Of a DNA stretch of 64,000 bases, positions 1 through 64,000 are shown piece after piece; position 1 is the stretch's first letter; each line of letters begins with the position of its first letter. The stretch is from positions 1,860,001-1,924,000 of the forward strand of contig JACPYL010000010.1 of assembly GCA_016196065.1 (NCBI GenBank), written 5' to 3'. Source of the stretch: Acidobacteriota bacterium (GTDB lineage Bacteria; Acidobacteriota; Terriglobia; Terriglobales; Acidobacteriaceae). The position numbers and the translations under genes are program-made. The notes beneath the pieces are model-generated. The model did not search any database, was not told where the DNA came from, and saw only the letters and a program-made list of their open reading frames with translations.

Positions 1-2
1 AC

Positions 3-563
3 GCCCACAAAACTAAGATCTACTCTTTGTGTCTCAGAATGACCAGCAATACCGCCGAGGCGGAAGATTTGACGCAGGACGCCTTCCTGCAGGTCTTTCG
101 CAAGCTCGACACATTTCGTGGAGACTCCGCGCTATCGACTTGGCTATATCGCGTAGCGGTGAATACCGTTCTCATGCATTTTCGCAAGAAAGGATTGCGC
201 CAGGTGTCGCTCGATGAACCAGCGAACCGTGAAACAGGAGCGCCCCAGCGCGAGTACGGAAAAATTGACGGCCGTCTCTCCACGTCCGTGGATCGAATTG
301 CGCTGACCCGGGCTATCAAGGAACTCCCTGTCGGTTACCGCCGGATCTTCCTGCTTCATGAAGTCAAAGGCTACGAGCATCACGAGATTGCGGGCTTGTT
401 GCGATGCTCGGTGGGAAACTCCAAGTCGCAACTGCACAAGGCAAAGATGAAAATGCGGGAATTGCTGGGCTTTCCGAAATCGGCAGGTACCCGCGGAGTC
501 AGGGAAATGCCGGTCGAGTCCGCAACTCGTGTACCCCTTCAGGTCAGCGAAGCAATCGCATAA
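3..563 (+). CDS. ECF-type RNA polymerase sigma factor, 5' truncated by window edge
   Basis: Sigma-70 family factor of the ECF type, which directs RNA polymerase to a stress or envelope regulon. The frame is open to the first base of the window: codons from position 3 read AHKTKIYSLCLRMTSNTAEAED, typical of the end of region 2.1 and of region 2.2, so the true start lies upstream and the apparent TTG start at 27 is internal. Region 2 continues with DLTQDAFLQVFRKLDTF and STWLYRVAVN; region 4 is visible as LPVGYRRIFLLHEVKGYEHHEIA followed by a recognition helix around VGNSKSQLHKAKMKMRELLG. No anti-sigma gene follows directly; the next gene, 215 bp downstream, is a SYLF protein and a probable terminator lies between them. 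The family assignment is firm; the regulon is unknown. Confidence 0.9.
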   Translation, partial: AHKTKIYSLCLRMTSNTAEAEDLTQDAFLQVFRKLDTFRGDSALSTWLYRVAVNTVLMHFRKKGLRQVSLDEPANRETGAPQREYGKIDGRLSTSVDRIALTRAIKELPVGYRRIFLLHEVKGYEHHEIAGLLRCSVGNSKSQLHKAKMKMRELLGFPKSAGTRGVREMPVESATRVPLQVSEAIA

Positions 564-579
564 TTACTGGAAGCTACAG

Positions 580-627
580 ATGCGAGTCGGCAGCCGCCTC
601 ACCGCGCTGCTGGCTCGCATTTCTCTT
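580..627 (+). terminator. Probable intrinsic terminator after the sigma factor gene
   Basis: A 15-bp stem (580-594 with 606-620, two G-U wobbles) closes an 11-nt loop and is followed by TTCTCTT. It sits 17 bp after the sigma factor stop codon. The T tract is weak, so termination efficiency is uncertain. Confidence 0.45.
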
Positions 628-777
628 GTGGGACTACTGACAGAAATCCCCTTATTTCCCAAGCCGTGTAAGGAACAATCGCGCACCGCCTACAGGTTCC
701 GCTTGATGGCGCCCCGCGCGGCCCCGCGCCAAGATGACTGCGAACACTATGTTTGATTCCGAGTAGAGAGGATTTTC

Positions 778-1536
778 ATGAAATCACTAAAGGCATTAAC
801 ACTGATGGGAGCACTGATCATCGCGATGGGGAGCACCTCGTTCGCGAAGGATAAAGATGACGACAAAGAATCAGACCAGGTGAAGCGGATCGATGCGTCC
901 GCCACCGTGCTCGACGAAATCATGGGTGCCCCGGACAAAGGGATCCCCCAGGAATTACTTGAGTCCGCAAAGTGCGTCGCCGTTGTGCCCTCGATGGTCA
1001 AAGCCGGTTTCATTGTCGGCGCAAGATATGGCAAGGGCGTTGCAACGTGCCGCACTGCAGCGGGCTGGAGTGCACCCGCCCCGTTTACGATTGCTGGTGG
1101 AAGCTGGGGACTTCAGATCGGCGGCGCGGCCGTTGACGTCGTCATGCTCGTGATGAACGACAAGGGTATGGAGCGCTTGCTTTCGAGCAAGTTCAAGTTG
1201 GGCGCCGAAGCCTCAGCCGCCGCAGGTCCGGTGGGACGCCAGAGCGAAGCCAACACCGATTGGAAGATGCGTGCTGAAGTTCTCACCTACTCGCGTGCGC
1301 GAGGCGTCTTTGCCGGCCTCGAGTTGAGCGGCGCGGTCGTGAAACAAGATGACGACGACACGCACATTCTCTACGGCAAGGAAGTTGCATTTCAGGACAT
1401 TCTTCGCGGCAAGGTAAGTCCTCCTGCCGGTTCCCAGCACTTCATGGCTACGGTACGTAAGTATGCCGCCGAAGCGAAACAGGAACGTGGTGCAGTAGAG
1501 CCTGCCACGAGCCCCAACACCGATTCCACTCGCTAG
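778..1536 (+). CDS. Exported SYLF-domain (Ysc84-like) protein
   Basis: A 252-residue protein with an N-terminal signal peptide (MKSLKALTLMGALIIAMG, cleavage near SFA-K). Residues about 45-220 form a SYLF/Ysc84 lipid-binding domain: VLDEIMGAPDKGIPQELL, AKCVAVVPSMVKAGFIVGARYG, GVATCRTAAGWSAPAPFTI, GGSWGLQIGG and the closing YSRARGVFAGLELSGAVV are all characteristic. In eukaryotes this domain binds phosphoinositides; bacterial members are exported, of unknown function, and abundant in Acidobacteriota and Proteobacteria. The C-terminal tail is charged and low in complexity. It appears to be monocistronic, with hairpins on both sides. The family call is secure; no pathway can be given. Confidence 0.9.
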   Translation: MKSLKALTLMGALIIAMGSTSFAKDKDDDKESDQVKRIDASATVLDEIMGAPDKGIPQELLESAKCVAVVPSMVKAGFIVGARYGKGVATCRTAAGWSAPAPFTIAGGSWGLQIGGAAVDVVMLVMNDKGMERLLSSKFKLGAEASAAAGPVGRQSEANTDWKMRAEVLTYSRARGVFAGLELSGAVVKQDDDDTHILYGKEVAFQDILRGKVSPPAGSQHFMATVRKYAAEAKQERGAVEPATSPNTDSTR

Positions 1537-1550
1537 CGTATACCGATGGA

Positions 1551-1585
1551 GCGGGCGGCCTGTTAAGGGCCAGCCCGTTTCTATT
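1551..1585 (+). terminator. Probable terminator after the SYLF gene
   Basis: A GC-rich inverted repeat (CGGGCGGCC at 1552-1560 against GGCCAGCCCG at 1568-1577, one mismatch) with a short loop is followed by TTTCTATTTC. It begins 15 bp after the stop codon. Confidence 0.5.
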
Positions 1586-1666
1586 TCAGGAACAGTTTCC
1601 TATACAGACGCTACCGCACAGAAAGCATCTGAAGTTCGTGCAAGTCCACACTTGAGGAGGAATTTC

Positions 1667-1819
1667 ATGTCAACCATTCTCATTATTATCCTGGTGCTGC
1701 TGTTGATCGGCGCCTTGCCGTCCTGGCCTTATAGCAGCGGGTGGGGATATTACCCAAGCGGCGGGCTAGGGCTCGTCGTCCTCGTGCTGGTTGTTCTACT
1801 TTTGACGGGACGCTTGTGA
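1667..1819 (+). CDS. DUF3309 family small membrane protein
   Basis: A 50-residue protein too short for most gene callers. It starts MSTILIIILVLLLIGALPSWPYS, continues with a glycine/tyrosine-rich turn (SGWGYYPSGGLG) and ends with a second hydrophobic stretch (LVVLVLVVLLLTGRL). This two-helix layout with the central PxWPYSxxWGYxPSG motif is diagnostic of DUF3309, a family of tiny inner-membrane proteins without known function, often near stress genes. A strong ribosome binding site (GAGGAGG, 1654-1660) lies 6 bp before the ATG and fixes the start. A strong hairpin follows. Confidence 0.85.
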   Translation: MSTILIIILVLLLIGALPSWPYSSGWGYYPSGGLGLVVLVLVVLLLTGRL

Positions 1820-1874
1820 ACCTCAGTTCCTCGACATGGTCGCAAGCATAGATGTAGTACTGCGGCCCTTCCCC

Positions 1875-1922
1875 AACCGACGGTGGACTCCCTCGATTTT
1901 GGGAGTCCATCGTCGGTTCTTC
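1875..1922 (+). terminator. Strong hairpin, probable terminator of the DUF3309 gene
   Basis: An 18-bp stem with a single G-U wobble (1875-1892 with 1901-1918) and an 8-nt loop, followed by CTTCT. It lies 55 bp after the DUF3309 stop codon and 75 bp before the end of the opposing Crp/Fnr gene, so it may serve both convergent units. Confidence 0.7.
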
Positions 1923-1994
1923 TAGTGTCAGGTTCTAGTCACGGGCCAGTACATCGCCCTCTGATTCAATCAAGGAGAAAACACCTGTGGAGGG

Positions 1995-2801
1995 TTAGCG
2001 GCCGTCGTTTCGATCTCCGTTTGGCAGGCCGAGCGGCCCGTTAAATTGCTGGATGATGCGATAGCACTCGCATGCCGACTCTTCGAGCTTCTTCCGGTTG
2101 AGGATTCTTACTGCCCCGCGAGTGTATTGGATCGTCTCTTTTCTCTGGAGTAGCCCAGCCGCCAAGCTCACGCTGGGCCGATCGGTGCCGAGCATGGTGG
2201 CCAGGAAGTCATGGGTAATCCTGAGTATCTCGTCATCCGTTCGGTCCTGCATGATCAGCAGCCAGCGCGCAAGACGCTGCTCGATTCCGTGGAGCCGGTT
2301 ACAGGCCGCGGACTGCGCCGCCTGCATCCCCTGAATTACTGCGTGGCGACTGGCCAGGTAATGGAACTGTCTTGTGGATGATCGGAGCCCTCGCAGAGTC
2401 TCGACGGGAATTCGAAACCCGCCGCCAGGGATCTGTACCACAGCGCGGAGCAGACTTGAGTCCAGTCCAAGCAGGGCCGGCGTCCCGATAATGCCTTCAT
2501 TCCCCACGACACCGACTTCTACCGTCTTCCCTTCCTTCATGGCGACAACCAGGGAGACCAGGCCGTTGTTGGGTAAGTACGCGAATTCGATACGCTCCCC
2601 AGGGTTGTGCAGGCTCATGTGCGGCGACAGGGGTACGTAGGATAGAAATGGCCGGATCGCGTGGAACTCCGCATCAGGGAGAGCCAGCAAAATGCGGTTG
2701 CTGACCGGCTTCCCCTCGCCACTGCTTCGCTCGCCTGCAAGATAGGGTTTAGGTTCGGCGTTCATAACTTCTTGCGGAAATGTTTTCAATTTTGAATGCA
2801 C
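1995..2801 (-). CDS. Crp/Fnr family transcriptional regulator
   Basis: A 268-residue regulator. Residues about 40-155 match a cyclic-nucleotide-binding-type beta roll (ALPDAEFHAIRPFL, NPGERIEFAYLPNNGLVSLVV, KTVEVGVVGNEGIIGTPALLG); residues about 165-250 hold the long dimerisation helix and a winged helix-turn-helix (QRLARWLLIMQDR, LRITHDFLATMLGTDRPSVSLAAGLLQ, ILNRKKLEESACECY). The Phe-Leu-Ala-x-Met-Leu-Gly-x-x-Arg-x-Ser-Val signature is common in acidobacterial and proteobacterial paralogues. No Cys cluster for an iron-sulfur centre is present and the usual cAMP-contact residues are not obvious, so the effector is unknown. It appears monocistronic. Confidence 0.9.
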   Translation of the reverse strand: MHSKLKTFPQEVMNAEPKPYLAGERSSGEGKPVSNRILLALPDAEFHAIRPFLSYVPLSPHMSLHNPGERIEFAYLPNNGLVSLVVAMKEGKTVEVGVVGNEGIIGTPALLGLDSSLLRAVVQIPGGGFRIPVETLRGLRSSTRQFHYLASRHAVIQGMQAAQSAACNRLHGIEQRLARWLLIMQDRTDDEILRITHDFLATMLGTDRPSVSLAAGLLQRKETIQYTRGAVRILNRKKLEESACECYRIIQQFNGPLGLPNGDRNDGR

Positions 2802-2920
2802 GACGATTGAGATGCATTCTGAGGAAAGTCGTATGTAAACGAACCTTGATTAACGGGTTACTGTTGCGGATTCAGGCTGTATCTACAGTCTTCACGGTAG
2901 GTTTTGCTCAGAAAGGTTTC

Positions 2921-3598
2921 TTATACCTCCGGCAATCCTGTAGAGGAGCTACCCTCCGCGGCGCCAGAGTCAAACGGTTTCACCAATCCGTTCTTCACTG
3001 CGTACAACACCAATTCGCTGATCGAGTGCAATCCAAGTTTCCCCATGATGTTGCTGCGGTGGGTCTCAGCTGTTTTCACACTGAGTTCGAGCAGGCCAGC
3101 GACTTCTTTCGTGCTCTTCCCTTCCGCCAGTAGTTGAATGACCTGTGTCTCACGCTTCGTGAGCGTGTTTTTGTCAGCGGAACGGCGGTTGCCGCGCAAA
3201 TCCGGCCTCAAGATGGCTTGGCTGGTCTGGGAACTGAAGTATGTCGAATTTCGCTGAATGGCTTCGATTGCAACCAGCAATTCGCGGGCCGCGTCGGACT
3301 TTAGGATCAGGCCCTTCGCACCAACCTGCACGGCCGACTTCACAGCCTGCTCCGTATCGTAGATGGTGAGAAAGAGAATTTTTGATTTCGGATTATCCTT
3401 CAGAATTTCACGAGCCGCCTCGAGTCCGTTAAGGTTTGGCATGCCGATGTCGAGCGCGATCACGTCGGGTTTTGCCTCTCGCGCCTTGTGGACGGCGTCC
3501 AATCCGTCGACGGCTTCCGCGCACACTTGCCATCCCAGATGAGATTCGACCAGCGACCGCAGCCCTTGGCGCACGATCTCATGGTCGTCAGCAATCAA
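2921..3598 (-). CDS. NarL/FixJ-type response regulator
   Basis: A two-component response regulator. Residues 1-115 are a receiver with the acidic pair (IADDHE), phosphoacceptor Asp50 in VIALDIGMPN, and the conserved Lys in GLILKSD. Residues about 143-207 are a LuxR-type helix-turn-helix (LTKRETQVIQLLAEGKSTKEVAGLLELSVKTAETHRSNIMGKL). The first codon is uncertain: the frame reads LRILIADDHE upstream and contains no ATG, so initiation is at TTG (3598) or at a CTG a few codons earlier; the frame closes with a TAG upstream. Its likely partner is the HisKA_3 kinase at 4185-5738, encoded divergently, because HisKA_3 kinases typically pair with NarL-type regulators. Confidence 0.9.
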   Translation of the reverse strand: MIADDHEIVRQGLRSLVESHLGWQVCAEAVDGLDAVHKAREAKPDVIALDIGMPNLNGLEAAREILKDNPKSKILFLTIYDTEQAVKSAVQVGAKGLILKSDAARELLVAIEAIQRNSTYFSSQTSQAILRPDLRGNRRSADKNTLTKRETQVIQLLAEGKSTKEVAGLLELSVKTAETHRSNIMGKLGLHSISELVLYAVKNGLVKPFDSGAAEGSSSTGLPEV

Positions 3599-3942
3599 TA
3601 TGCGCAGATTCTGAATTCGAAGCCCCCAGTACGTTGCGACCCATCCGCTATCAGAAAACTATCCAGCTTAACTTGTAATCGCGATGAACTCGCTGGCATA
3701 TCAGGAGAAGCCTGTAGGTTTGCCGCAAACGCACTCGATGCCTGCAACGCCAGATCGGACAAAATTACCGCCATCCGAGACTTGGGCGACTTTATCCATC
3801 AGACGTCGATCGTGCTAAATGCCTGTCCATCACTGATTTGCTGCGGAGAGCCGAGAATGGACTGTCGTTTGCATGACAACCGATGTATCTCGAATCGGAT
3901 TCCAATGACCCATGCAGCGAGACACGAGATCGGAGGCTAAAC
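3599..3942. other. Divergent intergenic region, no gene seen
   Basis: Lies between the minus-strand response regulator and the plus-strand small protein, and so must hold divergent promoters. No convincing sigma-70 boxes, palindrome or coding frame stand out by eye. A good Shine-Dalgarno (CGGAGG, 3931-3936) for the downstream GTG start is at its right end. Confidence 0.5.
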
Positions 3943-4122
3943 GTGAAAAATGATCCCAAAACATGGCAATCTCTTTGCGAAGCCGCCATCAGAGAGGCCG
4001 ATTCAAGGGAATTGCTCAAGATCATTTCAGAACTCATCGAAACGCTCGACGCCAAGGACAATCTGTCCCATCCGGTCGAGGAACTATCGAGAACGGTCGC
4101 TTTCCCGAGAGTGGAGTCTTAG
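3943..4122 (+). CDS. Small acidic helical protein of unknown function, paralogue of the 5781-5939 protein
   Basis: A 59-residue protein starting with GTG at 3943, fixed by CGGAGG 6 bp upstream; an upstream ATG at 3883 has no such site. The sequence VKNDPKTWQSLCEAAIREADSRELLKIISELIETLDAKDN is predicted to be two amphipathic helices. Its W-x(2)-L-C/A-x-A-A/S-x(2)-E-x-D-S-x(2)-L-L-x(3)-E pattern recurs in the 52-residue protein on the other side of the neighbouring kinase. I know of no function for this small family. It is 62 bp upstream of the kinase and co-directional, so the two may be co-transcribed. Confidence 0.7.
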   Translation: MKNDPKTWQSLCEAAIREADSRELLKIISELIETLDAKDNLSHPVEELSRTVAFPRVES

Positions 4123-4184
4123 ACTAGTCTGTACGATCAGCAACGCCTGAAGATTGCTGTCATCGAATATCTCGTAGACAACCT

Positions 4185-5738
4185 ATGCCGCAGACCCGTT
4201 TGGAGCGATTCATTTCGACGAACAGCATGTTTCGTTACGGCGCTGCAATCGTTGCGGCCGTGCTCGCCGTAGCGGCCCGTATTGTGATGTCACCGCTGCT
4301 CGGCGACCGCACACCGTACGTAACCGTTTTTGCGACGCTCCTGTTTGTGGCTCGCTATTTCGGCCTGGGCCCGGCCATCGCTGCGTTGGCGACCTCCCTG
4401 GCGGGAATCTGGTTCTGGCTTGTGTCCCCTTCCGGGTCACCCGCGGAACCTGCCGACTTGTTCGCTCTGCTTGCCTTTCTGCTCTTCTCTGTCCTAGTCA
4501 TCGGATTCGGAGAAGCCACTCGACGCACCCACGCCAAGCAGGGCCAGACCGAACAGGCTCTTCGGGAGAGCGAGTCGCGACTCCGCCTGGGAGTGCTTCA
4601 GATGCAGGATGAAATTGCGCGGCGCACTTCCGAAATCGAACAAAAGACCGAACAGGCAAAGGAACAAGCCCGATTGCTGGATCTCGCCAATGATGCAATT
4701 TTCGTCCGCACAGCGCGCGACCGAATTTCCTACTGGAACAAAGGCGCCGAGCGATTGTACGGCTGGACGAAAGCGGAAGCTCTTGGACGCTTGACCCACG
4801 ATTTGCTGCGTACGAAATTCACAGTGCCGTTGTCAGCCATCCGGGAGGTGGAACATTGGCAAGGAGAATTGCTCCAGGTGAAGCGTGATGGCACTCCCAT
4901 CGTGGTCGCCAGCCGCTGGACCACGCTGCGAAACCGCGAGGGAGAGTTTGATGGCTGGCTCGAAATCAATACCGACATCACGGCCAGGCGGAATGCCGAA
5001 GACGCCGCTCGCCGCCTGAGCGGCCGCATCCTTAGCCTGCAAGATGATGAACGCCGGCGGATCGCTCGCGAACTGCACGATAGCCTTGGCCAATACCTGG
5101 TGAGTATCAAGATCAATCTCGACCTGTTGTCAGAAATGGCTGGGGTCCGAGACGAGAGCAAACGTCAGGAGCAGGCTACGCTCCTCTCCGACTGTCTGCG
5201 GTCGGTGCAGGACTGTCTAAGCGAGACTCGCACGATCTCGTATTTGCTTCATCCGCCACTCTTGGACGAAGCCGGTTTCGCGTCGGCCGCACGTTGGTAT
5301 TGCGAAGGGTTTGCAGAACGCAGTGGTCTGCAGGTCAGCCTGGACATTCCGCAGGATCTGCGCCGCCTCGACCGGGACGTGGAAACGACACTGTTTCGTA
5401 TTCTGCAGGAATCCCTTACCAATGTTCATCGGCACTCCGGTGGTACCGTCGTGCAGATCAACCTTCAGATTGGCGCCGAGGAAGTTCACCTGCAGGTGAG
5501 CGATAACGGCAAAGGTATTCCTCACGATCGCTTGCGCAGTTTGTCCGAGGCTGACGCCGCGACAGGTGTCGGGCTAGCGGGTATGCGGGAACGAGTCCGC
5601 GAACTCGGCGGCACCTTGGAGATTGCTTCGGCGTCGCCCGGTACGACGATCAAGGTGAGAATCCCCATTGTCGAAGTACCCCAATCCGTCGTTCCAATCA
5701 CGGAAAACGGCTCGAAACGCAGCATGCCGGCGGCGTGA
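4185..5738 (+). CDS. Membrane sensor histidine kinase (DUF4118-like membrane domain, PAS, HisKA_3, HATPase_c)
   Basis: A 517-residue kinase. Residues about 18-110 hold four hydrophobic helices resembling the DUF4118/KdpD-type membrane domain (LLFVARYFGLGPAIAALATSLAG). A coiled coil (110-165) leads to a PAS domain (about 165-280: ANDAIFVRTARDRISYWNKGAERLYGWTKAEALG ... LEINTDITARR). The dimerisation domain is HisKA_3, with the phosphoacceptor His298 in DDERRRIARELHDSLGQYL. The HATPase_c domain shows the N box (LFRILQESLTNVHRHSGG), DNGKGI and GVGLAGMRERV. It phosphorylates a NarL-type regulator; candidates are the divergent regulator at 2921-3598 and the lone receiver at 6129-6500. The signal is unknown. 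Confidence 0.92.
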   Translation: MPQTRLERFISTNSMFRYGAAIVAAVLAVAARIVMSPLLGDRTPYVTVFATLLFVARYFGLGPAIAALATSLAGIWFWLVSPSGSPAEPADLFALLAFLLFSVLVIGFGEATRRTHAKQGQTEQALRESESRLRLGVLQMQDEIARRTSEIEQKTEQAKEQARLLDLANDAIFVRTARDRISYWNKGAERLYGWTKAEALGRLTHDLLRTKFTVPLSAIREVEHWQGELLQVKRDGTPIVVASRWTTLRNREGEFDGWLEINTDITARRNAEDAARRLSGRILSLQDDERRRIARELHDSLGQYLVSIKINLDLLSEMAGVRDESKRQEQATLLSDCLRSVQDCLSETRTISYLLHPPLLDEAGFASAARWYCEGFAERSGLQVSLDIPQDLRRLDRDVETTLFRILQESLTNVHRHSGGTVVQINLQIGAEEVHLQVSDNGKGIPHDRLRSLSEADAATGVGLAGMRERVRELGGTLEIASASPGTTIKVRIPIVEVPQSVVPITENGSKRSMPAA

Positions 5739-5780
5739 TCTCCCCACCGGAGACCGGCAGAAGGCTGGCCGAAATAAGCT

Positions 5781-5939
5781 CTACTCGGAGGGCTTGGACG
5801 AAATCCGAAGATAGTCGAGGCGAGATTGCTTCTCCCCAAGCAAACGGTCAATCTCCGCAGTAAGCTCCAGTAGCTTTGTGGAATCCTGCTCGACGGAAGC
5901 GCGTTGTGCCAACTCCATCCATCTTTCTGTCTGTTTCAC
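5781..5939 (-). CDS. Small helical protein, paralogue of the 3943-4122 protein
   Basis: A 52-residue reading frame on the minus strand with a GTG start: VKQTERWMELAQRASVEQDSTKLLELTAEIDRLLGEKQSRLDY. It is highly charged, predicted to be helical, and shares the W-x(2)-L-x(2)-A-S/A-x(2)-E-x-D-S-x(2)-L-L-x-L/I-x(2)-E-I pattern with the protein at 3943-4122 on the other side of the kinase. A TGA closes the frame upstream and there is no ATG in this frame. The ribosome binding site is poor, so the start is tentative. An overlapping 78-residue frame on the same strand reads arginine-rich and is judged a shadow. Confidence 0.6.
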   Translation of the reverse strand: MKQTERWMELAQRASVEQDSTKLLELTAEIDRLLGEKQSRLDYLRISSKPSE

Positions 5940-6128
5940 GGCTGGAGTATGCCATTCGATCGCGTAGAAGAATGGTCAATAATGATCGCATCTCGTTTTT
6001 GTCAGAGGGTTGCGTCAAGCGCATACTTGCGTCGACCAATTGTTTGCACCGCACAGTACAGCATCGGCGGTATTGCGCGAGCACTACTGGTCCCGACAGA
6101 ATTACATTACTAAGAGAGCCGGGGGCCC

Positions 6129-6500
6129 TTGAAAAGTATCTTGATTGTCGATGATAGTGCCGTGATGAGGCGTGCGTTACGGACGTTGATGGATCTGCAG
6201 CACGATCTAGAGGTTTGTGGCGAAGCCGGCGACGGCCTCGAGGGAGTGGAGAAAGCTCTCGCCCTCAGCCCTGACCTTGTACTGCTGGATCTATCGATGC
6301 CCGTGATGAACGGTCTCCAGGCAGCGCGTGAGATTCACCGGCTTCGGCCCAACGTGCGGATTCTCATGTACACCACTTTCTGTAACTCCCATGTCGAACG
6401 GGAAGCACTAGCCATGGGTGCTAGCGCTGTCGTGTCCAAGTCAGAAAGCGCGGAGTCCCTCTGCGTCAGTATTCGCGGCTTGCTGCAGACCGCCGGTTGA
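6129..6500 (+). CDS. Stand-alone receiver-domain response regulator
   Basis: A 123-residue CheY-like protein with TTG start. The acidic pair (VDDS), phosphoacceptor Asp54 (LVLLDLSMP), a switch Thr in MYTTF and Lys in AVVSKSES are all present. It ends directly after the receiver fold without a DNA-binding domain, unlike the NarL-type regulator at 2921. It resembles the receiver half of NarL proteins and may act as a phosphate sink or connector for the kinase at 4185-5738. The stop is followed within about 10 bp by sequence with no helix-turn-helix in any frame, so truncation by frameshift is not supported. Confidence 0.88.
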   Translation: MKSILIVDDSAVMRRALRTLMDLQHDLEVCGEAGDGLEGVEKALALSPDLVLLDLSMPVMNGLQAAREIHRLRPNVRILMYTTFCNSHVEREALAMGASAVVSKSESAESLCVSIRGLLQTAG

Positions 6501-6612
6501 TCCTGCAGACTGCTGCCCCTTCCCTCAACGACTCTCGGAAACAACCTGGGAACAAAAAGAATGGGACGCGATTCCTCGCGCCCCATTTCCACTCTCATTT
6601 TCATCGCGGCAT

Positions 6613-6984
6613 CTACATCGAAGTCGCTGGATCGATCGACTGCACATGGATCGTGTTGGAAGAAGAGTCAAGCTGACCAGTGACCTTCACATCCTTACCG
6701 TCGAACTTCTTAGCTTGGGCTTGGTCATCGAGTTCGTAGTCGGTGCCACCAGTGTGCAGCACAAACTTGCCGCTCTTGCTCCGAATGCTACCCACAAACG
6801 CGCGCTGCGCGTCCGAAGGATTTCCGGATGGGGCTGCGGTTGACGGATCGCTCGTGCCGGGCGCCTGAGTGGGGCTGGCCTCTGTCGGGGTCTGCTGCGA
6901 CGGCGACGTGGTGCTCTGGCCGAAAGCTACCGGCAGAGTGGCGATAGCAAAAATAGAAGCGAGAACTAGGCTGTTCTTTTTCAT
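6613..6984 (-). CDS. Exported DUF5818-like protein
   Basis: A 123-residue exported protein. The start is taken at MKKNSLVLASIFAIATLPVAFGQ, a clean signal peptide preceded by a GGAGAAAA site; the frame is open further upstream but that part is basic and unlike a leader. A Ser/Thr/Pro-rich linker (residues 23-65) leads to a small domain (AFVGSIRSKSGKFVLHTGGTDYELDDQAQAKKFDGKDVKVTGQLDSSSNTIHVQSI) typical of DUF5818, a predicted OB-like beta barrel common in Acidobacteriota. Function is unknown. It is convergent with the receiver gene. Confidence 0.85.
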   Translation of the reverse strand: MKKNSLVLASIFAIATLPVAFGQSTTSPSQQTPTEASPTQAPGTSDPSTAAPSGNPSDAQRAFVGSIRSKSGKFVLHTGGTDYELDDQAQAKKFDGKDVKVTGQLDSSSNTIHVQSIDPATSM

Positions 6985-7211
6985 GGTGACGTTTTCTCCA
7001 ATCTTGAAGTTCGCGACTTGCGCAAGTTGAATCAGTGCAAGACCGATGCCGTTGCAGTTCGCACGTAATCTCAACAGCTTGCAGCTTCCATTGCGCGCGG
7101 GTTTCCCATTACTGCGTAACTTCCTCTTTTCTTTTGGAATTCCTTCGTACCACAAATCCTGTAGAACTCCCCACGCGAAGATCCGCATCCAACCCGAGTC
7201 AGGAGTTCCGC

Positions 7212-7406
7212 GTGTACATTTCTCTTTTCGCAGTGTTTGTCGTGGCGGTCACAGTACTGTTCGCGCTCGGTTTCTACTATGCGCAGAAACGATTCTGGTC
7301 CCAGGATCGCAACCATTCGCCCACTGCTCCTCCGAGTCCTCCCGAAGGCACGGGTAACACTTTGGACGACAACGACCCTATCTGGCGGCCGCCGAAGTCA
7401 AACTGA
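7212..7406 (+). CDS. Small single-pass membrane protein of unknown function
   Basis: A 64-residue frame with GTG start: VYISLFAVFVVAVTVLFALGFYYAQKRFW is one transmembrane helix followed by a basic stop-transfer, then a proline-rich acidic tail (PTAPPSPPEGTGNTLDDNDPIWRPPKSN). AGGAG at 7201-7205 lies 6 bp before the GTG and supports the start; the longer upstream frame is Cys/Ser/Arg-rich and not protein-like. I do not recognise a family. Confidence 0.55.
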   Translation: MYISLFAVFVVAVTVLFALGFYYAQKRFWSQDRNHSPTAPPSPPEGTGNTLDDNDPIWRPPKSN

Positions 7407-7585
7407 CAGGGTGCAGGTTTTGCCGGCCTACGCTACAGATATGTTGGAAGACTCCTACCTATTACAGCGTAATGACACTCGCATCGCCCGGCATTACGCT
7501 CATCAGGTTGCTAGCCGCAGAGGCTTGCACCAGGTCGCTTGTCAGACTCGATGAATCAGGGATGAATCAGGAAGGAACAACAACT

Positions 7586-7741
7586 ATGAGCATCTGGACG
7601 ATCCTTTTCGTGGTTTTGCTGATCGCATGGTTGGGAGGCTTTACGGTATTTCACGTGGCAGGTGGACTCATTCATGTGTTGCTGATCTTTGCGCTGATCT
7701 CACTGCTTCTGCATTTCGTAGCGGGCAGACGAATCGCGTGA
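7586..7741 (+). CDS. lmo0937-type small membrane protein
   Basis: A 51-residue protein (MSIWTILFVVLLIAWLGGFTVFHVAGGLIHVLLIFALISLLLHFVAGRRIA) with two hydrophobic helices separated by HVAGGLIH. This layout matches the lmo0937/DUF5670 family. GGAAGG about 10 bp upstream supports the ATG at 7586 over the longer frame. A paralogue is encoded on the opposite strand at 8354-8506. Function unknown; such proteins are widespread in soil bacteria and often lie near stress or envelope genes. Confidence 0.85.
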   Translation: MSIWTILFVVLLIAWLGGFTVFHVAGGLIHVLLIFALISLLLHFVAGRRIA

Positions 7742-7820
7742 TATCCAAGCCCGGCGATCAAACCAGATCGCCGGCTTGTCACTCCCAAACCTTTTGCACT
7801 CCAACCAATACGCTAAGACC

Positions 7821-8066
7821 TCAGTCTGCCACAGGTTCGACATCCGATTGTGCGACCTCAACTGTCACTTGCACTTCGGCGCCTTCTTTTAACTTGACCA
7901 CTTTGCCGTTCTCGTCGGTCAATTCATTTTCAATACGAATCTCCTGATACAGAGGCTCTGCACCTTCCACGATATTGATTTGCGCCGTCTCAGGTTCTGC
8001 AGGATCTGCGGAAGGGATAATCTTCTCGACCACCGCAGGCAGCGTAACGCTCGGATTTTCAGCCAT
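7821..8066 (-). CDS. Small acidic hypothetical protein
   Basis: An 81-residue acidic soluble protein (MAENPSVTLPAVVEKIIPSADPAEPETAQINIVEGAEPLYQEIRIENELTDENGKVVKLKEGAEVQVTVEV). The alternating beta pattern in the second half, with LYQEIRIENELTDENG and LKEGAEVQVTVEV, suggests a small beta-rich fold. AGAGAG precedes the ATG. It is the last of three closely spaced minus-strand genes (8506 to 7821), probably one transcript. No function can be assigned. Confidence 0.7.
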   Translation of the reverse strand: MAENPSVTLPAVVEKIIPSADPAEPETAQINIVEGAEPLYQEIRIENELTDENGKVVKLKEGAEVQVTVEVAQSDVEPVAD

Positions 8067-8120
8067 GGTGCTCTCTCCTACTCTTGGATCTGGGTCAGTA
8101 CCGTGGCACGACCATTGAGA

Positions 8121-8336
8121 TTAGGTATTGCGTGACCCAACAGCGAGAACCAGCACTCCGCCCACCAACAGCGTGATGCCGACGGCGGGAGGTAATTTTT
8201 CGCTGCTCTGGGTGGTGACTCCAATTTTGGTGTCACCTACTTTTACGCCGTGATTTTCACTGTGAGGAACGGGCACGACAAAGGACAACAGCCCCAGGAC
8301 CAGCAGTACCACTCCTACCAGCACCATATTCTTCAT
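8121..8336 (-). CDS. Small two-helix membrane protein (DUF3185-like)
   Basis: A 71-residue protein: MKNMVLVGVVLLVLGLLSFVVPVPHSENHG, a hydrophilic segment (VKVGDTKIGVTTQSSEKLPP), then AVGITLLVGGVLVLAVGSRNT. The two hydrophobic helices around a short periplasmic segment resemble DUF3185 or similar small membrane proteins of Acidobacteriota. The start at 8336 has GGAGAAA upstream; the gene begins 17 bp after the stop of the lmo0937-type gene, suggesting co-transcription. Confidence 0.75.
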   Translation of the reverse strand: MKNMVLVGVVLLVLGLLSFVVPVPHSENHGVKVGDTKIGVTTQSSEKLPPAVGITLLVGGVLVLAVGSRNT

Positions 8337-8353
8337 GAACGGTATTTCTCCTT

Positions 8354-8506
8354 TTAAGCGACCGGATTCCGTCCCTGGATCACTCGAATCAAAACCACTA
8401 CCACGGCCAAAATCAAAAGAATGTGAATGTAGCCACCTAGCGTGTAGGAACTCACCAATCCCAACAACCACAAGATGAGCAAGATTACGAAAATGGTCCA
8501 AAGCAT
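8354..8506 (-). CDS. lmo0937-type small membrane protein (paralogue of 7586-7741)
   Basis: A 50-residue protein (MLWTIFVILLILWLLGLVSSYTLGGYIHILLILAVVVVLIRVIQGRNPVA). It aligns along its full length with the 51-residue product of 7586-7741 (WTI-hydrophobic-W-L-G, then GGxIH, then hydrophobic and a basic end). The CGGAGG site upstream supports the ATG at 8506 rather than the longer Ser/Thr-rich extension. First gene of a three-gene minus-strand set. Confidence 0.85.
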   Translation of the reverse strand: MLWTIFVILLILWLLGLVSSYTLGGYIHILLILAVVVVLIRVIQGRNPVA

Positions 8507-8843
8507 AGTTTGTAGAGCCTCCGATTCCGGCGATCTTTCAAATGGAGTCGCCGCTTTGTAGTCTGCCAACAATCCGGTCGCCACAACCGTCGTTGTGGTT
8601 GCGCCCTTTTTGTTGCTGGAACTCGCCATACTGTTGCTCGGGTACGCCAAATTATGTTCGGCACCCGACAGGACCCTGTCTACCTCTAGAAGATGGCGAG
8701 TCTAAACTCGCAAATCGCGTTGCGCGATAGCGACAATACTGTATTGCTTCGGATGGCTCGCCGTCGTCTACTACGCAAATGCCGACGCAACCTCAGGCGC
8801 CAGCCAGATTGCGATACTCCAGACTCACTTTGGAGAAATCAAT

Positions 8844-9134
8844 ATGCGCGTTCGTCCCGAGTGGTTCGATGTTTACGCTGCCGCGTTTTTAGAGGCCGAT
8901 CAGGAACAGATCAAGGAACGCGTCGCCCGGGCGCGCAAAGCGATTGTTGATCGTATCCGGACCCTTGAGGCAGGCGAGCCTGCCGTGGACCGCGAAGCAC
9001 GAGATCTCAAGGATGCGTTGAATAAACTACAGATCCTGGTCAGCGTCGCGAACGAGATGAGCCGTCCGCCGCATTTTGGCGCGATTGCTGTTCCTCGCAC
9101 ACAAGCTCGCCCGCAAGTAGATGGTGCGGCGTGA
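8844..9134 (+). CDS. Conserved-looking helical hypothetical protein
   Basis: A 96-residue soluble protein beginning MRVRPEWFDVYAAAFLEADQEQIKERVARARKAIVDRIRTLE and continuing with a second helix (REARDLKDALNKLQILVSVANEM). Predicted to be all helical, possibly a helical hairpin; the last 20 residues are disordered. GGAGAA lies just upstream of the ATG. Codon use is like that of neighbours. I do not recognise a named family. Confidence 0.65.
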   Translation: MRVRPEWFDVYAAAFLEADQEQIKERVARARKAIVDRIRTLEAGEPAVDREARDLKDALNKLQILVSVANEMSRPPHFGAIAVPRTQARPQVDGAA

Positions 9135-9158
9135 GTGCAGCGTAAGATCGTGTTTCCT

Positions 9159-10778
9159 TCAGGGAGTTGTCTTAGCGTCGGAGGTTGACGCCTGTTCGTT
9201 CTTACCTTTGTGGCCAAGATCAAGGCCGAAATGGGGTTCTGACTTTGTGCCGGTGATCTTGATTGGCAGTTCGGTACCCGCTCCGTTCTTTCTAAAGAAT
9301 GGGTCCACCGGTTTCAATAGCACCGACTTCCACCCGCCCATCATCTTTGAAAGGGCGGCGTCGAATCGAGCTCGACCATGGAAATCAAACATATTGCCAT
9401 CCAGGCTGTAGTCGCCAGCCAGCGTTACCTGGGTGCCCGGCATTTCAAAAAACAAGTTCGGAAGATCGACGACAGATTTCTGCAACGTGAAATCGCTCCC
9501 CATTGTTGCAAGCACATTGTCGGGGATTTCGTCCTTGGCCAGCTGTGGCTTGCCCCGGCTCCGCATACTCAGAGCATCGACCTTCTCCTGTATTTTGTCG
9601 TTCGAGAAATGGGCTCCGGTCAGTTGGAACTTCCCCTTCAGAGATAGTCGATCAGCGAGATCGTCGTCGCCTGCAGGCAGATCCAGTCTGGTTCGCAGGT
9701 GGATTTTACCTGTCATCACAGGAGGATCGGTTCGAACCGCCAGTCGCAAAAGGTCCTCGATCTTTCCTCCGTCGATTGTGACATCCAGAAGAATGTGGTG
9801 CCCTTTGGGAGTCGCCGATTTCACAACGAATCCGGTCGCCGTCAGCGGAGTCGAAAGAATCGTGGCATGGACAGGTTGCAGATAAGTGTCGCCGCTTGCA
9901 CCGTCAACGATGGCGTGAAAGGAAGTCTTCAGCGGCACAGGGCGGCCACTGATATTAAGTCGGAAGTCCGGCGTGTCCGTCTGGCCGTCCACAACAATCT
10001 TGCCCAGTTCTCCCTCGTATCGGCCTGTAGACGACAGGATCCCAGCGATACCTTTCAGCGTCCCTAGATCCGCATGGCTGAAACTGTAGTCTCCCCGAAC
10101 CGGGGTCGCACGCGGGTCCTCGGGATGAAAAGGACCGAACTCCCCCTTCGACACGATATCTCCCACGGGCTTCGGGTTGACCAGTGTGGCATTGAATGAG
10201 AGCGGACGGTCCGGGCCAATATCTTTCATTACCAGATCACGAATCTCGAATTCGAGGGGTAACCGGTCCGGCCGAACCGTATTAATCACAAGCTCTGCAT
10301 GCTCGGAGCGGAACTCGTCGACGACAATTTTGATCTTGCCGCCCTTCGGTGCCAGGCTGCGAAACTGTTCACGATCTTCCTTGGGAGGAATATTCAACTG
10401 CAGGCCATTGAGGTAAACAGTTCGAATATGCATCGGTGAACGCAGGAGGCTTAGCACTCCCACTCGAAACCGGAATTCGTCGACGCCAATCAGCGGCTGA
10501 ATCCCTTCCCGATGAATATTGGGATCGCTTTGTCCGTAGATCCGAACACCGGTGCCGATCACTACCAGGCCTTGCGCCACCGATACCTTCAGGCTAGCGA
10601 GTTCGACTCGACTCTGGAAGCGAGTCGATAGCGTGTCAATCACCCGCGCACGGAACAGGGGCTCTGCGTGATGAGCGAGGAATGAGATAAAGATGAGGAA
10701 GACAAGTATGGAGACGAAAATCCAGACAAGAATTGTCTTCCCGCGAGCGCCGATCCATTCCGTACCGATAGCACTCAT
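9159..10778 (-). CDS. AsmA-like envelope protein
   Basis: A 539-residue protein with one N-terminal transmembrane helix (TILVWIFVSILVFLIFISFLAHH) and a long beta-rich periplasmic part. LFRARVIDTLSTRFQSRVELASLKVSVAQGLVVIGTGVRIYG is the typical opening of AsmA-family proteins; later segments (NATLVNPKPVGDIVSKGEFGPFHP, LSLKGKFQLTGAHFSNDKIQEKVDALSMRSRG, VDLPNLFFEMPGTQVTLAGDYSLDG) match the AsmA-like C-terminal region. AsmA/TamB-type proteins are thought to carry lipids between the membranes. The start at MSAIGTEW (10778) is preferred because the 24 residues before it have no signal-like character. Confidence 0.85.
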   Translation of the reverse strand: MSAIGTEWIGARGKTILVWIFVSILVFLIFISFLAHHAEPLFRARVIDTLSTRFQSRVELASLKVSVAQGLVVIGTGVRIYGQSDPNIHREGIQPLIGVDEFRFRVGVLSLLRSPMHIRTVYLNGLQLNIPPKEDREQFRSLAPKGGKIKIVVDEFRSEHAELVINTVRPDRLPLEFEIRDLVMKDIGPDRPLSFNATLVNPKPVGDIVSKGEFGPFHPEDPRATPVRGDYSFSHADLGTLKGIAGILSSTGRYEGELGKIVVDGQTDTPDFRLNISGRPVPLKTSFHAIVDGASGDTYLQPVHATILSTPLTATGFVVKSATPKGHHILLDVTIDGGKIEDLLRLAVRTDPPVMTGKIHLRTRLDLPAGDDDLADRLSLKGKFQLTGAHFSNDKIQEKVDALSMRSRGKPQLAKDEIPDNVLATMGSDFTLQKSVVDLPNLFFEMPGTQVTLAGDYSLDGNMFDFHGRARFDAALSKMMGGWKSVLLKPVDPFFRKNGAGTELPIKITGTKSEPHFGLDLGHKGKNEQASTSDAKTTP

Positions 10779-10859
10779 GGTTGCACCGTCGAGCCAGGAA
10801 AAGTTTGGAAAAGACAAGGGTGGGCAAGTGAAGAGATCTCCATTGCCCACCCATATTTC

Positions 10860-12053
10860 CTACTTCTGTGATTTATCAGCCGGTGGACGATCGTCTCGCT
10901 GAGATCTTCCCTGCTGCTGAGGCGGCTGATGCTTCTGCTGCCATTTTTGCTGCTGTTGTTCCTCGCGCTGTTGGAGCTGCTGTGTCTGCTGTTGATGCCG
11001 CTGTTCGACCTGCTGTTTTTTCGCGTCGTCGGCATTCTGGCGAGCTTCTTTCTGGTGGTCCCTATCCTGTCTCTGCTGGAGCTTCTGTCGATCCTGTTCC
11101 TGCTGGCGAAACAACTTGTCTTGGTCCTGCTGATATTTGGTATCCCGCTTCGCATTCCCGCTATTCACAGGCTCGGGACGATCACGGCGCGGAAGATCAT
11201 TCGCATGCGAACTGTTCCCCCGATTGTTGTCGTTGCCGTTGTTTCTGTTGTCTGCAGGATTTGAAGCCGGCGAGTTCCCGTTCGAGCGGGTGTCCCGTCG
11301 ATTCGCGGGCGGATTGTACGCTCCACCTGCTTCCCGAGCCGGCACGGCCGATCGATCGCGCAGCGCTCCTGGCTTGTCTGTAGCCGCAATCGGAGGCTTT
11401 CCGCGATTTTCCGACGCCCGCAATTGCCGGTCAGACCGAGCTTCTCGGATATGCTCGGTTTGAGCTGCGACCGGAGGTATGTGCCGTTCTCGCCCAACCG
11501 CTTCCTGCTGCGCCGTCGGACGCGCACTCACGCCGCCATTTCCACCGTTGTAACTGACGCGATTGACTGCCCGATTGATCACGGTAGTGTTGTATACATT
11601 GCGAATGTTGGTGACGTTCACGTTCGTCACGGACCGGTTATAGAAGAAGTGGTCGCGATCCCAGCGTCCGCCTTGATACCCATCACCGAAATATCCAAAT
11701 CCGTAATTGATCCCGCCGTAAAATCCGACTTGCGGTCCCCAGTATCCATCGTAGAAACGATAGCCGTTGCCGACCCAAGCCCAATATCCGGGAGTCCAGT
11801 ACAAGCCGGGTTCCGGCGCCATTACCCAGGTACCGGGAACCCAGTAGTAGTCGTCATAGTCGTTGTCAAAGTCCCAATATCCGGGGTTCCAGATATACCC
11901 TTCCTCCGGGCAAGGCGGCTGCTCATAAATCGGCAGGGCGGGGGGACCGAACGACACCGCGATCGAGATCTGCGCAAAAGCGGGCGCGGCCAATGCAAGA
12001 AGTGCGACTGCGAAAAGCACAACACGAAATGAACGAAAGGAATCCATAGCCAT
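10860..12053 (-). CDS. Exported WxxGxW-repeat protein with Gln-rich tail
   Basis: A 397-residue exported protein. The start at MAMDSFRSFRVVLFAVALLALAAPAFAQ (12053) gives a clean signal peptide. Residues about 45-140 contain repeated WxxGxW-type units (YIWNPGYW, YYWVPGTW, LYWTPGYWAW, FYDGYWGPQVGFYGG), the hallmark of the YXWGXW repeat family of outer-surface proteins. A basic Asn/Arg/Ser-rich middle region leads to a C-terminal segment (about 300-397) dominated by Gln, Arg and Lys, probably a long charged helix or disordered. Function unknown; likely an envelope structural protein. It ends 82 bp after the start of the AsmA-like gene, so the two may be co-transcribed. Confidence 0.85.
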   Translation of the reverse strand: MAMDSFRSFRVVLFAVALLALAAPAFAQISIAVSFGPPALPIYEQPPCPEEGYIWNPGYWDFDNDYDDYYWVPGTWVMAPEPGLYWTPGYWAWVGNGYRFYDGYWGPQVGFYGGINYGFGYFGDGYQGGRWDRDHFFYNRSVTNVNVTNIRNVYNTTVINRAVNRVSYNGGNGGVSARPTAQQEAVGRERHIPPVAAQTEHIREARSDRQLRASENRGKPPIAATDKPGALRDRSAVPAREAGGAYNPPANRRDTRSNGNSPASNPADNRNNGNDNNRGNSSHANDLPRRDRPEPVNSGNAKRDTKYQQDQDKLFRQQEQDRQKLQQRQDRDHQKEARQNADDAKKQQVEQRHQQQTQQLQQREEQQQQKWQQKHQPPQQQGRSQRDDRPPADKSQK

Positions 12054-12247
12054 CCGATTTCCTCTACCCGTCGCCCTTCGATTTACCCGGTCTTGCCTTG
12101 CTTCTGCGGGTTGCGAGGTTGACGGCATCAATTTCGCCAAAGGGCTGAGCAGGATTACGTATCTCCGCCGTGGCGAGAAGTTTCTAAACCTGCCTGACAA
12201 AATAAGAGGGGAACATTTCGCCTTGGCGAATCTTCCCCCTCGGTCAT

Positions 12248-12445
12248 CTACGCGGACTTGCGGTTCTTCTGCTGGTCCTGATCGAATTGCTCGTCGCTCT
12301 GTCCAGGCCGGCGGTTCTGGTTGTCCTGTTGCGTGCCGCCCTGGCGGCGCTGTTCGTTCTGCTCACCCTGCTGATCTTGCTGCGGATTCTTGTTGGTTGG
12401 ATTCTGTTGACCTGTCTGCTGTCCGGACTGTTTTTCGTTATCCAT
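12248..12445 (-). CDS. Small Gln/Asn-rich hydrophilic protein
   Basis: A 65-residue protein (MDNEKQSGQQTGQQNPTNKNPQQDQQGEQNEQRRQGG...) that is over one third Gln and has no hydrophobic core; it must be intrinsically disordered. AAAGGAGCC upstream gives a good ribosome binding site. Low-complexity hydrophilic proteins of this kind accompany desiccation or stress genes in soil bacteria, but that role is a guess. It lies upstream of, and co-directional with, the WxxGxW-repeat gene. Confidence 0.6.
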   Translation of the reverse strand: MDNEKQSGQQTGQQNPTNKNPQQDQQGEQNEQRRQGGTQQDNQNRRPGQSDEQFDQDQQKNRKSA

Positions 12446-12872
12446 GATGTAAGGCTCCTTTCAATTGACTACGTCGTTATGACGGGTGGAAACTCGGCGA
12501 GCTAGCGACGAAGTGGCGCGTTCCGTTAGCGCAGCCGCCGAGAGCATTTTGCGTATGAATGTGCTGTTGTCACCGTCCACCCTAAGATTGCAAATGTTCC
12601 ATAGAGGATGGCTGACGCAGGAAAAGAATTAGAACCAGTTCGCCTCATCGGCAAAATGGACTACGCTCCTACTGGAAAATGTGTAGGGAAAAAGGATCTG
12701 TTGAAGAGTGCCGGGGCAAATTGCGGCTGGCTCAGACAAACAACTCGTTTGGTCCGGGATAATTCTCAAACTTGCCCCACCCTGAAGTCGCGTTCTTCGC
12801 GACTCTAGTATGGGATTCCGGAACCTCGTTCCCTTGAGATTCCGGGAGCACCCCGTCCCCGGACCCGTCTTT
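12446..12872. other. Intergenic region, nothing recognised
   Basis: No reading frame here has protein-like composition, a ribosome binding site or a recognisable domain. Near the right end GATTCCGG occurs twice about 25 bp apart, but a terminator with a T tract is not evident. The region must contain the promoter of the Gln-rich gene. Confidence 0.4.
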
Positions 12873-14567
12873 CTACTCGATTGCGAATGTGGTCTCGGGC
12901 TCGATTCCCTGTTTCGCGATCTGGTCGCGCACGTGCATTTTCAACCGGTAGACTCCGGGCTCCAGCTCATTTGCTGAGAATGTCTTTTCGAGCGTTAACT
13001 GACCCGATGGCGGATGTGACTTGTCCACGAGTTGTGTTCCATGCAGGACCGTTTTCTTCGTTCGTTCCTGAATGACATCGAACTCCACGCTCGCGTCTGA
13101 CTTGCCGCTCGCTTCGTCCACCACCAGGTTATAAACCTGCATCCAGACGTTAAGTGTTTCGCCGCGCTTGAAAACCGGAGCTTTGGACGCCGTACTATGC
13201 ACCCTTGGCCGCACTAGCGTATCCCCAATCACAAAGGGACCGTGACCCATGTCTTTGGCGGGCACGCGTTCCATTTTGTCCGCGAGAATCACTGAAGACG
13301 CGGAAAGTTCTTCATCGAAGTTCGGCACGTCCAAGCTTTGGCGCCATGTCCCGACATGATCGCTGTGTAGATCCTTCACGACAATCTCCAGCAGGTACCG
13401 CCCCGGCGCCAGCGGAAGCGATTTGCCGTAGACGGAGGATTTACCCAACATTTGTGGCAAGTAATTCTGAGCAACATCCATCTGGACGGTATCCTCAAAC
13501 GTCTGCGCAATGCGCCCGCCAATGGTCGTGACCTGACCGTAAATGTTGACCGCTCCACGCGCCACTCCGTTCTCGTTTGAGTACGTCATGTCCTGGTTTT
13601 GGATCTGGACTGTGACCGGGACCAACGCGACATTGCTGGTTGCTCTCACGTAATTCGCCAGCACCTCAAACGGCATGGTGTGATAGTCAACTTTGTGAGT
13701 GACGATGGACTGCAGATCCTTGAACTTGGGTGGGTGATTCAGTCTGGAGAAGCGGTCGAGGTCGTCAAATAGTTTGCTATTGTCCCTCGGGAACTTCTGC
13801 AATCGCTGCTGCCCTGATGGAACATGCGCCAGGACGTCTTTCTCGTTCGGATCCATCGTCATGTGGTAATCGCCGCACATGCACGGGTCTACGAACTCAA
13901 TCACGATATCCTGCCCGACATCCGCGATGTACCGATAGCGCCACTGCTCGAACGGAAATGTTTGGGTTGCGCCCCCACCCTGATTGACCGGGTAATCATA
14001 CGTTCCGCCAGAAGGATGCGATTCAATCTCGTCCGGTGGCCCGTAAACGATGTAGATCCGTCCGCGGTCAGTTTTCCACCCCGGAATGCCGGAGCCGAAA
14101 CGCTCGTTGGCATACATGACGCGCCGGAAGTACTCATCGCGAAATTCATTTTCGACCGTATCCGGCGTAGGATCGCGCCGGCCCCAGAATCCCTCGACGA
14201 ACTTCTGCCGCTCTTCGTCGTTGCTCAGCAACTTGAAGGCTGCCCGCTCTTCTTCCGTGATGATCCAAGGCACTTCCTGATCTAACCAGTTTTTGTATGC
14301 CGAACCTTCCTCGGAGAGCCTGGCCTTGTTAGTCTTCTTCTTTCCCGGCAAAGACCGCTTTAGAGCATCGCCCTCGCCGGCTACGGGCTGTGTCGAGGTA
14401 GTGACAGAAGGCGTATCTTCGCTGGCAGACTGACCTTTTGCTGAAGAAGCCCTCGCCACCAATGTCGTTTGGGACAGCGGCATCGCCGACGGTGCGATCG
14501 GACGTTTGTACGGTGCGGAGAGACTCAAAACAAACACCAAGGCTGGCGCAAGACTGGAACCGAACAT
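12873..14567 (-). CDS. Exported GWxTD-domain protein
   Basis: A 564-residue exported protein. The start at MFGSSLAPALVFVLSLSAP gives a signal peptide; AAGGAGCTGCT precedes it. The GWxTD domain lies at about residues 120-260: EERAAFKLLSNDEERQKFVEGFWGRRDPTP, EYFRRVMYANERFG, then PGWKTDRGRIYIVYGPPDEIE. The second half is beta-rich (PFEVLANYVRATSNVALVPVTVQIQNQDMTY; KRGETLNVWMQVYNLVVDEASGKSDASVEFDV). GWxTD proteins are typical of Acidobacteriota and Bacteroidota, exported, and of unknown role. A basic region before the domain (residues 75-100) contains a likely processing or linker segment. Confidence 0.92.
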   Translation of the reverse strand: MFGSSLAPALVFVLSLSAPYKRPIAPSAMPLSQTTLVARASSAKGQSASEDTPSVTTSTQPVAGEGDALKRSLPGKKKTNKARLSEEGSAYKNWLDQEVPWIITEEERAAFKLLSNDEERQKFVEGFWGRRDPTPDTVENEFRDEYFRRVMYANERFGSGIPGWKTDRGRIYIVYGPPDEIESHPSGGTYDYPVNQGGGATQTFPFEQWRYRYIADVGQDIVIEFVDPCMCGDYHMTMDPNEKDVLAHVPSGQQRLQKFPRDNSKLFDDLDRFSRLNHPPKFKDLQSIVTHKVDYHTMPFEVLANYVRATSNVALVPVTVQIQNQDMTYSNENGVARGAVNIYGQVTTIGGRIAQTFEDTVQMDVAQNYLPQMLGKSSVYGKSLPLAPGRYLLEIVVKDLHSDHVGTWRQSLDVPNFDEELSASSVILADKMERVPAKDMGHGPFVIGDTLVRPRVHSTASKAPVFKRGETLNVWMQVYNLVVDEASGKSDASVEFDVIQERTKKTVLHGTQLVDKSHPPSGQLTLEKTFSANELEPGVYRLKMHVRDQIAKQGIEPETTFAIE

Positions 14568-14751
14568 AGCAGCTCCTTCAAGGATGTTTTGAAATGCAGG
14601 AGAAAAGACGGGCCCAACCGTAGGATGCAGATCGGGGCTTTTGGGATATCCACGTGCGGACAAACCTGCGAAACCGATAACATCTGCACATCAGAGTTTC
14701 TCGGCCCGCTGCCCGCCGCGTGCGCCTTGCGATGCGGCACCTAATTGCTTT

Positions 14752-14780
14752 TGGGTGGCGCAGCGGTTTACCGCTGCGAT
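14752..14780 (+). repeat. REP-like palindromic repeat, copy 1
   Basis: A 29-bp sequence identical to 20809-20837, with the inverted repeat GCAGCGG-TTTA-CCGCTGC at its core. It sits 12 bp from the end of the propeller lipoprotein gene, in a non-coding gap, as REP-type elements do. A degenerate third copy is near 16035-16065. Confidence 0.75.
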
Positions 14781-14791
14781 GGGCGGACCCG

Positions 14792-15928
14792 CTAGTGCAA
14801 GGTGGCAATCGTAATCAGTGTCGCACCGGCCGCCGGGAAAGGTGATCCACTGAGCATGGTTAGCACCCCGGTCGTCGCGTCAATGCTGAAGCCGGTAATC
14901 GCATTCCCTCCCGGATTCGCCGCATAGAGGTATTTACCGGGATTCACAGCGACAGTTGCGCTGCAGTTGCTGAAACCGAACGGAGTGCCTGCGATCGGAG
15001 TCAGCGAGCCGTCGGCCGAATTCACACTAAATGCGGATATCGTCCCATTGCTATTGTTGCAGGTGTAGAGGAACTTTCCCGAAGGGGCCAGGCCAAGAAA
15101 CATATCTCCATCGACTGCCGAAAACGGGGAACCCGCAACCGGAGTCGGAGTTCCGCTCACGGGATCGATGGTCATTCCGATCACCGCATTATTGCTGGGA
15201 ACAGTCGCATAAACAGTGAGGCCCGCTGGGGCGACCACAAGGTTGTAAGGTCCCGTGCTCAACGGCGTCGCGAAAGGTGACCCCACCACCGGAGCGAGTG
15301 CGCCTGTCCCCGGATTGAGCGCGTAGACCGAGAAGCCAGTATCGACGGTGTTCCCGGTCGTGTACAAGAACTTGCCAGATGGATCAACGGCACCGGCAAA
15401 CGGAAAACTCCCGTCGGAAAAAGGGGAATTCGCCAATGGACTCAGAAAGCCTGTGGAACTGTTAAAGCTGAACGCGGCTACTCCGAGCGCGAACGGGGCA
15501 TACAAATACTTGCCTGAAGAATCCATCGCGAGACTTCCACTACCTCCGCCGCCGATCGCAAAAGGCGAGCCGGTTACAGGAGTCAAGCCCCCAGTAGTTT
15601 GGTTGATTGAAAAGACTTTGATGTGGTCGGCAGTTGCATCAATGGCGAGCAGGAATTTCCCAGAAGCGGCACTGAGCATATTGCCAGTAATGAATTGGCC
15701 AAGGTCTGCGTCCGGGGTGGACGCAAGAGCGGTCAGCATCCCGGTGCTGCTGTTAATCGAAAAAGCCTGAATGCCCGCGGAATTGCTCGCAAACAAAACT
15801 TCATGAGCGGTCGGAGGGGGTGGAGGCGGAGGGTTGGTGCCGGCGCTGCCTCCTCCGCAACCTGCCATGAATGCGCCGAAGAGACTGGCAGTGATGAGGG
15901 CGTACAGCGCTTTTCGCAACATCGACAT
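14792..15928 (-). CDS. Lactonase-like beta-propeller lipoprotein
   Basis: A 378-residue lipoprotein: signal MSMLRKALYALITASLFGAFMAGCGGG with a lipobox ending at Cys24 and then a proline run. The rest is a series of about seven blade repeats, each carrying IxxFSxNxxTGxLTPVxGSPF followed by PSGKFLYxxN, the signature of the lactonase/YVTN-type propeller family (6-phosphogluconolactonase fold). Such lipoproteins are numerous in Acidobacteriota; a lactonase reaction is not assured since catalytic residues of the true 6-phosphogluconolactonases cannot be matched by eye. It probably acts on or binds an extracellular ligand. Confidence 0.85.
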   Translation of the reverse strand: MSMLRKALYALITASLFGAFMAGCGGGSAGTNPPPPPPPTAHEVLFASNSAGIQAFSINSSTGMLTALASTPDADLGQFITGNMLSAASGKFLLAIDATADHIKVFSINQTTGGLTPVTGSPFAIGGGGSGSLAMDSSGKYLYAPFALGVAAFSFNSSTGFLSPLANSPFSDGSFPFAGAVDPSGKFLYTTGNTVDTGFSVYALNPGTGALAPVVGSPFATPLSTGPYNLVVAPAGLTVYATVPSNNAVIGMTIDPVSGTPTPVAGSPFSAVDGDMFLGLAPSGKFLYTCNNSNGTISAFSVNSADGSLTPIAGTPFGFSNCSATVAVNPGKYLYAANPGGNAITGFSIDATTGVLTMLSGSPFPAAGATLITIATLH

Positions 15929-16431
15929 TTCAACGCACCTCGGAGCGTCGAAGAAAGTCTAGCGCACAGGGCGTGGGACTTCCAAGGGCTCGATTGGTCG
16001 ACTATCGAAAATAGCCAACTCGAATTCCTTTTCGATGGCACATCGGCTTACCGCTGCAGATAGGTGGGATTTGTTTGCTAAAGCGCACATGGCCACTTGC
16101 TTTTGTCCCTTCGACTGCTCGCAGCTACAGTTTTTGGCAAGAGCCCCAACTAAGTATTAGACCCTACATAGTGTTCTGCTCTAAAGACGAAAGCCCCTCG
16201 TTGTGTCCAACCTTCAGCAGCCGCACGACGGGCATGCTTGCCTTTGGCAAAGCCGTCATAAACCTCGTTCCTTCTTGACATAGGCGATCAGAAGGGGCAA
16301 AGTATTCAGGTTTTTCAACATAGATCGTTTTCTACTGGCGACGCCATCGTTATATAGCCGTCTCACGGTGAGCCGCCAGGGTGCTAAAGGTAATAATAGT
16401 TTTGTAACTGAGGCGGCGTGGAGGACTGATC
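15929..16431. other. Intergenic region with a degenerate REP-like copy
   Basis: No credible gene. Around 16035-16082 lies a degraded copy of the repeat (CGGCTTACCGCTGCAGATAG, followed by GGGATTTGTTTGCTAAAG, which parallels the flank of the copy at 20809). The 3' end carries TGGAGGA just before the GTG start of the sensor kinase at 16432. Confidence 0.5.
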
Positions 16432-19336
16432 GTGGCCGCCCCTGACCTGGGATCCTCACTTTTCAACCCCTCTCGTTCCGAACGACGCCAACTTATATTG
16501 TGGACGATTGGAATCACTTTTTTCGTCGCTGTCACGCTCGTCTATTGGCCGAACGATGTCTTCTCGAAGGGCTATCTCCCTCATGCCTACTGCTATCTCA
16601 AAAAGCCAGGACTTGTTTGGACTCATGTCATCAGCGACACCCTGATCGGCCTGTCGTATCTTTCTATCTCAACCGCTCTTGCATATTTCATCTATCGGGG
16701 ACGTCGCGATGTCCCATTCCTCTGGATCATTCTGCAATTCGGACTATTCATCGTTGCGTGCGGTGGCACCCATTTCATGGAGGTATTGACGGTGTGGGTG
16801 CCGATGTATGTTCTCGCCGCAGGGGTCAAAAGCTTCACGGCATTTGCGTCGGTAGCGACAGCGATCTCCCTTCCGGCCGCGATCCCGCGGGCACTAGACA
16901 TGATTCGAAGCGCCAAAGCATCGGAATCCAATCGATTGGCACTTGAACACGCCCTTTACCAGCACGACACGATGCAAGTGGCGCTCGAAAGGACCAACGA
17001 TCGTCTGGATCAACAAGTCCGATACCGCACCGCAGAACTCGAACGAGCGAACGAATCACTGCGCAATGAGATCGAAGAAGGTAGAAGATTACGCGCGTCG
17101 CTCGCCGTACTCGCCTCCATCGTGGAGTCCTCGAATGACGCCATAATCGGCAAAGATCTCGAGGGCATGATTACCACTTGGAATGAAGGCGCCGAACGGC
17201 TCTACGGCTATACCGCCCAGGAAGTGGTTGGCAAGCCTATCTCCGGCAGAGCGTCAGCACGAACTCGAAGCGATCATGTCCAGTGTAGCGCTCGGCGTAG
17301 GAGTCGAACCCTACGAGACGCAACGTGTGACGAAGCAGGGAGAGCTGATCGATATCTCCTTGACGATTTCTCCCATCAAAGGGAGCGACGGAACAATTGT
17401 GGGTGCGTCAGCGATCGCTCGTGACATAACCCGATTCAAGCGAGCACAGACAGCGCTCATGGAATCGGAAACGCAATACCGGCTGCTTTTCGAAAGCAAT
17501 CCATTGCCGATGTGGGTGTTCGACCGCAAGACCCTGCAATTCCTCGCGGTAAACGAGGCTGCTGTCCGGCACTACGGGTACTCACGAGCGGAGTTCTTCC
17601 GCATGAGTATCGCCGACATTCGACGTCCTGAGGAAATTCCAAATCTGCTGGCTGAAATCTCCAGGCTCAAAGCAGGTTTTAACGACCTCAAAATATGGAG
17701 ACACCAGAAGAAAGACGGCACGCTCATCGATGTGGAGGTTACTGGTCACGACATTAATTTTCATGGCGTGGATGCGCAGCTCATTCTAGTCCATGACATT
17801 ACTGAACGACGAAGAAGTGATGAGCAACTGCGCCAGTCACAGGAGAGATTTTCAAAGGCATTTCGCTCCAGTCCAATCGGAATTACGATCAGCAGCGAAG
17901 CCAATGGACGCTATCTCGATGCGAACCCCACCTTTCTGACGCTCTTGGGATATGACAGGGATGAACTGCTGGGTCGGACCGTTGAAGAACTGGAGATTTG
18001 GGAAGAACCGCAACAGCGTAACCTCTTGTTTTCTCAGTTAAACAGTTCCCAACCCACAAAACCAGTCGAGGCTAGTTTCAGAACCCGATCCGGGGAGCTG
18101 CGGCGGGTCGAAATCGCAGCCGAACGCATTCTGGTCAACGATGAACCATGCATCCTCGCCATCACTCAGGATGTCACCGAGGCCAAGCTTCTGGAGCAGC
18201 AATTCCGGCAATCGCAAAAAATGGAGGCCGTTGGCAGACTCGCTGGCGGGATCGCGCATGACTTCAACAACATGCTCGGAGTCATAATCGGCTACAGTGA
18301 AATCGCCAGGGAACAAGTCCCAGCCGAGCATCCCTCGCAAAAGCATCTTCAGGAAATCCGAAAAGCAGCAAACCGGGCAACTGACCTTACTCGTCAACTC
18401 CTAGCTTTTAGCCGACAGCAAGTGCTCTCTCCACGAGCGTTGAACCTCAACTCTGTCGTTCATCACGTCAGCAAGATGTTGCGGGCTGTGATCGGCGAAG
18501 ATATTTCACTTGTTCTGCGGCCCACAGAACCGTTGGGGAGTGTGTGCGCTGATCTTGGCCAGATCGAGCAAGTGCTGATGAACCTGGCAGTGAACGCGCG
18601 GGACGCAATGCCCAAGGGGGGCACCATCGTAATCGAAACCGCGAACACGGATCTCGAACCCAGCTCCGCACAGCGGCAACAGGCTGTCAGTCCCGGTCCA
18701 TATGTCACGATTTCCGTGACTGACAATGGCGTGGGCATGGACGAATCTGTCAAAGCACGCCTTTTCGAACCATTCTTCACTACCAAAGAACCCGGTAAGG
18801 GGACCGGCCTTGGCCTCTCGACGGCCTACGGGATTGTGAAGCAAAGCGGGGGATATATCTGGGTGAAAAGCGAACCAGACAAGGGAGCCACATTCACGAT
18901 CTGCCTTCCGCGCGTAGATCAGTTGGCTGAAAACTTGGCTCCGACAACTGTTCCAGCCGTGCGCCCTAAAGGGACTGAAACCCTCCTCGTCGTTGAGGAC
19001 GAAGAGGCGCTGCGTAGCCTGGTGACGAGTGTTCTCGAAATGAACGGCTACAGCGTCGTTGCCGCCGACGGCGCCATGAGTGCGCTAGCTCTGATCCAAC
19101 AGTTTGAACACAATATCGACTTGATTCTTACCGACGTTATTCTGCCCGGAACGAGCGGGCCAGAGATGGTCGAGACCTTGAAAGGAAAATGGCCCGAACT
19201 GAAGGTGTTGTACATGTCTGGATATGTCGGCACTGCAATGCTACAGCGAGGCGTTGACCAGGACATAGCTCTTCTCGCAAAACCATTCTCTGTATCGGAG
19301 CTTCTAGTGAAAGTGCGCGAGGTGCTCGGAGTGTAA
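16432..19336 (+). pseudogene. Hybrid sensor kinase with ethylene-receptor-like membrane domain, broken by a frameshift near 17240
   Basis: Two overlapping frames join into one protein of about 965 residues. The first (16432-17244) begins at GTG after TGGAGGA and has three membrane helices with D69 (VISDTL), C110 and H114 (ACGGTHF), matching by position Asp25, Cys65 and His69 of plant ETR1, where Cys and His hold the copper that binds ethylene. A coiled coil (163-230) and half a PAS domain follow, ending at EVVGKPIS. The second frame continues the same PAS domain (LSPAERQHELEAIM ... ARDITRF), then two more PAS domains, HisKA (GRLAGGIAHDFNNMLG), HATPase_c ([28 protein letters not shown]) and a C-terminal receiver (LILTDVILPG). 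One net-base change at about 17239-17245 breaks the frame. It may be a sequencing error, since the rest is intact. The neighbour downstream is a sigma-54 regulator. Confidence 0.85.
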
Positions 19337-19400
19337 TTGTTGCGATTTCTACTTACTCAGAAAGCATGATTGGAGTATTTTCGTTTAAAACGGTGGGCGT

Positions 19401-20774
19401 ATGGCGAGAATCGAAGTCCCCAGGCTTTTAGCGATTGATGACGAACCACAGAGTCTGGAACTCATCAAGGATGTACTGGCGGGTCTTGGGCTGGAGATTC
19501 ATACCGCAAGCGATCCCCGAATTGGCTTTGAGTTGTTTAAGCGCGTTCGCCCTCAGATCGTGCTGCTCGACTTCATGATGCCAGAGATCAATGGCTTCGA
19601 AATGTTGGAGTGGATCTCTGCTGCGGATCCCGGAGCCGAGGTGATCCTCATTACAGCGCATTACTCCACGGAGTCTGCGGTCGAGGCCATCCAAAAAGGC
19701 GCATGTGACTATTTCAACAAACCCCTCAGCGTGGAGAAACTCCGGCGCCGGATATCTCAACTGCTTTCGGAAGCGGAAAACCGGCGGAAGACGCACGAAC
19801 TTGATGAACAACTCCTCAATGCGTGTCAATTTCAAGGAATAGTTGGGCGCAGTCCCCACATGCTGGATGTCTTCGCCAAGATTCGAAGGGTCGGACCCCA
19901 TTTTCGAAATATCCTTGTGACCGGATCCACCGGAACCGGGAAAGAACTGGTCGCCCGTGCATTGCATCGCCTGAGCCCTTCCGCTGCGGGCACCTTTGCA
20001 GTCTGTAACTGTTCGGCGATCATGGAAACGTTGATTGAAAGTGAACTGTTCGGCTATGTGCGGGGTGCGTTTACTGGAGCGGTCCAGCACAAGATAGGCC
20101 TTTTTGAATACGCGGATGGCGGCACGGTATTCCTCGATGAGATCGGTGAGTTACCGCTGACCGCACAGAGCAAGCTTCTGCGTGTTTTGCAAAATAGCGA
20201 AATCCAGCGAGTCGGTTCGCCCGTTGCTAGAGCAGTGGACGTTCGCGTGATCGCGGCCACCAATCGCGACCTGCGTTCCCTCGTGTCGGAAGGCAAGTTC
20301 CGCGAGGACTTGTATTACCGGCTAGCCATGGTGGAGATCGCCCTGCCGGGACTGGCTGATCGAAGAGAGGACATGCCACTTTTGCAGCGCCACTTCCTGG
20401 AGAAATTCGCGGCGCTCTACAAAAAACCAGTAACTGGATTTACGCGTAGAGCGCAAAACCGTATGGCGATGTACTCCTGGCCCGGCAATGTGCGTGAACT
20501 TGAGAACGTCATTGGCAATGCCTGCATTATGGTGGAGGGCTCGGTAATCGACATCCGCGATTTGCCAGAGCCCGTTCGCGGCCAAGCGCGAGAAACTCTT
20601 GCGGAAGAAGATACTCTCCTTCCCCTGCGCGAAATGCAACGACGGCACATCACCCGTGTTTTGGACCACGTCGGAGGCAACAAGTCTCAAGCCGCAGAGA
20701 TCCTGGGCATATCCCGCGCCACCATTTACGAATTAATAGCCGACATGAAAAAGTCTGGCAGTCACGACCTCTGA
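19401..20774 (+). CDS. NtrC-type sigma-54-dependent response regulator
   Basis: A 457-residue activator. Residues 1-120 are a receiver (LLAIDDEP, phosphoacceptor in IVLLDFMMPE, Lys in DYFNKPLS). Residues about 145-385 are the AAA+ domain: Walker A GSTGTGKE, the GAFTGA loop that contacts sigma-54 (ELFGYVRGAFTGA), Walker B (GGTVFLDEIGELP) and the arginine-finger region (FREDLYYRLAMVEIALPGL). The C-terminus holds a Fis-type helix-turn-helix (ITRVLDHVGGNKSQAAEILGISRATIYELI). It starts 64 bp after the hybrid kinase and is the likely phosphorylation target. All residues for ATP hydrolysis and sigma-54 contact are present. Confidence 0.95.
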   Translation: MARIEVPRLLAIDDEPQSLELIKDVLAGLGLEIHTASDPRIGFELFKRVRPQIVLLDFMMPEINGFEMLEWISAADPGAEVILITAHYSTESAVEAIQKGACDYFNKPLSVEKLRRRISQLLSEAENRRKTHELDEQLLNACQFQGIVGRSPHMLDVFAKIRRVGPHFRNILVTGSTGTGKELVARALHRLSPSAAGTFAVCNCSAIMETLIESELFGYVRGAFTGAVQHKIGLFEYADGGTVFLDEIGELPLTAQSKLLRVLQNSEIQRVGSPVARAVDVRVIAATNRDLRSLVSEGKFREDLYYRLAMVEIALPGLADRREDMPLLQRHFLEKFAALYKKPVTGFTRRAQNRMAMYSWPGNVRELENVIGNACIMVEGSVIDIRDLPEPVRGQARETLAEEDTLLPLREMQRRHITRVLDHVGGNKSQAAEILGISRATIYELIADMKKSGSHDL

Positions 20775-20808
20775 GTTTCCGTGATGTGACAGCCCACAAG
20801 ATTGCCTC

Positions 20809-20880
20809 TGGGTGGCGCAGCGGTTTACCGCTGCGATAAGCGGAATTTGTTGTGGAAAGGGCACGGCTTCAGCCGTGCCG
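20809..20880 (+). repeat. Compound REP-like palindromic element, copy 2
   Basis: Positions 20809-20837 are identical to 14752-14780, with the core GCAGCGG-TTTA-CCGCTGC. A second, perfect 9-bp inverted repeat follows at 20860-20879 (GGCACGGCT-TC-AGCCGTGCC). The element sits between two convergent genes, where it may also act in termination. Confidence 0.75.
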
Positions 20881-20969
20881 CCCAGTCCGCTCCCCGCACG
20901 GCCTTCCGGCAGGGTTCTGAGTGTGTGGCTTTCAAGGTCAATCTCGCGGTACCCAACCCAATGCCTTCG

Positions 20970-22394
20970 CTAGAACTTTGGGAGCGCGGAACCAGCTAGC
21001 ACGCCCACCGTCTTGTCGAAGACCAGGGGCTCCTTCGTCGCGTTCTCCACGATGAACGCTTCTGTCCCCACTCCGCAGGGCCCCTTGAAGTTAAACTGCA
21101 CTATTCCCTTGGCATTCGTGGTGCCCGATACGCGCGTGTTTGTCCAATACTCGTCCATGAACCTGCCGCTGACTAAGACTCCGCTCAGCCGCGCACCCGT
21201 CTCACTGGTGACAACCGCCCGCGCGTGGGTCAGGTTGTACTCTTTCTTATTGCCAGGCGTGCAATGGCCCGGATCGCTCGGGTCCTGATGGAACTTGGCG
21301 CTGACCACCAGCTTGCTCACCTTGATGCAGGAGGTCCCGCAAGCCGTAACCGGCGTGAGCCGCACCAGCCTTCCCGCCAGACCCACAAAAATCTTGGCCA
21401 GGATCTGGCTCGATGCGTTCATCGGTCCGCCGCTTGTGATCGAGCTCTTGTAGGCGGGTGAGAACAACGCGTCCAGCGACTGGTTCAGTCCGTCCGGCCC
21501 GTAGGCGATCCGCGCGGAGCCCGAAACGGTGTTCGTTATGTCCTGGGCGTCGTTGATCGAGCCTATGCCACCGGGCGATTGCGGACCGGTGCCCGTGAAA
21601 TCAATCTGCTGCCACGTGCCTGTCCCTTCGTGGTGATACCGGAACATGTAAGTGAAGGGATGCTCTGTACCGATGCCCAAGCCGCGGGCCTGGTCTCCCG
21701 CGTCGTTGATCGCAACCGCGGAGTTCCACACGAACCAGCCCCCCGGAGGAGCAGGAGCCATAGCGGTCACGCTCGTGGGATCGCCGAGGCGATACCAGTG
21801 GCTGTATGTGGCCACAGTCCCACCGGAACTGATTCCGAGCGGGATCTCGTTTGGAAACCCCTGCTTCGTGAGGTCAACCATGCCGCCGTCCTTGGTCCAC
21901 ATGAACGGGGTCTGGAAGCCGGATAAAGCAGTAGCATAGCCAACCACCCGGTTGGTGTCGTCGATGCCGATAGCCACCGAGTGAGCGGTTCCCGGTAGGA
22001 CGCCCAGGTCAATGGCAGTGTAGGCATTGCCGTTCGGCTTCCATACCACCGCGTCGGTAAAACCGAAGAAACCCGCAGAGCCACAGATCCAGCCCTGATT
22101 GTTAATCGCGGAGACAGCCGTTCCCGTGAAGCCGGGCACGGAGGGCAGGACGGTCCGTACGCCAGCCTTCCATACGACCGTTTCGAGCGGCGCCAGACAG
22201 AAGGGTCCGCACCCAGGGTCTGTGTATGAGGTCCCGACCATATCGCCCACGTCGTTCATCGCAATGCCGTAGGCAACTGCCGAAACGAAGTCCGGAGCGT
22301 AGACGTTGGTGGGGCTTTCTGCCCGAACCGTAACCGTTCCGGCGAGAGCAAAGGCGATAACCAATAAAGCGGCTGAGAACCTCTTCATCTCCAT
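20970..22394 (-). CDS. Exported HAF-repeat-like protein
   Basis: A 474-residue exported protein. GAGGAG 6 bp upstream selects MEMKRFSAALLVIAFALAGTVTVRA as the start and signal peptide. The body has repeats of the form A/G-I-N/D-x(2)-G-D/x-V/I-V/x-G (YGIAMNDVGDMVGTS, SAINNQGWICGSA, IGIDDTNRVVGYA, VAINDAGDQARGLG, GSINDAQDITNT), as in the HAF family of extracellular beta-propeller-like proteins. The last 120 residues are a separate Ig-like domain (ARAVVTSETGARLSGVLVSGRF, GTTNAKGIVQFNFKG). Function is unknown; the cell surface is the likely location. Confidence 0.75.
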   Translation of the reverse strand: MEMKRFSAALLVIAFALAGTVTVRAESPTNVYAPDFVSAVAYGIAMNDVGDMVGTSYTDPGCGPFCLAPLETVVWKAGVRTVLPSVPGFTGTAVSAINNQGWICGSAGFFGFTDAVVWKPNGNAYTAIDLGVLPGTAHSVAIGIDDTNRVVGYATALSGFQTPFMWTKDGGMVDLTKQGFPNEIPLGISSGGTVATYSHWYRLGDPTSVTAMAPAPPGGWFVWNSAVAINDAGDQARGLGIGTEHPFTYMFRYHHEGTGTWQQIDFTGTGPQSPGGIGSINDAQDITNTVSGSARIAYGPDGLNQSLDALFSPAYKSSITSGGPMNASSQILAKIFVGLAGRLVRLTPVTACGTSCIKVSKLVVSAKFHQDPSDPGHCTPGNKKEYNLTHARAVVTSETGARLSGVLVSGRFMDEYWTNTRVSGTTNAKGIVQFNFKGPCGVGTEAFIVENATKEPLVFDKTVGVLAGSALPKF

Positions 22395-22445
22395 ACATTT
22401 CTCCTCTTGCATGTTCGACTGTACTCCGTGCTACTTCCGCGCTGA

Positions 22446-23975
22446 TTACCTTTTGGAACAACCTTCAAACTCCAACAGGGGCATTCCACTCGGCACCGAG
22501 TCGGGAATCAGAGGGCAGAGATGGCGCTTGCGTGCCCGGCCGTCCAGCAATGCATTGCGCACGAAATCCACAACGTCCGCAAATTCCCGATCGTTCAAGC
22601 GGATGGGATTCTTCAGAACTGGATCTAACGTTTCCATCATCGCTTCGGAAGAGGCAAGTCGATGCCTCAGGTCGGGGGCGACTCCGGCCTCCCCAGCGTT
22701 GTAATGATGCAGTGACTCTTCAACATCCAGATGATGCCGAATGGCGTCTTCTAACCGAGTGAACGCTCCGTTGTGAAAAAACGCCGGTTGTAGAGCGGCA
22801 TTGCGAAGAGGGGAGCTGCGGAACTTGTAACGATCGTTTCGATCGCCCGTGATCTGCTCCTGTCCGAAATCTTCATCCTCGTTCGAGCCGTCAAAAATCA
22901 CGTTCCCCTTCCCCACTCCGAAGAAGGGAGCGATTTGTGGAACGCCGATGTTATGCATCTGGAAATCGCTGAACATCTCATTAGACTGGCCACCCACGCT
23001 GTGACAGGAGGAGCACTTTCCTTTGCCAAAGAAAATCAGCGCACCTCTTTTTCCCGTATTCGACATCGCATGGGTGTTGCCGCGGGCGAATCTGTCGAGG
23101 GGGGCGTTGGCATAGACCTGCGTAAATTCGAACTCGGCAATGGCGCGTCCAAACATCGTGAAGTCGATTGGGGCGCCATCGGCTACTTCCGGGAAAAGCG
23201 CGCCAAACAACTGACGATAGATCCCATTGCCATTGAGGCGTTTCAACACTTCCTGACGAATCGGTTCATTGCGAAATCCGCTGCCATCCGGAGGCGGGAC
23301 CACGCCGCCCAAGCCGTCGTCAAACTGATCGAAACGCGGTCCGATTTGACCCGCTGTACCGGTAAAACCCGCGACTTCCACCAACTCGGTCGGCGGAATG
23401 TGTGCTTGCGCCACCAGCAGTTGTTTGACGATCGGATCATTCGGAGGAAAAAGCGTCGTTCCTTCGGGCGGCGGGAATTGGAAACCTTCCGAGTTGTCGA
23501 ACGGGTCGCCGGAGAGCGAGAGAAAACGACCGTTCCACATGAGTTTCGGATAGAAGGCAGTGTTAACGACGGAAGGAGTACGTCGCTGGTTGCGAGGCCC
23601 GGTGCGATGCCCGCCGACAATCAGATTGTTCTGGACACCAATCGCGATTGACTGAGTATCCCCAAAGCCAGAACTGGGAGAGTGGCAACCCGCGCAGGTG
23701 TTGTCATCATGAAGGCCGCCCGCTACGTCGAAAAACAGCAAACGGCCGAGATCCGCCAGTTGCGGATTGAGCTTCCGGTGGAGGCGCGTTTCCAGGGTGA
23801 ATTCAACCCGTCCCGTGAATCCCGACTGATGGAGGATCTTCTGAAGTTTCTGGTCAAGTTGCCCGTTGCCATTCTTCTGACCAAGTGCTGGCAGGCTCAC
23901 GAATGTGAGGCATATGGACAATAGGACGCCAAAGCCACAAGCCCAGCGGTACAACAGGGGAGTGTTGTTCCTCAT
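22446..23975 (-). CDS. Di-haem cytochrome c peroxidase / MauG family protein
   Basis: A 509-residue exported protein starting at MRNNTPLLYRWACGFGVLLSICLTFVSLPALGQ. Two haem-binding motifs are seen: CAGCH in the first half (DDNTCAGCHSPSSGFGD) and CSSCH in the second (GKGKCSSCHSVGGQ). LGRLLFFD, RRTPSVVNTAFYPKLMWNGRF, and FRSSPLRNAALQPAFFHNGAFTRLEDAIRHH are hallmarks of the bacterial CCP/MauG family. Members reduce peroxide or modify protein residues in the periplasm using a low- and a high-potential haem. At about 500 residues it is longer than classical CcpA (about 320), with insertions in the middle. Substrate unknown. Confidence 0.9.
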   Translation of the reverse strand: MRNNTPLLYRWACGFGVLLSICLTFVSLPALGQKNGNGQLDQKLQKILHQSGFTGRVEFTLETRLHRKLNPQLADLGRLLFFDVAGGLHDDNTCAGCHSPSSGFGDTQSIAIGVQNNLIVGGHRTGPRNQRRTPSVVNTAFYPKLMWNGRFLSLSGDPFDNSEGFQFPPPEGTTLFPPNDPIVKQLLVAQAHIPPTELVEVAGFTGTAGQIGPRFDQFDDGLGGVVPPPDGSGFRNEPIRQEVLKRLNGNGIYRQLFGALFPEVADGAPIDFTMFGRAIAEFEFTQVYANAPLDRFARGNTHAMSNTGKRGALIFFGKGKCSSCHSVGGQSNEMFSDFQMHNIGVPQIAPFFGVGKGNVIFDGSNEDEDFGQEQITGDRNDRYKFRSSPLRNAALQPAFFHNGAFTRLEDAIRHHLDVEESLHHYNAGEAGVAPDLRHRLASSEAMMETLDPVLKNPIRLNDREFADVVDFVRNALLDGRARKRHLCPLIPDSVPSGMPLLEFEGCSKR

Positions 23976-24315
23976 ATCGAATCCTCTCGGGCCTTGACTA
24001 GATAGAATCGGCACTTGCCGAATGTGATTTCTTTTCCGACACGGGTGAGACATTCGCCCGTCCCGAAGGACGGGTCAAGTCGAGGTAGGTAGGCAAAACA
24101 TTCTGCTGCGCGACAAAGGATATTGCTGTGATCTCTATCACAGGCCACCGTGACGGGCCTGGACCGTGCTCGTCTCTCACCAGCGGGAAACCCGTATCCA
24201 CCCATGAAATTTCTAGGCGTTCGTCTACCGGTAAGGTCGCGAGGACATAGTGTCCAGAGGGGCAACTCATAAGCCGGCGGTCGCCTTCGGGCTGGATTTG
24301 GACAAGGCGGGTACG
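23976..24315. other. Intergenic region with one doubtful small frame
   Basis: A minus-strand frame at 23998-24270 (90 residues, MSCPSGHYVLATLPVDERLEI...) has acceptable composition, but no ribosome binding site and no recognised domain; I leave it as doubtful rather than calling a gene. Otherwise nothing is seen. The promoter of the di-haem peroxidase gene should lie here. Confidence 0.35.
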
Positions 24316-24735
24316 TTAGGGCAGGATCTTGATTTCAAGTTCCATCGCACGCCGATCTCGGATTGAAAATGCCCGGATTGGCGCAGTTGCGTATGGTCGA
24401 GGCGTCACGATGAAATAGATCGCTTCCGAATAGTGGGCCAACGCAATATCTTTGGGCGAAGGTTCGTTCGTGTCCATCCAATTCGGATGTGAGTGATAAA
24501 TGCCGAGGAATTCGAGCCGCCGCTTGCGGAGCTCCTCCATCAGGCGCACGATTTCCGTGGGTGCAATCTCGTAGTTCCTAACCGGATCAGCAGCGATGTT
24601 CTTCGCCGGAAACGCCTGCGTGATTAACCCGTCCTGCCCCGCCAGAATTCCGCAGCATTCCCGATGTGGCTGGCGGCGGGCATGCTTCAGCAGTTGCCCG
24701 TATACCTTGCGGCGACTTCGGACGGCGCGTTTCAT
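24316..24735 (-). CDS. M67 family (JAMM/MPN) metallopeptidase
   Basis: A 139-residue single-domain JAB1/MPN protein. The JAMM zinc motif is complete: Glu in ECCGILAG, HSHP in LGIYHSHPNWM, and the Ser and Asp in EPSPKDIA. The start at MKRAVRSRRKVYG (24735) fits the family's usual N-terminus better than the 21-residue extension. Bacterial members release small sulfur-carrier proteins (ThiS/MoaD-like) from fusions or from Cys donors, or act as general isopeptidases. No sulfur-carrier gene is adjacent. The next gene upstream starts 62 bp away on the same strand. Confidence 0.9.
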   Translation of the reverse strand: MKRAVRSRRKVYGQLLKHARRQPHRECCGILAGQDGLITQAFPAKNIAADPVRNYEIAPTEIVRLMEELRKRRLEFLGIYHSHPNWMDTNEPSPKDIALAHYSEAIYFIVTPRPYATAPIRAFSIRDRRAMELEIKILP

Positions 24736-24798
24736 TTTGGGAGTATATGACAAGGCGAATTCGTGAATCGAGTGACTACCCCGCAAATCCGAAAACAC

Positions 24799-25275
24799 TC
24801 AGGGTGCTACGGCCGGTGTCGTCACCGTCTTCAAATCGTTGACCAAATCCGACATCGCCGCATCAAATTTCTTTCGCCGCCCCTTTTCCCGGCTGGAACC
24901 TTCCACATGCTGGACGAATGGCCAAAGCACAACATGCGTCTTAGGATCGACGATACTCATCAAGAGCTGTGAGTCTGTAATGCCACTCACATAACGGATT
25001 TGGAAAACCAGATCGGCGTCGGCCGGCGCCGGCACCAACTCGTACTTTCCCCAACTCTTAACGAGCGCATAGAACTCGTGGTACGTCAGGTCCAGTGAGC
25101 CCGGATCGGCGTCGCTTTCCATATATGAGATGAACACTTTCTTGCCCGCAGTGACTTGCACGGGTATCGGACCCCGCGGGTACTCTGGGCCTTGCTTCGC
25201 TCCAGCGATGGGGACGGCTAGCGAAGCAACCATGAAACCCAAGCAGATGATCCCTGCCCTGACGGTTCTCGTCAC
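24799..25275 (-). CDS. Exported hypothetical protein
   Basis: A 158-residue exported protein. AGAGGAG lies 6 bp before a GTG at 25275, giving the leader VTRTVRAGIICLGFMVASLAVPIAGA; earlier ATG codons lack such a site. The mature part has an alternating strand-helix pattern (GKKVFISYMESDADPGSLDLTYHEFYALVKSWGKYELVPAPADADLVFQIRYV, LLMSIVDPKTHVVLWPFVQHVE). The PADADLVFQIRY and DPKTHVVLW segments recall periplasmic proteins of Acidobacteriota with a TolB-N or DUF4136-like fold, but I cannot fix a family. It diverges from the membrane protein gene at 25489. Confidence 0.7.
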   Translation of the reverse strand: MTRTVRAGIICLGFMVASLAVPIAGAKQGPEYPRGPIPVQVTAGKKVFISYMESDADPGSLDLTYHEFYALVKSWGKYELVPAPADADLVFQIRYVSGITDSQLLMSIVDPKTHVVLWPFVQHVEGSSREKGRRKKFDAAMSDLVNDLKTVTTPAVAP

Positions 25276-25488
25276 AGATTCTCCTCTGTAAAGCAAATTA
25301 GCGGGCATAAGAAATGATGTTCGCGCCGCCGGAAATATTGTAGTCGGGATTTCAGAGGACACTTATACGGGACAAACCGCGCCCTCAAGATCGTCTTTGA
25401 CTTGACTGGGGACTTAGACCACTCGGGCTCCCCCGGGAACACGCTCGTAACTATTCAATCCCAGGACAACCATGCCACGATACGAAAA

Positions 25489-26133
25489 ATGAAGAAACAG
25501 CCCATCGTCGCGCTTGGCCTGCTGTTACTGATTCCCGTTGTCTTCAAGCTGGGAGGATTGCTGTTCAGCCTGATCAATCCCGAACATGCGGCCGGTCACC
25601 CGAATTATGTGCGGAACTACCAGCTCCTCAGCTTTTTGCAGCACACGTCATTTCTCGCAATGTTCGCGGTGGTGGCGAGCTTGTGGCTGGGCGCGTGCTT
25701 TCTGGTGATTCAGTCCAAGAAGCGATCCTTGGGGTGGCTGTGCCTCGCAGCCTTCGGACCCTTCGGGTTCGCGGTTCTGGCGATGCTACGGGACCAAGCG
25801 CCGGCGGACACCGACCTGTATGAACGATTTCTGCGCAACTTGAACCGATTTGTGCGCCTCGGCTACCACGTGTGTATCTTCGTAGTGATTTGGATGGTTG
25901 CCGATCAGGCCATGGTTCTCAAACGCAATCTGATGATCAAGTACGAGTCTGCCACCACAGGAGTTCCGACCGCGCAAATCATCGATCAACAGAATGCCTC
26001 GTCGGGAATGTGGGCATTCTCCGAGGGGCTGGAAGTGATGTACCTGGTGGTTCTTCTTTATCTGATTTGGCCCGTCGTCTTCACGATGGTAGGTCGGATC
26101 GCAGCGAGAACCGCGGCACCCAAGGCACGCTGA
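25489..26133 (+). CDS. Multi-pass membrane protein of unknown function
   Basis: A 214-residue protein starting at MKKQPIVALGLLLLIPVVFKLGG with five predicted membrane helices (about 5-28, 47-73, 80-101, 123-143, 182-204). The loop between helices 4 and 5 (KYESATTGVPTAQIIDQQNASSGMW) is likely periplasmic. The frame is open 29 codons upstream, but that segment is hydrophilic. I do not recognise a family. Confidence 0.7.
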   Translation: MKKQPIVALGLLLLIPVVFKLGGLLFSLINPEHAAGHPNYVRNYQLLSFLQHTSFLAMFAVVASLWLGACFLVIQSKKRSLGWLCLAAFGPFGFAVLAMLRDQAPADTDLYERFLRNLNRFVRLGYHVCIFVVIWMVADQAMVLKRNLMIKYESATTGVPTAQIIDQQNASSGMWAFSEGLEVMYLVVLLYLIWPVVFTMVGRIAARTAAPKAR

Positions 26134-26150
26134 GTCTCGCCATCCCCTGT

Positions 26151-26735
26151 TCAGACTTTGAGCGAGCCGCGGAATGCTCTGGCGGCATAGTAAGATTCCG
26201 CGCCGTTGTGATAAGTAAAGACGCGTCCGAAGCGGCGATCGCAAAAGAGAGCGCCTCCGAGGTCTCGAACATCAGAAGGAGTTTTCACCCAGCTCGACGT
26301 CTTCGTATCGAACTCTCCAAGTTTCTGCAATTCTCGATATTCTTCTTCCGTCAGGATTGCAACGCCCATGGCCGTTGCCATATCCATCGCGCTATTTTTC
26401 GGTTTATTTTCTTTCCTGGAATCCAGCGCTTCGCGGTCGTAGCAAAGACTTCTACGATCTTTAGGACTTTCCGCAGAACAATCAAAAAAGATGTATTCGC
26501 CCGTCTTTTTATCGAGACCGACAACATCCGGTTGCCCGCCAGTGCGTTCCATTTCGCCGAGTGACCACAGTTTCTCGGGATTCGCTTCCAGCTTCGCATT
26601 GACCTTGGCCCATGCAAGACCTTCGTGGCGGTCCATGTTCTTCTCGAAGCGCGCTTGTAATGCGCTGCGCAGTTCTTCGCGTTGTGCTGGTGACAAACCT
26701 GTTTTTGCTTTATTGCTTTTCATGTCGGCTGCCAT
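26151..26735 (-). CDS. DUF4256 family protein
   Basis: A 194-residue soluble protein. The body matches DUF4256: LSPAQREELRSALQARFEKNMDRHEGLAWAKVNAKLEANPEKLWSLGEMERTGGQPDVVG, then EYIFFDCSAESPKDRRSLCYDREALDSRKENKPKNSAMDMATAMG, and the closing GGALFCDRRFGRVFTYHNGAESYYAARAFRG. Only about 17 bp separate its end from the convergent membrane protein gene. Bacterial DUF4256 proteins are conserved and of unknown function. MAADMKSNKAK (26735) is the best start; the upstream 20 residues are unlike family members. Confidence 0.88.
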   Translation of the reverse strand: MAADMKSNKAKTGLSPAQREELRSALQARFEKNMDRHEGLAWAKVNAKLEANPEKLWSLGEMERTGGQPDVVGLDKKTGEYIFFDCSAESPKDRRSLCYDREALDSRKENKPKNSAMDMATAMGVAILTEEEYRELQKLGEFDTKTSSWVKTPSDVRDLGGALFCDRRFGRVFTYHNGAESYYAARAFRGSLKV

Positions 26736-26868
26736 GATATCCCTACTCACAAAAGATACCTCAAAACCACGGGAAACACAGGGTTGGCGCCGCAATCACC
26801 ACGGGATCTAGCGATGAGGGTTGGGTTGGAGTTTTCGGTGTCACGTCCGATAACTCCTTGGAAATGAA

Positions 26869-26945
26869 TGGCGGGGACGACGAGACTCGAACTCGCGACC
26901 TCTGCCGTGACAGGGCAGCGTTCTAACCAACTGAACTACGTCCCC
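26869..26945 (-). tRNA. tRNA-Asp (anticodon GTC)
   Basis: The minus strand reads GGGGACGTAGTTCAGTTGGTT from 26945, with an acceptor stem GGGGACG paired to CGTCCCC, anticodon loop CTGTCAC (anticodon GTC), TTCGAGTC T-loop and an encoded CCA (26869-26871). Total 77 nt including CCA. No integrase gene or att-like duplication was seen next to it. Confidence 0.95.
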
Positions 26946-27276
26946 ACTTTGTTTTCACCGGGTTACTGGGAAACCCTTGATTTTCCTGTCTTTTCTTACT
27001 GTCCACAGCGTCGCCTGTTGCAACCATTTCCACCCCATATAACCGAATTCCGGGGGTTAATGGACAGGAAATGGACAGGAAGCCAACGCCCAAATCCTGT
27101 TGCACGACCTCACGACCCAGCGCATCTGTCCATGCACCGTAGTCAAATTGTAACAGACCGAATTCAGATCAGTACAGGCTCTCCCCCAGATCGGCGCCAG
27201 CGCTGGAAAAGTGCACTCAGATGCCAATCGACCGTTAGTTGTCTTCAAATTCCGATGTTGCGATCAAGCACTTCTC
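26946..27276. other. Intergenic region upstream of tRNA-Asp
   Basis: No convincing gene. A tandem 11-bp repeat (ATGGACAGGAA twice) is at 27060-27081. The tRNA promoter should lie at the left end; no clear boxes were identified. Confidence 0.4.
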
Positions 27277-27891
27277 TTATTCGACGCGGCACAAACAGTA
27301 AAGAAATTGCTGTTCGGTCCCAAATGGTGTGCGATGTAGCTCCTCAGAACTCTCTAGTAAATGGAAGCGCACACCGAACTCGCTGTGCAACGACTCCGCG
27401 TCATACCGAACAACGTCAAGGCCACTGCATTTGGTCGGCCCCTCTGGCCCGAACGTACTAACCAGCACGTGCCCTCCGGGCTTGACCGCGTTCGCCACCT
27501 GGCGGACGTAGGCAACACGTTCTTCCATCGTGGTAAGAAAATGAAAGACGGCGCGGTCGTGCCACACATCGTATGCGTTGGACGCCAGTTCGGCTTTGGC
27601 AATGTCCGAGACGAGCCACTGGACGCTTTCCGAGGCCGGTCCGAGCCGTTTCTTGGACACATCGACGGCAATCTGAGAAACATCAAGGACAGCGACGTTC
27701 TGATATCCACGAGCCAGCAGATCATCAACTAACGTGGATTCGCCACCGCCAACGTCAATGATGGAGGACGAGCGCTGGGGAGCAGCTCGTTCTATCAGTT
27801 CAAGGGATCTCCTGAGGTGCGGGGTGTACCAGCTGACAGCATCCGGCGCTTTCTCAGCGTAAATCTTTTCCCAATGACTCTGCACACTCAT
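27277..27891 (-). CDS. Class I SAM-dependent methyltransferase
   Basis: A 204-residue methyltransferase starting at MSVQSHWEKIYAEKAPDAVSWYTPH (27891). The SAM-binding motif I is IIDVGGGESTLVDDLL, the acidic end of strand 2 is VAVLDVS, motif III is YDVWHDRAVFHFLT, and ANAVKPGGHVLVSTFGPEGPTKCSG follows. The opening W-x(2)-I-Y-x(7)-SWY and HDRAVFHFL resemble SAM methyltransferases annotated as tellurite- or thiol-like (TPMT-type) enzymes; the substrate cannot be settled. It diverges from another methyltransferase 106 bp away. Confidence 0.88.
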   Translation of the reverse strand: MSVQSHWEKIYAEKAPDAVSWYTPHLRRSLELIERAAPQRSSSIIDVGGGESTLVDDLLARGYQNVAVLDVSQIAVDVSKKRLGPASESVQWLVSDIAKAELASNAYDVWHDRAVFHFLTTMEERVAYVRQVANAVKPGGHVLVSTFGPEGPTKCSGLDVVRYDAESLHSEFGVRFHLLESSEELHRTPFGTEQQFLYCLCRVE

Positions 27892-27997
27892 ACCAAAGGC
27901 TCCCGCATTGATAGACTCAAGCCAATGATAAGCCCGTGACAAACGCGGCGAACATGAAAGTGTTCTAGCGAGTTTGGAGATTGACACCGAGGCGGCC

Positions 27998-28639
27998 ATG
28001 TCCTTCTACAGAAATCACGTCTATCCCCACCTTGTGCGCGTCCTGGGGAACCCGAAACCTGTCCAGACGATTCGCCAGCGCCTCGTCCCGCTGGCCCGTG
28101 GGAAAGTGCTTGAGATCGGTGTTGGGCCGGGGGTGAACTTCGCTCACTACGATCCCGCAAAAGTGAGCAAGCTATATGCGCTAGAACCCAACCCTGGGAT
28201 GATTCCGCGTGCAGAACAGCAGGGGCGGCGAACTGAGCTGGATATCGAATTTCTGGATCTGCCCGGAGAACGCATTCCTGTTGCGGCCGCCAGTGTGGAT
28301 ACGGTGGTTAGCACGTTCACCCTCTGCACAATCCCCGGCGTCGTGGAGGCGATTCGAGGTATCGGGCGAGTCGTGAAGCCAGACGGCCAGTTCATCTTCT
28401 TTGAGCACGGACTCGCACCTGATGCACGAGTGCGACGGTGGCAGGAGCGGACAGAGCCGCTTTTCAAATGGGCGTTTGAAGGCTGTCACGTGACCCGCGA
28501 CATTCCCTCACTCATTAAGGCTGGCGGATTCAAGATCGAGACGATAGACGAAGCGTACCTTGCTCCATTCCCCAAGTCGGGATCGTATTTCTATTGGGGT
28601 GTGGCGCGTCCGGACGTTGTGACCGGACATGCTCGCTAG
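27998..28639 (+). CDS. Class I SAM-dependent methyltransferase
   Basis: A 213-residue enzyme starting at MSFYRNHVYPHLVRVLGNPKPVQTIRQRLVPLARGKVLEIGVGPGVNFAHYD. Motif I (VLEIGVGPG), acidic residue after strand 2 (LYALEPNPGM), motif III with SVDTVVSTFTLCTIP, and VVKPDGQFIFFEHGLAPD are diagnostic. The F/Y-x-x-W-x-x-R-x-x-P-L-F-K-x-x-x-x-G-C-H-x-x-R/T segment (RRWQERTEPLFKWAFEGCHVTRD) is shared with METTL7-type lipid or thiol methyltransferases, so a small hydrophobic or thiol substrate is possible. Divergent from the methyltransferase at 27277. Confidence 0.88.
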   Translation: MSFYRNHVYPHLVRVLGNPKPVQTIRQRLVPLARGKVLEIGVGPGVNFAHYDPAKVSKLYALEPNPGMIPRAEQQGRRTELDIEFLDLPGERIPVAAASVDTVVSTFTLCTIPGVVEAIRGIGRVVKPDGQFIFFEHGLAPDARVRRWQERTEPLFKWAFEGCHVTRDIPSLIKAGGFKIETIDEAYLAPFPKSGSYFYWGVARPDVVTGHAR

Positions 28640-28703
28640 CATTCGGCCCGAAGTCGGTCATTTCACGCGCTTCCAGTGACTCTCCGAATAGGGCCCTACT
28701 CAC

Positions 28704-31700
28704 CTACTGCAAGGCAGGCTGTTCTTTCAGGCTTTCAACGGCTGGCTCCCTCCCGCCCTTCATCATCCACTCGTAGAAAATCGGCAGCAGGAACAGGGTC
28801 AGGATCGTTGAAGAGAATAGGCCGCCTATGACAACTGTGGCCAGTGGACGCTGTATCTCCGCACCCGTAGAAGTCGAAACAGCCATGGGCACGAAACCAA
28901 GGCTGGCAACCAGGGCCGTCATTAGCACCGGGCGGAGTCGGCGCCTTGAACCGGCGACCACAGCAGCTCGCACCGAGAGGCCTTCGTGCCGCAGTTGATT
29001 GATTGATGTGACAAGTACCACCCCATTCAAAACCGCAACTCCGAAGAGAGCGATGAACCCCACCGAGGCCGACAGATTTAGATTCATGCCCCGCAACCAT
29101 AAAGCAGCAATTCCGCCAACCAGCGCGAAAGGCACGTTCGCGAGCACCAGAATCGATTGTTTTACGGCCATAAAGGTCATATAGAGCAGCCCGAAGATGA
29201 TGCCGACCACCAAGGGTATGACAAGCATGAGCCGGCGAGTTGCGCGCTCTTGGTTTTCAAACTGGCCACCGTATTCGAGGAAATAGCCGGGTGGGAGCTT
29301 CAGTTCGCGACCGAGCTTTGAGCGAACCTCGCTTACAAAACCACCTAAATCCCGGCCACGCACGTTCGCCATGACGACCACGCGCCGCTGGCCCTCCTCA
29401 CGGTTGATTTTTTCGGCGCCGCGATTCACTTCGATCCGCGCCAACTCACTTAACATGACCTGTTCTCCTCCGGGTGCGCGGAGCACGATGCGGCGGATGG
29501 CATCCGGGTCACTGCGGTAGCGGTCCGGCATGCGGAGCGCCACCGTATACCTCTTTTGCCCATCAATGACCTCGGATACCACGGAACCAGAAGCGCCAGC
29601 CTCGACCGCCTGTTGTACATCTGAAACATTGAGCCCGTATCGGGCCAATGCGCTCCGATCGACGCGAACAGAAAGCTCCGCCACGCCTGACGTGACCTCA
29701 ATTTGAGGATTAGCTGCGCCTGGGACGCTCGCAACATAGTGCAGTACCTGCTGCGAAAGAGATTCGAGGGTGCGGAAGTCATCGCCAAAAATCTTGACTG
29801 CCAAGTCCGCTTTGATACCCGAAACCGTCTCGTCCACGCGCATTGCCATGGGCTGAGTGAAGCTGTAGGAAATACCAGGGATTTTGGAGAGTTCCTGGTC
29901 CATGGCCTCAATCAGTTCTTCCTTGGTATGGAACCGGGTCCAAGTGTTGATCGGGCGGGGTAAGACATAGGTGTCACCCTCGTTAATTCCCATTGCCTCA
30001 GTCGCAAAATCGGGGCGACCGATCTTGATAACGATGTCTTGGATTTCTGGGAATGCCCGCAGGGTTTGCTGCACACGTTTGCTCATCTCCACCGATTCTG
30101 TCAGCGAAACACCAGGCAGCTTTCGGGTCTCCACCAGAATCGAACCCTCATCGAGCTGCGGCATAAACTCCGTGCCAATGAAGAATAAGGAACCGATTGC
30201 GACTGCCAAAATGAGTAGAGCGGTGCCGACCGTCAGCCTTCGGTGCTGAATGTGCCATTCGAGCAACCGACCATACCGATTGTTAAGACGTTCGACCCAC
30301 CCCTGCCATTTTTGATGGGAAGCGCCGCGGGGAAGGCCATGACGAAAGATCAACGACGCCAGCGCCGGGATGACGGTGAGCGCGAGAAGGAGCGAGCCAA
30401 ATAATGCGGCGCAAACCGTAATCGCCATCGGCCGGAACATGCGCCCCTCCAACCCTTCTAGGAACAAGATGGGCAGATAGACTGCGATAATAATGGCGAC
30501 CCCAAAGGTCATCGGACGGGCGACTTCCTTGGCAGCACGCCGGACAGAGTCCAGCGGTGATTCTTGACCGTGTTCATCCTCCAGCCGATGGACGGAGTTT
30601 TCCATCATGACCACCGCTCCATCCACGATCATCCCGAAGTCGATTGCTCCGAGACTCATGAGATTTGCACTGATCCCGAAGAGGCGCATGCCCAGAAAAC
30701 TGATCAGCATCGATAAGGGAATGATGGATGCCGTGATGAGCGCGGCCCGGATGTTGCCTAGAAAAAGCAACAGCACGACCGTCACCAGAACGAAACCCTC
30801 GAAGAGATTCTTCTTGACTGTAGCGATCGTCCCGTCGATGACCGACGACTGGTCGTAGAAAGGCACGATCTTGACGCCAACGGGGAGGCTCATGCTGGCG
30901 ATTTTTTCTTTCACCAGTTCGAGAACACGCTTTCCGTTGTCGCCCTTAAGCATGATCACCATGCCTGACACCGTCTCACCGCCGCGCAATGTAGCACCTT
31001 GCTTGGGCGCGGCCCCTATCGCTATTTCAGCCACGTCGCGCAGCAGCACAGACGACCCTTGGTTGGCGATCAGGACAATGCTTCCGATATCGTCGGTTGT
31101 GACGGTCCGTCCTGTCCCTCGGACTGTGTACTGCTCAGACGCATGTTCGATGTAACCGCCGCCAAAGTTCGTGTTGTTCTGCTCGACCCGCGTCGCGATG
31201 TCTCGCAAGGTCAGTCCGTATTGCCCGATCAGAGTGGGGTCGACCTTGATCTGGAACTGCTTGGTCTCACCACCCCAGGTATTCACGTCGCTGACACCCG
31301 GCACGGTGCGAAGCTGATTCTTAATCGTCCACTCCTGCACGTCCTTGAGTTGCATCGCGCTCATCGGTCCGCTGAGGGTGTACTGATAGAGTTCTCCAAA
31401 GGCAGTTGACGGAGGACCGAGGACGGGCTGGATGCCCTGTGGCAAACGTGAGGCAATCTGCTGCAAACGCTCATTCACCACTTGCCTGGCAAAATACATT
31501 GGTACCGAGTCGTCGAAGATGACCGTCACCATCGAGAGCCCCAGTTTCGACAGCGAACGCACTTCCTGTTTCTTGGGTAATCCGAGCATGGCCTGCTCAA
31601 TCGGATACGTGACCAGTTGCTCGACCTCCGTGGGTGGCAGCGAAGGCGCTTCCGTCACAACGACCACCTGGTTGTTAGTCAGGTCAGGAAAAGCTTCGAC

Positions 31701-31805
31701 GGGGATGGTATAGAGTGCGTACCCGCCTACTCCCACCAGTATCAGTGCGCTGACCAGCACAAACCAGCGGTAGGCGATCGTGAAATCAATGATTCGGTTC
31801 AGCAT
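28704..31805 (-). CDS. Heavy-metal efflux RND transporter, CzcA/CusA family (system 1)
   Basis: A 1033-residue inner-membrane pump. It opens with the HME-RND N-terminus (MLNRIIDFTIAYRWFVLVSALILVGVGGYALYTIPVEAFPDLTNNQVVVVTEAPSLPP) and has the proton-relay helix DFGMIVDGAVVMMEN in transmembrane helix 4, diagnostic of the heavy-metal subfamily. The periplasmic part carries GTEFMPQLDEGSILVETRKLPGVSL and YSFTQPMAMRVDETVSGIKADL. It uses the proton gradient to expel divalent or monovalent cations from the periplasm or cytoplasm. The Met-rich CusA triad is not clearly present, so a Czc-like Zn/Co/Ni/Cd substrate is favoured. Last gene of the three-gene efflux operon that starts at 34236. Confidence 0.93.
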   Translation of the reverse strand: MLNRIIDFTIAYRWFVLVSALILVGVGGYALYTIPVEAFPDLTNNQVVVVTEAPSLPPTEVEQLVTYPIEQAMLGLPKKQEVRSLSKLGLSMVTVIFDDSVPMYFARQVVNERLQQIASRLPQGIQPVLGPPSTAFGELYQYTLSGPMSAMQLKDVQEWTIKNQLRTVPGVSDVNTWGGETKQFQIKVDPTLIGQYGLTLRDIATRVEQNNTNFGGGYIEHASEQYTVRGTGRTVTTDDIGSIVLIANQGSSVLLRDVAEIAIGAAPKQGATLRGGETVSGMVIMLKGDNGKRVLELVKEKIASMSLPVGVKIVPFYDQSSVIDGTIATVKKNLFEGFVLVTVVLLLFLGNIRAALITASIIPLSMLISFLGMRLFGISANLMSLGAIDFGMIVDGAVVMMENSVHRLEDEHGQESPLDSVRRAAKEVARPMTFGVAIIIAVYLPILFLEGLEGRMFRPMAITVCAALFGSLLLALTVIPALASLIFRHGLPRGASHQKWQGWVERLNNRYGRLLEWHIQHRRLTVGTALLILAVAIGSLFFIGTEFMPQLDEGSILVETRKLPGVSLTESVEMSKRVQQTLRAFPEIQDIVIKIGRPDFATEAMGINEGDTYVLPRPINTWTRFHTKEELIEAMDQELSKIPGISYSFTQPMAMRVDETVSGIKADLAVKIFGDDFRTLESLSQQVLHYVASVPGAANPQIEVTSGVAELSVRVDRSALARYGLNVSDVQQAVEAGASGSVVSEVIDGQKRYTVALRMPDRYRSDPDAIRRIVLRAPGGEQVMLSELARIEVNRGAEKINREEGQRRVVVMANVRGRDLGGFVSEVRSKLGRELKLPPGYFLEYGGQFENQERATRRLMLVIPLVVGIIFGLLYMTFMAVKQSILVLANVPFALVGGIAALWLRGMNLNLSASVGFIALFGVAVLNGVVLVTSINQLRHEGLSVRAAVVAGSRRRLRPVLMTALVASLGFVPMAVSTSTGAEIQRPLATVVIGGLFSSTILTLFLLPIFYEWMMKGGREPAVESLKEQPALQ

Positions 31806-31813
31806 CGCCTGGG

Positions 31814-33022
31814 CTACTCGCTTTCCATCGAAGATTTCAAGAGTTGCGACTTCAGCAGGAAACTACCTCGGATTACGACCGCATCTCCGGCCTTCAACCC
31901 TTCCAGGATTGCGAGGCGCCCGTCGATTGTTTCACCGGCCCGGACGGGTCGCACCTCGAAGCGATCTGCGGATTTCCGCACAAAGACGACGTCCTGGTCA
32001 TTGATTTGCTGCACGGCTTCGGCGGGTAGGAGCAACAGGGACCTGAGGCCGCCCACCGCGATTTCTGCGTTGGCCAGCATCTCCGGGCGAAGCTTGATCG
32101 ATGGATTCTCAAGTTCGATTCTCACCCGCATGACGCGAGTCACAGGATCAAGTTCCTGCCCAAGGTTGGTGATTGTGCCCGTAAAGTGTTCGTTTGGAAA
32201 AGCGTTTACCGCCACGCTGGCGCGCTGGCCGACGCGCAAGCGCGCGATATTGGTTTCATTGACGGATGCGATCATCCACAAGCGCTTCAGATTACCAATC
32301 ACAAAAATGTCTTTGGTAGGGTCAACCACCGCTCCCGACGATACATTTTTTGCCAGAACGTATCCCGCGCCAGGGGCGCGGATGGGAATCAGATCGGCAT
32401 CATCCCCTCGGTATTCTGGACCTGGGTCGGAGGGAACTCCGAGAGTGACCTTAAGATGGACGCGTTCCTTCTCTACCTCGATCTGCTCATCCCGGACGGC
32501 GGCCTGGACATTCACCAGTTCCTGATGGGCACGTTCCATTTCTTCCAGAGACGCCGCTTTCAGCGAGTACAGCCGTTGCGTGCGGTCGTAGTTCTTTTGG
32601 GCCAGGGCGGCCGCCGCTTCAGCGCGAGAGAGATCGGAACGAGATGTTTGGTAGGCTGCGCGGGCCTCCTGTACGTCACGGCTGTGCATGCCGGCCAGAA
32701 CCTGGTTCTTCTCCACGAAGTCTCCTGAATTTACAAACACCTTTTCCACCCGGCCACTGGTGAGCACGCCTACGCGCCAACTGCCGTTGTCGGTCAGCGT
32801 GATCCTTCCAGGAACCCGCAATAACTCTGGCTCATTGCTCGCGGCCAGGGTTTCCACCTGAAAAGTGCTTTGGGTTTGTTCAGCAATCGGCAGCAGGACT
32901 TCGTCGCGCTTATGCTGTGAGCCCTGCTCTAGTGTGGCCGCGGCAGTCTTGCTGGCGCGATCACAAGCCGCCAACCACATCATGCTCATGAGTACGACAA
33001 TCATTCCCGAACGATGTGTCAA
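31814..33022 (-). CDS. RND periplasmic adaptor lipoprotein, CzcB/CusB-like (system 1)
   Basis: A 402-residue membrane-fusion protein. A lipobox (MMWLAACDR) anchors it to the inner membrane. The biotinyl-lipoyl-like segment (LTSGRVEKVFVNSGDFVEKNQVLAGM), a helical hairpin (ARAAYQTSRSDLSRAEAAAALAQKNYDRTQRLYSLKAASLEEMERAHQEL), then APGAGYVLAKNVSSGAVV and the beta-barrel segment (LWMIASVNETNIARLRVGQRASVAVNAFPNEHFTGTITNLG) show the standard order. It links the RND pump to the TolC-like channel. It overlaps the upstream outer-membrane gene by 4 bp (ATGA), and the pump gene follows after 8 bp. Confidence 0.93.
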   Translation of the reverse strand: MTHRSGMIVVLMSMMWLAACDRASKTAAATLEQGSQHKRDEVLLPIAEQTQSTFQVETLAASNEPELLRVPGRITLTDNGSWRVGVLTSGRVEKVFVNSGDFVEKNQVLAGMHSRDVQEARAAYQTSRSDLSRAEAAAALAQKNYDRTQRLYSLKAASLEEMERAHQELVNVQAAVRDEQIEVEKERVHLKVTLGVPSDPGPEYRGDDADLIPIRAPGAGYVLAKNVSSGAVVDPTKDIFVIGNLKRLWMIASVNETNIARLRVGQRASVAVNAFPNEHFTGTITNLGQELDPVTRVMRVRIELENPSIKLRPEMLANAEIAVGGLRSLLLLPAEAVQQINDQDVVFVRKSADRFEVRPVRAGETIDGRLAILEGLKAGDAVVIRGSFLLKSQLLKSSMESE

Positions 33023-34236
33023 GGCTGCACTCCTTCTGCTCGCTCCAGAGCCGTCACGCTGTGGTGAAACTCATTGAGGGCGCGCACCAACGAAATCTGC
33101 GCATCCACACGTAGCCGCTCGGCATCGAGTAGACGAAGCAAGTCCAGTCCGCCTTCACGATAGGCCGCCCTGCTGATATCGGAAATCTCGACGGCCTGGT
33201 CCCTCAAAGGCCGGAATATGTGTTCCACCTGCTGGCGTCGTGCGTCATATTGCTTGCGGGCCAAGGCAAGATCCGTCTCCAGAATGGCGTGCGTCGCGGC
33301 AAGATCGTGTTCCGCGGCGCGAAGGTTCGCCATGGCTGCTCTAGTTGCGCCTTGGTTTCGGTTGAAGATCGGAATGTTGAATTGCAGCCCGGCAATCGCC
33401 GTATTGAGACCTGAAGTGCGCTTGTATCCGAATAGTGCCTCCAAGTCCGGACGGCCGTTGGCACGCTCCAATCCAATGACGCTACGGGCCTGAGAAACCG
33501 CTTGTTCTGCTAGACGTCCTTCGGGACGGGTTTCCCCAACGCTCGATTGCTGGGCGGCTGTTCGGGGTGTCTCAAGTTGGCCAATATCCTCAGTTAGTTT
33601 CCACGGTCCGCCATTAGGAGTGCCGAGTTCACGAGCCAACTCCAACTGGGTCCCTTCTGCGTCCAGCCGGGCGTTGTCAGCCGCGGCGCGCAATCGGCCA
33701 CTCTCCAGACGCACCCGAAGGACATCGACTTCTGCCACTTTGCCTTCCTTTAGTCGCGCTTCGTGATACTGAAGGATCTCCCCAAAGAATTGCAGGTTCT
33801 CGTCGTAGAGAACGCGTGTTGTCTTAGCCGCCAGAGCGTTCCAATATGCGTCGCGCACCCGTTCCGCAATGTCACGGCGGCCCAGCTGGCCTTCAAGTTC
33901 ACTGCGACTCACGGCGCCCTGAGCAACTGCGATACGATTCTTGCGGCGTCCAGAGGTCTCGATTACCTGTGAGGCGTAGGCGAACGTATCCGCATCCTGC
34001 CCGTAGTTAAAACCAGAAGATCGAATGTTCTCCGCCTGGAAAATCAACCGCGGATTTGGGAACAGCGCCGATTGCCTTCGTAGCTGCTCGGCAGATTCGA
34101 CGCGCGCCGCAGAGGCCTGGAGTTCCGGCCGTTGAGACAATGCCAGTTTTACGGCATCATCGAGCCCCAGTGGGGTCTGCGCAGTAGAAAAACCAGAGAA
34201 CAGCAGCACGGCTGCTAGCGTAACTTTGTCGATCAT
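33019..34236 (-). CDS. TolC-family outer-membrane factor, CzcC-like (system 1)
   Basis: A 405-residue outer-membrane channel protein. The start at MIDKVTLAAVLLFSGFSTAQ (34236) gives a signal peptide; an in-frame ATG 8 codons earlier is possible. Two OEP-type repeats are seen: LGLDDAVKLALSQRPELQASAARVESAEQLRRQSALFPNPRL and IGLERANGRPDLEALFGYKRTSGLNTAIAGLQFNIPIFNRNQG. Long coiled-coil helices alternate with beta strands. First gene of the efflux operon. The stop overlaps the adaptor's start. Confidence 0.92.
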   Translation of the reverse strand: MIDKVTLAAVLLFSGFSTAQTPLGLDDAVKLALSQRPELQASAARVESAEQLRRQSALFPNPRLIFQAENIRSSGFNYGQDADTFAYASQVIETSGRRKNRIAVAQGAVSRSELEGQLGRRDIAERVRDAYWNALAAKTTRVLYDENLQFFGEILQYHEARLKEGKVAEVDVLRVRLESGRLRAAADNARLDAEGTQLELARELGTPNGGPWKLTEDIGQLETPRTAAQQSSVGETRPEGRLAEQAVSQARSVIGLERANGRPDLEALFGYKRTSGLNTAIAGLQFNIPIFNRNQGATRAAMANLRAAEHDLAATHAILETDLALARKQYDARRQQVEHIFRPLRDQAVEISDISRAAYREGGLDLLRLLDAERLRVDAQISLVRALNEFHHSVTALERAEGVQP

Positions 34237-34355
34237 CAAAGTGTAGAACTCCCCATGCATGTGCAGGACGGCTTATGCCCGCTTTCGGCGAGCGCAGCTT
34301 GAAGCCGATGAGTACAACGAATTCTTTACAGGGAAGGAACCGCCACCCCAGCGGT

Positions 34356-34814
34356 TTAGGCTAAGTGCGAGAGGAGATACGCAGGTGGGGGTCGAGCGGG
34401 GACGGACATGACTAGAGGCGGAGCATGCGCATTCGGTTCGATGAGAAGAACAAAACCATAGCTCGACGATTCACTGGAAATACGGAATGCTGATGTTAAG
34501 CAAAAGTGTGGAATGCTCGGGGACGCCGTCTGGGCCTGGAAAAGATCAAGGTATCTGACCTCGCCCTTTTCTTTGTGGTCGATCTCGCTTCCGCCGTGGC
34601 CACTCTTCAGATGTGGGGAGAAGTGTGCATGGATGAACGTTCCCCGCCCCTGACCGGCATTATTCGCGTGTTCGTGCGTCAGCGGTGCCGCCACGAAAGA
34701 TGGCAGCAAAGACAGCAATCCGACGATCGCCACATGACGAGTCACGGTTGCGCAATGTTCTACTATTTCCGGGTTGACCGTCAAATGGCCGCCGGTGGTC
34801 AAACAGAATTTCAT
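34356..34814 (-). CDS. His-rich exported hypothetical protein at the head of efflux operon 1
   Basis: A 152-residue protein with a hydrophobic leader (VAIVGLLSLLPSFVAAPLTHEHANN) and a His-rich mature part (GTFIHAHFSPHLKSGHGGSEIDH); the tail is Pro-rich (HAPPLVMSVPARPPPAYLL). The start may be at 34814 or at an internal GTG (VTRHVAIVG) that would leave a compact signal peptide. It is 119 bp upstream of, and co-directional with, the CzcCBA-like operon. His content suggests metal binding. Similar heads occur at 47721 and 63329. No family is recognised. Confidence 0.6.
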   Translation of the reverse strand: MKFCLTTGGHLTVNPEIVEHCATVTRHVAIVGLLSLLPSFVAAPLTHEHANNAGQGRGTFIHAHFSPHLKSGHGGSEIDHKEKGEVRYLDLFQAQTASPSIPHFCLTSAFRISSESSSYGFVLLIEPNAHAPPLVMSVPARPPPAYLLSHLA

Positions 34815-34866
34815 CTACCATTCACCCTGGCTTGGCCGGCAAGTCCCAAAGTCGCAGGCTTTTGAA

Positions 34867-35148
34867 CTATTGTTGTCGCACGCTGACTTTGTCGAAGTGG
34901 TGCCCGTTGCAGACGATTTCGCCCGCGGCTGTCTTTGTGTAGGGTTTGTGGAAGACCACGGTGTCTGCCTCCTGCGCGGGTTTACACGGCGTCGTATTTA
35001 GATATAGTTTGCCTTCCTTTTCACTCTCGACGACCCCACTGGCGATATCTCCCTGCCGCGCCTCGGTCGGCGTCCGTGGTGCTTGCGAGAAGGCAACCGT
35101 TACCAAAATGAAGAGAAACGTGGCTAACAGAACGGTCTTTGTTTTCAT
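34867..35148 (-). CDS. Small exported hypothetical protein
   Basis: A 93-residue exported protein: MKTKTVLLATFLFILVTVAFSQ is a signal peptide, then an acidic mature part (GDIASGVVESEKEGKLYLNTTPCKPAQEADTVVFHKPYTKTAAGEIVCNGHHFDKVSVRQQ) with two Cys and two adjacent His. The upstream 19 residues of the open frame lack leader character, so 35148 is the start. It lies between efflux system 1 and a coiled-coil membrane protein. Function unknown. Confidence 0.65.
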   Translation of the reverse strand: MKTKTVLLATFLFILVTVAFSQAPRTPTEARQGDIASGVVESEKEGKLYLNTTPCKPAQEADTVVFHKPYTKTAAGEIVCNGHHFDKVSVRQQ

Positions 35149-35211
35149 AGGCTTTGCACCCTCTTTCCTTTGAGAATTGGATTGGCTCCCGATGGCATGA
35201 ATCACTGCCCC

Positions 35212-35889
35212 TCAGTCGCATGGCGTATTGAGCAATCTCTGAGATTCTTGTGAGATGACGGCAATGAGCTCATCGGTAATATCAAAGCAGAACTGCATCG
35301 GCATCATTGGCAACGGCTTTCGGTCATCCCCGATCAAGGTCACGTCCAGCCGATGTCGACCAGGTACCATGAGGCCATTTCCGGTGAACGAGACCGATCC
35401 AACGACTGACTTCGAGACTCCGACCGGAACCGGAAATGGAATGTCGACCGTATGTCTAGTTTCGTCGACGAACTTGAACTGAGGATCAGTTGCGTCCATT
35501 GGAGGCGGTTCAAAGTGGGCCGTAGCACCAACGATGACTCCGCCACGGTTGCCGTAGTTCGAGGCAAGCACAGGAAAGCTGAATGTGACCTTCTGGTGCG
35601 GGGTATCATAGAAAAGGGTCAAGGGAACCGGAGTAAGAACAGAAAACTTCGGGTGCTGGTAAAAGCTGTCGTATGCCTCCTTGGCCGCCCTCGGCACTGC
35701 AAAGACGCTAGCGAGGATGCCTAAATACACGCCCCAAGTCCTGATCCAGCTTCTACTCTCGGTTTTCAGGCTCTCAACGTCCTTTTTCAGACCCTCAACC
35801 TGGTGCTTGAGAGCTCCGATCTCTTCGAAAGCTCGCTCACTACGTAATTGAGGATCGTCAGCTGACATGCGCTCGTAGCCCTCTTGCAT
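35212..35889 (-). CDS. Hypothetical membrane protein with coiled coil
   Basis: A 225-residue protein: an N-terminal charged coiled coil (FEEIGALKHQVEGLKKDVESLKTESRSW), one membrane helix (IRTWGVYLGILASVFAVPRAA) and a beta-rich C-terminal domain of about 140 residues (FSVLTPVPLTLFYDTPHQKVTFSFPVLASNYGNRGGVIVGATAHFEPP, RHRLDVTLIGDDRKPLPMMP) that resembles an immunoglobulin-like fold. The start may be seven codons later (MSADDPQ), which has GAGGG upstream. I do not recognise a family. Confidence 0.65.
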   Translation of the reverse strand: MQEGYERMSADDPQLRSERAFEEIGALKHQVEGLKKDVESLKTESRSWIRTWGVYLGILASVFAVPRAAKEAYDSFYQHPKFSVLTPVPLTLFYDTPHQKVTFSFPVLASNYGNRGGVIVGATAHFEPPPMDATDPQFKFVDETRHTVDIPFPVPVGVSKSVVGSVSFTGNGLMVPGRHRLDVTLIGDDRKPLPMMPMQFCFDITDELIAVISQESQRLLNTPCD

Positions 35890-35960
35890 GGATTTTACTC
35901 GGTTTGGCCTGTGGGTCGCGCTGCCTAGAAATATCGTTGCGACAATCCCTTACACGCCCG

Positions 35961-36407
35961 CTATTCACCGACTCGTCTTACACTCCAGCTGAGTTCGACA
36001 ATCCGCCACTTGTTCGCTTCCTTCTTCAGAATATAGATCGCCCACAGATCGGGTCGCTTGTCTCCATCATGGATGATGGCACGGCTCATTCTCGAATACC
36101 CCCATGCCATTGAGGGGCCAACATCGATCTTTACAATTTCACTTTTGTACTGCGTGGGAGATGCTTTGAATTGTGGTATCAAGTGACGGTCACGGAAATC
36201 CGCCCAGCCATCGTTCCGGTAGCCGTTTTCAAAAACGACTACATCGGCTGAGACTAGTCTCTCGATTTTCTCAATACTTCGTGTTTGCAGGGCTCTTTCA
36301 AACTCGCTGATCACACTCCGAACTTCTGTTTGGTCAGCTTCGGTTTGCGCCGCCGCTATTACGCTCACTACCGCCAGAACTGCAACCAATAGTGTTGCCG
36401 GTTTCAT
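35961..36407 (-). CDS. Exported NTF2-like (DUF4440) protein
   Basis: A 148-residue exported protein of the SnoaL/DUF4440 type. GGAGG 6 bp upstream selects MKPATLLVAVLAVVSVIAAAQ. The domain (EVRSVISEFERALQTRSIEKIERLVSADVVVFENGYRNDGWADFRDRHLIPQFK ... WSVRRVG) is a cone-shaped alpha+beta fold used for enzymes or ligand binding. A paralogue is encoded at 57931-58386 with the same core (VVVxENGxRNDGWxDFRDxHLxPxFK and WSVRRxG). Role unknown. Confidence 0.85.
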   Translation of the reverse strand: MKPATLLVAVLAVVSVIAAAQTEADQTEVRSVISEFERALQTRSIEKIERLVSADVVVFENGYRNDGWADFRDRHLIPQFKASPTQYKSEIVKIDVGPSMAWGYSRMSRAIIHDGDKRPDLWAIYILKKEANKWRIVELSWSVRRVGE

Positions 36408-36454
36408 GCTGACCTCCACCCTTTCCGAGGGTCAATTGCGACGTGCTCCAGACC

Positions 36455-36670
36455 TCAGCCTCTCCTGGCCACTTTGATAATGCTGTTCACTATGGCACCT
36501 AGGATTAGCAGGGCGCCGCAAATGATCGAAAGTGCGGCCAAGTAACCTCCGCCCGAACCCAATGAATTCACGAAGGCTACACCTCCAGCGATCACCAGTA
36601 CGATCCCAATCGCAGCAAGCAGTTTCGATGAAACTCGTCGTTTGTGGACTACCTCGGGAATGATACTCAC
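36455..36670 (-). CDS. Small two-helix membrane protein
   Basis: A 71-residue protein with GTG start (MSIIPEVVHKRRVSSKLLAAIGIVLVIAGGVAFVNSLGSGGGYLAALSIICGALLILGAIVNSIIKVARRG) and two membrane helices joined by a glycine-rich turn. AAGGAGGA about 10 bp before the GTG supports it. It lies between the NTF2-like and DUF305-like genes on the same strand. No family is known to me. Confidence 0.65.
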   Translation of the reverse strand: MSIIPEVVHKRRVSSKLLAAIGIVLVIAGGVAFVNSLGSGGGYLAALSIICGALLILGAIVNSIIKVARRG

Positions 36671-36788
36671 TGTCAGAGATCCTCCTTCGAAAACATCTTA
36701 AACGCCATCATTAGAGGCCGTGACGCCGGGCAAGAAGTGGTTGCTAGCACTTCTCATTCTGCGGAACGACAAACAAACGGAGTGACCG

Positions 36789-37328
36789 TCAGTTGCAGTC
36801 TTTGAACCAGACGCAGCGCCATTGCCGCAATTGTTTGAGTTGGTTCTGTTGCCCCGGAGCGATTCGCTGACACAACTCGCGCAGTTCCGGGTGCGTGGCT
36901 TTGCTAGAACACTCTTTAATCGACTCAGCCGCATCGGCATGATGGTGCTCGTACTCCTTAAAGAATTCTCGTTCGAATTCCTCGCCCTTTAGCCCTCCGA
37001 GCCACAAAGGAATATTGTCAGTGCGCGGGAGTTCTTCCCCGTACCAATCCTTCAACCATGCTTTCATTCGTTCAATCCGTTCCCGATGTTGTTGGTCAAT
37101 ACTGGTGCAAAAGTCACGCAGTTCTTTGCGGATCGTTTCATTCTTTGTACACGGGTCGATCATCCTGTCATCGTCATTGTGATGATTGACCAGCCATTTC
37201 AGGAATCGCTCGTCGTAGGCTTCGGGACCAGCGGGAATGCCGGCGTGCGCTTCACGACCGTGACAACCGACCAGCAAGAGCACAACGCAACCTGCTAATA
37301 CAAGCAAGGAAATGCGACCAATATTCAT
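36789..37328 (-). CDS. Lipoprotein with two DUF305-like halves
   Basis: A 179-residue lipoprotein (MNIGRISLLVLAGCVVLLLVGCHGR, lipobox at Cys22). Residues 40-95 (FLKWLVNHHNDDDRMIDPC ... RKELRDFCTSIDQQHRERIERMKAWLKDWYG) and 120-175 (FFKEYEHHHADAAESIKECSSKATHPELRELCQRIAPGQQNQLKQLRQW) each resemble DUF305, with the HH motif and the Q-x(2)-Q/E-x-x-x-M/L-x-x-W end. DUF305 proteins are exported and often sit near copper genes. GAGGAG precedes the start. It is 72 bp downstream of the P1B ATPase operon, on the same strand. Confidence 0.8.
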   Translation of the reverse strand: MNIGRISLLVLAGCVVLLLVGCHGREAHAGIPAGPEAYDERFLKWLVNHHNDDDRMIDPCTKNETIRKELRDFCTSIDQQHRERIERMKAWLKDWYGEELPRTDNIPLWLGGLKGEEFEREFFKEYEHHHADAAESIKECSSKATHPELRELCQRIAPGQQNQLKQLRQWRCVWFKDCN

Positions 37329-37399
37329 GAGATGTGCTCCTCTACTTCACCCTAAGAGGGTTGTAACGTGTGCCGTTACACCAGCAAGTACGAATCGTA

Positions 37400-39571
37400 T
37401 TATTCAGTCCCGCGCAGCAAACGTAGCGCGTTGAAAATGACGAGCAGTGATACTCCCATATCGGCCGCGATCGCCGCCCACAGAGATGCAAATCCCACAA
37501 ATGTAAGCGCAACGAAGAGGGCTTTTACGGCCAACGAAAGAGAGATGTTTTGCCTTATGATAGACAGCGCCCGGCGGGAATGCCGCACCAGCCACGGGAT
37601 CTTCGAAAGGTCGTCAGACATCAAGGCAACATCAGAAGCCTCAATCGCTGCATCGCTGCCCATAGCTCCCATCGAAATACCCAGCGTGGCCCGAGCCATC
37701 GCGGGGGCATCGTTAACGCCATCCCCGATCATCGCAACTTGTCCATACTTGTCCACCAACTTTTCGATTACCGCGACCTTGTCCTGCGGTAACAGCTCTG
37801 CGTGTACCTCGTCCACCCCGGTTGCCTGGGCGATGGCCTCCGCTGTGGGCCGGTTATCGCCGGTCAACATCACAATGTGCTCGATGCCTTCTGCGCGCAG
37901 TCGCCGCAGGGCCTCACGGCTTGCGGGCCTCACTGCGTCGGCCAGAGTAATCATCCCGACCACGCGCGACTCGTCACCAATCACCACAACCGATTGCCCG
38001 GAACGAGCCAGCTGTTCCAGCCGTTCGTGGACCTCAGGAGTTTCTTCTCCCCGCTCTTCCAAATAGCGATGTGAGCCGAGCCAATACCGACGGCCTTCGA
38101 TCTCGCCTTCTGCTCCCTTGCCCTGGATGATTTTGAAATCAGAAACCGAACGGAAACGGATTCCCACTCTTTGGCAGTGATCCAGAATGGCGCGCGCCAA
38201 CGGGTGATCGCTCTGCAGCTCCATCGTGGCAGCCGTTTCCAGAAGCTCGTGTTCGGATATGCCAGGTTCAGGAAGCACGTCAGTCACACGAGGTCGTCCT
38301 TCCGTGAGCGTTCCCGTCTTGTCCATCGCGATGGCTTTTAGCCGTGCAGGCGCCTCTACGTAAGCTCCTCCCTTTATCAGCACGCCGTTTCGGGCTGATG
38401 CCGCCAGGGCCGCAACAATACTGACGGGGGTCGAAATCACCAGAGCGCAGGGGCATCCAATCACCAGCAACACGAGCGCCCGGTAGGTCCACTCCTGCCA
38501 ACTACCGCCCAGTAGAAGCGGCGGCACTAGAAACACCAGGGCGGCTGACATAAAGACGATGGGTGTGTAATAGCGGGCGAACTTTTCCACCCACTGCTCG
38601 GAAGGCGCCTTTTTCGCTTGCGCCGCTCCAACCAACTGGATGATATGAGCAAGCGTCGTGTCCGACGCCACTTTGGTCGAGCGAACTTCTAGGGCGCCGT
38701 TGCCATTGATGGTCCCAGCAAACACCTGGGAGCCGGCTTCCTTCAACACTGGGACGCTCTCGCCTGTAATGGGCGCCTGATTGACCTCGCTGCTTCCGCG
38801 CAGCACCTCACCGTCCAGCGCTATTCGATCGCCAGGTTTGACGAGGAACACTGTTCCAAGAGAAACTTGGTCGGCGGATACCTCCGTTTCTCGCCCATCC
38901 ACCAGAACGCGAACAGTCGGCGGAGCCAAGTCGAGCAGCGCCTCGACGGCTCTTCGCGCACGACCCACGCTCCACGCCTCAAGAGCTAAACTCAAAGCGA
39001 AAAGGAAGGCAACGAGGGCTGCCTCTAGCCATTCACCGATGATGCCCGCGCCGATGACTGCGATCGTCATCAGCAAATTCATATCGGGACGCATTCGGCG
39101 GAGCGCAAACAGTGCTTTCGGCGCGACATACCATCCACCAGCCACGATGGCAGCGACATAAATGACGCGAACGGCCAAGGGCACGTTATGCGCTAGGCCC
39201 AGTCCTTCCGAACCCAATGCCCGAGCGAAACCGCCGCTCAGAATTCCATGCGTAAGGAAACCTACGAACGTCAACGCGCCGCTGATGATGGTCGCGATCG
39301 TGCGGCCGTTCCGGAACCCAAGACCAGAATCCTGCCCCGAGCCCGTCGTAGGCTTCTCGCCCCATGGTTCCGCGCGCATGCCCGTGTTGTTCACGGCGCG
39401 GATGATGTCCGGGGACGTCACTTGCGATCCATTCACGGTCATCTTGCCGCGTAAAATGTCGAAAATGAGATGGTTCTCGCCGCCGACGATCGGGCCGACC
39501 TCACGCTTCAATACGGCTACTTCTTCAGCGCAGTCCATGCCTCGAATTTTGAATTCCAAGATCTTCATCAC
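37400..39571 (-). CDS. Zn/Cd/Pb-type P1B ATPase (heavy-metal exporter)
   Basis: A 723-residue P1B-type ATPase. It has a degenerate N-terminal metal-binding domain (FKIRGMDCAEEVAVLKREVG, one Cys only), CPC in the sixth membrane helix (LVIGCPCALVISTPVS), TGES, DKTGTLTEGRP (phosphoacceptor Asp), and GDGVNDAPAMARATLG; the HP locus is DHPLARAIL. The ICPC motif and CadA/ZntA-like length point to Zn(II), Cd(II) or Pb(II) export across the inner membrane. The first M is a GTG; ATG three bases later is equally likely. Last gene of the long operon beginning at 48107. Confidence 0.93.
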   Translation of the reverse strand: MMKILEFKIRGMDCAEEVAVLKREVGPIVGGENHLIFDILRGKMTVNGSQVTSPDIIRAVNNTGMRAEPWGEKPTTGSGQDSGLGFRNGRTIATIISGALTFVGFLTHGILSGGFARALGSEGLGLAHNVPLAVRVIYVAAIVAGGWYVAPKALFALRRMRPDMNLLMTIAVIGAGIIGEWLEAALVAFLFALSLALEAWSVGRARRAVEALLDLAPPTVRVLVDGRETEVSADQVSLGTVFLVKPGDRIALDGEVLRGSSEVNQAPITGESVPVLKEAGSQVFAGTINGNGALEVRSTKVASDTTLAHIIQLVGAAQAKKAPSEQWVEKFARYYTPIVFMSAALVFLVPPLLLGGSWQEWTYRALVLLVIGCPCALVISTPVSIVAALAASARNGVLIKGGAYVEAPARLKAIAMDKTGTLTEGRPRVTDVLPEPGISEHELLETAATMELQSDHPLARAILDHCQRVGIRFRSVSDFKIIQGKGAEGEIEGRRYWLGSHRYLEERGEETPEVHERLEQLARSGQSVVVIGDESRVVGMITLADAVRPASREALRRLRAEGIEHIVMLTGDNRPTAEAIAQATGVDEVHAELLPQDKVAVIEKLVDKYGQVAMIGDGVNDAPAMARATLGISMGAMGSDAAIEASDVALMSDDLSKIPWLVRHSRRALSIIRQNISLSLAVKALFVALTFVGFASLWAAIAADMGVSLLVIFNALRLLRGTE

Positions 39572-39637
39572 CCACTCGCGAACACAATCTCTTTCAAGCC
39601 GAACGCTGCGCGCTTCGTTGATTGAACTGCGGCAGCC

Positions 39638-40030
39638 TTAAGGATCATTTTTACTCAGAAGCACGGCGGCGCCGGTACCCAGGCGTACCGATACAAGCCC
39701 AATGATGAACCAGTAGTTGTTAGTTCGGAACCAGCCAAGCATTGATCGGGGTTCTGTCTGCAGATATTCAAACGTAATTAGGGCTGTCGCCACTACGGTC
39801 ACAACGAAGTGGAGCACAATGCTAAGAACCTTACCACCAGCAGCGCTCCGCCATTGTTTTACTCCCGCAACCAAATCGAGCGTGATCAAAGCCAAGCCGG
39901 CAGTAATCCATAAACTAACCTCTAGGGGACGGTGAGAGGGTTGCGGTGCGACGAGACTGCCCAATACCGTCGCCAATGCCCAATAGCACGCCGAGAGGAT
40001 ATGTAGGCTTGAATTTATTCGATGGTTCAT
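39638..40030 (-). CDS. Small integral membrane protein in the metal operon
   Basis: A 130-residue protein starting at MNHRINSSLHILSACYWALATVLGSLV with about four hydrophobic helices (ITAGLALITLDLVAG, VLSIVLHFVVTVVATALITFEYLQ, NNYWFIIGLVSVRLGTGAAVLL). Between a PII-like gene and the P-type ATPase gene on the same strand. The 36-residue upstream extension of the frame is Ser/Arg-rich and unlikely. No known family. Confidence 0.7.
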   Translation of the reverse strand: MNHRINSSLHILSACYWALATVLGSLVAPQPSHRPLEVSLWITAGLALITLDLVAGVKQWRSAAGGKVLSIVLHFVVTVVATALITFEYLQTEPRSMLGWFRTNNYWFIIGLVSVRLGTGAAVLLSKNDP

Positions 40031-40134
40031 GTTCTGACCCGAAACGTCTTCTAGGAGATTCCGCGATTCGACCCCGCAATCTGCCAAGGGTGCTGGCAGA
40101 ACTACGTTAGATCGGTAACTCGACGAGCGAGTGT

Positions 40135-40476
40135 TCATCGCAACTTCCCTGAGTCACCGTGGAACTGCGAAGCCGTGTCACCGCGCAGAACCTCGGTGAT
40201 TTCTGACACAAAACATTCTGTCCCGCTGCCATTCTCGGATTGAGAGCAGTCGCCTATGGTCTCGATAACACTCTGGCACGCGGAGTCCGCGACAATGACC
40301 TCCAGCTTCCACTTCTTCACAAACTCGCCGTCAGCTTGCGACGTACACACAGGCGCCAGTCCCCCGAAGTCAAGAATTTCGGAAACCGTGACACTCAACC
40401 GTTCTGGCAAACTCCGAAGGCGCTCAATGACTTTCAACAAGAAGAAGGGCTGCCCAATTGCTTTGATTTCTTTCAT
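40135..40476 (-). CDS. PII-like protein with degenerate nucleotide-binding loop
   Basis: A 113-residue homologue of the PII protein at 40736-41077. Both begin MKEIKAI-QPF and share LSVTVSE/SDV-x-FG and the EF/YVKK-KLEV segment. GGAGGG upstream fixes the start at 40476; the longer open frame overlaps other genes and is ignored. The region that should be the B-loop (TGxxGDGKIF in true PII) reads SQSENGSGTECFV, lacking the GDGK sequence, so ATP binding is probably lost or altered. It is predicted to form or mix into a trimer with its neighbour. Function within the metal operon unknown. Confidence 0.8.
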   Translation of the reverse strand: MKEIKAIGQPFFLLKVIERLRSLPERLSVTVSEILDFGGLAPVCTSQADGEFVKKWKLEVIVADSACQSVIETIGDCSQSENGSGTECFVSEITEVLRGDTASQFHGDSGKLR

Positions 40477-40538
40477 CGTGAAGATTCCCTCCAGGTCGAA
40501 TGTCCTTAGTGTGCCGAACGAGCCGAATCGTTCATGTC

Positions 40539-40706
40539 TCACGGCCGTGCGTGAGGAATAGGCCGACGCGGCGCCTTGCGCACGCCTTGTGATGCCAGGT
40601 ACATGCCGAATGCGACCACCGAGAGCAGAAGCAATACCAGCCAACAAAGCATCACTTTGTCTTGGCGTCGCTGTCTTTCCTGACGCTCTTGTTTTCTGGA
40701 CCGCAA
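40539..40706 (-). CDS. Tiny basic single-pass membrane protein between the two PII genes
   Basis: A 55-residue frame with TTG start: RSRKQERQERQRRQDKV is a strongly basic N-terminus, followed by one membrane helix (MLCWLVLLLLSVVAFGMYLA) and a Pro/Arg-rich tail. It fits exactly between the two PII-like genes, whose frames do not cover it. The lack of an ATG and of a strong ribosome binding site makes the start uncertain, but the composition is that of a true type II membrane peptide. Confidence 0.5.
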   Translation of the reverse strand: MRSRKQERQERQRRQDKVMLCWLVLLLLSVVAFGMYLASQGVRKAPRRPIPHARP

Positions 40707-40735
40707 GCCAGTGCACCCCGTGAGCCACGCGTGGT

Positions 40736-41077
40736 TCAGATGGCAGAGTCTCCATGCTCGCCGGTTCGAATGCGTACAACATCATCCACTCTGTACACGA
40801 AAATCTTGCCATCGCCGGCGTTGCCAGTGTGCGCGTTCCGCTGTATGGCTTCGACGACTTTCTCGGCCATCTCATCGGGAACTACTACTTCGAGTTTCGA
40901 TTTCTTTACATACTCGACTGCTCCTTCCGCAACAGTATTCACAGCGCCGACGGCTTGTGCCCGGCCAAAACCGCGAACATCAGACACGGTCACGCCCGGC
41001 AGGCCCGGGATCAGCTTCAGAGCTTCCACCACCTTCGAAATCAGAAACGGCTGCATGATCGCTTTTATTTCCTTCAT
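40736..41077 (-). CDS. PII-family protein associated with the RND transporter
   Basis: A 113-residue PII-family protein: MKEIKAIMQPFLISKVVEALKLIPGLPGVTVSDVRGFGRAQ matches the PII N-terminus, and TGNAGDGKIFVYRVDDVVRIRTGE (84-107) is an intact B- and C-loop for ATP/ADP binding. The T-loop (about 40-58) lacks the uridylylated Tyr of GlnB/GlnK context and is shorter. PII homologues placed directly after CzcA-type RND genes are known as a separate group (PII-NG). It starts 9 bp after the RND stop. It may sense energy state and control the pump. Confidence 0.9.
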   Translation of the reverse strand: MKEIKAIMQPFLISKVVEALKLIPGLPGVTVSDVRGFGRAQAVGAVNTVAEGAVEYVKKSKLEVVVPDEMAEKVVEAIQRNAHTGNAGDGKIFVYRVDDVVRIRTGEHGDSAI

Positions 41078-41086
41078 AGGACCTCA

Positions 41087-44000
41087 CTAAATCTCGACCT
41101 CTGCACCACGCGCTTCAAACCACCGATACAGGGACGGCAAGACAAACAACGTCAAAGTAGTGGAAGTGACGAGTCCACCGATCACCACCGTTGCGAGCGG
41201 TTGTTGGACTTCAGCTCCCGCCCCAGTGGAAATGGCCATAGGCAAGAAGCCCAGGCCGGCGACTAGAGGCGCCATGATCATGGTTCGCATTTTTTCCAAC
41301 GCGCCACGCTCCGTCGCTTCGTTCACCCCCAACCCTTGCCGACGCAACTCAACGATGTGGTTCAAGAGAACAACACCATTCATGACGGCTACGCCAGAAA
41401 CTGCAATAAACCCCACGCCGGCTGAAATACTGAAGGGCATACCGCGAAGGGCAAGAGCAAAAACTCCGCCACTTGCCGCCAGTGGCACGTTAAGAAAGAT
41501 CAGCAATGCCGGCTTTACCGCATTGAAGGTTGTGTAGAGCAAAACGAAAATCAAGAACATGGCCAGTGGAACCACGATGGCCAAACGCTTGGTGGCGCGC
41601 TGGAGGTTCTCGAATTGCCCGCCCCACTCGATCCAGTACGCGGTTGGAAGTTTTACTTTGCTCGCGACCGCCTGTTGCGCCTCGGTGATAAAACCAGCCA
41701 GATCTCGGCCTCGGACATTGGCCTCGACGCTGATTCGACGGTGGATGTTGCTACGGCTGATTTGTGCGGGCCCTGGTTCGGTGTGGATGTAAGCCAGTTG
41801 GCTGAGCGGGATCAACCGACCTTGCGGATCTGCAACCTTGATGTTTTGAATCTTTCCCATGTCGCTACGGTCGTCGGCTTCGAACCGGACCTGGAGAGCA
41901 AATCGCTTTTGTCCTTCAAGCACTTCCCCTACTTCCTTGCCGCCGATCGCCTCAACGGCGTTCAACACATCGCGAGCGTTGATTCCATAGCGTGCGATCT
42001 GATCGCGCCGTATCTCAACACGCAAATACGGGAGACCTCCAGTTTGTTCAGCCTTAACATCAGCGGCACCCTTGACTCCAGACACGACACGAACGATTTC
42101 GTCTGCTTTCGTCCGTAGCGCGTCCAAATCGTCACCGTACAGGGTGATCGCAACGTCTGAACGCACACCCGCGATGAGTTCCTGCATTCTCAGTTCAATC
42201 GGCTGAGAGTAGCTGAATATGTTTCCCGGCACCTCTTTCCTCAGCGCGTCGTCCATTGCCGCAATGAGACCCTCGCGGGTCTGAGCCGTCTTCCATTGCT
42301 CACGCGGCTTCAGAATGACGTAAATGTCGCTAGTCTCGACCCCCATCGGATCAGTGGCGATTTCAGCCCTGCCAGTCCTGGAAACAACCGTAGATACCTC
42401 CGGAAAGCGTTTTAATATCTTTTCAATCAAGGTAGTGCTCTGGACGGACTCCGAGAGGGAAACGCTCGGAAGCCTCCAAGCTTGCAGAGCCAAAGATCCC
42501 TCATCCAGCCGGGGAATGAACTCGGCCCCCAAGAACATCGCGACGCCCGAACCAATCACGAAAAGGCCTGCGGCAACCCCGCCCGTCAACAACGGCTTCG
42601 CCATTGTCTTTCGCAGCCAGGGCAGATAACGGCCTTTCATGAACCGAATGATCCGGGGCTCTTCATGAGAAACTTTCTTTCCAAGGAAAAACGAGGCGAG
42701 AACCGGAACCAGCGTCAACGCAAACACCAGTGAGGCAACGAGGGCAAAGATCACGGTCCACGCCATGGGCCGGAACATCTTGCCTTCCACGCCCTGCAAC
42801 GTAAGGATAGGCACGTAAACGACCGTGATGATCAGAACGGCAAAGAAGACCGGACGAGCGACCTCCCGTGAGGCCTCAAGGATCGTTGCCGTGGGGTTAC
42901 TCGAATTCTGATCGCGCCGCTCCGCCAAAAGGCGGACGATGTTTTCCACCATCACCACGGAGCCATCGACAATTAGCCCGAAGTCAATTGCTCCCAAGCT
43001 CATCAAATTTCCACTAATGCCTCCCTGAACCATCCCGGTGAATGCCACCAGCATCGAGAGAGGAATCGCCGAGGCAACAATCAAGGAAGCGCGAAAATTA
43101 CCCAGCAGCAAGAGCAGGACAGCCACGACAAGGATGGCGCCCTCGATGAGATTTCGCTCGACGGTGCCAATCGTCTTGCGCACCAGCGCGGTGCGATCGT
43201 AAAAGGCTTCAATCTTGACGCCCGGGGGAAGCGTCTTTTCAATTTCCTTGAGTCTTGCTGTGGCGCTTTCGGCGACAACGCGGGAGTTTTCCCCGATGAG
43301 CATCATCACAACGCCGGTCACCACCTCACCACGTCCGTCGCGCGTTGCGGCTCCTTGGCGAATCATCGGAGCGAAACGTACCAGCCCGAGATTCTTGATG
43401 TAGATCGGCGTGCCGCTCTTGCTCGCACCGACCACGACGTTGCCGACATCTTCCAGACTTCCGATGAGGCCCTCAGCGCGAATTACAAACTGCTCCTGGT
43501 TGTGCTCAATGTAGCCGCCACCGGAATTCGCGTTGTTCTTCTCCAGTGCCTCGAACACCGCCGCCAGGGGGATGTTGTAGCTGGTGAGCCGATCAGCATC
43601 GAGTTGAACCTCGTACGTCTTGAGTTCGCCTCCGTAGGCATTCACCTCCACAACACCCTTGACTCCGCGTAATTGCGGAGAGATGTTCCATTCAAGAATG
43701 CTGCGGAGATCCATCAACGAGTAACCTTCTCCACGCACCTCGAACTGATAAATTTCCCCAAGACCCGTACTGATCGGGCCCATTTCAGGCGAGCTAAATC
43801 CCGGCGGGATCATTTCTTTGGCTTGAGAAAGGCGCTCCAAGACCAAGCTCCGGCAGAAATAAATATCCAAACCTTCATCGAAGAAGACGGTGACGGCAGA
43901 AAGACCAAAGCGGGAAATGGAACGGATCTCCTTGATTCCCGGCAGTCCACTCATGGATGTTTCGACAGGAAACGTGATGAGTTTCTCGACCTCCACTGGC

Positions 44001-44167
44001 CCCAAGCCGGGGGCTGTGGTCAAAATCTGCACCTGGTTGGGGGTGATATCGGGAACCGCATCAATCGGTAGGGCCTGCATCGCCCAAATGCCGACACCGA
44101 TGACCACCAGCGTGACTACCAAAATCAAGAACCGATTCTTGAGCGAGAATTCGACTAGGCCGTTCAT
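41087..44167 (-). CDS. Heavy-metal efflux RND transporter, CzcA/CusA family (system 2)
   Basis: A 1026-residue pump, paralogous to the one at 28704. N-terminus MNGLVEFSLKNRFLILVVTLVVIGVGIWAMQALPIDAVPDITPNQVQILTTAPGLGPVEVE; proton-relay segment DFGLIVDGSVVMVEN; periplasmic signature GAEFIPRLDEGSLALQAWRLPSVSLSESV and FSYSQPIELRMQELIAGVRSDVAITLYGDD. Closer to CzcA/CnrA than to CusA by these motifs. A GGAGG site precedes the ATG, 6 bp after the adaptor's stop. It works with the adaptor and TolC proteins encoded just upstream. Confidence 0.93.
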   Translation of the reverse strand: MNGLVEFSLKNRFLILVVTLVVIGVGIWAMQALPIDAVPDITPNQVQILTTAPGLGPVEVEKLITFPVETSMSGLPGIKEIRSISRFGLSAVTVFFDEGLDIYFCRSLVLERLSQAKEMIPPGFSSPEMGPISTGLGEIYQFEVRGEGYSLMDLRSILEWNISPQLRGVKGVVEVNAYGGELKTYEVQLDADRLTSYNIPLAAVFEALEKNNANSGGGYIEHNQEQFVIRAEGLIGSLEDVGNVVVGASKSGTPIYIKNLGLVRFAPMIRQGAATRDGRGEVVTGVVMMLIGENSRVVAESATARLKEIEKTLPPGVKIEAFYDRTALVRKTIGTVERNLIEGAILVVAVLLLLLGNFRASLIVASAIPLSMLVAFTGMVQGGISGNLMSLGAIDFGLIVDGSVVMVENIVRLLAERRDQNSSNPTATILEASREVARPVFFAVLIITVVYVPILTLQGVEGKMFRPMAWTVIFALVASLVFALTLVPVLASFFLGKKVSHEEPRIIRFMKGRYLPWLRKTMAKPLLTGGVAAGLFVIGSGVAMFLGAEFIPRLDEGSLALQAWRLPSVSLSESVQSTTLIEKILKRFPEVSTVVSRTGRAEIATDPMGVETSDIYVILKPREQWKTAQTREGLIAAMDDALRKEVPGNIFSYSQPIELRMQELIAGVRSDVAITLYGDDLDALRTKADEIVRVVSGVKGAADVKAEQTGGLPYLRVEIRRDQIARYGINARDVLNAVEAIGGKEVGEVLEGQKRFALQVRFEADDRSDMGKIQNIKVADPQGRLIPLSQLAYIHTEPGPAQISRSNIHRRISVEANVRGRDLAGFITEAQQAVASKVKLPTAYWIEWGGQFENLQRATKRLAIVVPLAMFLIFVLLYTTFNAVKPALLIFLNVPLAASGGVFALALRGMPFSISAGVGFIAVSGVAVMNGVVLLNHIVELRRQGLGVNEATERGALEKMRTMIMAPLVAGLGFLPMAISTGAGAEVQQPLATVVIGGLVTSTTLTLFVLPSLYRWFEARGAEVEI

Positions 44168-44173
44168 TGATCT

Positions 44174-45397
44174 CTAGTCCTCCCCCCCGATTTCTTCGCG
44201 CATCGAGGCGGACTTCAAATAGAAACTCCCCACGGTCACGACTTTCTCTCCGGGACGAACTCCAGTAAGAATTTGTGTTTCCAATTCTCCGCGTTCTCCA
44301 AGCGTGACCTCGCGCTTTTCGAAATGCGTAGCGTCCCGCTGCACAAAAACCACAGGCTTCCCCTCGATGTCCTGAAGGGCAGCACCGGGAACAACCGCGG
44401 CTGCGGTAGTCGACGTAGTTGGAATGAAAACGTCGGCAAACATTTCGAGCTTCAACCGGCCGTCCTTGTTTGGAACGACGCAGCGAAGCTTCGCTGTACG
44501 TGAGCTCGGGTCAAGAAAATCGCTTAAGTAAGTGATCCGCCCCCGAAACCGCTCATTGGGATAGGATGAAACCGTCACCAGACAATCGCCCTGCCCCGGA
44601 ACCCTGCCCAGGTCCTTTTCGTAAATATCCCCAAGCACCCACACAGATGACGTGTCCACCAAGGTGAACAATTCCTTGTCGCGAGCCACGGACTCGCCCT
44701 GGGAAACGTCATACTTGATAATGATTCCGGCAAAGGGAGCCCGGAGAGTGTTGTGGGAAGCCGTGCGATGACCCTCACCGGAAATCCTCAGTCGCTGAAC
44801 TTGCTCCTCGGTCAATCCAAACCGGTGGAGTTTTTCTTCCGACCTGGCAAGTTCCGCTTCTTTGCTCTGAACCGCAGCTTCCGCCTGTAATTCCTCGGCC
44901 TTGCGCAGTTCAAAATCTCGCGGAGAAATCGCCTCCACTCCTATCAACGTATTCGCGCGCTCCACCGACTTGCGGGCAACCTCCAGTTGGGCCTTTTCCC
45001 TGGCGACTTCACCGTGCATGCTAAGGTGTTCTCCCACGGTTTCGCCGAGTTCGATGTTGTCGTAGAGCAACAGAGGCTGGCCCGCCTGAACGTGGTCGCC
45101 AAGTCTGACATACGGCTTCTCCGCAATTCCTTGGGCCAGCGGATAGATGTGGGCAACGCGCGTTTCGTCTGGAGAAACCACCCCCGTTGCCTTAATCATT
45201 TCTTGAATCTTCTGCTCCCGAACTGACGCCAGGCCGAGATTCGCGTTTCTCTGGGCCTCCACGTTAAGTTCGACCACATTCGGATCTTCGGGTTTTGGGT
45301 CCTTGGCCAACGTGGCGGGCTTGTCACGAAAGAGGAATACTCCGGCGAGAATGAGCCCCATGAGCGATAAGGCGGCGATGAAGTAGCGTTTCTTCAC
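44174..45397 (-). CDS. RND periplasmic adaptor, CzcB-like (system 2)
   Basis: A 407-residue membrane-fusion protein with an N-terminal membrane anchor (FIAALSLMGLILAGVFLF) in place of a lipobox. Lipoyl-like half (YPLAQGIAEKPYVRLGDHVQAGQPLLLYD), helical hairpin (REKAQLEVARKSVERANTLIGVEAISPRDFELRKAEELQAEAAVQSKEAELARSEEKLHRFGL), and beta-barrel region (SSVWVLGDIYEKDLGRVPGQGDCLVTVSSYPNERFRGRITYLSDFLDPSSRTAKLRCVVPN) are in the usual order. Its start overlaps the TolC stop by 4 bp, and the RND gene follows at 6 bp, so translational coupling is likely. Confidence 0.92.
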   Translation of the reverse strand: MKKRYFIAALSLMGLILAGVFLFRDKPATLAKDPKPEDPNVVELNVEAQRNANLGLASVREQKIQEMIKATGVVSPDETRVAHIYPLAQGIAEKPYVRLGDHVQAGQPLLLYDNIELGETVGEHLSMHGEVAREKAQLEVARKSVERANTLIGVEAISPRDFELRKAEELQAEAAVQSKEAELARSEEKLHRFGLTEEQVQRLRISGEGHRTASHNTLRAPFAGIIIKYDVSQGESVARDKELFTLVDTSSVWVLGDIYEKDLGRVPGQGDCLVTVSSYPNERFRGRITYLSDFLDPSSRTAKLRCVVPNKDGRLKLEMFADVFIPTTSTTAAAVVPGAALQDIEGKPVVFVQRDATHFEKREVTLGERGELETQILTGVRPGEKVVTVGSFYLKSASMREEIGGED

Positions 45398-46671
45398 TTA
45401 GGAAGGTCCTTTCCAATGGCGGCTTCGAGCAGAGCTACCGCTGCTCTTTGGTCAAACAAAGCCTGGTTGTAGGTCCGCAGTGCTTCGCGGTAGGCACGTT
45501 GAACATCCAAAAAGCCGATCAGTTCCAGGGCGCCCAGCCGGTAGGAAGACTCGGCGATATCGCGGGCCCTCCGAGCGCTGGGAACATACGTCTTTTGCAA
45601 AGCTTCCACTCGTTGGTTCTGCGCCTGGACAGAGTTGAATGCCTGTTGGACATCCCGACGGACTTCCAATTCCACACGGGTCTGTTCATACCGTTGCTGC
45701 TCAAGTTGAGCGTTGGCTTGGGCAACCCCTCCTTGGTTTCGATTGAAGAGCGGGATGGGGATGTTGACGCCGAAGGCGACTGTGTTCTGGTTAAAGGTCC
45801 GCTTGTACCCGAACGAAGGAGTGATGTTCGGAACGGCCTCGGACTTCTGCAGTCTAATCTCCTGTGAACCCCTTTCCACGCGCTGACGTTGCGCAATCAA
45901 GTCCGCCCGCGCTTGAAGCGCTTGTTGCTGTAAATCAGGGAGCGCTATCGAGGGGGACGCAGAGTTCAGAGTGTCAGTAACATCAAAATCTGTTATCCCC
46001 GGATCTGCGCCGAGAAGTTCCAGTAAAGCGACCTTTGAGTTCTTCAGCTGAAGTTCCGCTTCTACAACATCATTGAAGAACCGCAGTCTCTCCGTCTGCA
46101 ATCGGCTGAACTCAAAACCCGAAACCTCTCCCTGTTTGTAGCGGGCCTCATTCACCTTTACGACCTTGTCATACTCCGACACGATTCCCTGGGCCAGATC
46201 GTACTGTGCTTTCGCTAGGCTTACGGCGAAATAGCGGCTCTTCAGTTCCAGTTTGAGTTGCCGAATTACGTCTTCCAGCGAGGATTGCGAAACTTGCACG
46301 TCCTGCATGGCCACTGCGGTCCGCTTGCCCCGTTTCCCAGCGGTTTCGATCGTTTGGCTGAAGGCAAGGATGGTTTCTGAGTTGTTAATCAACGGACCGG
46401 GATGACTGTCGAACAGCGGATAACTTTCGGATGAAAGCTGGAACTCTGGATTGGGGCGTTTCTGCGCTCCGACCAAGCCGCCTCGCGCTACCGCAATGTT
46501 CTGGCGCTCACGTAGCAAGGTCGGGTTTTTAGCCATCATGATTTCGGTTGCCATGTCGAGGCTTAATCGAGTCGGAGGTGCAGTGGACGGCGTCGTTTCT
46601 TGCGCGTGAAGGAATGCTGGACAGAAAGCAAAGCAGAACAGCAAGTAACAAGGGATCGAATTGAAACGCAT
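45394..46671 (-). CDS. TolC-family outer-membrane factor, CzcC-like (system 2)
   Basis: A 425-residue outer-membrane factor starting at MRFNSIPCYLLFCFAFCPAFLHAQ. Two OEP repeats: RLSLDMATEIMMAKNPTLLRERQNIAVARGGLVGAQKRPNPEFQLS and NTVAFGVNIPIPLFNRNQGGVAQANAQLEQQRYEQTRVELEVRRDVQQAFNS. The ATG overlaps the stop of the sigma-like gene (TAATG at 46669-46673), a coupled arrangement. Together with the adaptor and RND gene it makes a CzcCBA-type trans-envelope pump. Confidence 0.92.
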   Translation of the reverse strand: MRFNSIPCYLLFCFAFCPAFLHAQETTPSTAPPTRLSLDMATEIMMAKNPTLLRERQNIAVARGGLVGAQKRPNPEFQLSSESYPLFDSHPGPLINNSETILAFSQTIETAGKRGKRTAVAMQDVQVSQSSLEDVIRQLKLELKSRYFAVSLAKAQYDLAQGIVSEYDKVVKVNEARYKQGEVSGFEFSRLQTERLRFFNDVVEAELQLKNSKVALLELLGADPGITDFDVTDTLNSASPSIALPDLQQQALQARADLIAQRQRVERGSQEIRLQKSEAVPNITPSFGYKRTFNQNTVAFGVNIPIPLFNRNQGGVAQANAQLEQQRYEQTRVELEVRRDVQQAFNSVQAQNQRVEALQKTYVPSARRARDIAESSYRLGALELIGFLDVQRAYREALRTYNQALFDQRAAVALLEAAIGKDLPK

Positions 46672-47120
46672 TAATGACGCTCCTTGGGACGGTCTTTTTG
46701 CAGCAGATCGTTGAGGTGAAAGATTCCGCGCATCCACACTTTGTGAGCTTCCGCCCGCGATAAGTCAGAGGCCACGGCCAGCGCTCCCCACTCCATACGC
46801 AGGAGGTTTCTCATGGTCACAACTGCACGCTCTAGCCGAGGTAACTGTTGAATCGCGCGCTCCAGTCGTGAAGCACTTTGCAAAGACTGCGAAGACCCAT
46901 TTCGATATTTCTCCGTCGCTCGCAAAGCCAGGCTGAGGAGACGCGGCGGGATCTCCTGAGTCATTGGAAGTTCACGCTCTCGATAGAAAGCGGTAAAGGC
47001 ATCAGAGGCTGCGTCTTCCGCCGCTGCTCCAGCTCCGAGGAACATGCGGCAGAAGGCGACCACATCCTTCTTCCACTTGGCGCAAAATTCCTCGACTTCA
47101 TGAGTAGTGGCGGCGGACAT
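46671..47120 (-). CDS. Sigma-70-like protein in the metal operon (copy 2)
   Basis: A 149-residue divergent ECF-like protein. The first half (EFCAKWKKDVVAFCRMFLGAGAAAEDAASDAFTAFYRE) aligns with sigma region 2.1-2.2; the second (LERAIQQLPRLERAVVTMRNLLRMEWGALAVASDLSRAEAHKVWMRGIFHLNDLL) with region 4, including LP-x-x-x-R-A-V and a weak helix-turn-helix. The region 2.3-2.4 motifs that melt and read -10 DNA (such as FRxWLxxIxxN) are reduced to PRLLSLALRATEKY, so function as a true sigma factor is uncertain. A paralogue is immediately upstream. Confidence 0.75.
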   Translation of the reverse strand: MSAATTHEVEEFCAKWKKDVVAFCRMFLGAGAAAEDAASDAFTAFYRERELPMTQEIPPRLLSLALRATEKYRNGSSQSLQSASRLERAIQQLPRLERAVVTMRNLLRMEWGALAVASDLSRAEAHKVWMRGIFHLNDLLQKDRPKERH

Positions 47121-47181
47121 AGATTCCTCACGACACGCTTAGAACAAACAACCAACCGCTCCAGCCATCGTCATCGCGTAA

Positions 47182-47637
47182 TTAGTGCTCGAAGAAATCG
47201 CGCGGCAACAGCTCTCGCACCGTTAGCATCCCTTTCAACCATGTCTGGCGGGCGTCTTCCACTGACAGACTTGTAGCCGCCGCAACGCCGGGCCAGGACA
47301 TGGCCATCACGTTCCTCATGATGAACACCGCCCGCTGCCGGCAGTTCAGGCGCAAAATGCAGTTCTCCAATGTGTCGCTGTCCTTATCTAGTCGCGGTCC
47401 TTCTCGACAGGGCTGCATCGCTTGAAACACAAGGGCCATCAGCCGACTTGGAACTTCGCCGGTAACGGACAACTTGCCCGAGTGACGGTAGAACTCCACG
47501 AAGGCCTTTGAAGACACTGCCTCAGCCTGTTGTTCGTCGCCGAGAAAGAGACGACAAAAAACAAAGACATCAGGTCCCCAGCGTTTGTAAAACGCCTCAG
47601 CCTCGTGCAGGTCGTGCACATTGACAGCAACAGACAT
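47182..47637 (-). CDS. Sigma-70-like protein in the metal operon (copy 1)
   Basis: A 151-residue ECF-like protein (start at MSVAVNVHDL; a GTG two codons earlier is possible). It aligns with the neighbouring protein at 46671 over its whole length: EAFYKRWGPDVFVFCRLFLGDEQQAEAVSSKAFVEFYR; VPSRLMALVFQAM; LENCILRLNCRQRAVFIMRNVMAMSWPGVAAATSLSVEDARQTWLKGMLTVRELL. As in the copy, the promoter-melting segment is degenerate. The gap to the copy is 61 bp on the same strand. Confidence 0.75.
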   Translation of the reverse strand: MSVAVNVHDLHEAEAFYKRWGPDVFVFCRLFLGDEQQAEAVSSKAFVEFYRHSGKLSVTGEVPSRLMALVFQAMQPCREGPRLDKDSDTLENCILRLNCRQRAVFIMRNVMAMSWPGVAAATSLSVEDARQTWLKGMLTVRELLPRDFFEH

Positions 47638-47720
47638 AAGCACCCCAAATCAGACGAAGGGCGGCCATTGGAATGGGAGTTCCTGGGCACCTAGTCCTCA
47701 GGAATTCACGGAGAAAAGGA

Positions 47721-48107
47721 TTAACTACGAGGGGGGTGGTACAGTGGCGGTGCGGCGGCAGTAACTTGATTGAAATGATAGAACGTCAGCGCTTCCTCAG
47801 CGCGTTGAAACGTAGCAACGTGGAAATGGGAGGAAGGGACGATGTGGGCACAGCAGCAGAAACAATCTTCCTGCGCACTCGGGGCGGTCGGCTGTCCCGC
47901 ATTCGCCGCCATCCGGAATTGAGCTTCCGAAGGTACCACCTGTCCAACCTGAGAGCTGTTTGCCGATTGAGAAGCGACCGGCGAAACCGGCGATCCGTCA
48001 TTGTCGCTCTGGCAAAGACCCGGCACGCTGAGATCCGCTAGCGTCCAAAGTAACAAAAGGCTAGCCATCCACGTCTGCCAAGCCGGTCTGTGCATCGAAA
48101 ACCGCAT
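47721..48107 (-). CDS. Cys/His-rich exported protein at the head of metal operon 2
   Basis: A 128-residue protein: MRFSMHRPAWQTWMASLLLLWTLADLSVPGLCQ is a signal peptide, and the mature part carries a compact Cys cluster with nearby His (EDCFCCCAHIVPSSHFHVATF) and a Pro-rich end (AAPPLYHPPRS). A similar acidobacterial pattern with CFCCC-H-I-V-P often precedes RND efflux genes. It probably binds a soft metal ion in the periplasm. It is 84 bp upstream of the first sigma-like gene. Confidence 0.65.
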   Translation of the reverse strand: MRFSMHRPAWQTWMASLLLLWTLADLSVPGLCQSDNDGSPVSPVASQSANSSQVGQVVPSEAQFRMAANAGQPTAPSAQEDCFCCCAHIVPSSHFHVATFQRAEEALTFYHFNQVTAAAPPLYHPPRS

Positions 48108-48447
48108 GTTCGAATAATACCCCACGAGCGCTCTCGCTCAAATCTATAGACGTTTGAAAACCGTTACTGATGGTAAATATTTGTAAAGAACAGCCCTTTG
48201 CTATGTGCACTGGCAGGTGTCCTATAACCACAATCACTTGCGGGTGGATGCCTGCCCGTTCGACACGTGGCCCCCCGAAGCGCAGGCATTTACCGTCGCA
48301 CAAACCTACGAGTCTGTGACCCGCACCAGTATCTGGCGCCGGGACACAGAAAGGGCGGCCCCGTATCCCTCCTGTTCCATCGACACCATGTCACTTCATC
48401 TTCATCGCGCGGGGGAGCGCCCACTGACTTGAGGCGCACGGGAGCAA
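48108..48447. other. Promoter region of metal operon 2
   Basis: No gene on either strand up to the remnant at 48448. On the minus strand an AT-rich stretch near 48145-48185 precedes the operon and includes TATAGA, a possible -10 element with a poor -35. The 8-bp palindrome GAGCGCTC lies close to the Cys/His-rich gene. No match to CueR, CsoR or Zur operators is apparent. Confidence 0.35.
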
Positions 48448-48603
48448 TTGTGGGGCTTGTCGGTCGGGGCGCTGGGCGCTACTGCTTGCACTTTTCACTG
48501 ACCAGACGATTCGATTCCGTTCATCGCAGTATGGTACGGTGCCATGGTCGCGCTCTGCGCCTTTGTCGGCGCCCTGCTCGGGTCGCGCTTGCTGCCATGG
48601 TAA
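48448..48603 (+). pseudogene. Remnant of an NrsF/DUF1109-type anti-sigma protein (C-terminal end)
   Basis: One frame reads LWGLSVGALGATACTFH, then TGA (48499-48501), then PDDSIPFIAVWYGAMVALCAFVGALLGSRLLPW and a stop. Intact NrsF/DUF1109 proteins end with a membrane segment, H-C-P-x-D-S, and a last helix closing in LLGxRLLxW. The TGA stands exactly where the Cys codon (TGC/TGT) of HCP would be, so this looks like a fragment with a nonsense mutation. No upstream part of the gene is recognisable. Such proteins are anti-sigma factors for ECF sigma factors. Recognised by eye only. Confidence 0.5.
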
Positions 48604-48631
48604 GGCTGCGGGCACACATCATCAAAAGCTG

Positions 48632-51600
48632 TTACGGCGTTACGCGTATCCATGCAGCGACACTCGGCACCCGTGCCGTGTCCACGACGAACAGCAGGTA
48701 ATGCCCCGGAGCCGCAATGTTTCCGTTGGGCGGCGCCTTGACTTGAACTGAGGTCGCTCCGCGTCCGGTGATTTCACAGCCGATCACGCGCTGCGACTGG
48801 TTAAAGCCGTGCGTCACAGCGCCTGGGCGGATGAGCAGGACTTCAGCGATGGAAGTAGCGCTGGGCGTGTTCACCGTGAAGACGGCACCGTGAGTCACAC
48901 TGGCGGGCGAGTTTGTGATAACCGGCCGCGCCCGGAAGTAATACCAGGGGAAGTAGCGTTCGTGTGGTGTGGTCTCGCCCGACTTCCATCCACCATTGAT
49001 GTCCTGATCGCCGCCCATCAGAATGCTGCCATCGGCGAGGAGGATCGCGGTGGAGTGGTAACCGCGCGAGTATTTCATCACCGCGCAGGGCACCCATCCC
49101 GCAGCCAGATTCTTGGTGTCGAGGATCTCCGCCGGCCCGCCGGTGTTGGGAATGCCGCCAGCTAGAAACACCCGTGAATCCGGCATCAGGACCGTGTTCA
49201 CCTGGTGGGCGCGAGGCTGATTCAGATTGGGCAGCGCCTTCCAGGCAGGTACGGCATCGGAGAGATCGATCATTTCTGAGGACTGCGGTGCGTTCGGCAA
49301 AATATCTCCGCCAGCAATCAGCACGCGAGGTTTGTAGTCCGGCGGCAGCAATGGCAAGAGCACCGACGTTCCCTTTTCGCCGCTGCTGCTGCGGTTGCCG
49401 GCGATGGTCGGCCATGTCTTGGCAGAATCATCCACCGGCGCCAGCGGATCAAAGCGCCGAGTGATTCCGCGTGGCCCAGCGATGAACAATTCACCATTGG
49501 GCATCACATAGGTCCAGGGATAGTACAGGTAGTCAAACGTGGGAGGCAATGCAATCGCCGGATCCCATGTGCCGGTGCCAGGCTCGTAGATCTCAATCGA
49601 TCTCGCGACAATTTGTGTCGGTGTGCCGCCTAGGATGGTGAGCACTTTGCCGTTGGCCAGCGTCAGACTGGTTGAGTAGAAGCGCTGTTCCGCCGTGGGC
49701 GCAACTCTCGACCACATTAAAGAAGGAGGATCGAACAAGTACGACTCGCGCGGTGTGAAGCCGCCATGAATGAGCAGTGTCCCTTGCGGAGTATCCAGGA
49801 ACGCATGCTCGGCTGACCACAGGTTCGCCAATCCGCGATCGTTTGGTGGAGATGTTACGTTGAAAGGCTGGTTGGCCGGAGCGGAGAAGGCGCCTGCGGG
49901 AGTTGAGTAGTCCCAAATCCGGCTGATGTCGTCGCGCGCGTCCCCGTAGCCCCAGTACAAAACCTTTTCCGTTTTTGGAAGCAGACAAGCGTGCATGAAA
50001 GTCACAGAAGGGCTTCCAGCGACCTCTTCCCACTTGCCGCAGTCCAGGCTCTCGCAGTGATTGGGGTCGATCGCAGGACAGTTGTTATCCCCATGATCCA
50101 ATGGAAGGCCGGTTTCATGAGACAGGCGCTTTGCCTGTTCGGGAGTGAGCCACAGTGTCTGCCGCGATCGCACCAAGCCGGCGAGACCGGCCATCATGTG
50201 CATCTCCACGTGGCAGTGCACGAGAAAGTCTCCGCGCACGTGATATTTCTTCGCGTGTTTGGGCCGGTGTTCCGGATCTTGAGCCTTGGCGATGTCCGCG
50301 GGTAACAGCAACACCGGCGGGGCGGTGGTCTCAACCACGAAGGATTCGGCCGGACCAAGACTGCGTCCATCATAGGCTTCGCCGGCAAAATGCCAGCGCT
50401 GCCCATGCGTATGGAAGTTATGCCACATCATGCCCAAGTCCAAATTGAAAACGTACCAACGAATCTTCTGCCCCGCCTCTGCCAGGACGGTCGGGGTATT
50501 CCCAACAAAGGACCGGCCATTCAGACAGAATGACGGCAGTCCCCCACCATCTTCGGTAACCGTATGGACATTATTGTTGCCGTTGTTCCACTGAACCTTT
50601 CCACCAGGACCAACCTTGGCGTTGTTGGGAACAAACTTCATGTCCAGCGGGTTCGAGTCGTCAATATTCACTGTGGCCAGCATAGGCTCTCCCATGGCGA
50701 CCGTAACCGTCGCCTGCATCTGGGTGTGAATGTTGCAGTGATAGTCGAATGTCCCTTCGGTGCCGAATGTCGCTTCAAAGGTGCCATTGAATGGGATAGG
50801 CCCGCTGTCGAACGCCGGAACCCCGCTCGCTCCTTGCATGGCGTGCAAGAACAGCGGAACATGCAACGGTTTTTTCGGATCAGGACACGGGTGTATCCCG
50901 GGAAGATGCAAGTACTCCTCCCAATCGATTTGCCTGCCCTCAAACTCCACCGGCCGCATGGGTAAGGGGTTGTGGCCTCCACCTTCGTGGCCGCCACCTC
51001 CGGGCATGGGCATCGGCATATTCATTGCCATGCCAGCGTTCTCGGCGGGCATCCGGGCGACGTGGTCCTCCGGCTCCGGTGGCAGATGCTTGCGCAGATC
51101 GCGCAACAGTTCTTCCACTTCGGGCGGAAGCTTCATCCGCGGGGGAGGGTCGCAATCGTCCTTCGGCAGCACGATTAGACCGCCGAGCAATCCCCGATTC
51201 ACATTCGCGCCGATATTCTGGAAATGGTCGTGGAACGGCCAGGCGCCGAGCATCTTATCAGTCACGTCAAAAGTGTAAGTCCAGTGCTGGCCGGGGCAGA
51301 TCTCGTCTGACCGGCGGCCATCGCTGGACTGCGTACCAAACGGCCACGACCCGTCCGAGTCGATGCCGTATTGCAAGCCATGCAGATGGAAGCTGTGCGG
51401 GGCGCTGTCGGCGTTTACCACATGAATCTTGAGGCGGTCCCCAGGCCGCGTGTAGATCACCGTGCCCGGTACACGGCGGTGATACGGAGGCTCGTTGATG
51501 TCAGCCAGGACAATCTTGTCAGGTTTTGGCACCAGGTATGCCGGATCAAGATACTCGCGGTAAACCAGCACCGACACAGTTCGCGCATTGATCTCCGCCG

Positions 51601-51742
51601 TCGGAATCGTCCCATCGTCATGTCCCATGTTGCGCATGCAGTCGCGCCCATAGCGAATAGGAGGAGCAAAGGTGGGATCGGGACAAACAGGAGAGTAGTC
51701 AGGTATCGATTCGATTTTCAGGTAAATATGTCGGACTGCCAT
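48632..51742 (-). CDS. Multicopper oxidase fused to a galactose-oxidase-like module
   Basis: A 1036-residue protein without a signal peptide. Residues about 50-200 and 380-530 are cupredoxin halves with all copper-ligand motifs of a multicopper oxidase: HLHG (119-122), HDH (171-173), HNFHTHG (441-447) and HCHVEMH (509-515). Between them are a Met/His-rich linker (231-267) and a further cupredoxin-like strand set with HCNIHTQM (335-342). Residues about 580-920 are kelch blades and 930-1036 a DUF1929-like domain, as in galactose and glyoxal oxidases. Of the copper-radical ligands, Tyr689, Tyr895-His896 and His978 align, but the Cys that crosslinks to the Tyr is Ser643 (NLWSAEH). The start is secure (MAVRHIYLK). 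It lies downstream of the CopB gene on the same strand. Confidence 0.9.
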   Translation of the reverse strand: MAVRHIYLKIESIPDYSPVCPDPTFAPPIRYGRDCMRNMGHDDGTIPTAEINARTVSVLVYREYLDPAYLVPKPDKIVLADINEPPYHRRVPGTVIYTRPGDRLKIHVVNADSAPHSFHLHGLQYGIDSDGSWPFGTQSSDGRRSDEICPGQHWTYTFDVTDKMLGAWPFHDHFQNIGANVNRGLLGGLIVLPKDDCDPPPRMKLPPEVEELLRDLRKHLPPEPEDHVARMPAENAGMAMNMPMPMPGGGGHEGGGHNPLPMRPVEFEGRQIDWEEYLHLPGIHPCPDPKKPLHVPLFLHAMQGASGVPAFDSGPIPFNGTFEATFGTEGTFDYHCNIHTQMQATVTVAMGEPMLATVNIDDSNPLDMKFVPNNAKVGPGGKVQWNNGNNNVHTVTEDGGGLPSFCLNGRSFVGNTPTVLAEAGQKIRWYVFNLDLGMMWHNFHTHGQRWHFAGEAYDGRSLGPAESFVVETTAPPVLLLPADIAKAQDPEHRPKHAKKYHVRGDFLVHCHVEMHMMAGLAGLVRSRQTLWLTPEQAKRLSHETGLPLDHGDNNCPAIDPNHCESLDCGKWEEVAGSPSVTFMHACLLPKTEKVLYWGYGDARDDISRIWDYSTPAGAFSAPANQPFNVTSPPNDRGLANLWSAEHAFLDTPQGTLLIHGGFTPRESYLFDPPSLMWSRVAPTAEQRFYSTSLTLANGKVLTILGGTPTQIVARSIEIYEPGTGTWDPAIALPPTFDYLYYPWTYVMPNGELFIAGPRGITRRFDPLAPVDDSAKTWPTIAGNRSSSGEKGTSVLLPLLPPDYKPRVLIAGGDILPNAPQSSEMIDLSDAVPAWKALPNLNQPRAHQVNTVLMPDSRVFLAGGIPNTGGPAEILDTKNLAAGWVPCAVMKYSRGYHSTAILLADGSILMGGDQDINGGWKSGETTPHERYFPWYYFRARPVITNSPASVTHGAVFTVNTPSATSIAEVLLIRPGAVTHGFNQSQRVIGCEITGRGATSVQVKAPPNGNIAAPGHYLLFVVDTARVPSVAAWIRVTP

Positions 51743-51828
51743 GGCGGATATCCTTTCCTACCTTGGGTGCGGACGGATTCCTCATTACCTCCATAGTGTT
51801 GTAATTGAGAAAAGCGTTTCAGTCTTCG

Positions 51829-53889
51829 TTATGGGACCGCGCTTTGTAGTTTTAGCCGGCGAAGCAACTGTGCATTCGCAGCCACGATGATGGTGGAGAG
51901 GCTCATTGCGACTGCACCAACGCTCATGGGCAGATCAAGTCCCCATCGGACGAGAAGGCCTCCCGCGACGGGGATCGCGACGAGGTTATACGCGGTCGCC
52001 CAAACGAGATTTTGAATCATCTTTCGGTAGGTGGCCCGAGACAGTTTGATCGCCCCCACAACATCACGTGGATCGCTACGCACCAGGACGATTCCGGCTG
52101 ACTCAATTGCCACATCGGTTCCAGCGCCAATCGCGATTCCGACATCCGCGGTCGCCAGCGCCGGCGCGTCGTTCACGCCGTCGCCAACCATTGCGACCCG
52201 CTTGCCCCCCGACTGAAAGCGCTTTACTGCCGCAGCCTTGTCGGCAGGGAGAACCTCGGCTGCAACCTCGTCTATGCCGATGCGGCGGGCAACCGAATCG
52301 GCAACTGTCTTCGCGTCTCCGGTGATCATCGCAACCCGGATACCAAGCCCATGAAGCTCGGTGACCGCCTCCTTTGATTCGGGCCGAATCTCATCCTCGA
52401 CGGCGAAAGCACCCAGCAGTTTCCCTTCGGCGACAACATAGAGAACTGTCTTTCCCTCGGATGCCCACTGCGTCGCCAGCCTTTCAACTTCTGAGGGTAC
52501 GATTACCTTGCGCTCGGTCAATAGACGCGGCCCACCGATTGTGACGCTCTTGCCGTTTACGCGCGCCTGTGCCCCTCGACCCGGCAGCGCTTCGAAGTCG
52601 GCAGCTTCTAACGTGGCCAGGCTTCGACGCTTGGCCTCGGCCACGATTGCCTTAGCGAGCGGGTGTTCGGAGTTGGCTTCGACAGCAGCGGCATGGGCAA
52701 GCAGATCACTTTCATTGCTGCTCGGCGCAGCCACGACTCCGGACAAGGCAGGGGATCCGCGTGTGAGCGTTCCGGTCTTATCGAAAATCACCATGTCCAA
52801 ATTGCGCGCGCGTTCGAGCGCGAGTCTGTCTTTGACGAGGAGACCGTTCTGAGCCCCGAGCGAGGTCGAGATTGCAATCACGAGCGGAATCGCAAGCCCC
52901 AAGGCGTGCGGGCAAGCAATGATGAGGACGGTTGCCGTTCTGATCAGAGCGTGTTCTTTGTCTCCCGAAAACCACCAGTAGGTGAGCGTGATCGCACCGG
53001 ACGCTACTGCCACGTAGAAAAGGATTGCGGCGGCACGATCGGCAAGGGCTTGCGTGCGAGACCCAGAAGCCTGTGCGGTGGCAACGAGCCGCATGATGCC
53101 GGACAGAGCGGTTTTCTCCCCGACTGCCGTGACGCGGACTCGAAGGCTTCCGCCGCTGGCGACCGTTCCCGCAATGACGGTGCTATCTGGCCCCTTCGAA
53201 ACGCTCCGGGACTCGCCGGTAATCATCGACTCGTCAACATCAGCGGCGCCCTCAACGACCCTGCCATCCGCCGGGACGCGGGTTCCGGGCCGGACTAGGA
53301 CAACGTCTCCCACTTGTAACTGAGAAAGCGGAATGGTTTGAGTCTCCGCACCACTGACACGTTCGGCTGTGTCTGGGAGCAGCGCGGCAAGTGCATTGAG
53401 CGCGCCACGAGCTTGAGAAATGGCTCGCATTTCCAGCCAGTGGCCGAGAACCATGATCGTAATGAGCGTTGCGAGTTCCCACCAGACTTCGATCTCGAAG
53501 AGGCCGAATGTTGCGGCGAGCGACGTACCAAAGGCAACCGTAATCGCCAGGCTGATAAGGGTCATCATGCCGGGCTTGTGGTCCGCGAGTTCGCTCCAGG
53601 CCCCACGGATGAAAACGAGGCCGCCGTAAACGAACACCACCGTCCCCAGGATTGGAGCGATTAAATTCGAGCCGGGAAAGGAAGGTGCGCTGTACCCAAG
53701 CCAGTGTTGGACATCGGTCGACCAGAAGACCACTGGGATAGTGAGAGCAAAGCTTAACCAAAACTTGTCACGAAACATAGCGACAGAGTGTCCGGCGTGA
53801 CGGTCGTGACTCGCGTCAGCTTGGGACATCTTGTGACCGGCATGTAGGTCGGTCACTTCTTCATGGGGTTGGTGTGTCGTGTGATCCAT
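51829..53889 (-). CDS. copB: CopB-type copper-translocating P1B ATPase
   Basis: A 686-residue P-type ATPase. The N-terminus is His-rich (MDHTTHQPHEEVTDLHAGHKMSQADASHDRHAGHS), and the ion-binding motif is CPH (IIACPHALGLAIPLV), the CopB-type P1B-3 signature. DKTGTLTRG, HP (EHPLAKAIV), TGES and GDGVNDAPALATADVG are all present. CopB-type ATPases export Cu(II) or Ag(I)/Cu(I) from the cytoplasm. It is the first gene of a two-gene unit with the multicopper oxidase fusion (86 bp gap). Divergent from the 54366 gene; the intergenic region holds two palindromes. Confidence 0.92.
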   Translation of the reverse strand: MDHTTHQPHEEVTDLHAGHKMSQADASHDRHAGHSVAMFRDKFWLSFALTIPVVFWSTDVQHWLGYSAPSFPGSNLIAPILGTVVFVYGGLVFIRGAWSELADHKPGMMTLISLAITVAFGTSLAATFGLFEIEVWWELATLITIMVLGHWLEMRAISQARGALNALAALLPDTAERVSGAETQTIPLSQLQVGDVVLVRPGTRVPADGRVVEGAADVDESMITGESRSVSKGPDSTVIAGTVASGGSLRVRVTAVGEKTALSGIMRLVATAQASGSRTQALADRAAAILFYVAVASGAITLTYWWFSGDKEHALIRTATVLIIACPHALGLAIPLVIAISTSLGAQNGLLVKDRLALERARNLDMVIFDKTGTLTRGSPALSGVVAAPSSNESDLLAHAAAVEANSEHPLAKAIVAEAKRRSLATLEAADFEALPGRGAQARVNGKSVTIGGPRLLTERKVIVPSEVERLATQWASEGKTVLYVVAEGKLLGAFAVEDEIRPESKEAVTELHGLGIRVAMITGDAKTVADSVARRIGIDEVAAEVLPADKAAAVKRFQSGGKRVAMVGDGVNDAPALATADVGIAIGAGTDVAIESAGIVLVRSDPRDVVGAIKLSRATYRKMIQNLVWATAYNLVAIPVAGGLLVRWGLDLPMSVGAVAMSLSTIIVAANAQLLRRLKLQSAVP

Positions 53890-53967
53890 CTTGAACTCCG
53901 AAATTAGCGACCCGAACGCCCAGTGGGACTGCGATCAAGGATTTGTTACCAGACGACCGGCCACTCA

Positions 53968-53979
53968 ACTTGTACAAGT
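53968..53979. promoter_or_regulatory. Perfect 12-bp palindrome upstream of copB
   Basis: ACTTGTACAAGT, centred 84 bp upstream of the CopB start codon. Palindromes with TTGTA/TACAA half-sites are common for dimeric metal repressors. No regulator is assigned. Confidence 0.35.
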
Positions 53980-54248
53980 CTTAGAGACCAAACCTTGCTG
54001 CCGCGCTCCCTAGTACCTGAGTTCTCTGTGAGGGCCGTCACGGTAACCTGAAGACCGGCGCGAACGAAGCACAAGGCCGCTTTGGTTCCAAGTTTGGTTG
54101 CAAAATACCATCATCGACACCCGTGCATCGAGGTGTCGGGTTCAGAGACGAAGGAGTTTGCGCCGCGTGCCTGATAACACCTAGTCCAGAGAATGGGAGG
54201 ATTAAAGCACAACGCCTCCAGTTTGGAACCTGCTTTCCACTTTTCGCT

Positions 54249-54267
54249 AACTACTTGCATAGTAGTT
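54249..54267. promoter_or_regulatory. AACTAC-N7-GTAGTT palindrome
   Basis: Two perfect 6-bp half-sites around TTGCATA, located about 100 bp upstream of the propeller gene at 54366. The ACTAC/GTAGT half-sites resemble BlaI/MecI/CopY-type operators. Followed by an AT-rich stretch that could hold the promoter. The assignment is inference only. Confidence 0.35.
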
Positions 54268-54365
54268 CCTTGGCGCGATAAGTTTAGACAAAGCGCTTGA
54301 ACCCGTATCCTGCCTGTGGTCTACTGCAAAACTAGAGATCAAGCCCCCCTCCGAAGGTACATCGC

Positions 54366-55532
54366 ATGCAGAAACTACCAGAATCCTTGCTGTGCGCCGC
54401 ATTGCTCATTGTGAGCCTTGTCGCTGTGAGCGGGACAGCCGCCGGTGCAACTCCCTACGTAGTTGCCAATGACGACTCTTCGTTTCCTTTTACCGGCGTC
54501 AGTTTTTTTGCGGTGGGTCCGAACGGCGGACTGACGCGCAAGGGAGAGGTCGCCACCCCCGGAACTGGCATCGGCGGCGGTTATTTTGGGGCGAACCGGA
54601 TCATCGTCCTCAACAGCCCAAGTCAGGCTTGCGTCTTTGCCTCCGAGGCGGGGAGCGGTGACGTCGTGGGAATCGATATCAACACCTTGTCCGTGGGCGG
54701 GAGTGCCAGCGGATCCGACACTGATGCGGGCACGGGCAACGGTATTGGTCTGGCGGCGAACGCTCAGTATCTGTACGCCGATTTCACCGACTCCAACACC
54801 ATCGGGACCTTCAGAGTTCTGTCGGGATGCGGCCTGATGTTTGTCAGCAGCGTCTCGGTTGTGGGTGCCGAGGACGGCGGCATCAATGGACTTGCCGCTC
54901 ACGGAAATATGTTGGTCGCCACCTACACCGACGGCACCATCGAATCCTTCGACATTGCCAACGGTCCTCCGGTCTCTCACGGCGACAAACAGCTCTCCAC
55001 TGGGACCGTGCGCTCGAAGGGCGCGACCTTTCCGAATTCAATCGACATTACGAGCGATGGCCGCTTCGCGATTTTTGGCGACACCTCCACTTCCATGGTG
55101 GTGGAAGTGTCGGACATTTCCTCCGGCAAGCTGACCAAGACCAGGGTTTACACTTCGACTACGAGCATCAGTTCTAGCAACGTCATGCTGAGTCCGGACG
55201 AAAGCATACTCTACGTGGTCAATACGCAGGGCGATTCGGTCACGGCGTTGTTCTTTCACAAGACCACGGGCGTGCTAACCAAGGGTTGCACTTCCGACCC
55301 GATCCGTGGCCACTCTTCGAATTTCTCGTATCTCGCGGGAGCAGCGCTGATGAGCTCCACTGGAAACGGCAGCGGAATCTATGTAGCGGAGTTTCCCTCG
55401 GGTATCGCACGGATGAAACTCAAGGTCAAGGGCAAGGTCTGTTCGTGGCGTGAAGTGCCGCAGTCTCCCTTCGAGGATAAGAACGCTTCGGGGCTGCTGT
55501 CGATCGGTACTTATCCGCCACGGTCCTTTTAG
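54366..55532 (+). CDS. Exported beta-propeller protein (lactonase-like)
   Basis: A 388-residue exported protein. The signal peptide is MQKLPESLLCAALLIVSLVAVSGTAAGA; the body has repeated strands with YVVANDD, GGLTRKGEVATPGTG, AANAQYLYADFTDSNTIGTFRV, GTIESFDIANG, DITSDGRFAIFGD, LSPDESILYVVNTQGDSVTALFFHKTTGVL. These are propeller blades of the lactonase/YVTN group. It is 58 bp before, and co-directional with, a multicopper oxidase gene. Catalytic activity cannot be inferred. Confidence 0.8.
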   Translation: MQKLPESLLCAALLIVSLVAVSGTAAGATPYVVANDDSSFPFTGVSFFAVGPNGGLTRKGEVATPGTGIGGGYFGANRIIVLNSPSQACVFASEAGSGDVVGIDINTLSVGGSASGSDTDAGTGNGIGLAANAQYLYADFTDSNTIGTFRVLSGCGLMFVSSVSVVGAEDGGINGLAAHGNMLVATYTDGTIESFDIANGPPVSHGDKQLSTGTVRSKGATFPNSIDITSDGRFAIFGDTSTSMVVEVSDISSGKLTKTRVYTSTTSISSSNVMLSPDESILYVVNTQGDSVTALFFHKTTGVLTKGCTSDPIRGHSSNFSYLAGAALMSSTGNGSGIYVAEFPSGIARMKLKVKGKVCSWREVPQSPFEDKNASGLLSIGTYPPRSF

Positions 55533-55590
55533 AAACGTAGAGCCGGCGAAGGTTTTTATACTGATCTTCCTGAAGGTGAAGGAGCTGGAT

Positions 55591-57207
55591 ATGCGCTCGG
55601 TGTCGAGGTGGCTGTTTGCTTTTGTGGTTTGCGGATGTTCTTTTCTAAGGCTCGCGGCGCAATGCCCCGATCGTCCCATTTCCGGTACGGTGGTCGACGA
55701 CCCACTCGCTCTTTCCTCGCAGAACGGTGTGCTTTCCGCGCAAATGACACTGGCGCACTCCGTGGATGGCAACAGTTTTACGCACTACTGCTACAACTAC
55801 ACTGCCGGCGATCAGGTCTTTGAAGCCCCGACTCTGCGTGTTAGTCCTGGAGACGAGCTGGATCTCAAAATCCTCAACCGCATTCAGAACGATTTTGGGC
55901 AGACCAAGCCCAAGACCAACGCCAAGACTAATGCCAGGGGCCGGAACAAAACGAAGATGACCATGCCGATACCGGAATCGCCCGATGCCAACTGCGGAGA
56001 CGGCGGCGATATGACCATCGATGCCACCAACGTTCACTACCACGGCATGAATATCTCTCCGAAATGCCATCAGGACGACGTCATCAACACCCTGATTCAG
56101 CCCGGCAGCGCGGGTTTCCAATACAAGATTCCGATTCCTGCCACGCAGCCGCCGGGGTTGTACTGGTACCACCCGCACGTCCACGGGTTCACGGAATTCC
56201 AGGTGAACGGCGGTGCTGCGGGCGCTTTGATCGTCGAAGGAATGGAAAAGGTTCACCCCGAGGTTGCAGGCCTCACAGAACGGGTTTTCGTTATCCGCCA
56301 GCAGTTCCTAGTCCCGTGGGTCCCCGGCCCGTATGAGCTAACAATTAACTATCAAGTCGCCCCCGTCATCAGTGGGGCGAAGCCTGTTATTCAGATGAAG
56401 CCCGGCGAAAAACAGTTTTGGCGGGTTGCCAACGCCACTATCCAGGACTTCATGCCATTGCAGGTGATCGTCGACAACCAGCCGCAACCGCTGCAAGTCG
56501 TTGCCCTCGACGGCTATCCGCTGGCTCAGATCAGAACTCAGGACACCATTGTCCTCCCACCAGCTGGCCGGGCTGAGTTTATCGTGCAGGCGCCTCCAGT
56601 GGGGTCTACTGCATATGTCTTTTTAAAGGACTATTCGACCGGCCCGACCGGAAATGCCGACCTCCAGCAGTCGCTCGGCGCGATCCAAATAACCAACAAC
56701 GCGAATTTCTCGCATATGCCCAAGGCGCTAGGGTTCAGTTCGCCGGCCAAGCTCAAGTTTGCAGATTTGGCCGCACAGAAGCCCACCGCGGAACGGAAGT
56801 TGTTTTTCTCAGAAGAATTCGCCGGCACCAACGGCCCCATCCAGTTCTACATCACTGTGGAAGGACAAAAGCAGAAGGTCTTCGAAGCCAACGAAAAGCC
56901 AGTGATCACCACCAAAGTAGGAGCGGTCGAAGATTGGACCATTGAAAACCGCGCTCTTGAAACCCATGCCTTCCACATGCACCAGATTCATTTCCAGATG
57001 CTGGAAATCGATGGAAAACCAGTGGCCAACCAGGACATGCGCGACACCATCGAAATTCCCTTCTGGGAAGGCACAGGACCTTTTCATAGCGTCAAAGTGC
57101 GCATGGATTTCCGCGATCCGACGATCGCAGGCACATTTTTGTTTCACTGCCACATCCTGCTGCATGAAGATCTCGGCATGATGCACAAGATCCTTGTAGA
57201 ACCATAA
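55591..57207 (+). CDS. Exported multicopper oxidase
   Basis: A 538-residue exported multicopper oxidase. AAGGAG precedes the ATG at 55591; MRSVSRWLFAFVVCGCSFLRLAAQ is the signal peptide. All four ligand blocks are visible: HYHGM (149-152), HPHVHG (194-199), HAFHMHQIHF near residue 458 and FHCHILLHEDLGMM near the end, ending in the usual Met ligand. A basic disordered insertion (TKPKTNAKTNARGRNKTKM, 105-123) is unusual. Three cupredoxin domains fit the length. It likely oxidises Cu(I), phenols or metal ions in the periplasm. Propeller gene upstream, frameshifted small gene downstream. Confidence 0.92.
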   Translation: MRSVSRWLFAFVVCGCSFLRLAAQCPDRPISGTVVDDPLALSSQNGVLSAQMTLAHSVDGNSFTHYCYNYTAGDQVFEAPTLRVSPGDELDLKILNRIQNDFGQTKPKTNAKTNARGRNKTKMTMPIPESPDANCGDGGDMTIDATNVHYHGMNISPKCHQDDVINTLIQPGSAGFQYKIPIPATQPPGLYWYHPHVHGFTEFQVNGGAAGALIVEGMEKVHPEVAGLTERVFVIRQQFLVPWVPGPYELTINYQVAPVISGAKPVIQMKPGEKQFWRVANATIQDFMPLQVIVDNQPQPLQVVALDGYPLAQIRTQDTIVLPPAGRAEFIVQAPPVGSTAYVFLKDYSTGPTGNADLQQSLGAIQITNNANFSHMPKALGFSSPAKLKFADLAAQKPTAERKLFFSEEFAGTNGPIQFYITVEGQKQKVFEANEKPVITTKVGAVEDWTIENRALETHAFHMHQIHFQMLEIDGKPVANQDMRDTIEIPFWEGTGPFHSVKVRMDFRDPTIAGTFLFHCHILLHEDLGMMHKILVEP

Positions 57208-57241
57208 TCCTTTCCCGAGATCAAGAAAGGTTATACGGCAC

Positions 57242-57653
57242 ATGCGCGAACGAATGCGGATTTTCCTTGGCAGAGCACTCTTATTGCTAGCCGGATATTT
57301 TGCCGGAAGTCATCACACGACCGTCGCATATGCGGGAGCACCCGCACCAGGCGTCGTCCCGAAATCGTATGGCCGGCTGGTAACGGCTATTCCAGACTCG
57401 ATCGGCACAGGTCTGATTTTTGAAGACTAAGGAGGGTACGATTCGGTTCGTGAGTGTCACCGGCATGAACGAAGGAGAAATACCTCGTTACGCTGCTACT
57501 CCCACTCGCGGCGACATACCCAAATCGTATGGACATCTCGTAGCCGCGGTCGTAAACCACGGACTTACGGCTCTTGTATTCGAGGATAGCAACGGCGCGA
57601 TTCAGTTCGTCACCATGACGGGTGAGACCGAGAAGGAATTGGTGCGGGAGTAA
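57242..57653 (+). pseudogene. Exported tandem-repeat protein broken by a one-base frameshift
   Basis: The first frame (57242-57430) reads a signal peptide (MRIFLGRALLLLAGYFAGSHHTTVAYA) then PKSYGRLVTAIPDSIGTGLIFED and a stop. Skipping T57428 continues it as KEGTIRFVSVTG in the second frame (57429-57653), which holds PKSYGHLVAAVVNHGLTALVFEDSNGAIQFVTMTGE. The two halves are copies: PKSYGxLVxAxxxxGxxxLxFEDxxGxIxFVxxTG. So the joined protein of about 136 residues has two 50-residue repeats. The shift looks like a one-base insertion; no slippery site for programmed frameshifting is present. Function unknown. Confidence 0.7.
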
Positions 57654-57665
57654 CAATTGCAGAAA

Positions 57666-57688
57666 GCCTCCGCTGCGCAGGCCTTTTT
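57666..57688 (+). terminator. Probable intrinsic terminator
   Basis: A short stem (GCCT/AGGC with CG/CG inside) at 57666-57682 is followed by CTTTTT. It comes 13 bp after the end of the repeat gene. Confidence 0.5.
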
Positions 57689-57930
57689 GCCTCGGAGGCC
57701 ATTCGATCTCAGGTATTGTCAATAGTCATCATCAGTCCGATCCCTTGATTTTCTACTCGCTTTTCTACTTTGCCATTATCCGTATAATGTGGAATGTCAC
57801 AATGAACAGCCCCTTGCCAGCCCCTCCGGGCTAGGCGGTCAATGGGCTGAGTGAACACGGCTTGTCCGGTGCTTCTCTTTCAATGCTGCGCTCAAAGGAC
57901 ACAACGTTACTTGGCAGATTAGAGATGCCG

Positions 57931-58386
57931 CTAGTCAGCCGAACCGAGGCGCCTTACGCTCCAGTCCAGCAAAGCCACCTTCCACGTAGGTCCGGTTTTC
58001 TGTAGGACGTAGGCGGACCAAACCAAGTAACCGGCGTTCTTGCCATCTTTCCCGGCCACGTCGATCGTCTGCTTGGTATAGCCCCATGCCATCTCGGAAC
58101 CCGCGACGACTTTCACAAACTCCCATGTCGAAGGGGCTGCGGGCTCCTTGAACTCCGGAACCAAGTGATTATCACGGAAGTCCTTCCAACCATCGTTGCG
58201 ATGACCGTTCTCCAAGACAACAACATCAGGCGAAACCAGTGTTTCAATTGCGCCGACATCGCGGCGCTCGATTGCTTGCTGGAATTGCTGAATCACGCCC
58301 TTGACAGCGGCCTCATCAGGACCAGCAGCAAAACCGGTAGTCGCAAGGGCGACCGGTAACAGCACCAGATTCAAGAGTCTCCACAT
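57931..58386 (-). CDS. Exported NTF2-like (DUF4440) protein, paralogue of 35961
   Basis: A 151-residue exported protein (MWRLLNLVLLPVALATTGFAAG signal peptide) with the SnoaL/DUF4440 fold: VKGVIQQFQQAIERRDVGAIETLVSPDVVVLENGHRNDGWKDFRDNHLVPEFK and a C-terminal LLDWSVRRLGS. The match to the protein at 35961-36407 is clear over the full domain. Role unknown; a ligand-binding or small catalytic pocket is likely. It ends a minus-strand pair with a methyltransferase. Confidence 0.85.
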   Translation of the reverse strand: MWRLLNLVLLPVALATTGFAAGPDEAAVKGVIQQFQQAIERRDVGAIETLVSPDVVVLENGHRNDGWKDFRDNHLVPEFKEPAAPSTWEFVKVVAGSEMAWGYTKQTIDVAGKDGKNAGYLVWSAYVLQKTGPTWKVALLDWSVRRLGSAD

Positions 58387-58395
58387 TTCTCTCTC

Positions 58396-59058
58396 CTAAG
58401 TAGATGGCTTGCGTGCCCGGTACAGCGATAACGTTCCGAGAATTGTTACGTATGAGTTTGTGGTTTGTACCTCTTCGAATCCTGCGAGCCCGAGGAGATC
58501 CGGCAGCAGCCCCCTTACGTTGTCGGTCGTCGTAGCGAAGCCATCGAGGAGCTGAACGCCGACAAACGCGACCCTCATGGCTAGACTTGTTGCCTTTCCC
58601 CAGTCAGCGATATGAAATTCTCCGCCCGCACGCAGGACGCGCAGAACCTCTCGCATCGCTTCCAACTTCATCTCGGACGGCAAGTGATGAAAAAACAAGC
58701 TTGAGAGAACTCGGTCGAACGATTCATCAGCATACGGCAGTGCCGATGCCAGCCCCTGATCGAATTGCACCTCGATCCCGGCCGTTTCCAGTTTCGCTCT
58801 TGCAAGTTTCAAGACTTCCGGATCTCCATCTAACCCGAACACTTCAGCACCTCGATGAGCGTACTTTGCGAAGACGGCGAGAGTACCGGTTCCGCAGCCC
58901 AAGTCGAGGACTCGGTATCCATCTTGAATGTTCGCTTCCCGAAGCAACGCGTCCTTGAACATAGCTTCACGGGTAGTGAGCCGGACAACCGGATCGTAGA
59001 ACCGCGTCAGCCAGCGATATCCAAGTGCAGGAATGTATGAGTTCGACGATGTTTTCAT
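58396..59058 (-). CDS. Class I SAM-dependent methyltransferase
   Basis: A 220-residue methyltransferase of the UbiE-like group: motif I VLDLGCGTGTLAVFAK, acidic FGLDGDPEVLKLA, then ALPYADESFDRVLSSLFFHHLPSEMKLEAMREVLRVLRAGGEFHIADWGKAT. MKTSSNSYIPALGYRWLTRFYDPVVRLTTREAMFK is the start (59058); an upstream GTG adds nine residues. Its substrate is unknown. The stop is 9 bp before the DUF4440 gene on the same strand, so the two are probably co-transcribed. Confidence 0.85.
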   Translation of the reverse strand: MKTSSNSYIPALGYRWLTRFYDPVVRLTTREAMFKDALLREANIQDGYRVLDLGCGTGTLAVFAKYAHRGAEVFGLDGDPEVLKLARAKLETAGIEVQFDQGLASALPYADESFDRVLSSLFFHHLPSEMKLEAMREVLRVLRAGGEFHIADWGKATSLAMRVAFVGVQLLDGFATTTDNVRGLLPDLLGLAGFEEVQTTNSYVTILGTLSLYRARKPST

Positions 59059-59268
59059 TTGTTGCCCAAATAACCTTTCGAACACGGGCGCAAAGCGAGG
59101 AATCCTTAGATTTCTCGCTCTGCAGCCCGTGTCGAGCGCAGCCGGTCTCTCAGGAACCCGTCTGCCCTCTCCACCGAGACGCTCGACGTGTTTTTGGGGA
59201 AGGACATCTACGTCGTCGTTTGGTGGACATCTTGATCGCTATTCCGGTGCTGACTTACGCGCACACCC

Positions 59269-59619
59269 TCACTTATGGTCCATGCCTTCCATGCCCTTCA
59301 TCCCATCCATGGGTTGTTTCCCTTTCATGACTCCAAAATGCACTTCGTTCGCGACCAGCTTATCGCCCGAGACATCTGCATGGATTACAACCTTGTCACC
59401 AACTTTTAGGTCTTTCAGGACGGCCGCGGCACCACTCTTCTCAAACTTGGTTTTGTCACTCACATCTACCGTTACGGATGTCTTGACCGTAGTTTTAACA
59501 GTAATAGAGGTATCGGAAATGCTGGTGACCGTGCCCATTACATGCTTTTCCTTTTCATGGGCAAGAGCCATTAGCGAAAATGCGAACAACAAGGTAACGA
59601 CTGCGACTGTGCGTTTCAT
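59269..59619 (-). CDS. Small exported OB-like protein with Met-rich tail (DUF5666-like)
   Basis: A 116-residue exported protein: MKRTVAVVTLLFAFSLMALAHE signal, then a beta-barrel-like domain (VMGTVTSISDTSITVKTTVKTSVTVDVSDKTKFEKSGAAAVLKDLKVGDKVVIHADVSGDKLVANEVHFG) of the DUF5666 type, and a Met/His/Asp tail (QPMDGMKGMEGMDHK) suited to binding copper. GAGGAG precedes the ATG. Last gene of the 63188-59269 operon. Confidence 0.75.
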   Translation of the reverse strand: MKRTVAVVTLLFAFSLMALAHEKEKHVMGTVTSISDTSITVKTTVKTSVTVDVSDKTKFEKSGAAAVLKDLKVGDKVVIHADVSGDKLVANEVHFGVMKGKQPMDGMKGMEGMDHK

Positions 59620-59629
59620 AGTTTTCTCC

Positions 59630-60244
59630 TCAATGATTTTGGTGCGTTGATGCTTTGGGTGCCTGGTTGCGGGGCGGGCCTTGATTCAAAAACTGCTCTT
59701 CTTGCATTTCCTCCTGTTTCTCTCCTGGACCCTTCGGATTGAGCGCTTCCATTTCACGTTCCTCCGCTGGCGTGAGCTGAGGCAGATGCCGTATGAAATG
59801 CACCAGCTTCCAGCTGGCGTCGTCTTTCTCTTCCGTGCCCCAGGCCGGCATTCCGGTGAGCCGGATACCGTTGTGAATGGTGTAGTAGAGCTCTCCATCG
59901 GTCAGGTTCTGCGTCTGCGGCAACCGCATGTCAGGAGCCTTCGGATACAAATTCCGTCCGATCTCGGTATTCCCGCTCCCGTTATTGGCGTGGCAGATGG
60001 CACAGTGATCGGCGAAATGTGCTCTCGCTTCGGTCACTAACTCCGGGGACGGCGGGAACGGATTTTTCTCTCTCATGGCCTTCGACGGAACAGCCAGCTT
60101 CCGCGCGGTGCGGGCAACGTAGCTCTCCAGCGCCGAAGGCTGGTCACGGGCGCTGAAACCGCGGCGCACCGCAGATATCGCTGCCGCAATTACCAGCATC
60201 GCGGCGACGAGCACCAACAGCCCCACAAGTCGATTTCTTCGCAT
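59630..60244 (-). CDS. Membrane-anchored cytochrome c
   Basis: A 204-residue cytochrome c with an N-terminal membrane anchor (LVGLLVLVAAMLVIAAAISAV). One haem-binding motif, CAICH (DHCAICHANNGSG), and the distal Met in TGMPAWG mark a single-haem class I domain (residues about 70-160). The tail is rich in Glu, Gln and Pro. GAGGAGGAG precedes the start. Between a TolC-like factor and the small Met-rich protein in the copper operon, it may pass electrons from the multicopper oxidase. Confidence 0.88.
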   Translation of the reverse strand: MRRNRLVGLLVLVAAMLVIAAAISAVRRGFSARDQPSALESYVARTARKLAVPSKAMREKNPFPPSPELVTEARAHFADHCAICHANNGSGNTEIGRNLYPKAPDMRLPQTQNLTDGELYYTIHNGIRLTGMPAWGTEEKDDASWKLVHFIRHLPQLTPAEEREMEALNPKGPGEKQEEMQEEQFLNQGPPRNQAPKASTHQNH

Positions 60245-60261
60245 TGCTCCTCCTCACGTAT

Positions 60262-61680
60262 TTATTGCGGCTGCATGGAATTCGTGGACGAAGGCACATT
60301 GAGTTCGCGCACCGGCTGATCCATTTCCCCCGGACGGCTGGGTGCCTCCAAACCATCGGTCAAGAGAAAGCCTTTCAGTGCGATCGAATTCCCCCAAAGA
60401 GTTTCCAGGGCCGAGATGTAGTCGGTCTGAAGCTGGAACAATGTCCGCTGCGAGATCAGCACCTGCGGATAGGCAGCTGCCATTCCGCCATAGCTCTTCA
60501 CGTAGAGGTCGTAAGCTTTCTGAGCACGCGGGATCATCCGATTTCGGTATTTCTCCACCATCGCGCGTGATGTCAGGTAGTTCTGAACCAATGCTGCCGC
60601 ACGTTCCCGCAGAACCAACTGGACGCGTTCCACTTCGCGCTGGGCACGTTCGATGTCGGCCCGGGAAGCCTGCACATTGCCCTGGTTACGGTTGAAAATG
60701 GGAATTTGCACGCCGACCTCCGCAAATCCCTGCAAACCGATCGGCCGGTTTGTAGTCGCGTCCAGTTCGCGGTTTTGCTGAAGCCCGCCCCGAAGTTGCA
60801 GATCAGGGATCGGTTCACGCTTCGCCCGAGCTAGCGATGCCTCTGCCCGGAGCACGCCCAACTCCGCGATCTTGACAGCTGGACTATCCTGCAAGATCGC
60901 CTGCAGCCACTGGTCGGGATTGTCCTCGGGTAAGTCTTCGAGATTTCCGGCAAGCTGTGTCAGAGGCATCACTGGCTTTCCGACTGTCGCCGCCAGGGAG
61001 CGCCACACCCGTAGCTGCTTTTGCTCCGCCGCGACCACCGCCAGTTCCGCTTGCTCCCCTTCGACCTCGGCTTGCAGGACGTCGGGTTGATCCGCCTGTC
61101 CAACGTTGCCAAGCTGATGGGAAGTATTCACCGCGTCTGCGGCCAACTGGCTGAGCTTGCGACGTAGATCCACCATCTCTTGAGCGGCCAGCGCCTGGGA
61201 ATAAAACAAACGCACGCTGTTGATCACCCGCAGCCGTTGCTCTTCTCCCTCGACTTCTGCTTGCTTCTTTTCCTGCTCGAACACGCGGCGACTCAGTCCG
61301 AGCTTCCCGCCGAGGACGATGTCTTGGCTTACAAAGAAACCCTGTTCCCCTCCACCTTGGTTTCCGCCTCGGATTTGTTCACCCTGATACCCAACCGTGG
61401 GATTGGGATAGAGTCCGCTTTGCAGTTTCCGTCCTTCGGCGGCACGAATCTCGGCCGCAGCCTGGGCCAGAGTGGGATTGCTACTCAGAGCCATTTGCTC
61501 CAACTCGCCCAAGGTGAGTCCGGTTTGGTCGGCTCCCTTTTGCTGCGGCGGACTCGCCACCGTTGCATTTGGCATCGGCATGTTTGGCATCGACTGGTCT
61601 TGACCGAACCCGAACGTTACCGCTGCCAGCAAAGTCCCGAAAACCAGGGACCGTGACGTCCGCGAAAAATATCTATTCAT
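60262..61680 (-). CDS. TolC-family outer-membrane factor in the copper operon
   Basis: A 472-residue outer-membrane channel protein: MNRYFSRTSRSLVFGTLLAAVTFGFGQ is the signal peptide; a good GGAGGAG site lies upstream. Two OEP repeats (LGELEQMALSSNPTLAQAAAEIRAAEGRKLQSGLYPNPTVGYQG; LQGFAEVGVQIPIFNRNQGNVQASRADIERAQREVERVQLVLRERAA). The mature N-terminus is Met/Asn-rich (SMPNMPMPNATV). There is no adaptor or RND gene in this operon, so it resembles the outer-membrane partner (CopB-type, Pco/Cop) that acts with a CopA-like oxidase. Confidence 0.88.
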   Translation of the reverse strand: MNRYFSRTSRSLVFGTLLAAVTFGFGQDQSMPNMPMPNATVASPPQQKGADQTGLTLGELEQMALSSNPTLAQAAAEIRAAEGRKLQSGLYPNPTVGYQGEQIRGGNQGGGEQGFFVSQDIVLGGKLGLSRRVFEQEKKQAEVEGEEQRLRVINSVRLFYSQALAAQEMVDLRRKLSQLAADAVNTSHQLGNVGQADQPDVLQAEVEGEQAELAVVAAEQKQLRVWRSLAATVGKPVMPLTQLAGNLEDLPEDNPDQWLQAILQDSPAVKIAELGVLRAEASLARAKREPIPDLQLRGGLQQNRELDATTNRPIGLQGFAEVGVQIPIFNRNQGNVQASRADIERAQREVERVQLVLRERAAALVQNYLTSRAMVEKYRNRMIPRAQKAYDLYVKSYGGMAAAYPQVLISQRTLFQLQTDYISALETLWGNSIALKGFLLTDGLEAPSRPGEMDQPVRELNVPSSTNSMQPQ

Positions 61681-61703
61681 TGCGTTCTCCTCCTCCATGC
61701 CTG

Positions 61704-63188
61704 TTATCCGTGGTGCGGGTGCTCCATGCCGGGCATGGACTCGGGCTTGCCCTTCTGCTGCTCGCGCAACGCCATCACCTTGTCGTACATGTCAGGCGGC
61801 AGCACTCGCAAAAAGGTCATCATCCCTTGCATGAATCCGCTCCAGCCGGGCCGAAGCCCGTAGTTCTCCGGTTTCTCCACCATCTTGTCCATCGCCATTG
61901 CCGGCCCCTCCATGAAGGCATCCTGCGGAAATCCGGGAACCGAGTTAGCGTCTTTCGCCACTTCCGGCGCTACCATCTGCATCCCTTCGTGTTGCATTCC
62001 CGGCATGTTGTCCATGGAGTGCTCCGCCTTTTGCGCGCTGAGAGGTGCGTTACCCAACGTCTGATCGCGCGTGGAACCCACACCCATTCCACGACCCAGA
62101 CTTGGACCTTTGTCCTCGGAAGTGGCATGTCCCCCGCGCAAAATGCCCATACCCTCTTCCATGCCCAAGCCCGCGGGCATGCCGTTGCTACCTCGGGTCA
62201 TCGGGCCTACCACCGACGACATCTGGTTCATCATGTGGTGGGGCAGGTGGCAGTGGATCATCCAGTCGCCCGGGTTATTGGCGATGAATTCGACATCGGC
62301 GGCTTCGGCCACTCCCACGAGAACGGTGTTCTTCGGACCCCAAGTGGTCTTGGGCTGTCGTCCCCCTTCGGTACCGGTTACCACGAAAGTGTGCCCGTGC
62401 AGGTGAATCGGATGATGGTCCATTCCCAGGTTGATGAAGCGAAGGCGAACGCGATCGTTGTGCCGGACAATCAGCGGAGTGGTGGCCGGACCAGCCTTGC
62501 CGTTGAACGTCAGCCAGTTAAATTCCATGTTCATGGAATTTGGAATGGGATTGTTGGGGAGGATTGCGAACTCTTGCAAGATGATCGCGAAATCTTTGTC
62601 GACCGGGGGATCGTAAATCTTCTTGGGATGCATGATGAAGGTCCCGATCATCCCCATCATTTCTTGCATCGCCATGTGGGAGTGATAAAAGAAAGTTCCC
62701 GCCTGATGCAGAGTGAACTCATAAACAAAACGGCCGCCGGGGGGCATTGGATCCTGGCTACTTCCCGGCGCGCCGTCCATGTCGATTGGAATCTCAAATC
62801 CGTGCCAATGCATCGAGGTGGGCTCAGGAAGATGGTTGTCCACGATGATCCTCACCCGATCACCCTGGTTCACCTGAATGGTGGGTCCCGGAGCGCTGCC
62901 GTTATAGCCCCACAGGTTTGCGATCTTTCCGGGCATCAGTTCCTGCTTCACAGGCTCGGCAATCAAGTGAAACTCTTTCGCCCCCCCGGCCATGCGCCAC
63001 GGAAGTTCGGGAACATCCGGCGTCTCCACGGAAACGATCCGGCCGCTGCCCTGCCTAGCGTGGTCCATGTGCTCCATATCCATGCTTTTTCCGCTCGCCT
63101 GCGTAGAGGCTGCAAACAGGCGAGGTGCAGCTGCCAGACCGGCACCCAGGCCAAAAGTGTTTCTCAGGAAATCACGTCTGTTCTTCAT
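61704..63188 (-). CDS. Two-domain multicopper oxidase with Met-rich C-terminal extension
   Basis: A 494-residue Tat-exported oxidase (RRDFLRNTFGLGAGLAAAPRLFA). Ligands are all present: HWHG (127-130), HSH (169-171), HPIHLHGH (259-266) and HCHLPHHMMNQM (312-323). The spacing between HSH and HLHG is about 90 residues, so there are two cupredoxin domains rather than three. Residues 330-494 form an extension rich in Met, Gly and His (MPAGLGMEEGMGILRGGH; MDNMPGMQHEGMQM; MPGMEHPHHG). The N-terminus also has MDMEHMDH. It is likely a CopA-type Cu(I) oxidase. Upstream gene of the TolC-cytochrome set. Confidence 0.9.
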   Translation of the reverse strand: MKNRRDFLRNTFGLGAGLAAAPRLFAASTQASGKSMDMEHMDHARQGSGRIVSVETPDVPELPWRMAGGAKEFHLIAEPVKQELMPGKIANLWGYNGSAPGPTIQVNQGDRVRIIVDNHLPEPTSMHWHGFEIPIDMDGAPGSSQDPMPPGGRFVYEFTLHQAGTFFYHSHMAMQEMMGMIGTFIMHPKKIYDPPVDKDFAIILQEFAILPNNPIPNSMNMEFNWLTFNGKAGPATTPLIVRHNDRVRLRFINLGMDHHPIHLHGHTFVVTGTEGGRQPKTTWGPKNTVLVGVAEAADVEFIANNPGDWMIHCHLPHHMMNQMSSVVGPMTRGSNGMPAGLGMEEGMGILRGGHATSEDKGPSLGRGMGVGSTRDQTLGNAPLSAQKAEHSMDNMPGMQHEGMQMVAPEVAKDANSVPGFPQDAFMEGPAMAMDKMVEKPENYGLRPGWSGFMQGMMTFLRVLPPDMYDKVMALREQQKGKPESMPGMEHPHHG

Positions 63189-63328
63189 GGCTCTTCCTTT
63201 TCAAGCGTTGGCGGACCCAATTGCCCTCATGAACTCAATGGACATTGGATCAAAGAGAGATGCGCAGCCAGGCAATCGACACAAGTCGCTGCTTTGGCTA
63301 TGCCGTAGCTAGAAGGAGATGGAGAAAC

Positions 63329-63781
63329 TCAGATGCGAAGGATGTTGAAGGAAGCAGAATATGCAGGCGGAGGAGCGGGGGGACCACTATCCGAACTCCA
63401 CGCTGCGGCACCGGGCGCCAGAAGCTCGACCGTAGCATCCAGGACCATGGGGCCGCTCTCGATTGCCGTCACCTGTGGGAGAACCTCTCTCAACGTGTTG
63501 AGACGTTCGGCGGTGACACAATTCGGCTGACACGATGGCGACATCATCACCAGACTCATGGCCTGAAGCGCTGGACGATTCATGGCGGAGTGATCGTGAA
63601 CCATTCCCGGCATAGCACCCGAGGGCTCACTGCAGTGGGTCTGAATTTCCGTTTGGGCGTGGCGTTGACACATGAGTACGCAGAGCCCAGTCGGAGTAAA
63701 AATCCCGCCAAGGAGAACAACCAAGAGTACGCTCGACGTTGCGGTTCGCGAGGTCACTTCTCGAAACTCTACCTCAGACAC
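63329..63781 (-). CDS. Small exported His/Met/Cys-containing protein at the head of the copper operon
   Basis: A 150-residue protein with a membrane or signal segment (ATSSVLLVVLLGGIFTPTGLCVLMC). The mature part has scattered metal-type residues (CQRHAQTEIQTHCSEPSGAMPGMVHDHSAMNRP, MMSPSCQPNC) and ends GPPAPPPAYSASFN. It lies 140 bp upstream of the multicopper oxidase gene, co-directional, and recalls the heads of the two RND operons. No family is recognised. Confidence 0.6.
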   Translation of the reverse strand: MSEVEFREVTSRTATSSVLLVVLLGGIFTPTGLCVLMCQRHAQTEIQTHCSEPSGAMPGMVHDHSAMNRPALQAMSLVMMSPSCQPNCVTAERLNTLREVLPQVTAIESGPMVLDATVELLAPGAAAWSSDSGPPAPPPAYSASFNILRI

Positions 63782-64000
63782 TATGAGATGCGCAAACTCG
63801 TTTAAAGGCTTTCCCGATTCCCCACCTTGTAGCAGTCTTAATCTCGACCGTTTCGTCGGGCTGTTTTAGCCTTACTTTCCCTCACGGACGGAAAATGCTA
63901 GGCGGAGGCGGAAACACACAGAACTTTGCAGGCTCCCATCTAATCGGGAGCCACCGCGCTTAAGAAACTGGTTATTGCTCCTATTCGTTTTTTGAATTGG
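63782..64000. other. Window end, inverted repeat only
   Basis: No gene. A perfect 7-bp inverted repeat, GGCTCCC-N8-GGGAGCC, lies at 63931-63952, without a T tract. The promoter of the preceding minus-strand gene should lie here. Confidence 0.4.

Follow-up and report, generated by a model that had tools for sequence, protein, structure and literature searches.

Serine in place of the cross-link cysteine in a clade of multicopper oxidases fused to a galactose-oxidase-like module

The window, the 64,000-nucleotide stretch of an Acidobacteriota genome that was analysed as a whole, has a single open frame of 1036 amino acids on its minus strand (48632-51742), in which a multicopper oxidase (MCO) is fused to a galactose-oxidase-like module; the plus strand of the same interval is full of stops. 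A serine, Ser643, takes the place of the cysteine that makes the Cys-Tyr cross-link, and the protein groups with those of three Nitrosospira-family genomes (L087, L088 and L089) in what we call the Ser clade. We propose that the site has been rebuilt, keeping one copper without the thioether radical, and that the module holds copper or substrate beside a working MCO. We give this reading a probability of about 0.6.

The fusion had been proposed by an earlier, sequence-only reading of the same DNA, and the ORF together with Pfam, NCBIfam and PDB sequence and structure matches bore it out. Pfam placed Cu-oxidase_3 at residues 89-194, Copper-bind at 367-404, Cu-oxidase_2 at 401-526 and GO-like_E_set (PF09118) at 939-1034. 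By eye, a signal peptide was not obvious in this protein or in any of its relatives, and the window protein has on one chain the conserved leaderless N-terminus, the MCO half and the propeller half of the fusion family. All features of the gene given here are on the minus strand. Cupredoxin domain 1 (residues 89-194; 51161-51478), recognized by Pfam and motif alignment, carries His119, His121, His171 and His173. The alignment placed a Met/Pro/His-rich insert, MAMNMPMPMPGGGGHEGGGH (residues 195-290; 50873-51160), between cupredoxins 1 and 2. The second, middle cupredoxin (residues 296-348; 50699-50857) contains the type-1 set His300, Cys336, His339 and Met342, and was amicyanin-like by alignment and by its match to solved structures. 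The C-terminal cupredoxins (residues 353-530; 50153-50686; Pfam and alignment) contain His441, His444, His446, His509-Cys510-His511 and His515. From motif knowledge we take His119, 121, 171, 173, 444, 446, 509 and 511 to be the trinuclear cluster, and His441-Cys510-His515 and His300-Cys336-His339-Met342 to be the type-1 sites. On this assignment the MCO half is predicted to have every ligand of the trinuclear cluster and those of two type-1 coppers. As had been claimed from the letters alone, all cupredoxin copper ligands were present; they were invariant in 25/25 fusion proteins, and the Pfam matches were above cut-off. The best PDB relatives of this half were ceruloplasmin and two-domain laccases, which share its HxHG and HCHxxxH motifs but have a different domain count and no propeller module.

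The linker between domains 1 and 2 was about 9 residues long in Cys-type fusions (those with the cross-link cysteine) and 90-140 in the Ser clade. The insert of the window protein is reminiscent of Met-rich copper-binding segments; in the other Ser-clade members it was long but not Met-rich.

The second half is predicted to have the galactose-oxidase fold, with a kelch-type propeller (residues 565-938; 48929-50050; structure matches and AlphaFold/Foldseek) and a GO-like E-set domain (residues 939-1034; 48641-48928; Pfam). The NCBIfam GlxA model NF052501 matched residues 665-1035 with an E-value of 2e-47, at 161.7 bits, far below its 800-bit cut-off. Foldseek with an AlphaFold model of the module (pTM 0.85, pLDDT 74.9) gave 4UNM (GlxA) and galactose oxidases as top matches with a probability of 1.00. 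The full-length AlphaFold model, made with six sequences, had a pLDDT of 40.5 and was set aside. GlxA of Streptomyces lividans (PDB 4UNM; W288A variants 5LQI/5LXZ) was the best match of the module in both sequence and fold. The two have the copper ligands and the E-set domain in common; GlxA has Cys121, Trp288 and no MCO half, whereas the window protein has Ser643, Phe688 and an MCO half.

We aligned the module to a profile of 36 Cys-type modules from which the window was left out. Tyr689, Tyr895-His896 (49055-49060) and His978 (48809-48811), which the sequence-only reading had picked out by eye, fell on the ligand columns with a posterior of at least 0.95. These four copper ligands were never lost in the first 36 Cys-type modules and were kept in every Ser-clade member, as were Arg687 and Thr977 (4/4). 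Their retention would be unexpected in a structural pseudo-domain, that is, a propeller that has no copper and binds only a substrate, a surface or its MCO partner. Such a pseudo-domain would fit the changed residues around the Cys and the long stem branch of the clade; we consider it rather improbable, and prefer a module that still holds copper.

Ser643 (codon TCA; 49814-49816) was placed on the cross-link Cys column, again with a posterior of at least 0.95 against a profile that contained Cys-type modules only, and the substitution reported earlier from the sequence was thus confirmed. The column was C in 49/49 Cys-type modules (30 stand-alone and 19 fusions, some of them near-copies) and Ser in 4/4 Ser-clade members, so that Ser at this column is far beyond chance. 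From TCA, the codon in each of the four Ser-clade genes, either Cys codon can be reached only by changing two bases, which rules out a single sequencing error. The survey of homologues for Cys versus Ser gave a divided answer: the three relatives share the Ser, and the other fusion-family members have Cys. That another cysteine forms the cross-link is very unlikely. Cys586, the candidate named earlier, fell on a column of Ala, and the three closest relatives have Ser there. In favour of Cys989 (48776-48778), all Ser-clade members have it, where 45/49 Cys-type modules have Leu; but it is in the E-set domain, eleven residues C-terminal to His978, and given the known fold would hardly reach Tyr689.

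L087, L088 and L089 have N-L-W-S-A/G-E-H and R-F-Y as in the window, with 52-54% identity in the propeller half. Support for the Ser clade was 100/100 when the tree was built from the propeller half and 94/88 when it was built from the MCO half. Because it was recovered from both halves, these appear to have travelled together, and the simplest reading is that the Cys was lost once, after the fusion. In the propeller tree a long stem branch (1.02) leads to the clade, but beyond it the module is conserved. For the closest pair, L088-L089, on which alone selection was measured since window pairs were saturated at synonymous sites, dN/dS was 0.064 for the propeller and 0.052 for the MCO part. The Ser clade therefore appears to be under strong purifying selection. 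We had considered that the window propeller was a fast-evolving, decaying singleton; this was dropped when three relatives showed the same signature, the long branch being the stem of the clade. The fusions L088:7035-10514 and L089:7027-10392 are extended at the N-terminus by a domain of about 115 residues; the window protein has none.

Few columns separate the Ser clade from the other modules. A column was called switched if it was at least 80% conserved in Cys-type modules and fixed for another residue in the Ser clade, and only eight columns were: F642W, C643S, G645E, M683T, W688F, R788G, L989C and G1024R. Three of the eight are known cofactor or second-sphere positions. Taken with the shared signature and the low dN/dS, this small number indicates that the Ser change is a selected cofactor replacement, a conserved natural variant rather than decay or error. 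Sequencing error, a frameshift or pseudogene decay could have been suspected from the local insertions that flank the site and from the window being alone without Cys among the first eight fusions. However, the same motif and codon occur in three independent genomes, dN/dS is about 0.06 and the frame is open throughout; the three relatives effectively refute this explanation, and we give it hardly any weight.

Of the switched residues, F642W, C643S, G645E and W688F, all common to the four Ser-clade members, lie at or near the cofactor site in the alignment. Trp642 (49817-49819) is at the position of galactose oxidase Phe227 and was Phe in 49/49 Cys-type modules; all Ser-clade members have Glu645 (49808-49810), at a position where most Cys-type modules have Gly. 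In the pair Phe688-Tyr689 (49676-49681), Tyr is the copper ligand and Phe replaces the second-sphere Trp (GlxA Trp288). The site of residue 688 corresponds to GlxA Trp288 and FgrAldOx Trp509, a Trp stacked on the cross-linked Tyr; the two residues are consecutive in FgrAldOx (PMC13094651). By alignment of the module to GlxA, the GlxA pair is consecutive too. Galactose oxidase Phe227, which corresponds to residue 642, pi-stacks with Phe194 in a cluster that includes Trp290 (PMC6519835). The Cys and the second-sphere Trp thus seem to have been lost together, with a Trp appearing beside the Ser; the stacking Trp is missing from its usual site in the window, and the adjacent Trp642 may substitute for it. 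By eye, the Trp290 region of the window module has Pro or Thr nearby. Like galactose oxidase (AA5_2) and glyoxal (aldehyde) oxidase (AA5_1), the module has the fold and the first-shell Tyr, Tyr-His and His. Unlike them, it lacks the thioether Cys and has no Trp at the known second-sphere sites, with Phe at the Trp288 site and Trp at the Phe227 position.

The sequence-only reading held that the Cys-Tyr link is needed for the radical. This is not strictly so, as GlxA with Gly or Ser in place of the Cys remains able to form a radical, now on the second-sphere Trp (PMC8840625; PMC13094651). Loss of the Cys alone therefore does not exclude radical chemistry. The earlier proposal of a copper-retaining, Cys-less module holds, with the ligands kept and no evident substitute Cys, but its further point that the module works without radical chemistry is not assured. 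The changed Trp pair, the three further genomes with the Ser and the Cys of the other fusions had escaped it. The main rival to our reading, unlikely but serious, is accordingly a natural, evolved copper radical oxidase free of the cross-link and fused to an MCO, with the radical on uncrosslinked Tyr689 and/or a relocated Trp642. The reciprocal swap F642W/W688F accompanies C643S in 4/4 members and the module appears to be under strong purifying selection, both of which agree with a relocated radical, as does the Trp radical of Cys-less GlxA. Phe688, however, removes the very Trp known to bear that radical, and the cross-linked cofactor of GlxA is described as needed for activity, C121G being unable to form it. 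The C121G and Cys-to-Ser laboratory variants of GlxA remove the same Cys position with the copper site otherwise intact; the Ser-clade change differs from them in that it occurs naturally, is kept throughout a clade and comes with the exchange of Trp for Phe and of Phe for Trp.

In the rebuilt site that we favour, the module would still bind one copper, with a pair of Tyr and a pair of His as its ligands. Self-processing to the Cys-Tyr thioether would be impossible without the Cys, and ordinary copper-radical catalysis would be absent or altered, so that the module would not be an ordinary alcohol or aldehyde oxidase of the two-electron, peroxide-forming kind and is more likely a copper- or substrate-holding site. 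The working MCO half would reduce oxygen to water. Electrons or substrate might also pass between the halves.

A scan of GTDB genomes found fusion relatives in Nitrosomonas, Nitrosovibrio, Nitrosospira, Methylococcaceae, Anaeromyxobacter and one genome of the window's phylum. The 25 proteins compared are mostly of the canonical F-C...R-W-Y type, and the fusion is a real, conserved, horizontally scattered family. It was common in the Nitrosospira family (21/125 genomes). Elsewhere it is rare: in the window's order it was found in the window genome only, among 249 genomes, and in the phyla of Nitrosovibrio and Anaeromyxobacter in the seed genome only, among 399 and 193 genomes, respectively. The window's genus was represented by 23 other genomes, and a copy of the N-terminal half was seen in none of them, which suggests that the window genome gained the fusion horizontally. 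The plasmid records searched contained no full-length homologue, and scans of IMG/VR added one full fusion, on a contig matching the Nitrosovibrio locus. Cys-type fusions (Nitrosospira, Nitrosomonas, Methylococcaceae, Anaeromyxobacter and the window's phylum) share the architecture, MCO ligands and leaderless N-terminus of the window protein, but they keep F-C-x-G-H/Q, R-W-Y and the short domain 1-2 linker, which the window protein does not.

Several further loci were seen in these scans. Nitrosospira briensis (G453; L032, L019) has two Cys-type fusions, each from a different deep lineage of the family. L086 (G1140) is a fusion fragment interrupted by TGA, apparently a pseudogene. The window's own genome also encodes a stand-alone canonical module with F-C and R-W-Y (L022:7012-9219; C10, about 1332617). 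Adjoining the Nitrosovibrio fusion, L018 1281-7075 has genes that by eye resemble the left end of a Mu-type prophage, and this stretch is also in IMG/VR as a viral contig.

By the ORF list and annotation, a copper-type P1B ATPase (51829-53889, minus strand) lies directly upstream of the fusion gene, with a gap of 86 bp. The fusion gene is in turn upstream of a CusA/CzcA-type RND efflux system on the same strand (permease, adaptor and outer membrane factor; 41087-46737, minus strand), and two more MCO genes are nearby. Metal-handling genes are dense around the fusion: 28704-40875 and 55450-63188 of the window contain another CusA/CzcA-type RND system, another P1B ATPase (Zn/Cd-like) and two further MCOs. 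Downstream, 47721-48125 (minus strand) encodes a small protein that starts with a leader-like segment, contains the motif CFCCCAH and had no Pfam or NCBIfam match. From its copper-efflux neighbours and its Met-rich insert, the fusion may serve to oxidize or detoxify copper in this genome, which is the weakest step of our argument. The other three Ser-clade genes have a tyrosinase-VWA gene, a subtilase or unrelated genes as neighbours, and the copper neighbourhood is not common to them. Since they differ in both neighbours and inserts, copper resistance is a local hint and not the function of the family. A shared copper island was also considered and rejected, the other fusion loci having no conserved neighbourhood. 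A tyrosinase-VWA gene and two subtilase genes were found beside different fusions (L088:2651-5761; L089:10579-11454; L017:5451-7016).

In the open-access literature, to which our search was confined, we found no description of an MCO/galactose-oxidase-like fusion or of a natural Cys-less member. The role of the Cys-Tyr link has so far been tested mainly with laboratory mutants. The Ser clade is a natural version of the Cys-removal experiment, in which the ligands are kept and the surrounding aromatics are swapped, and the close Cys-type fusions are its matched controls.
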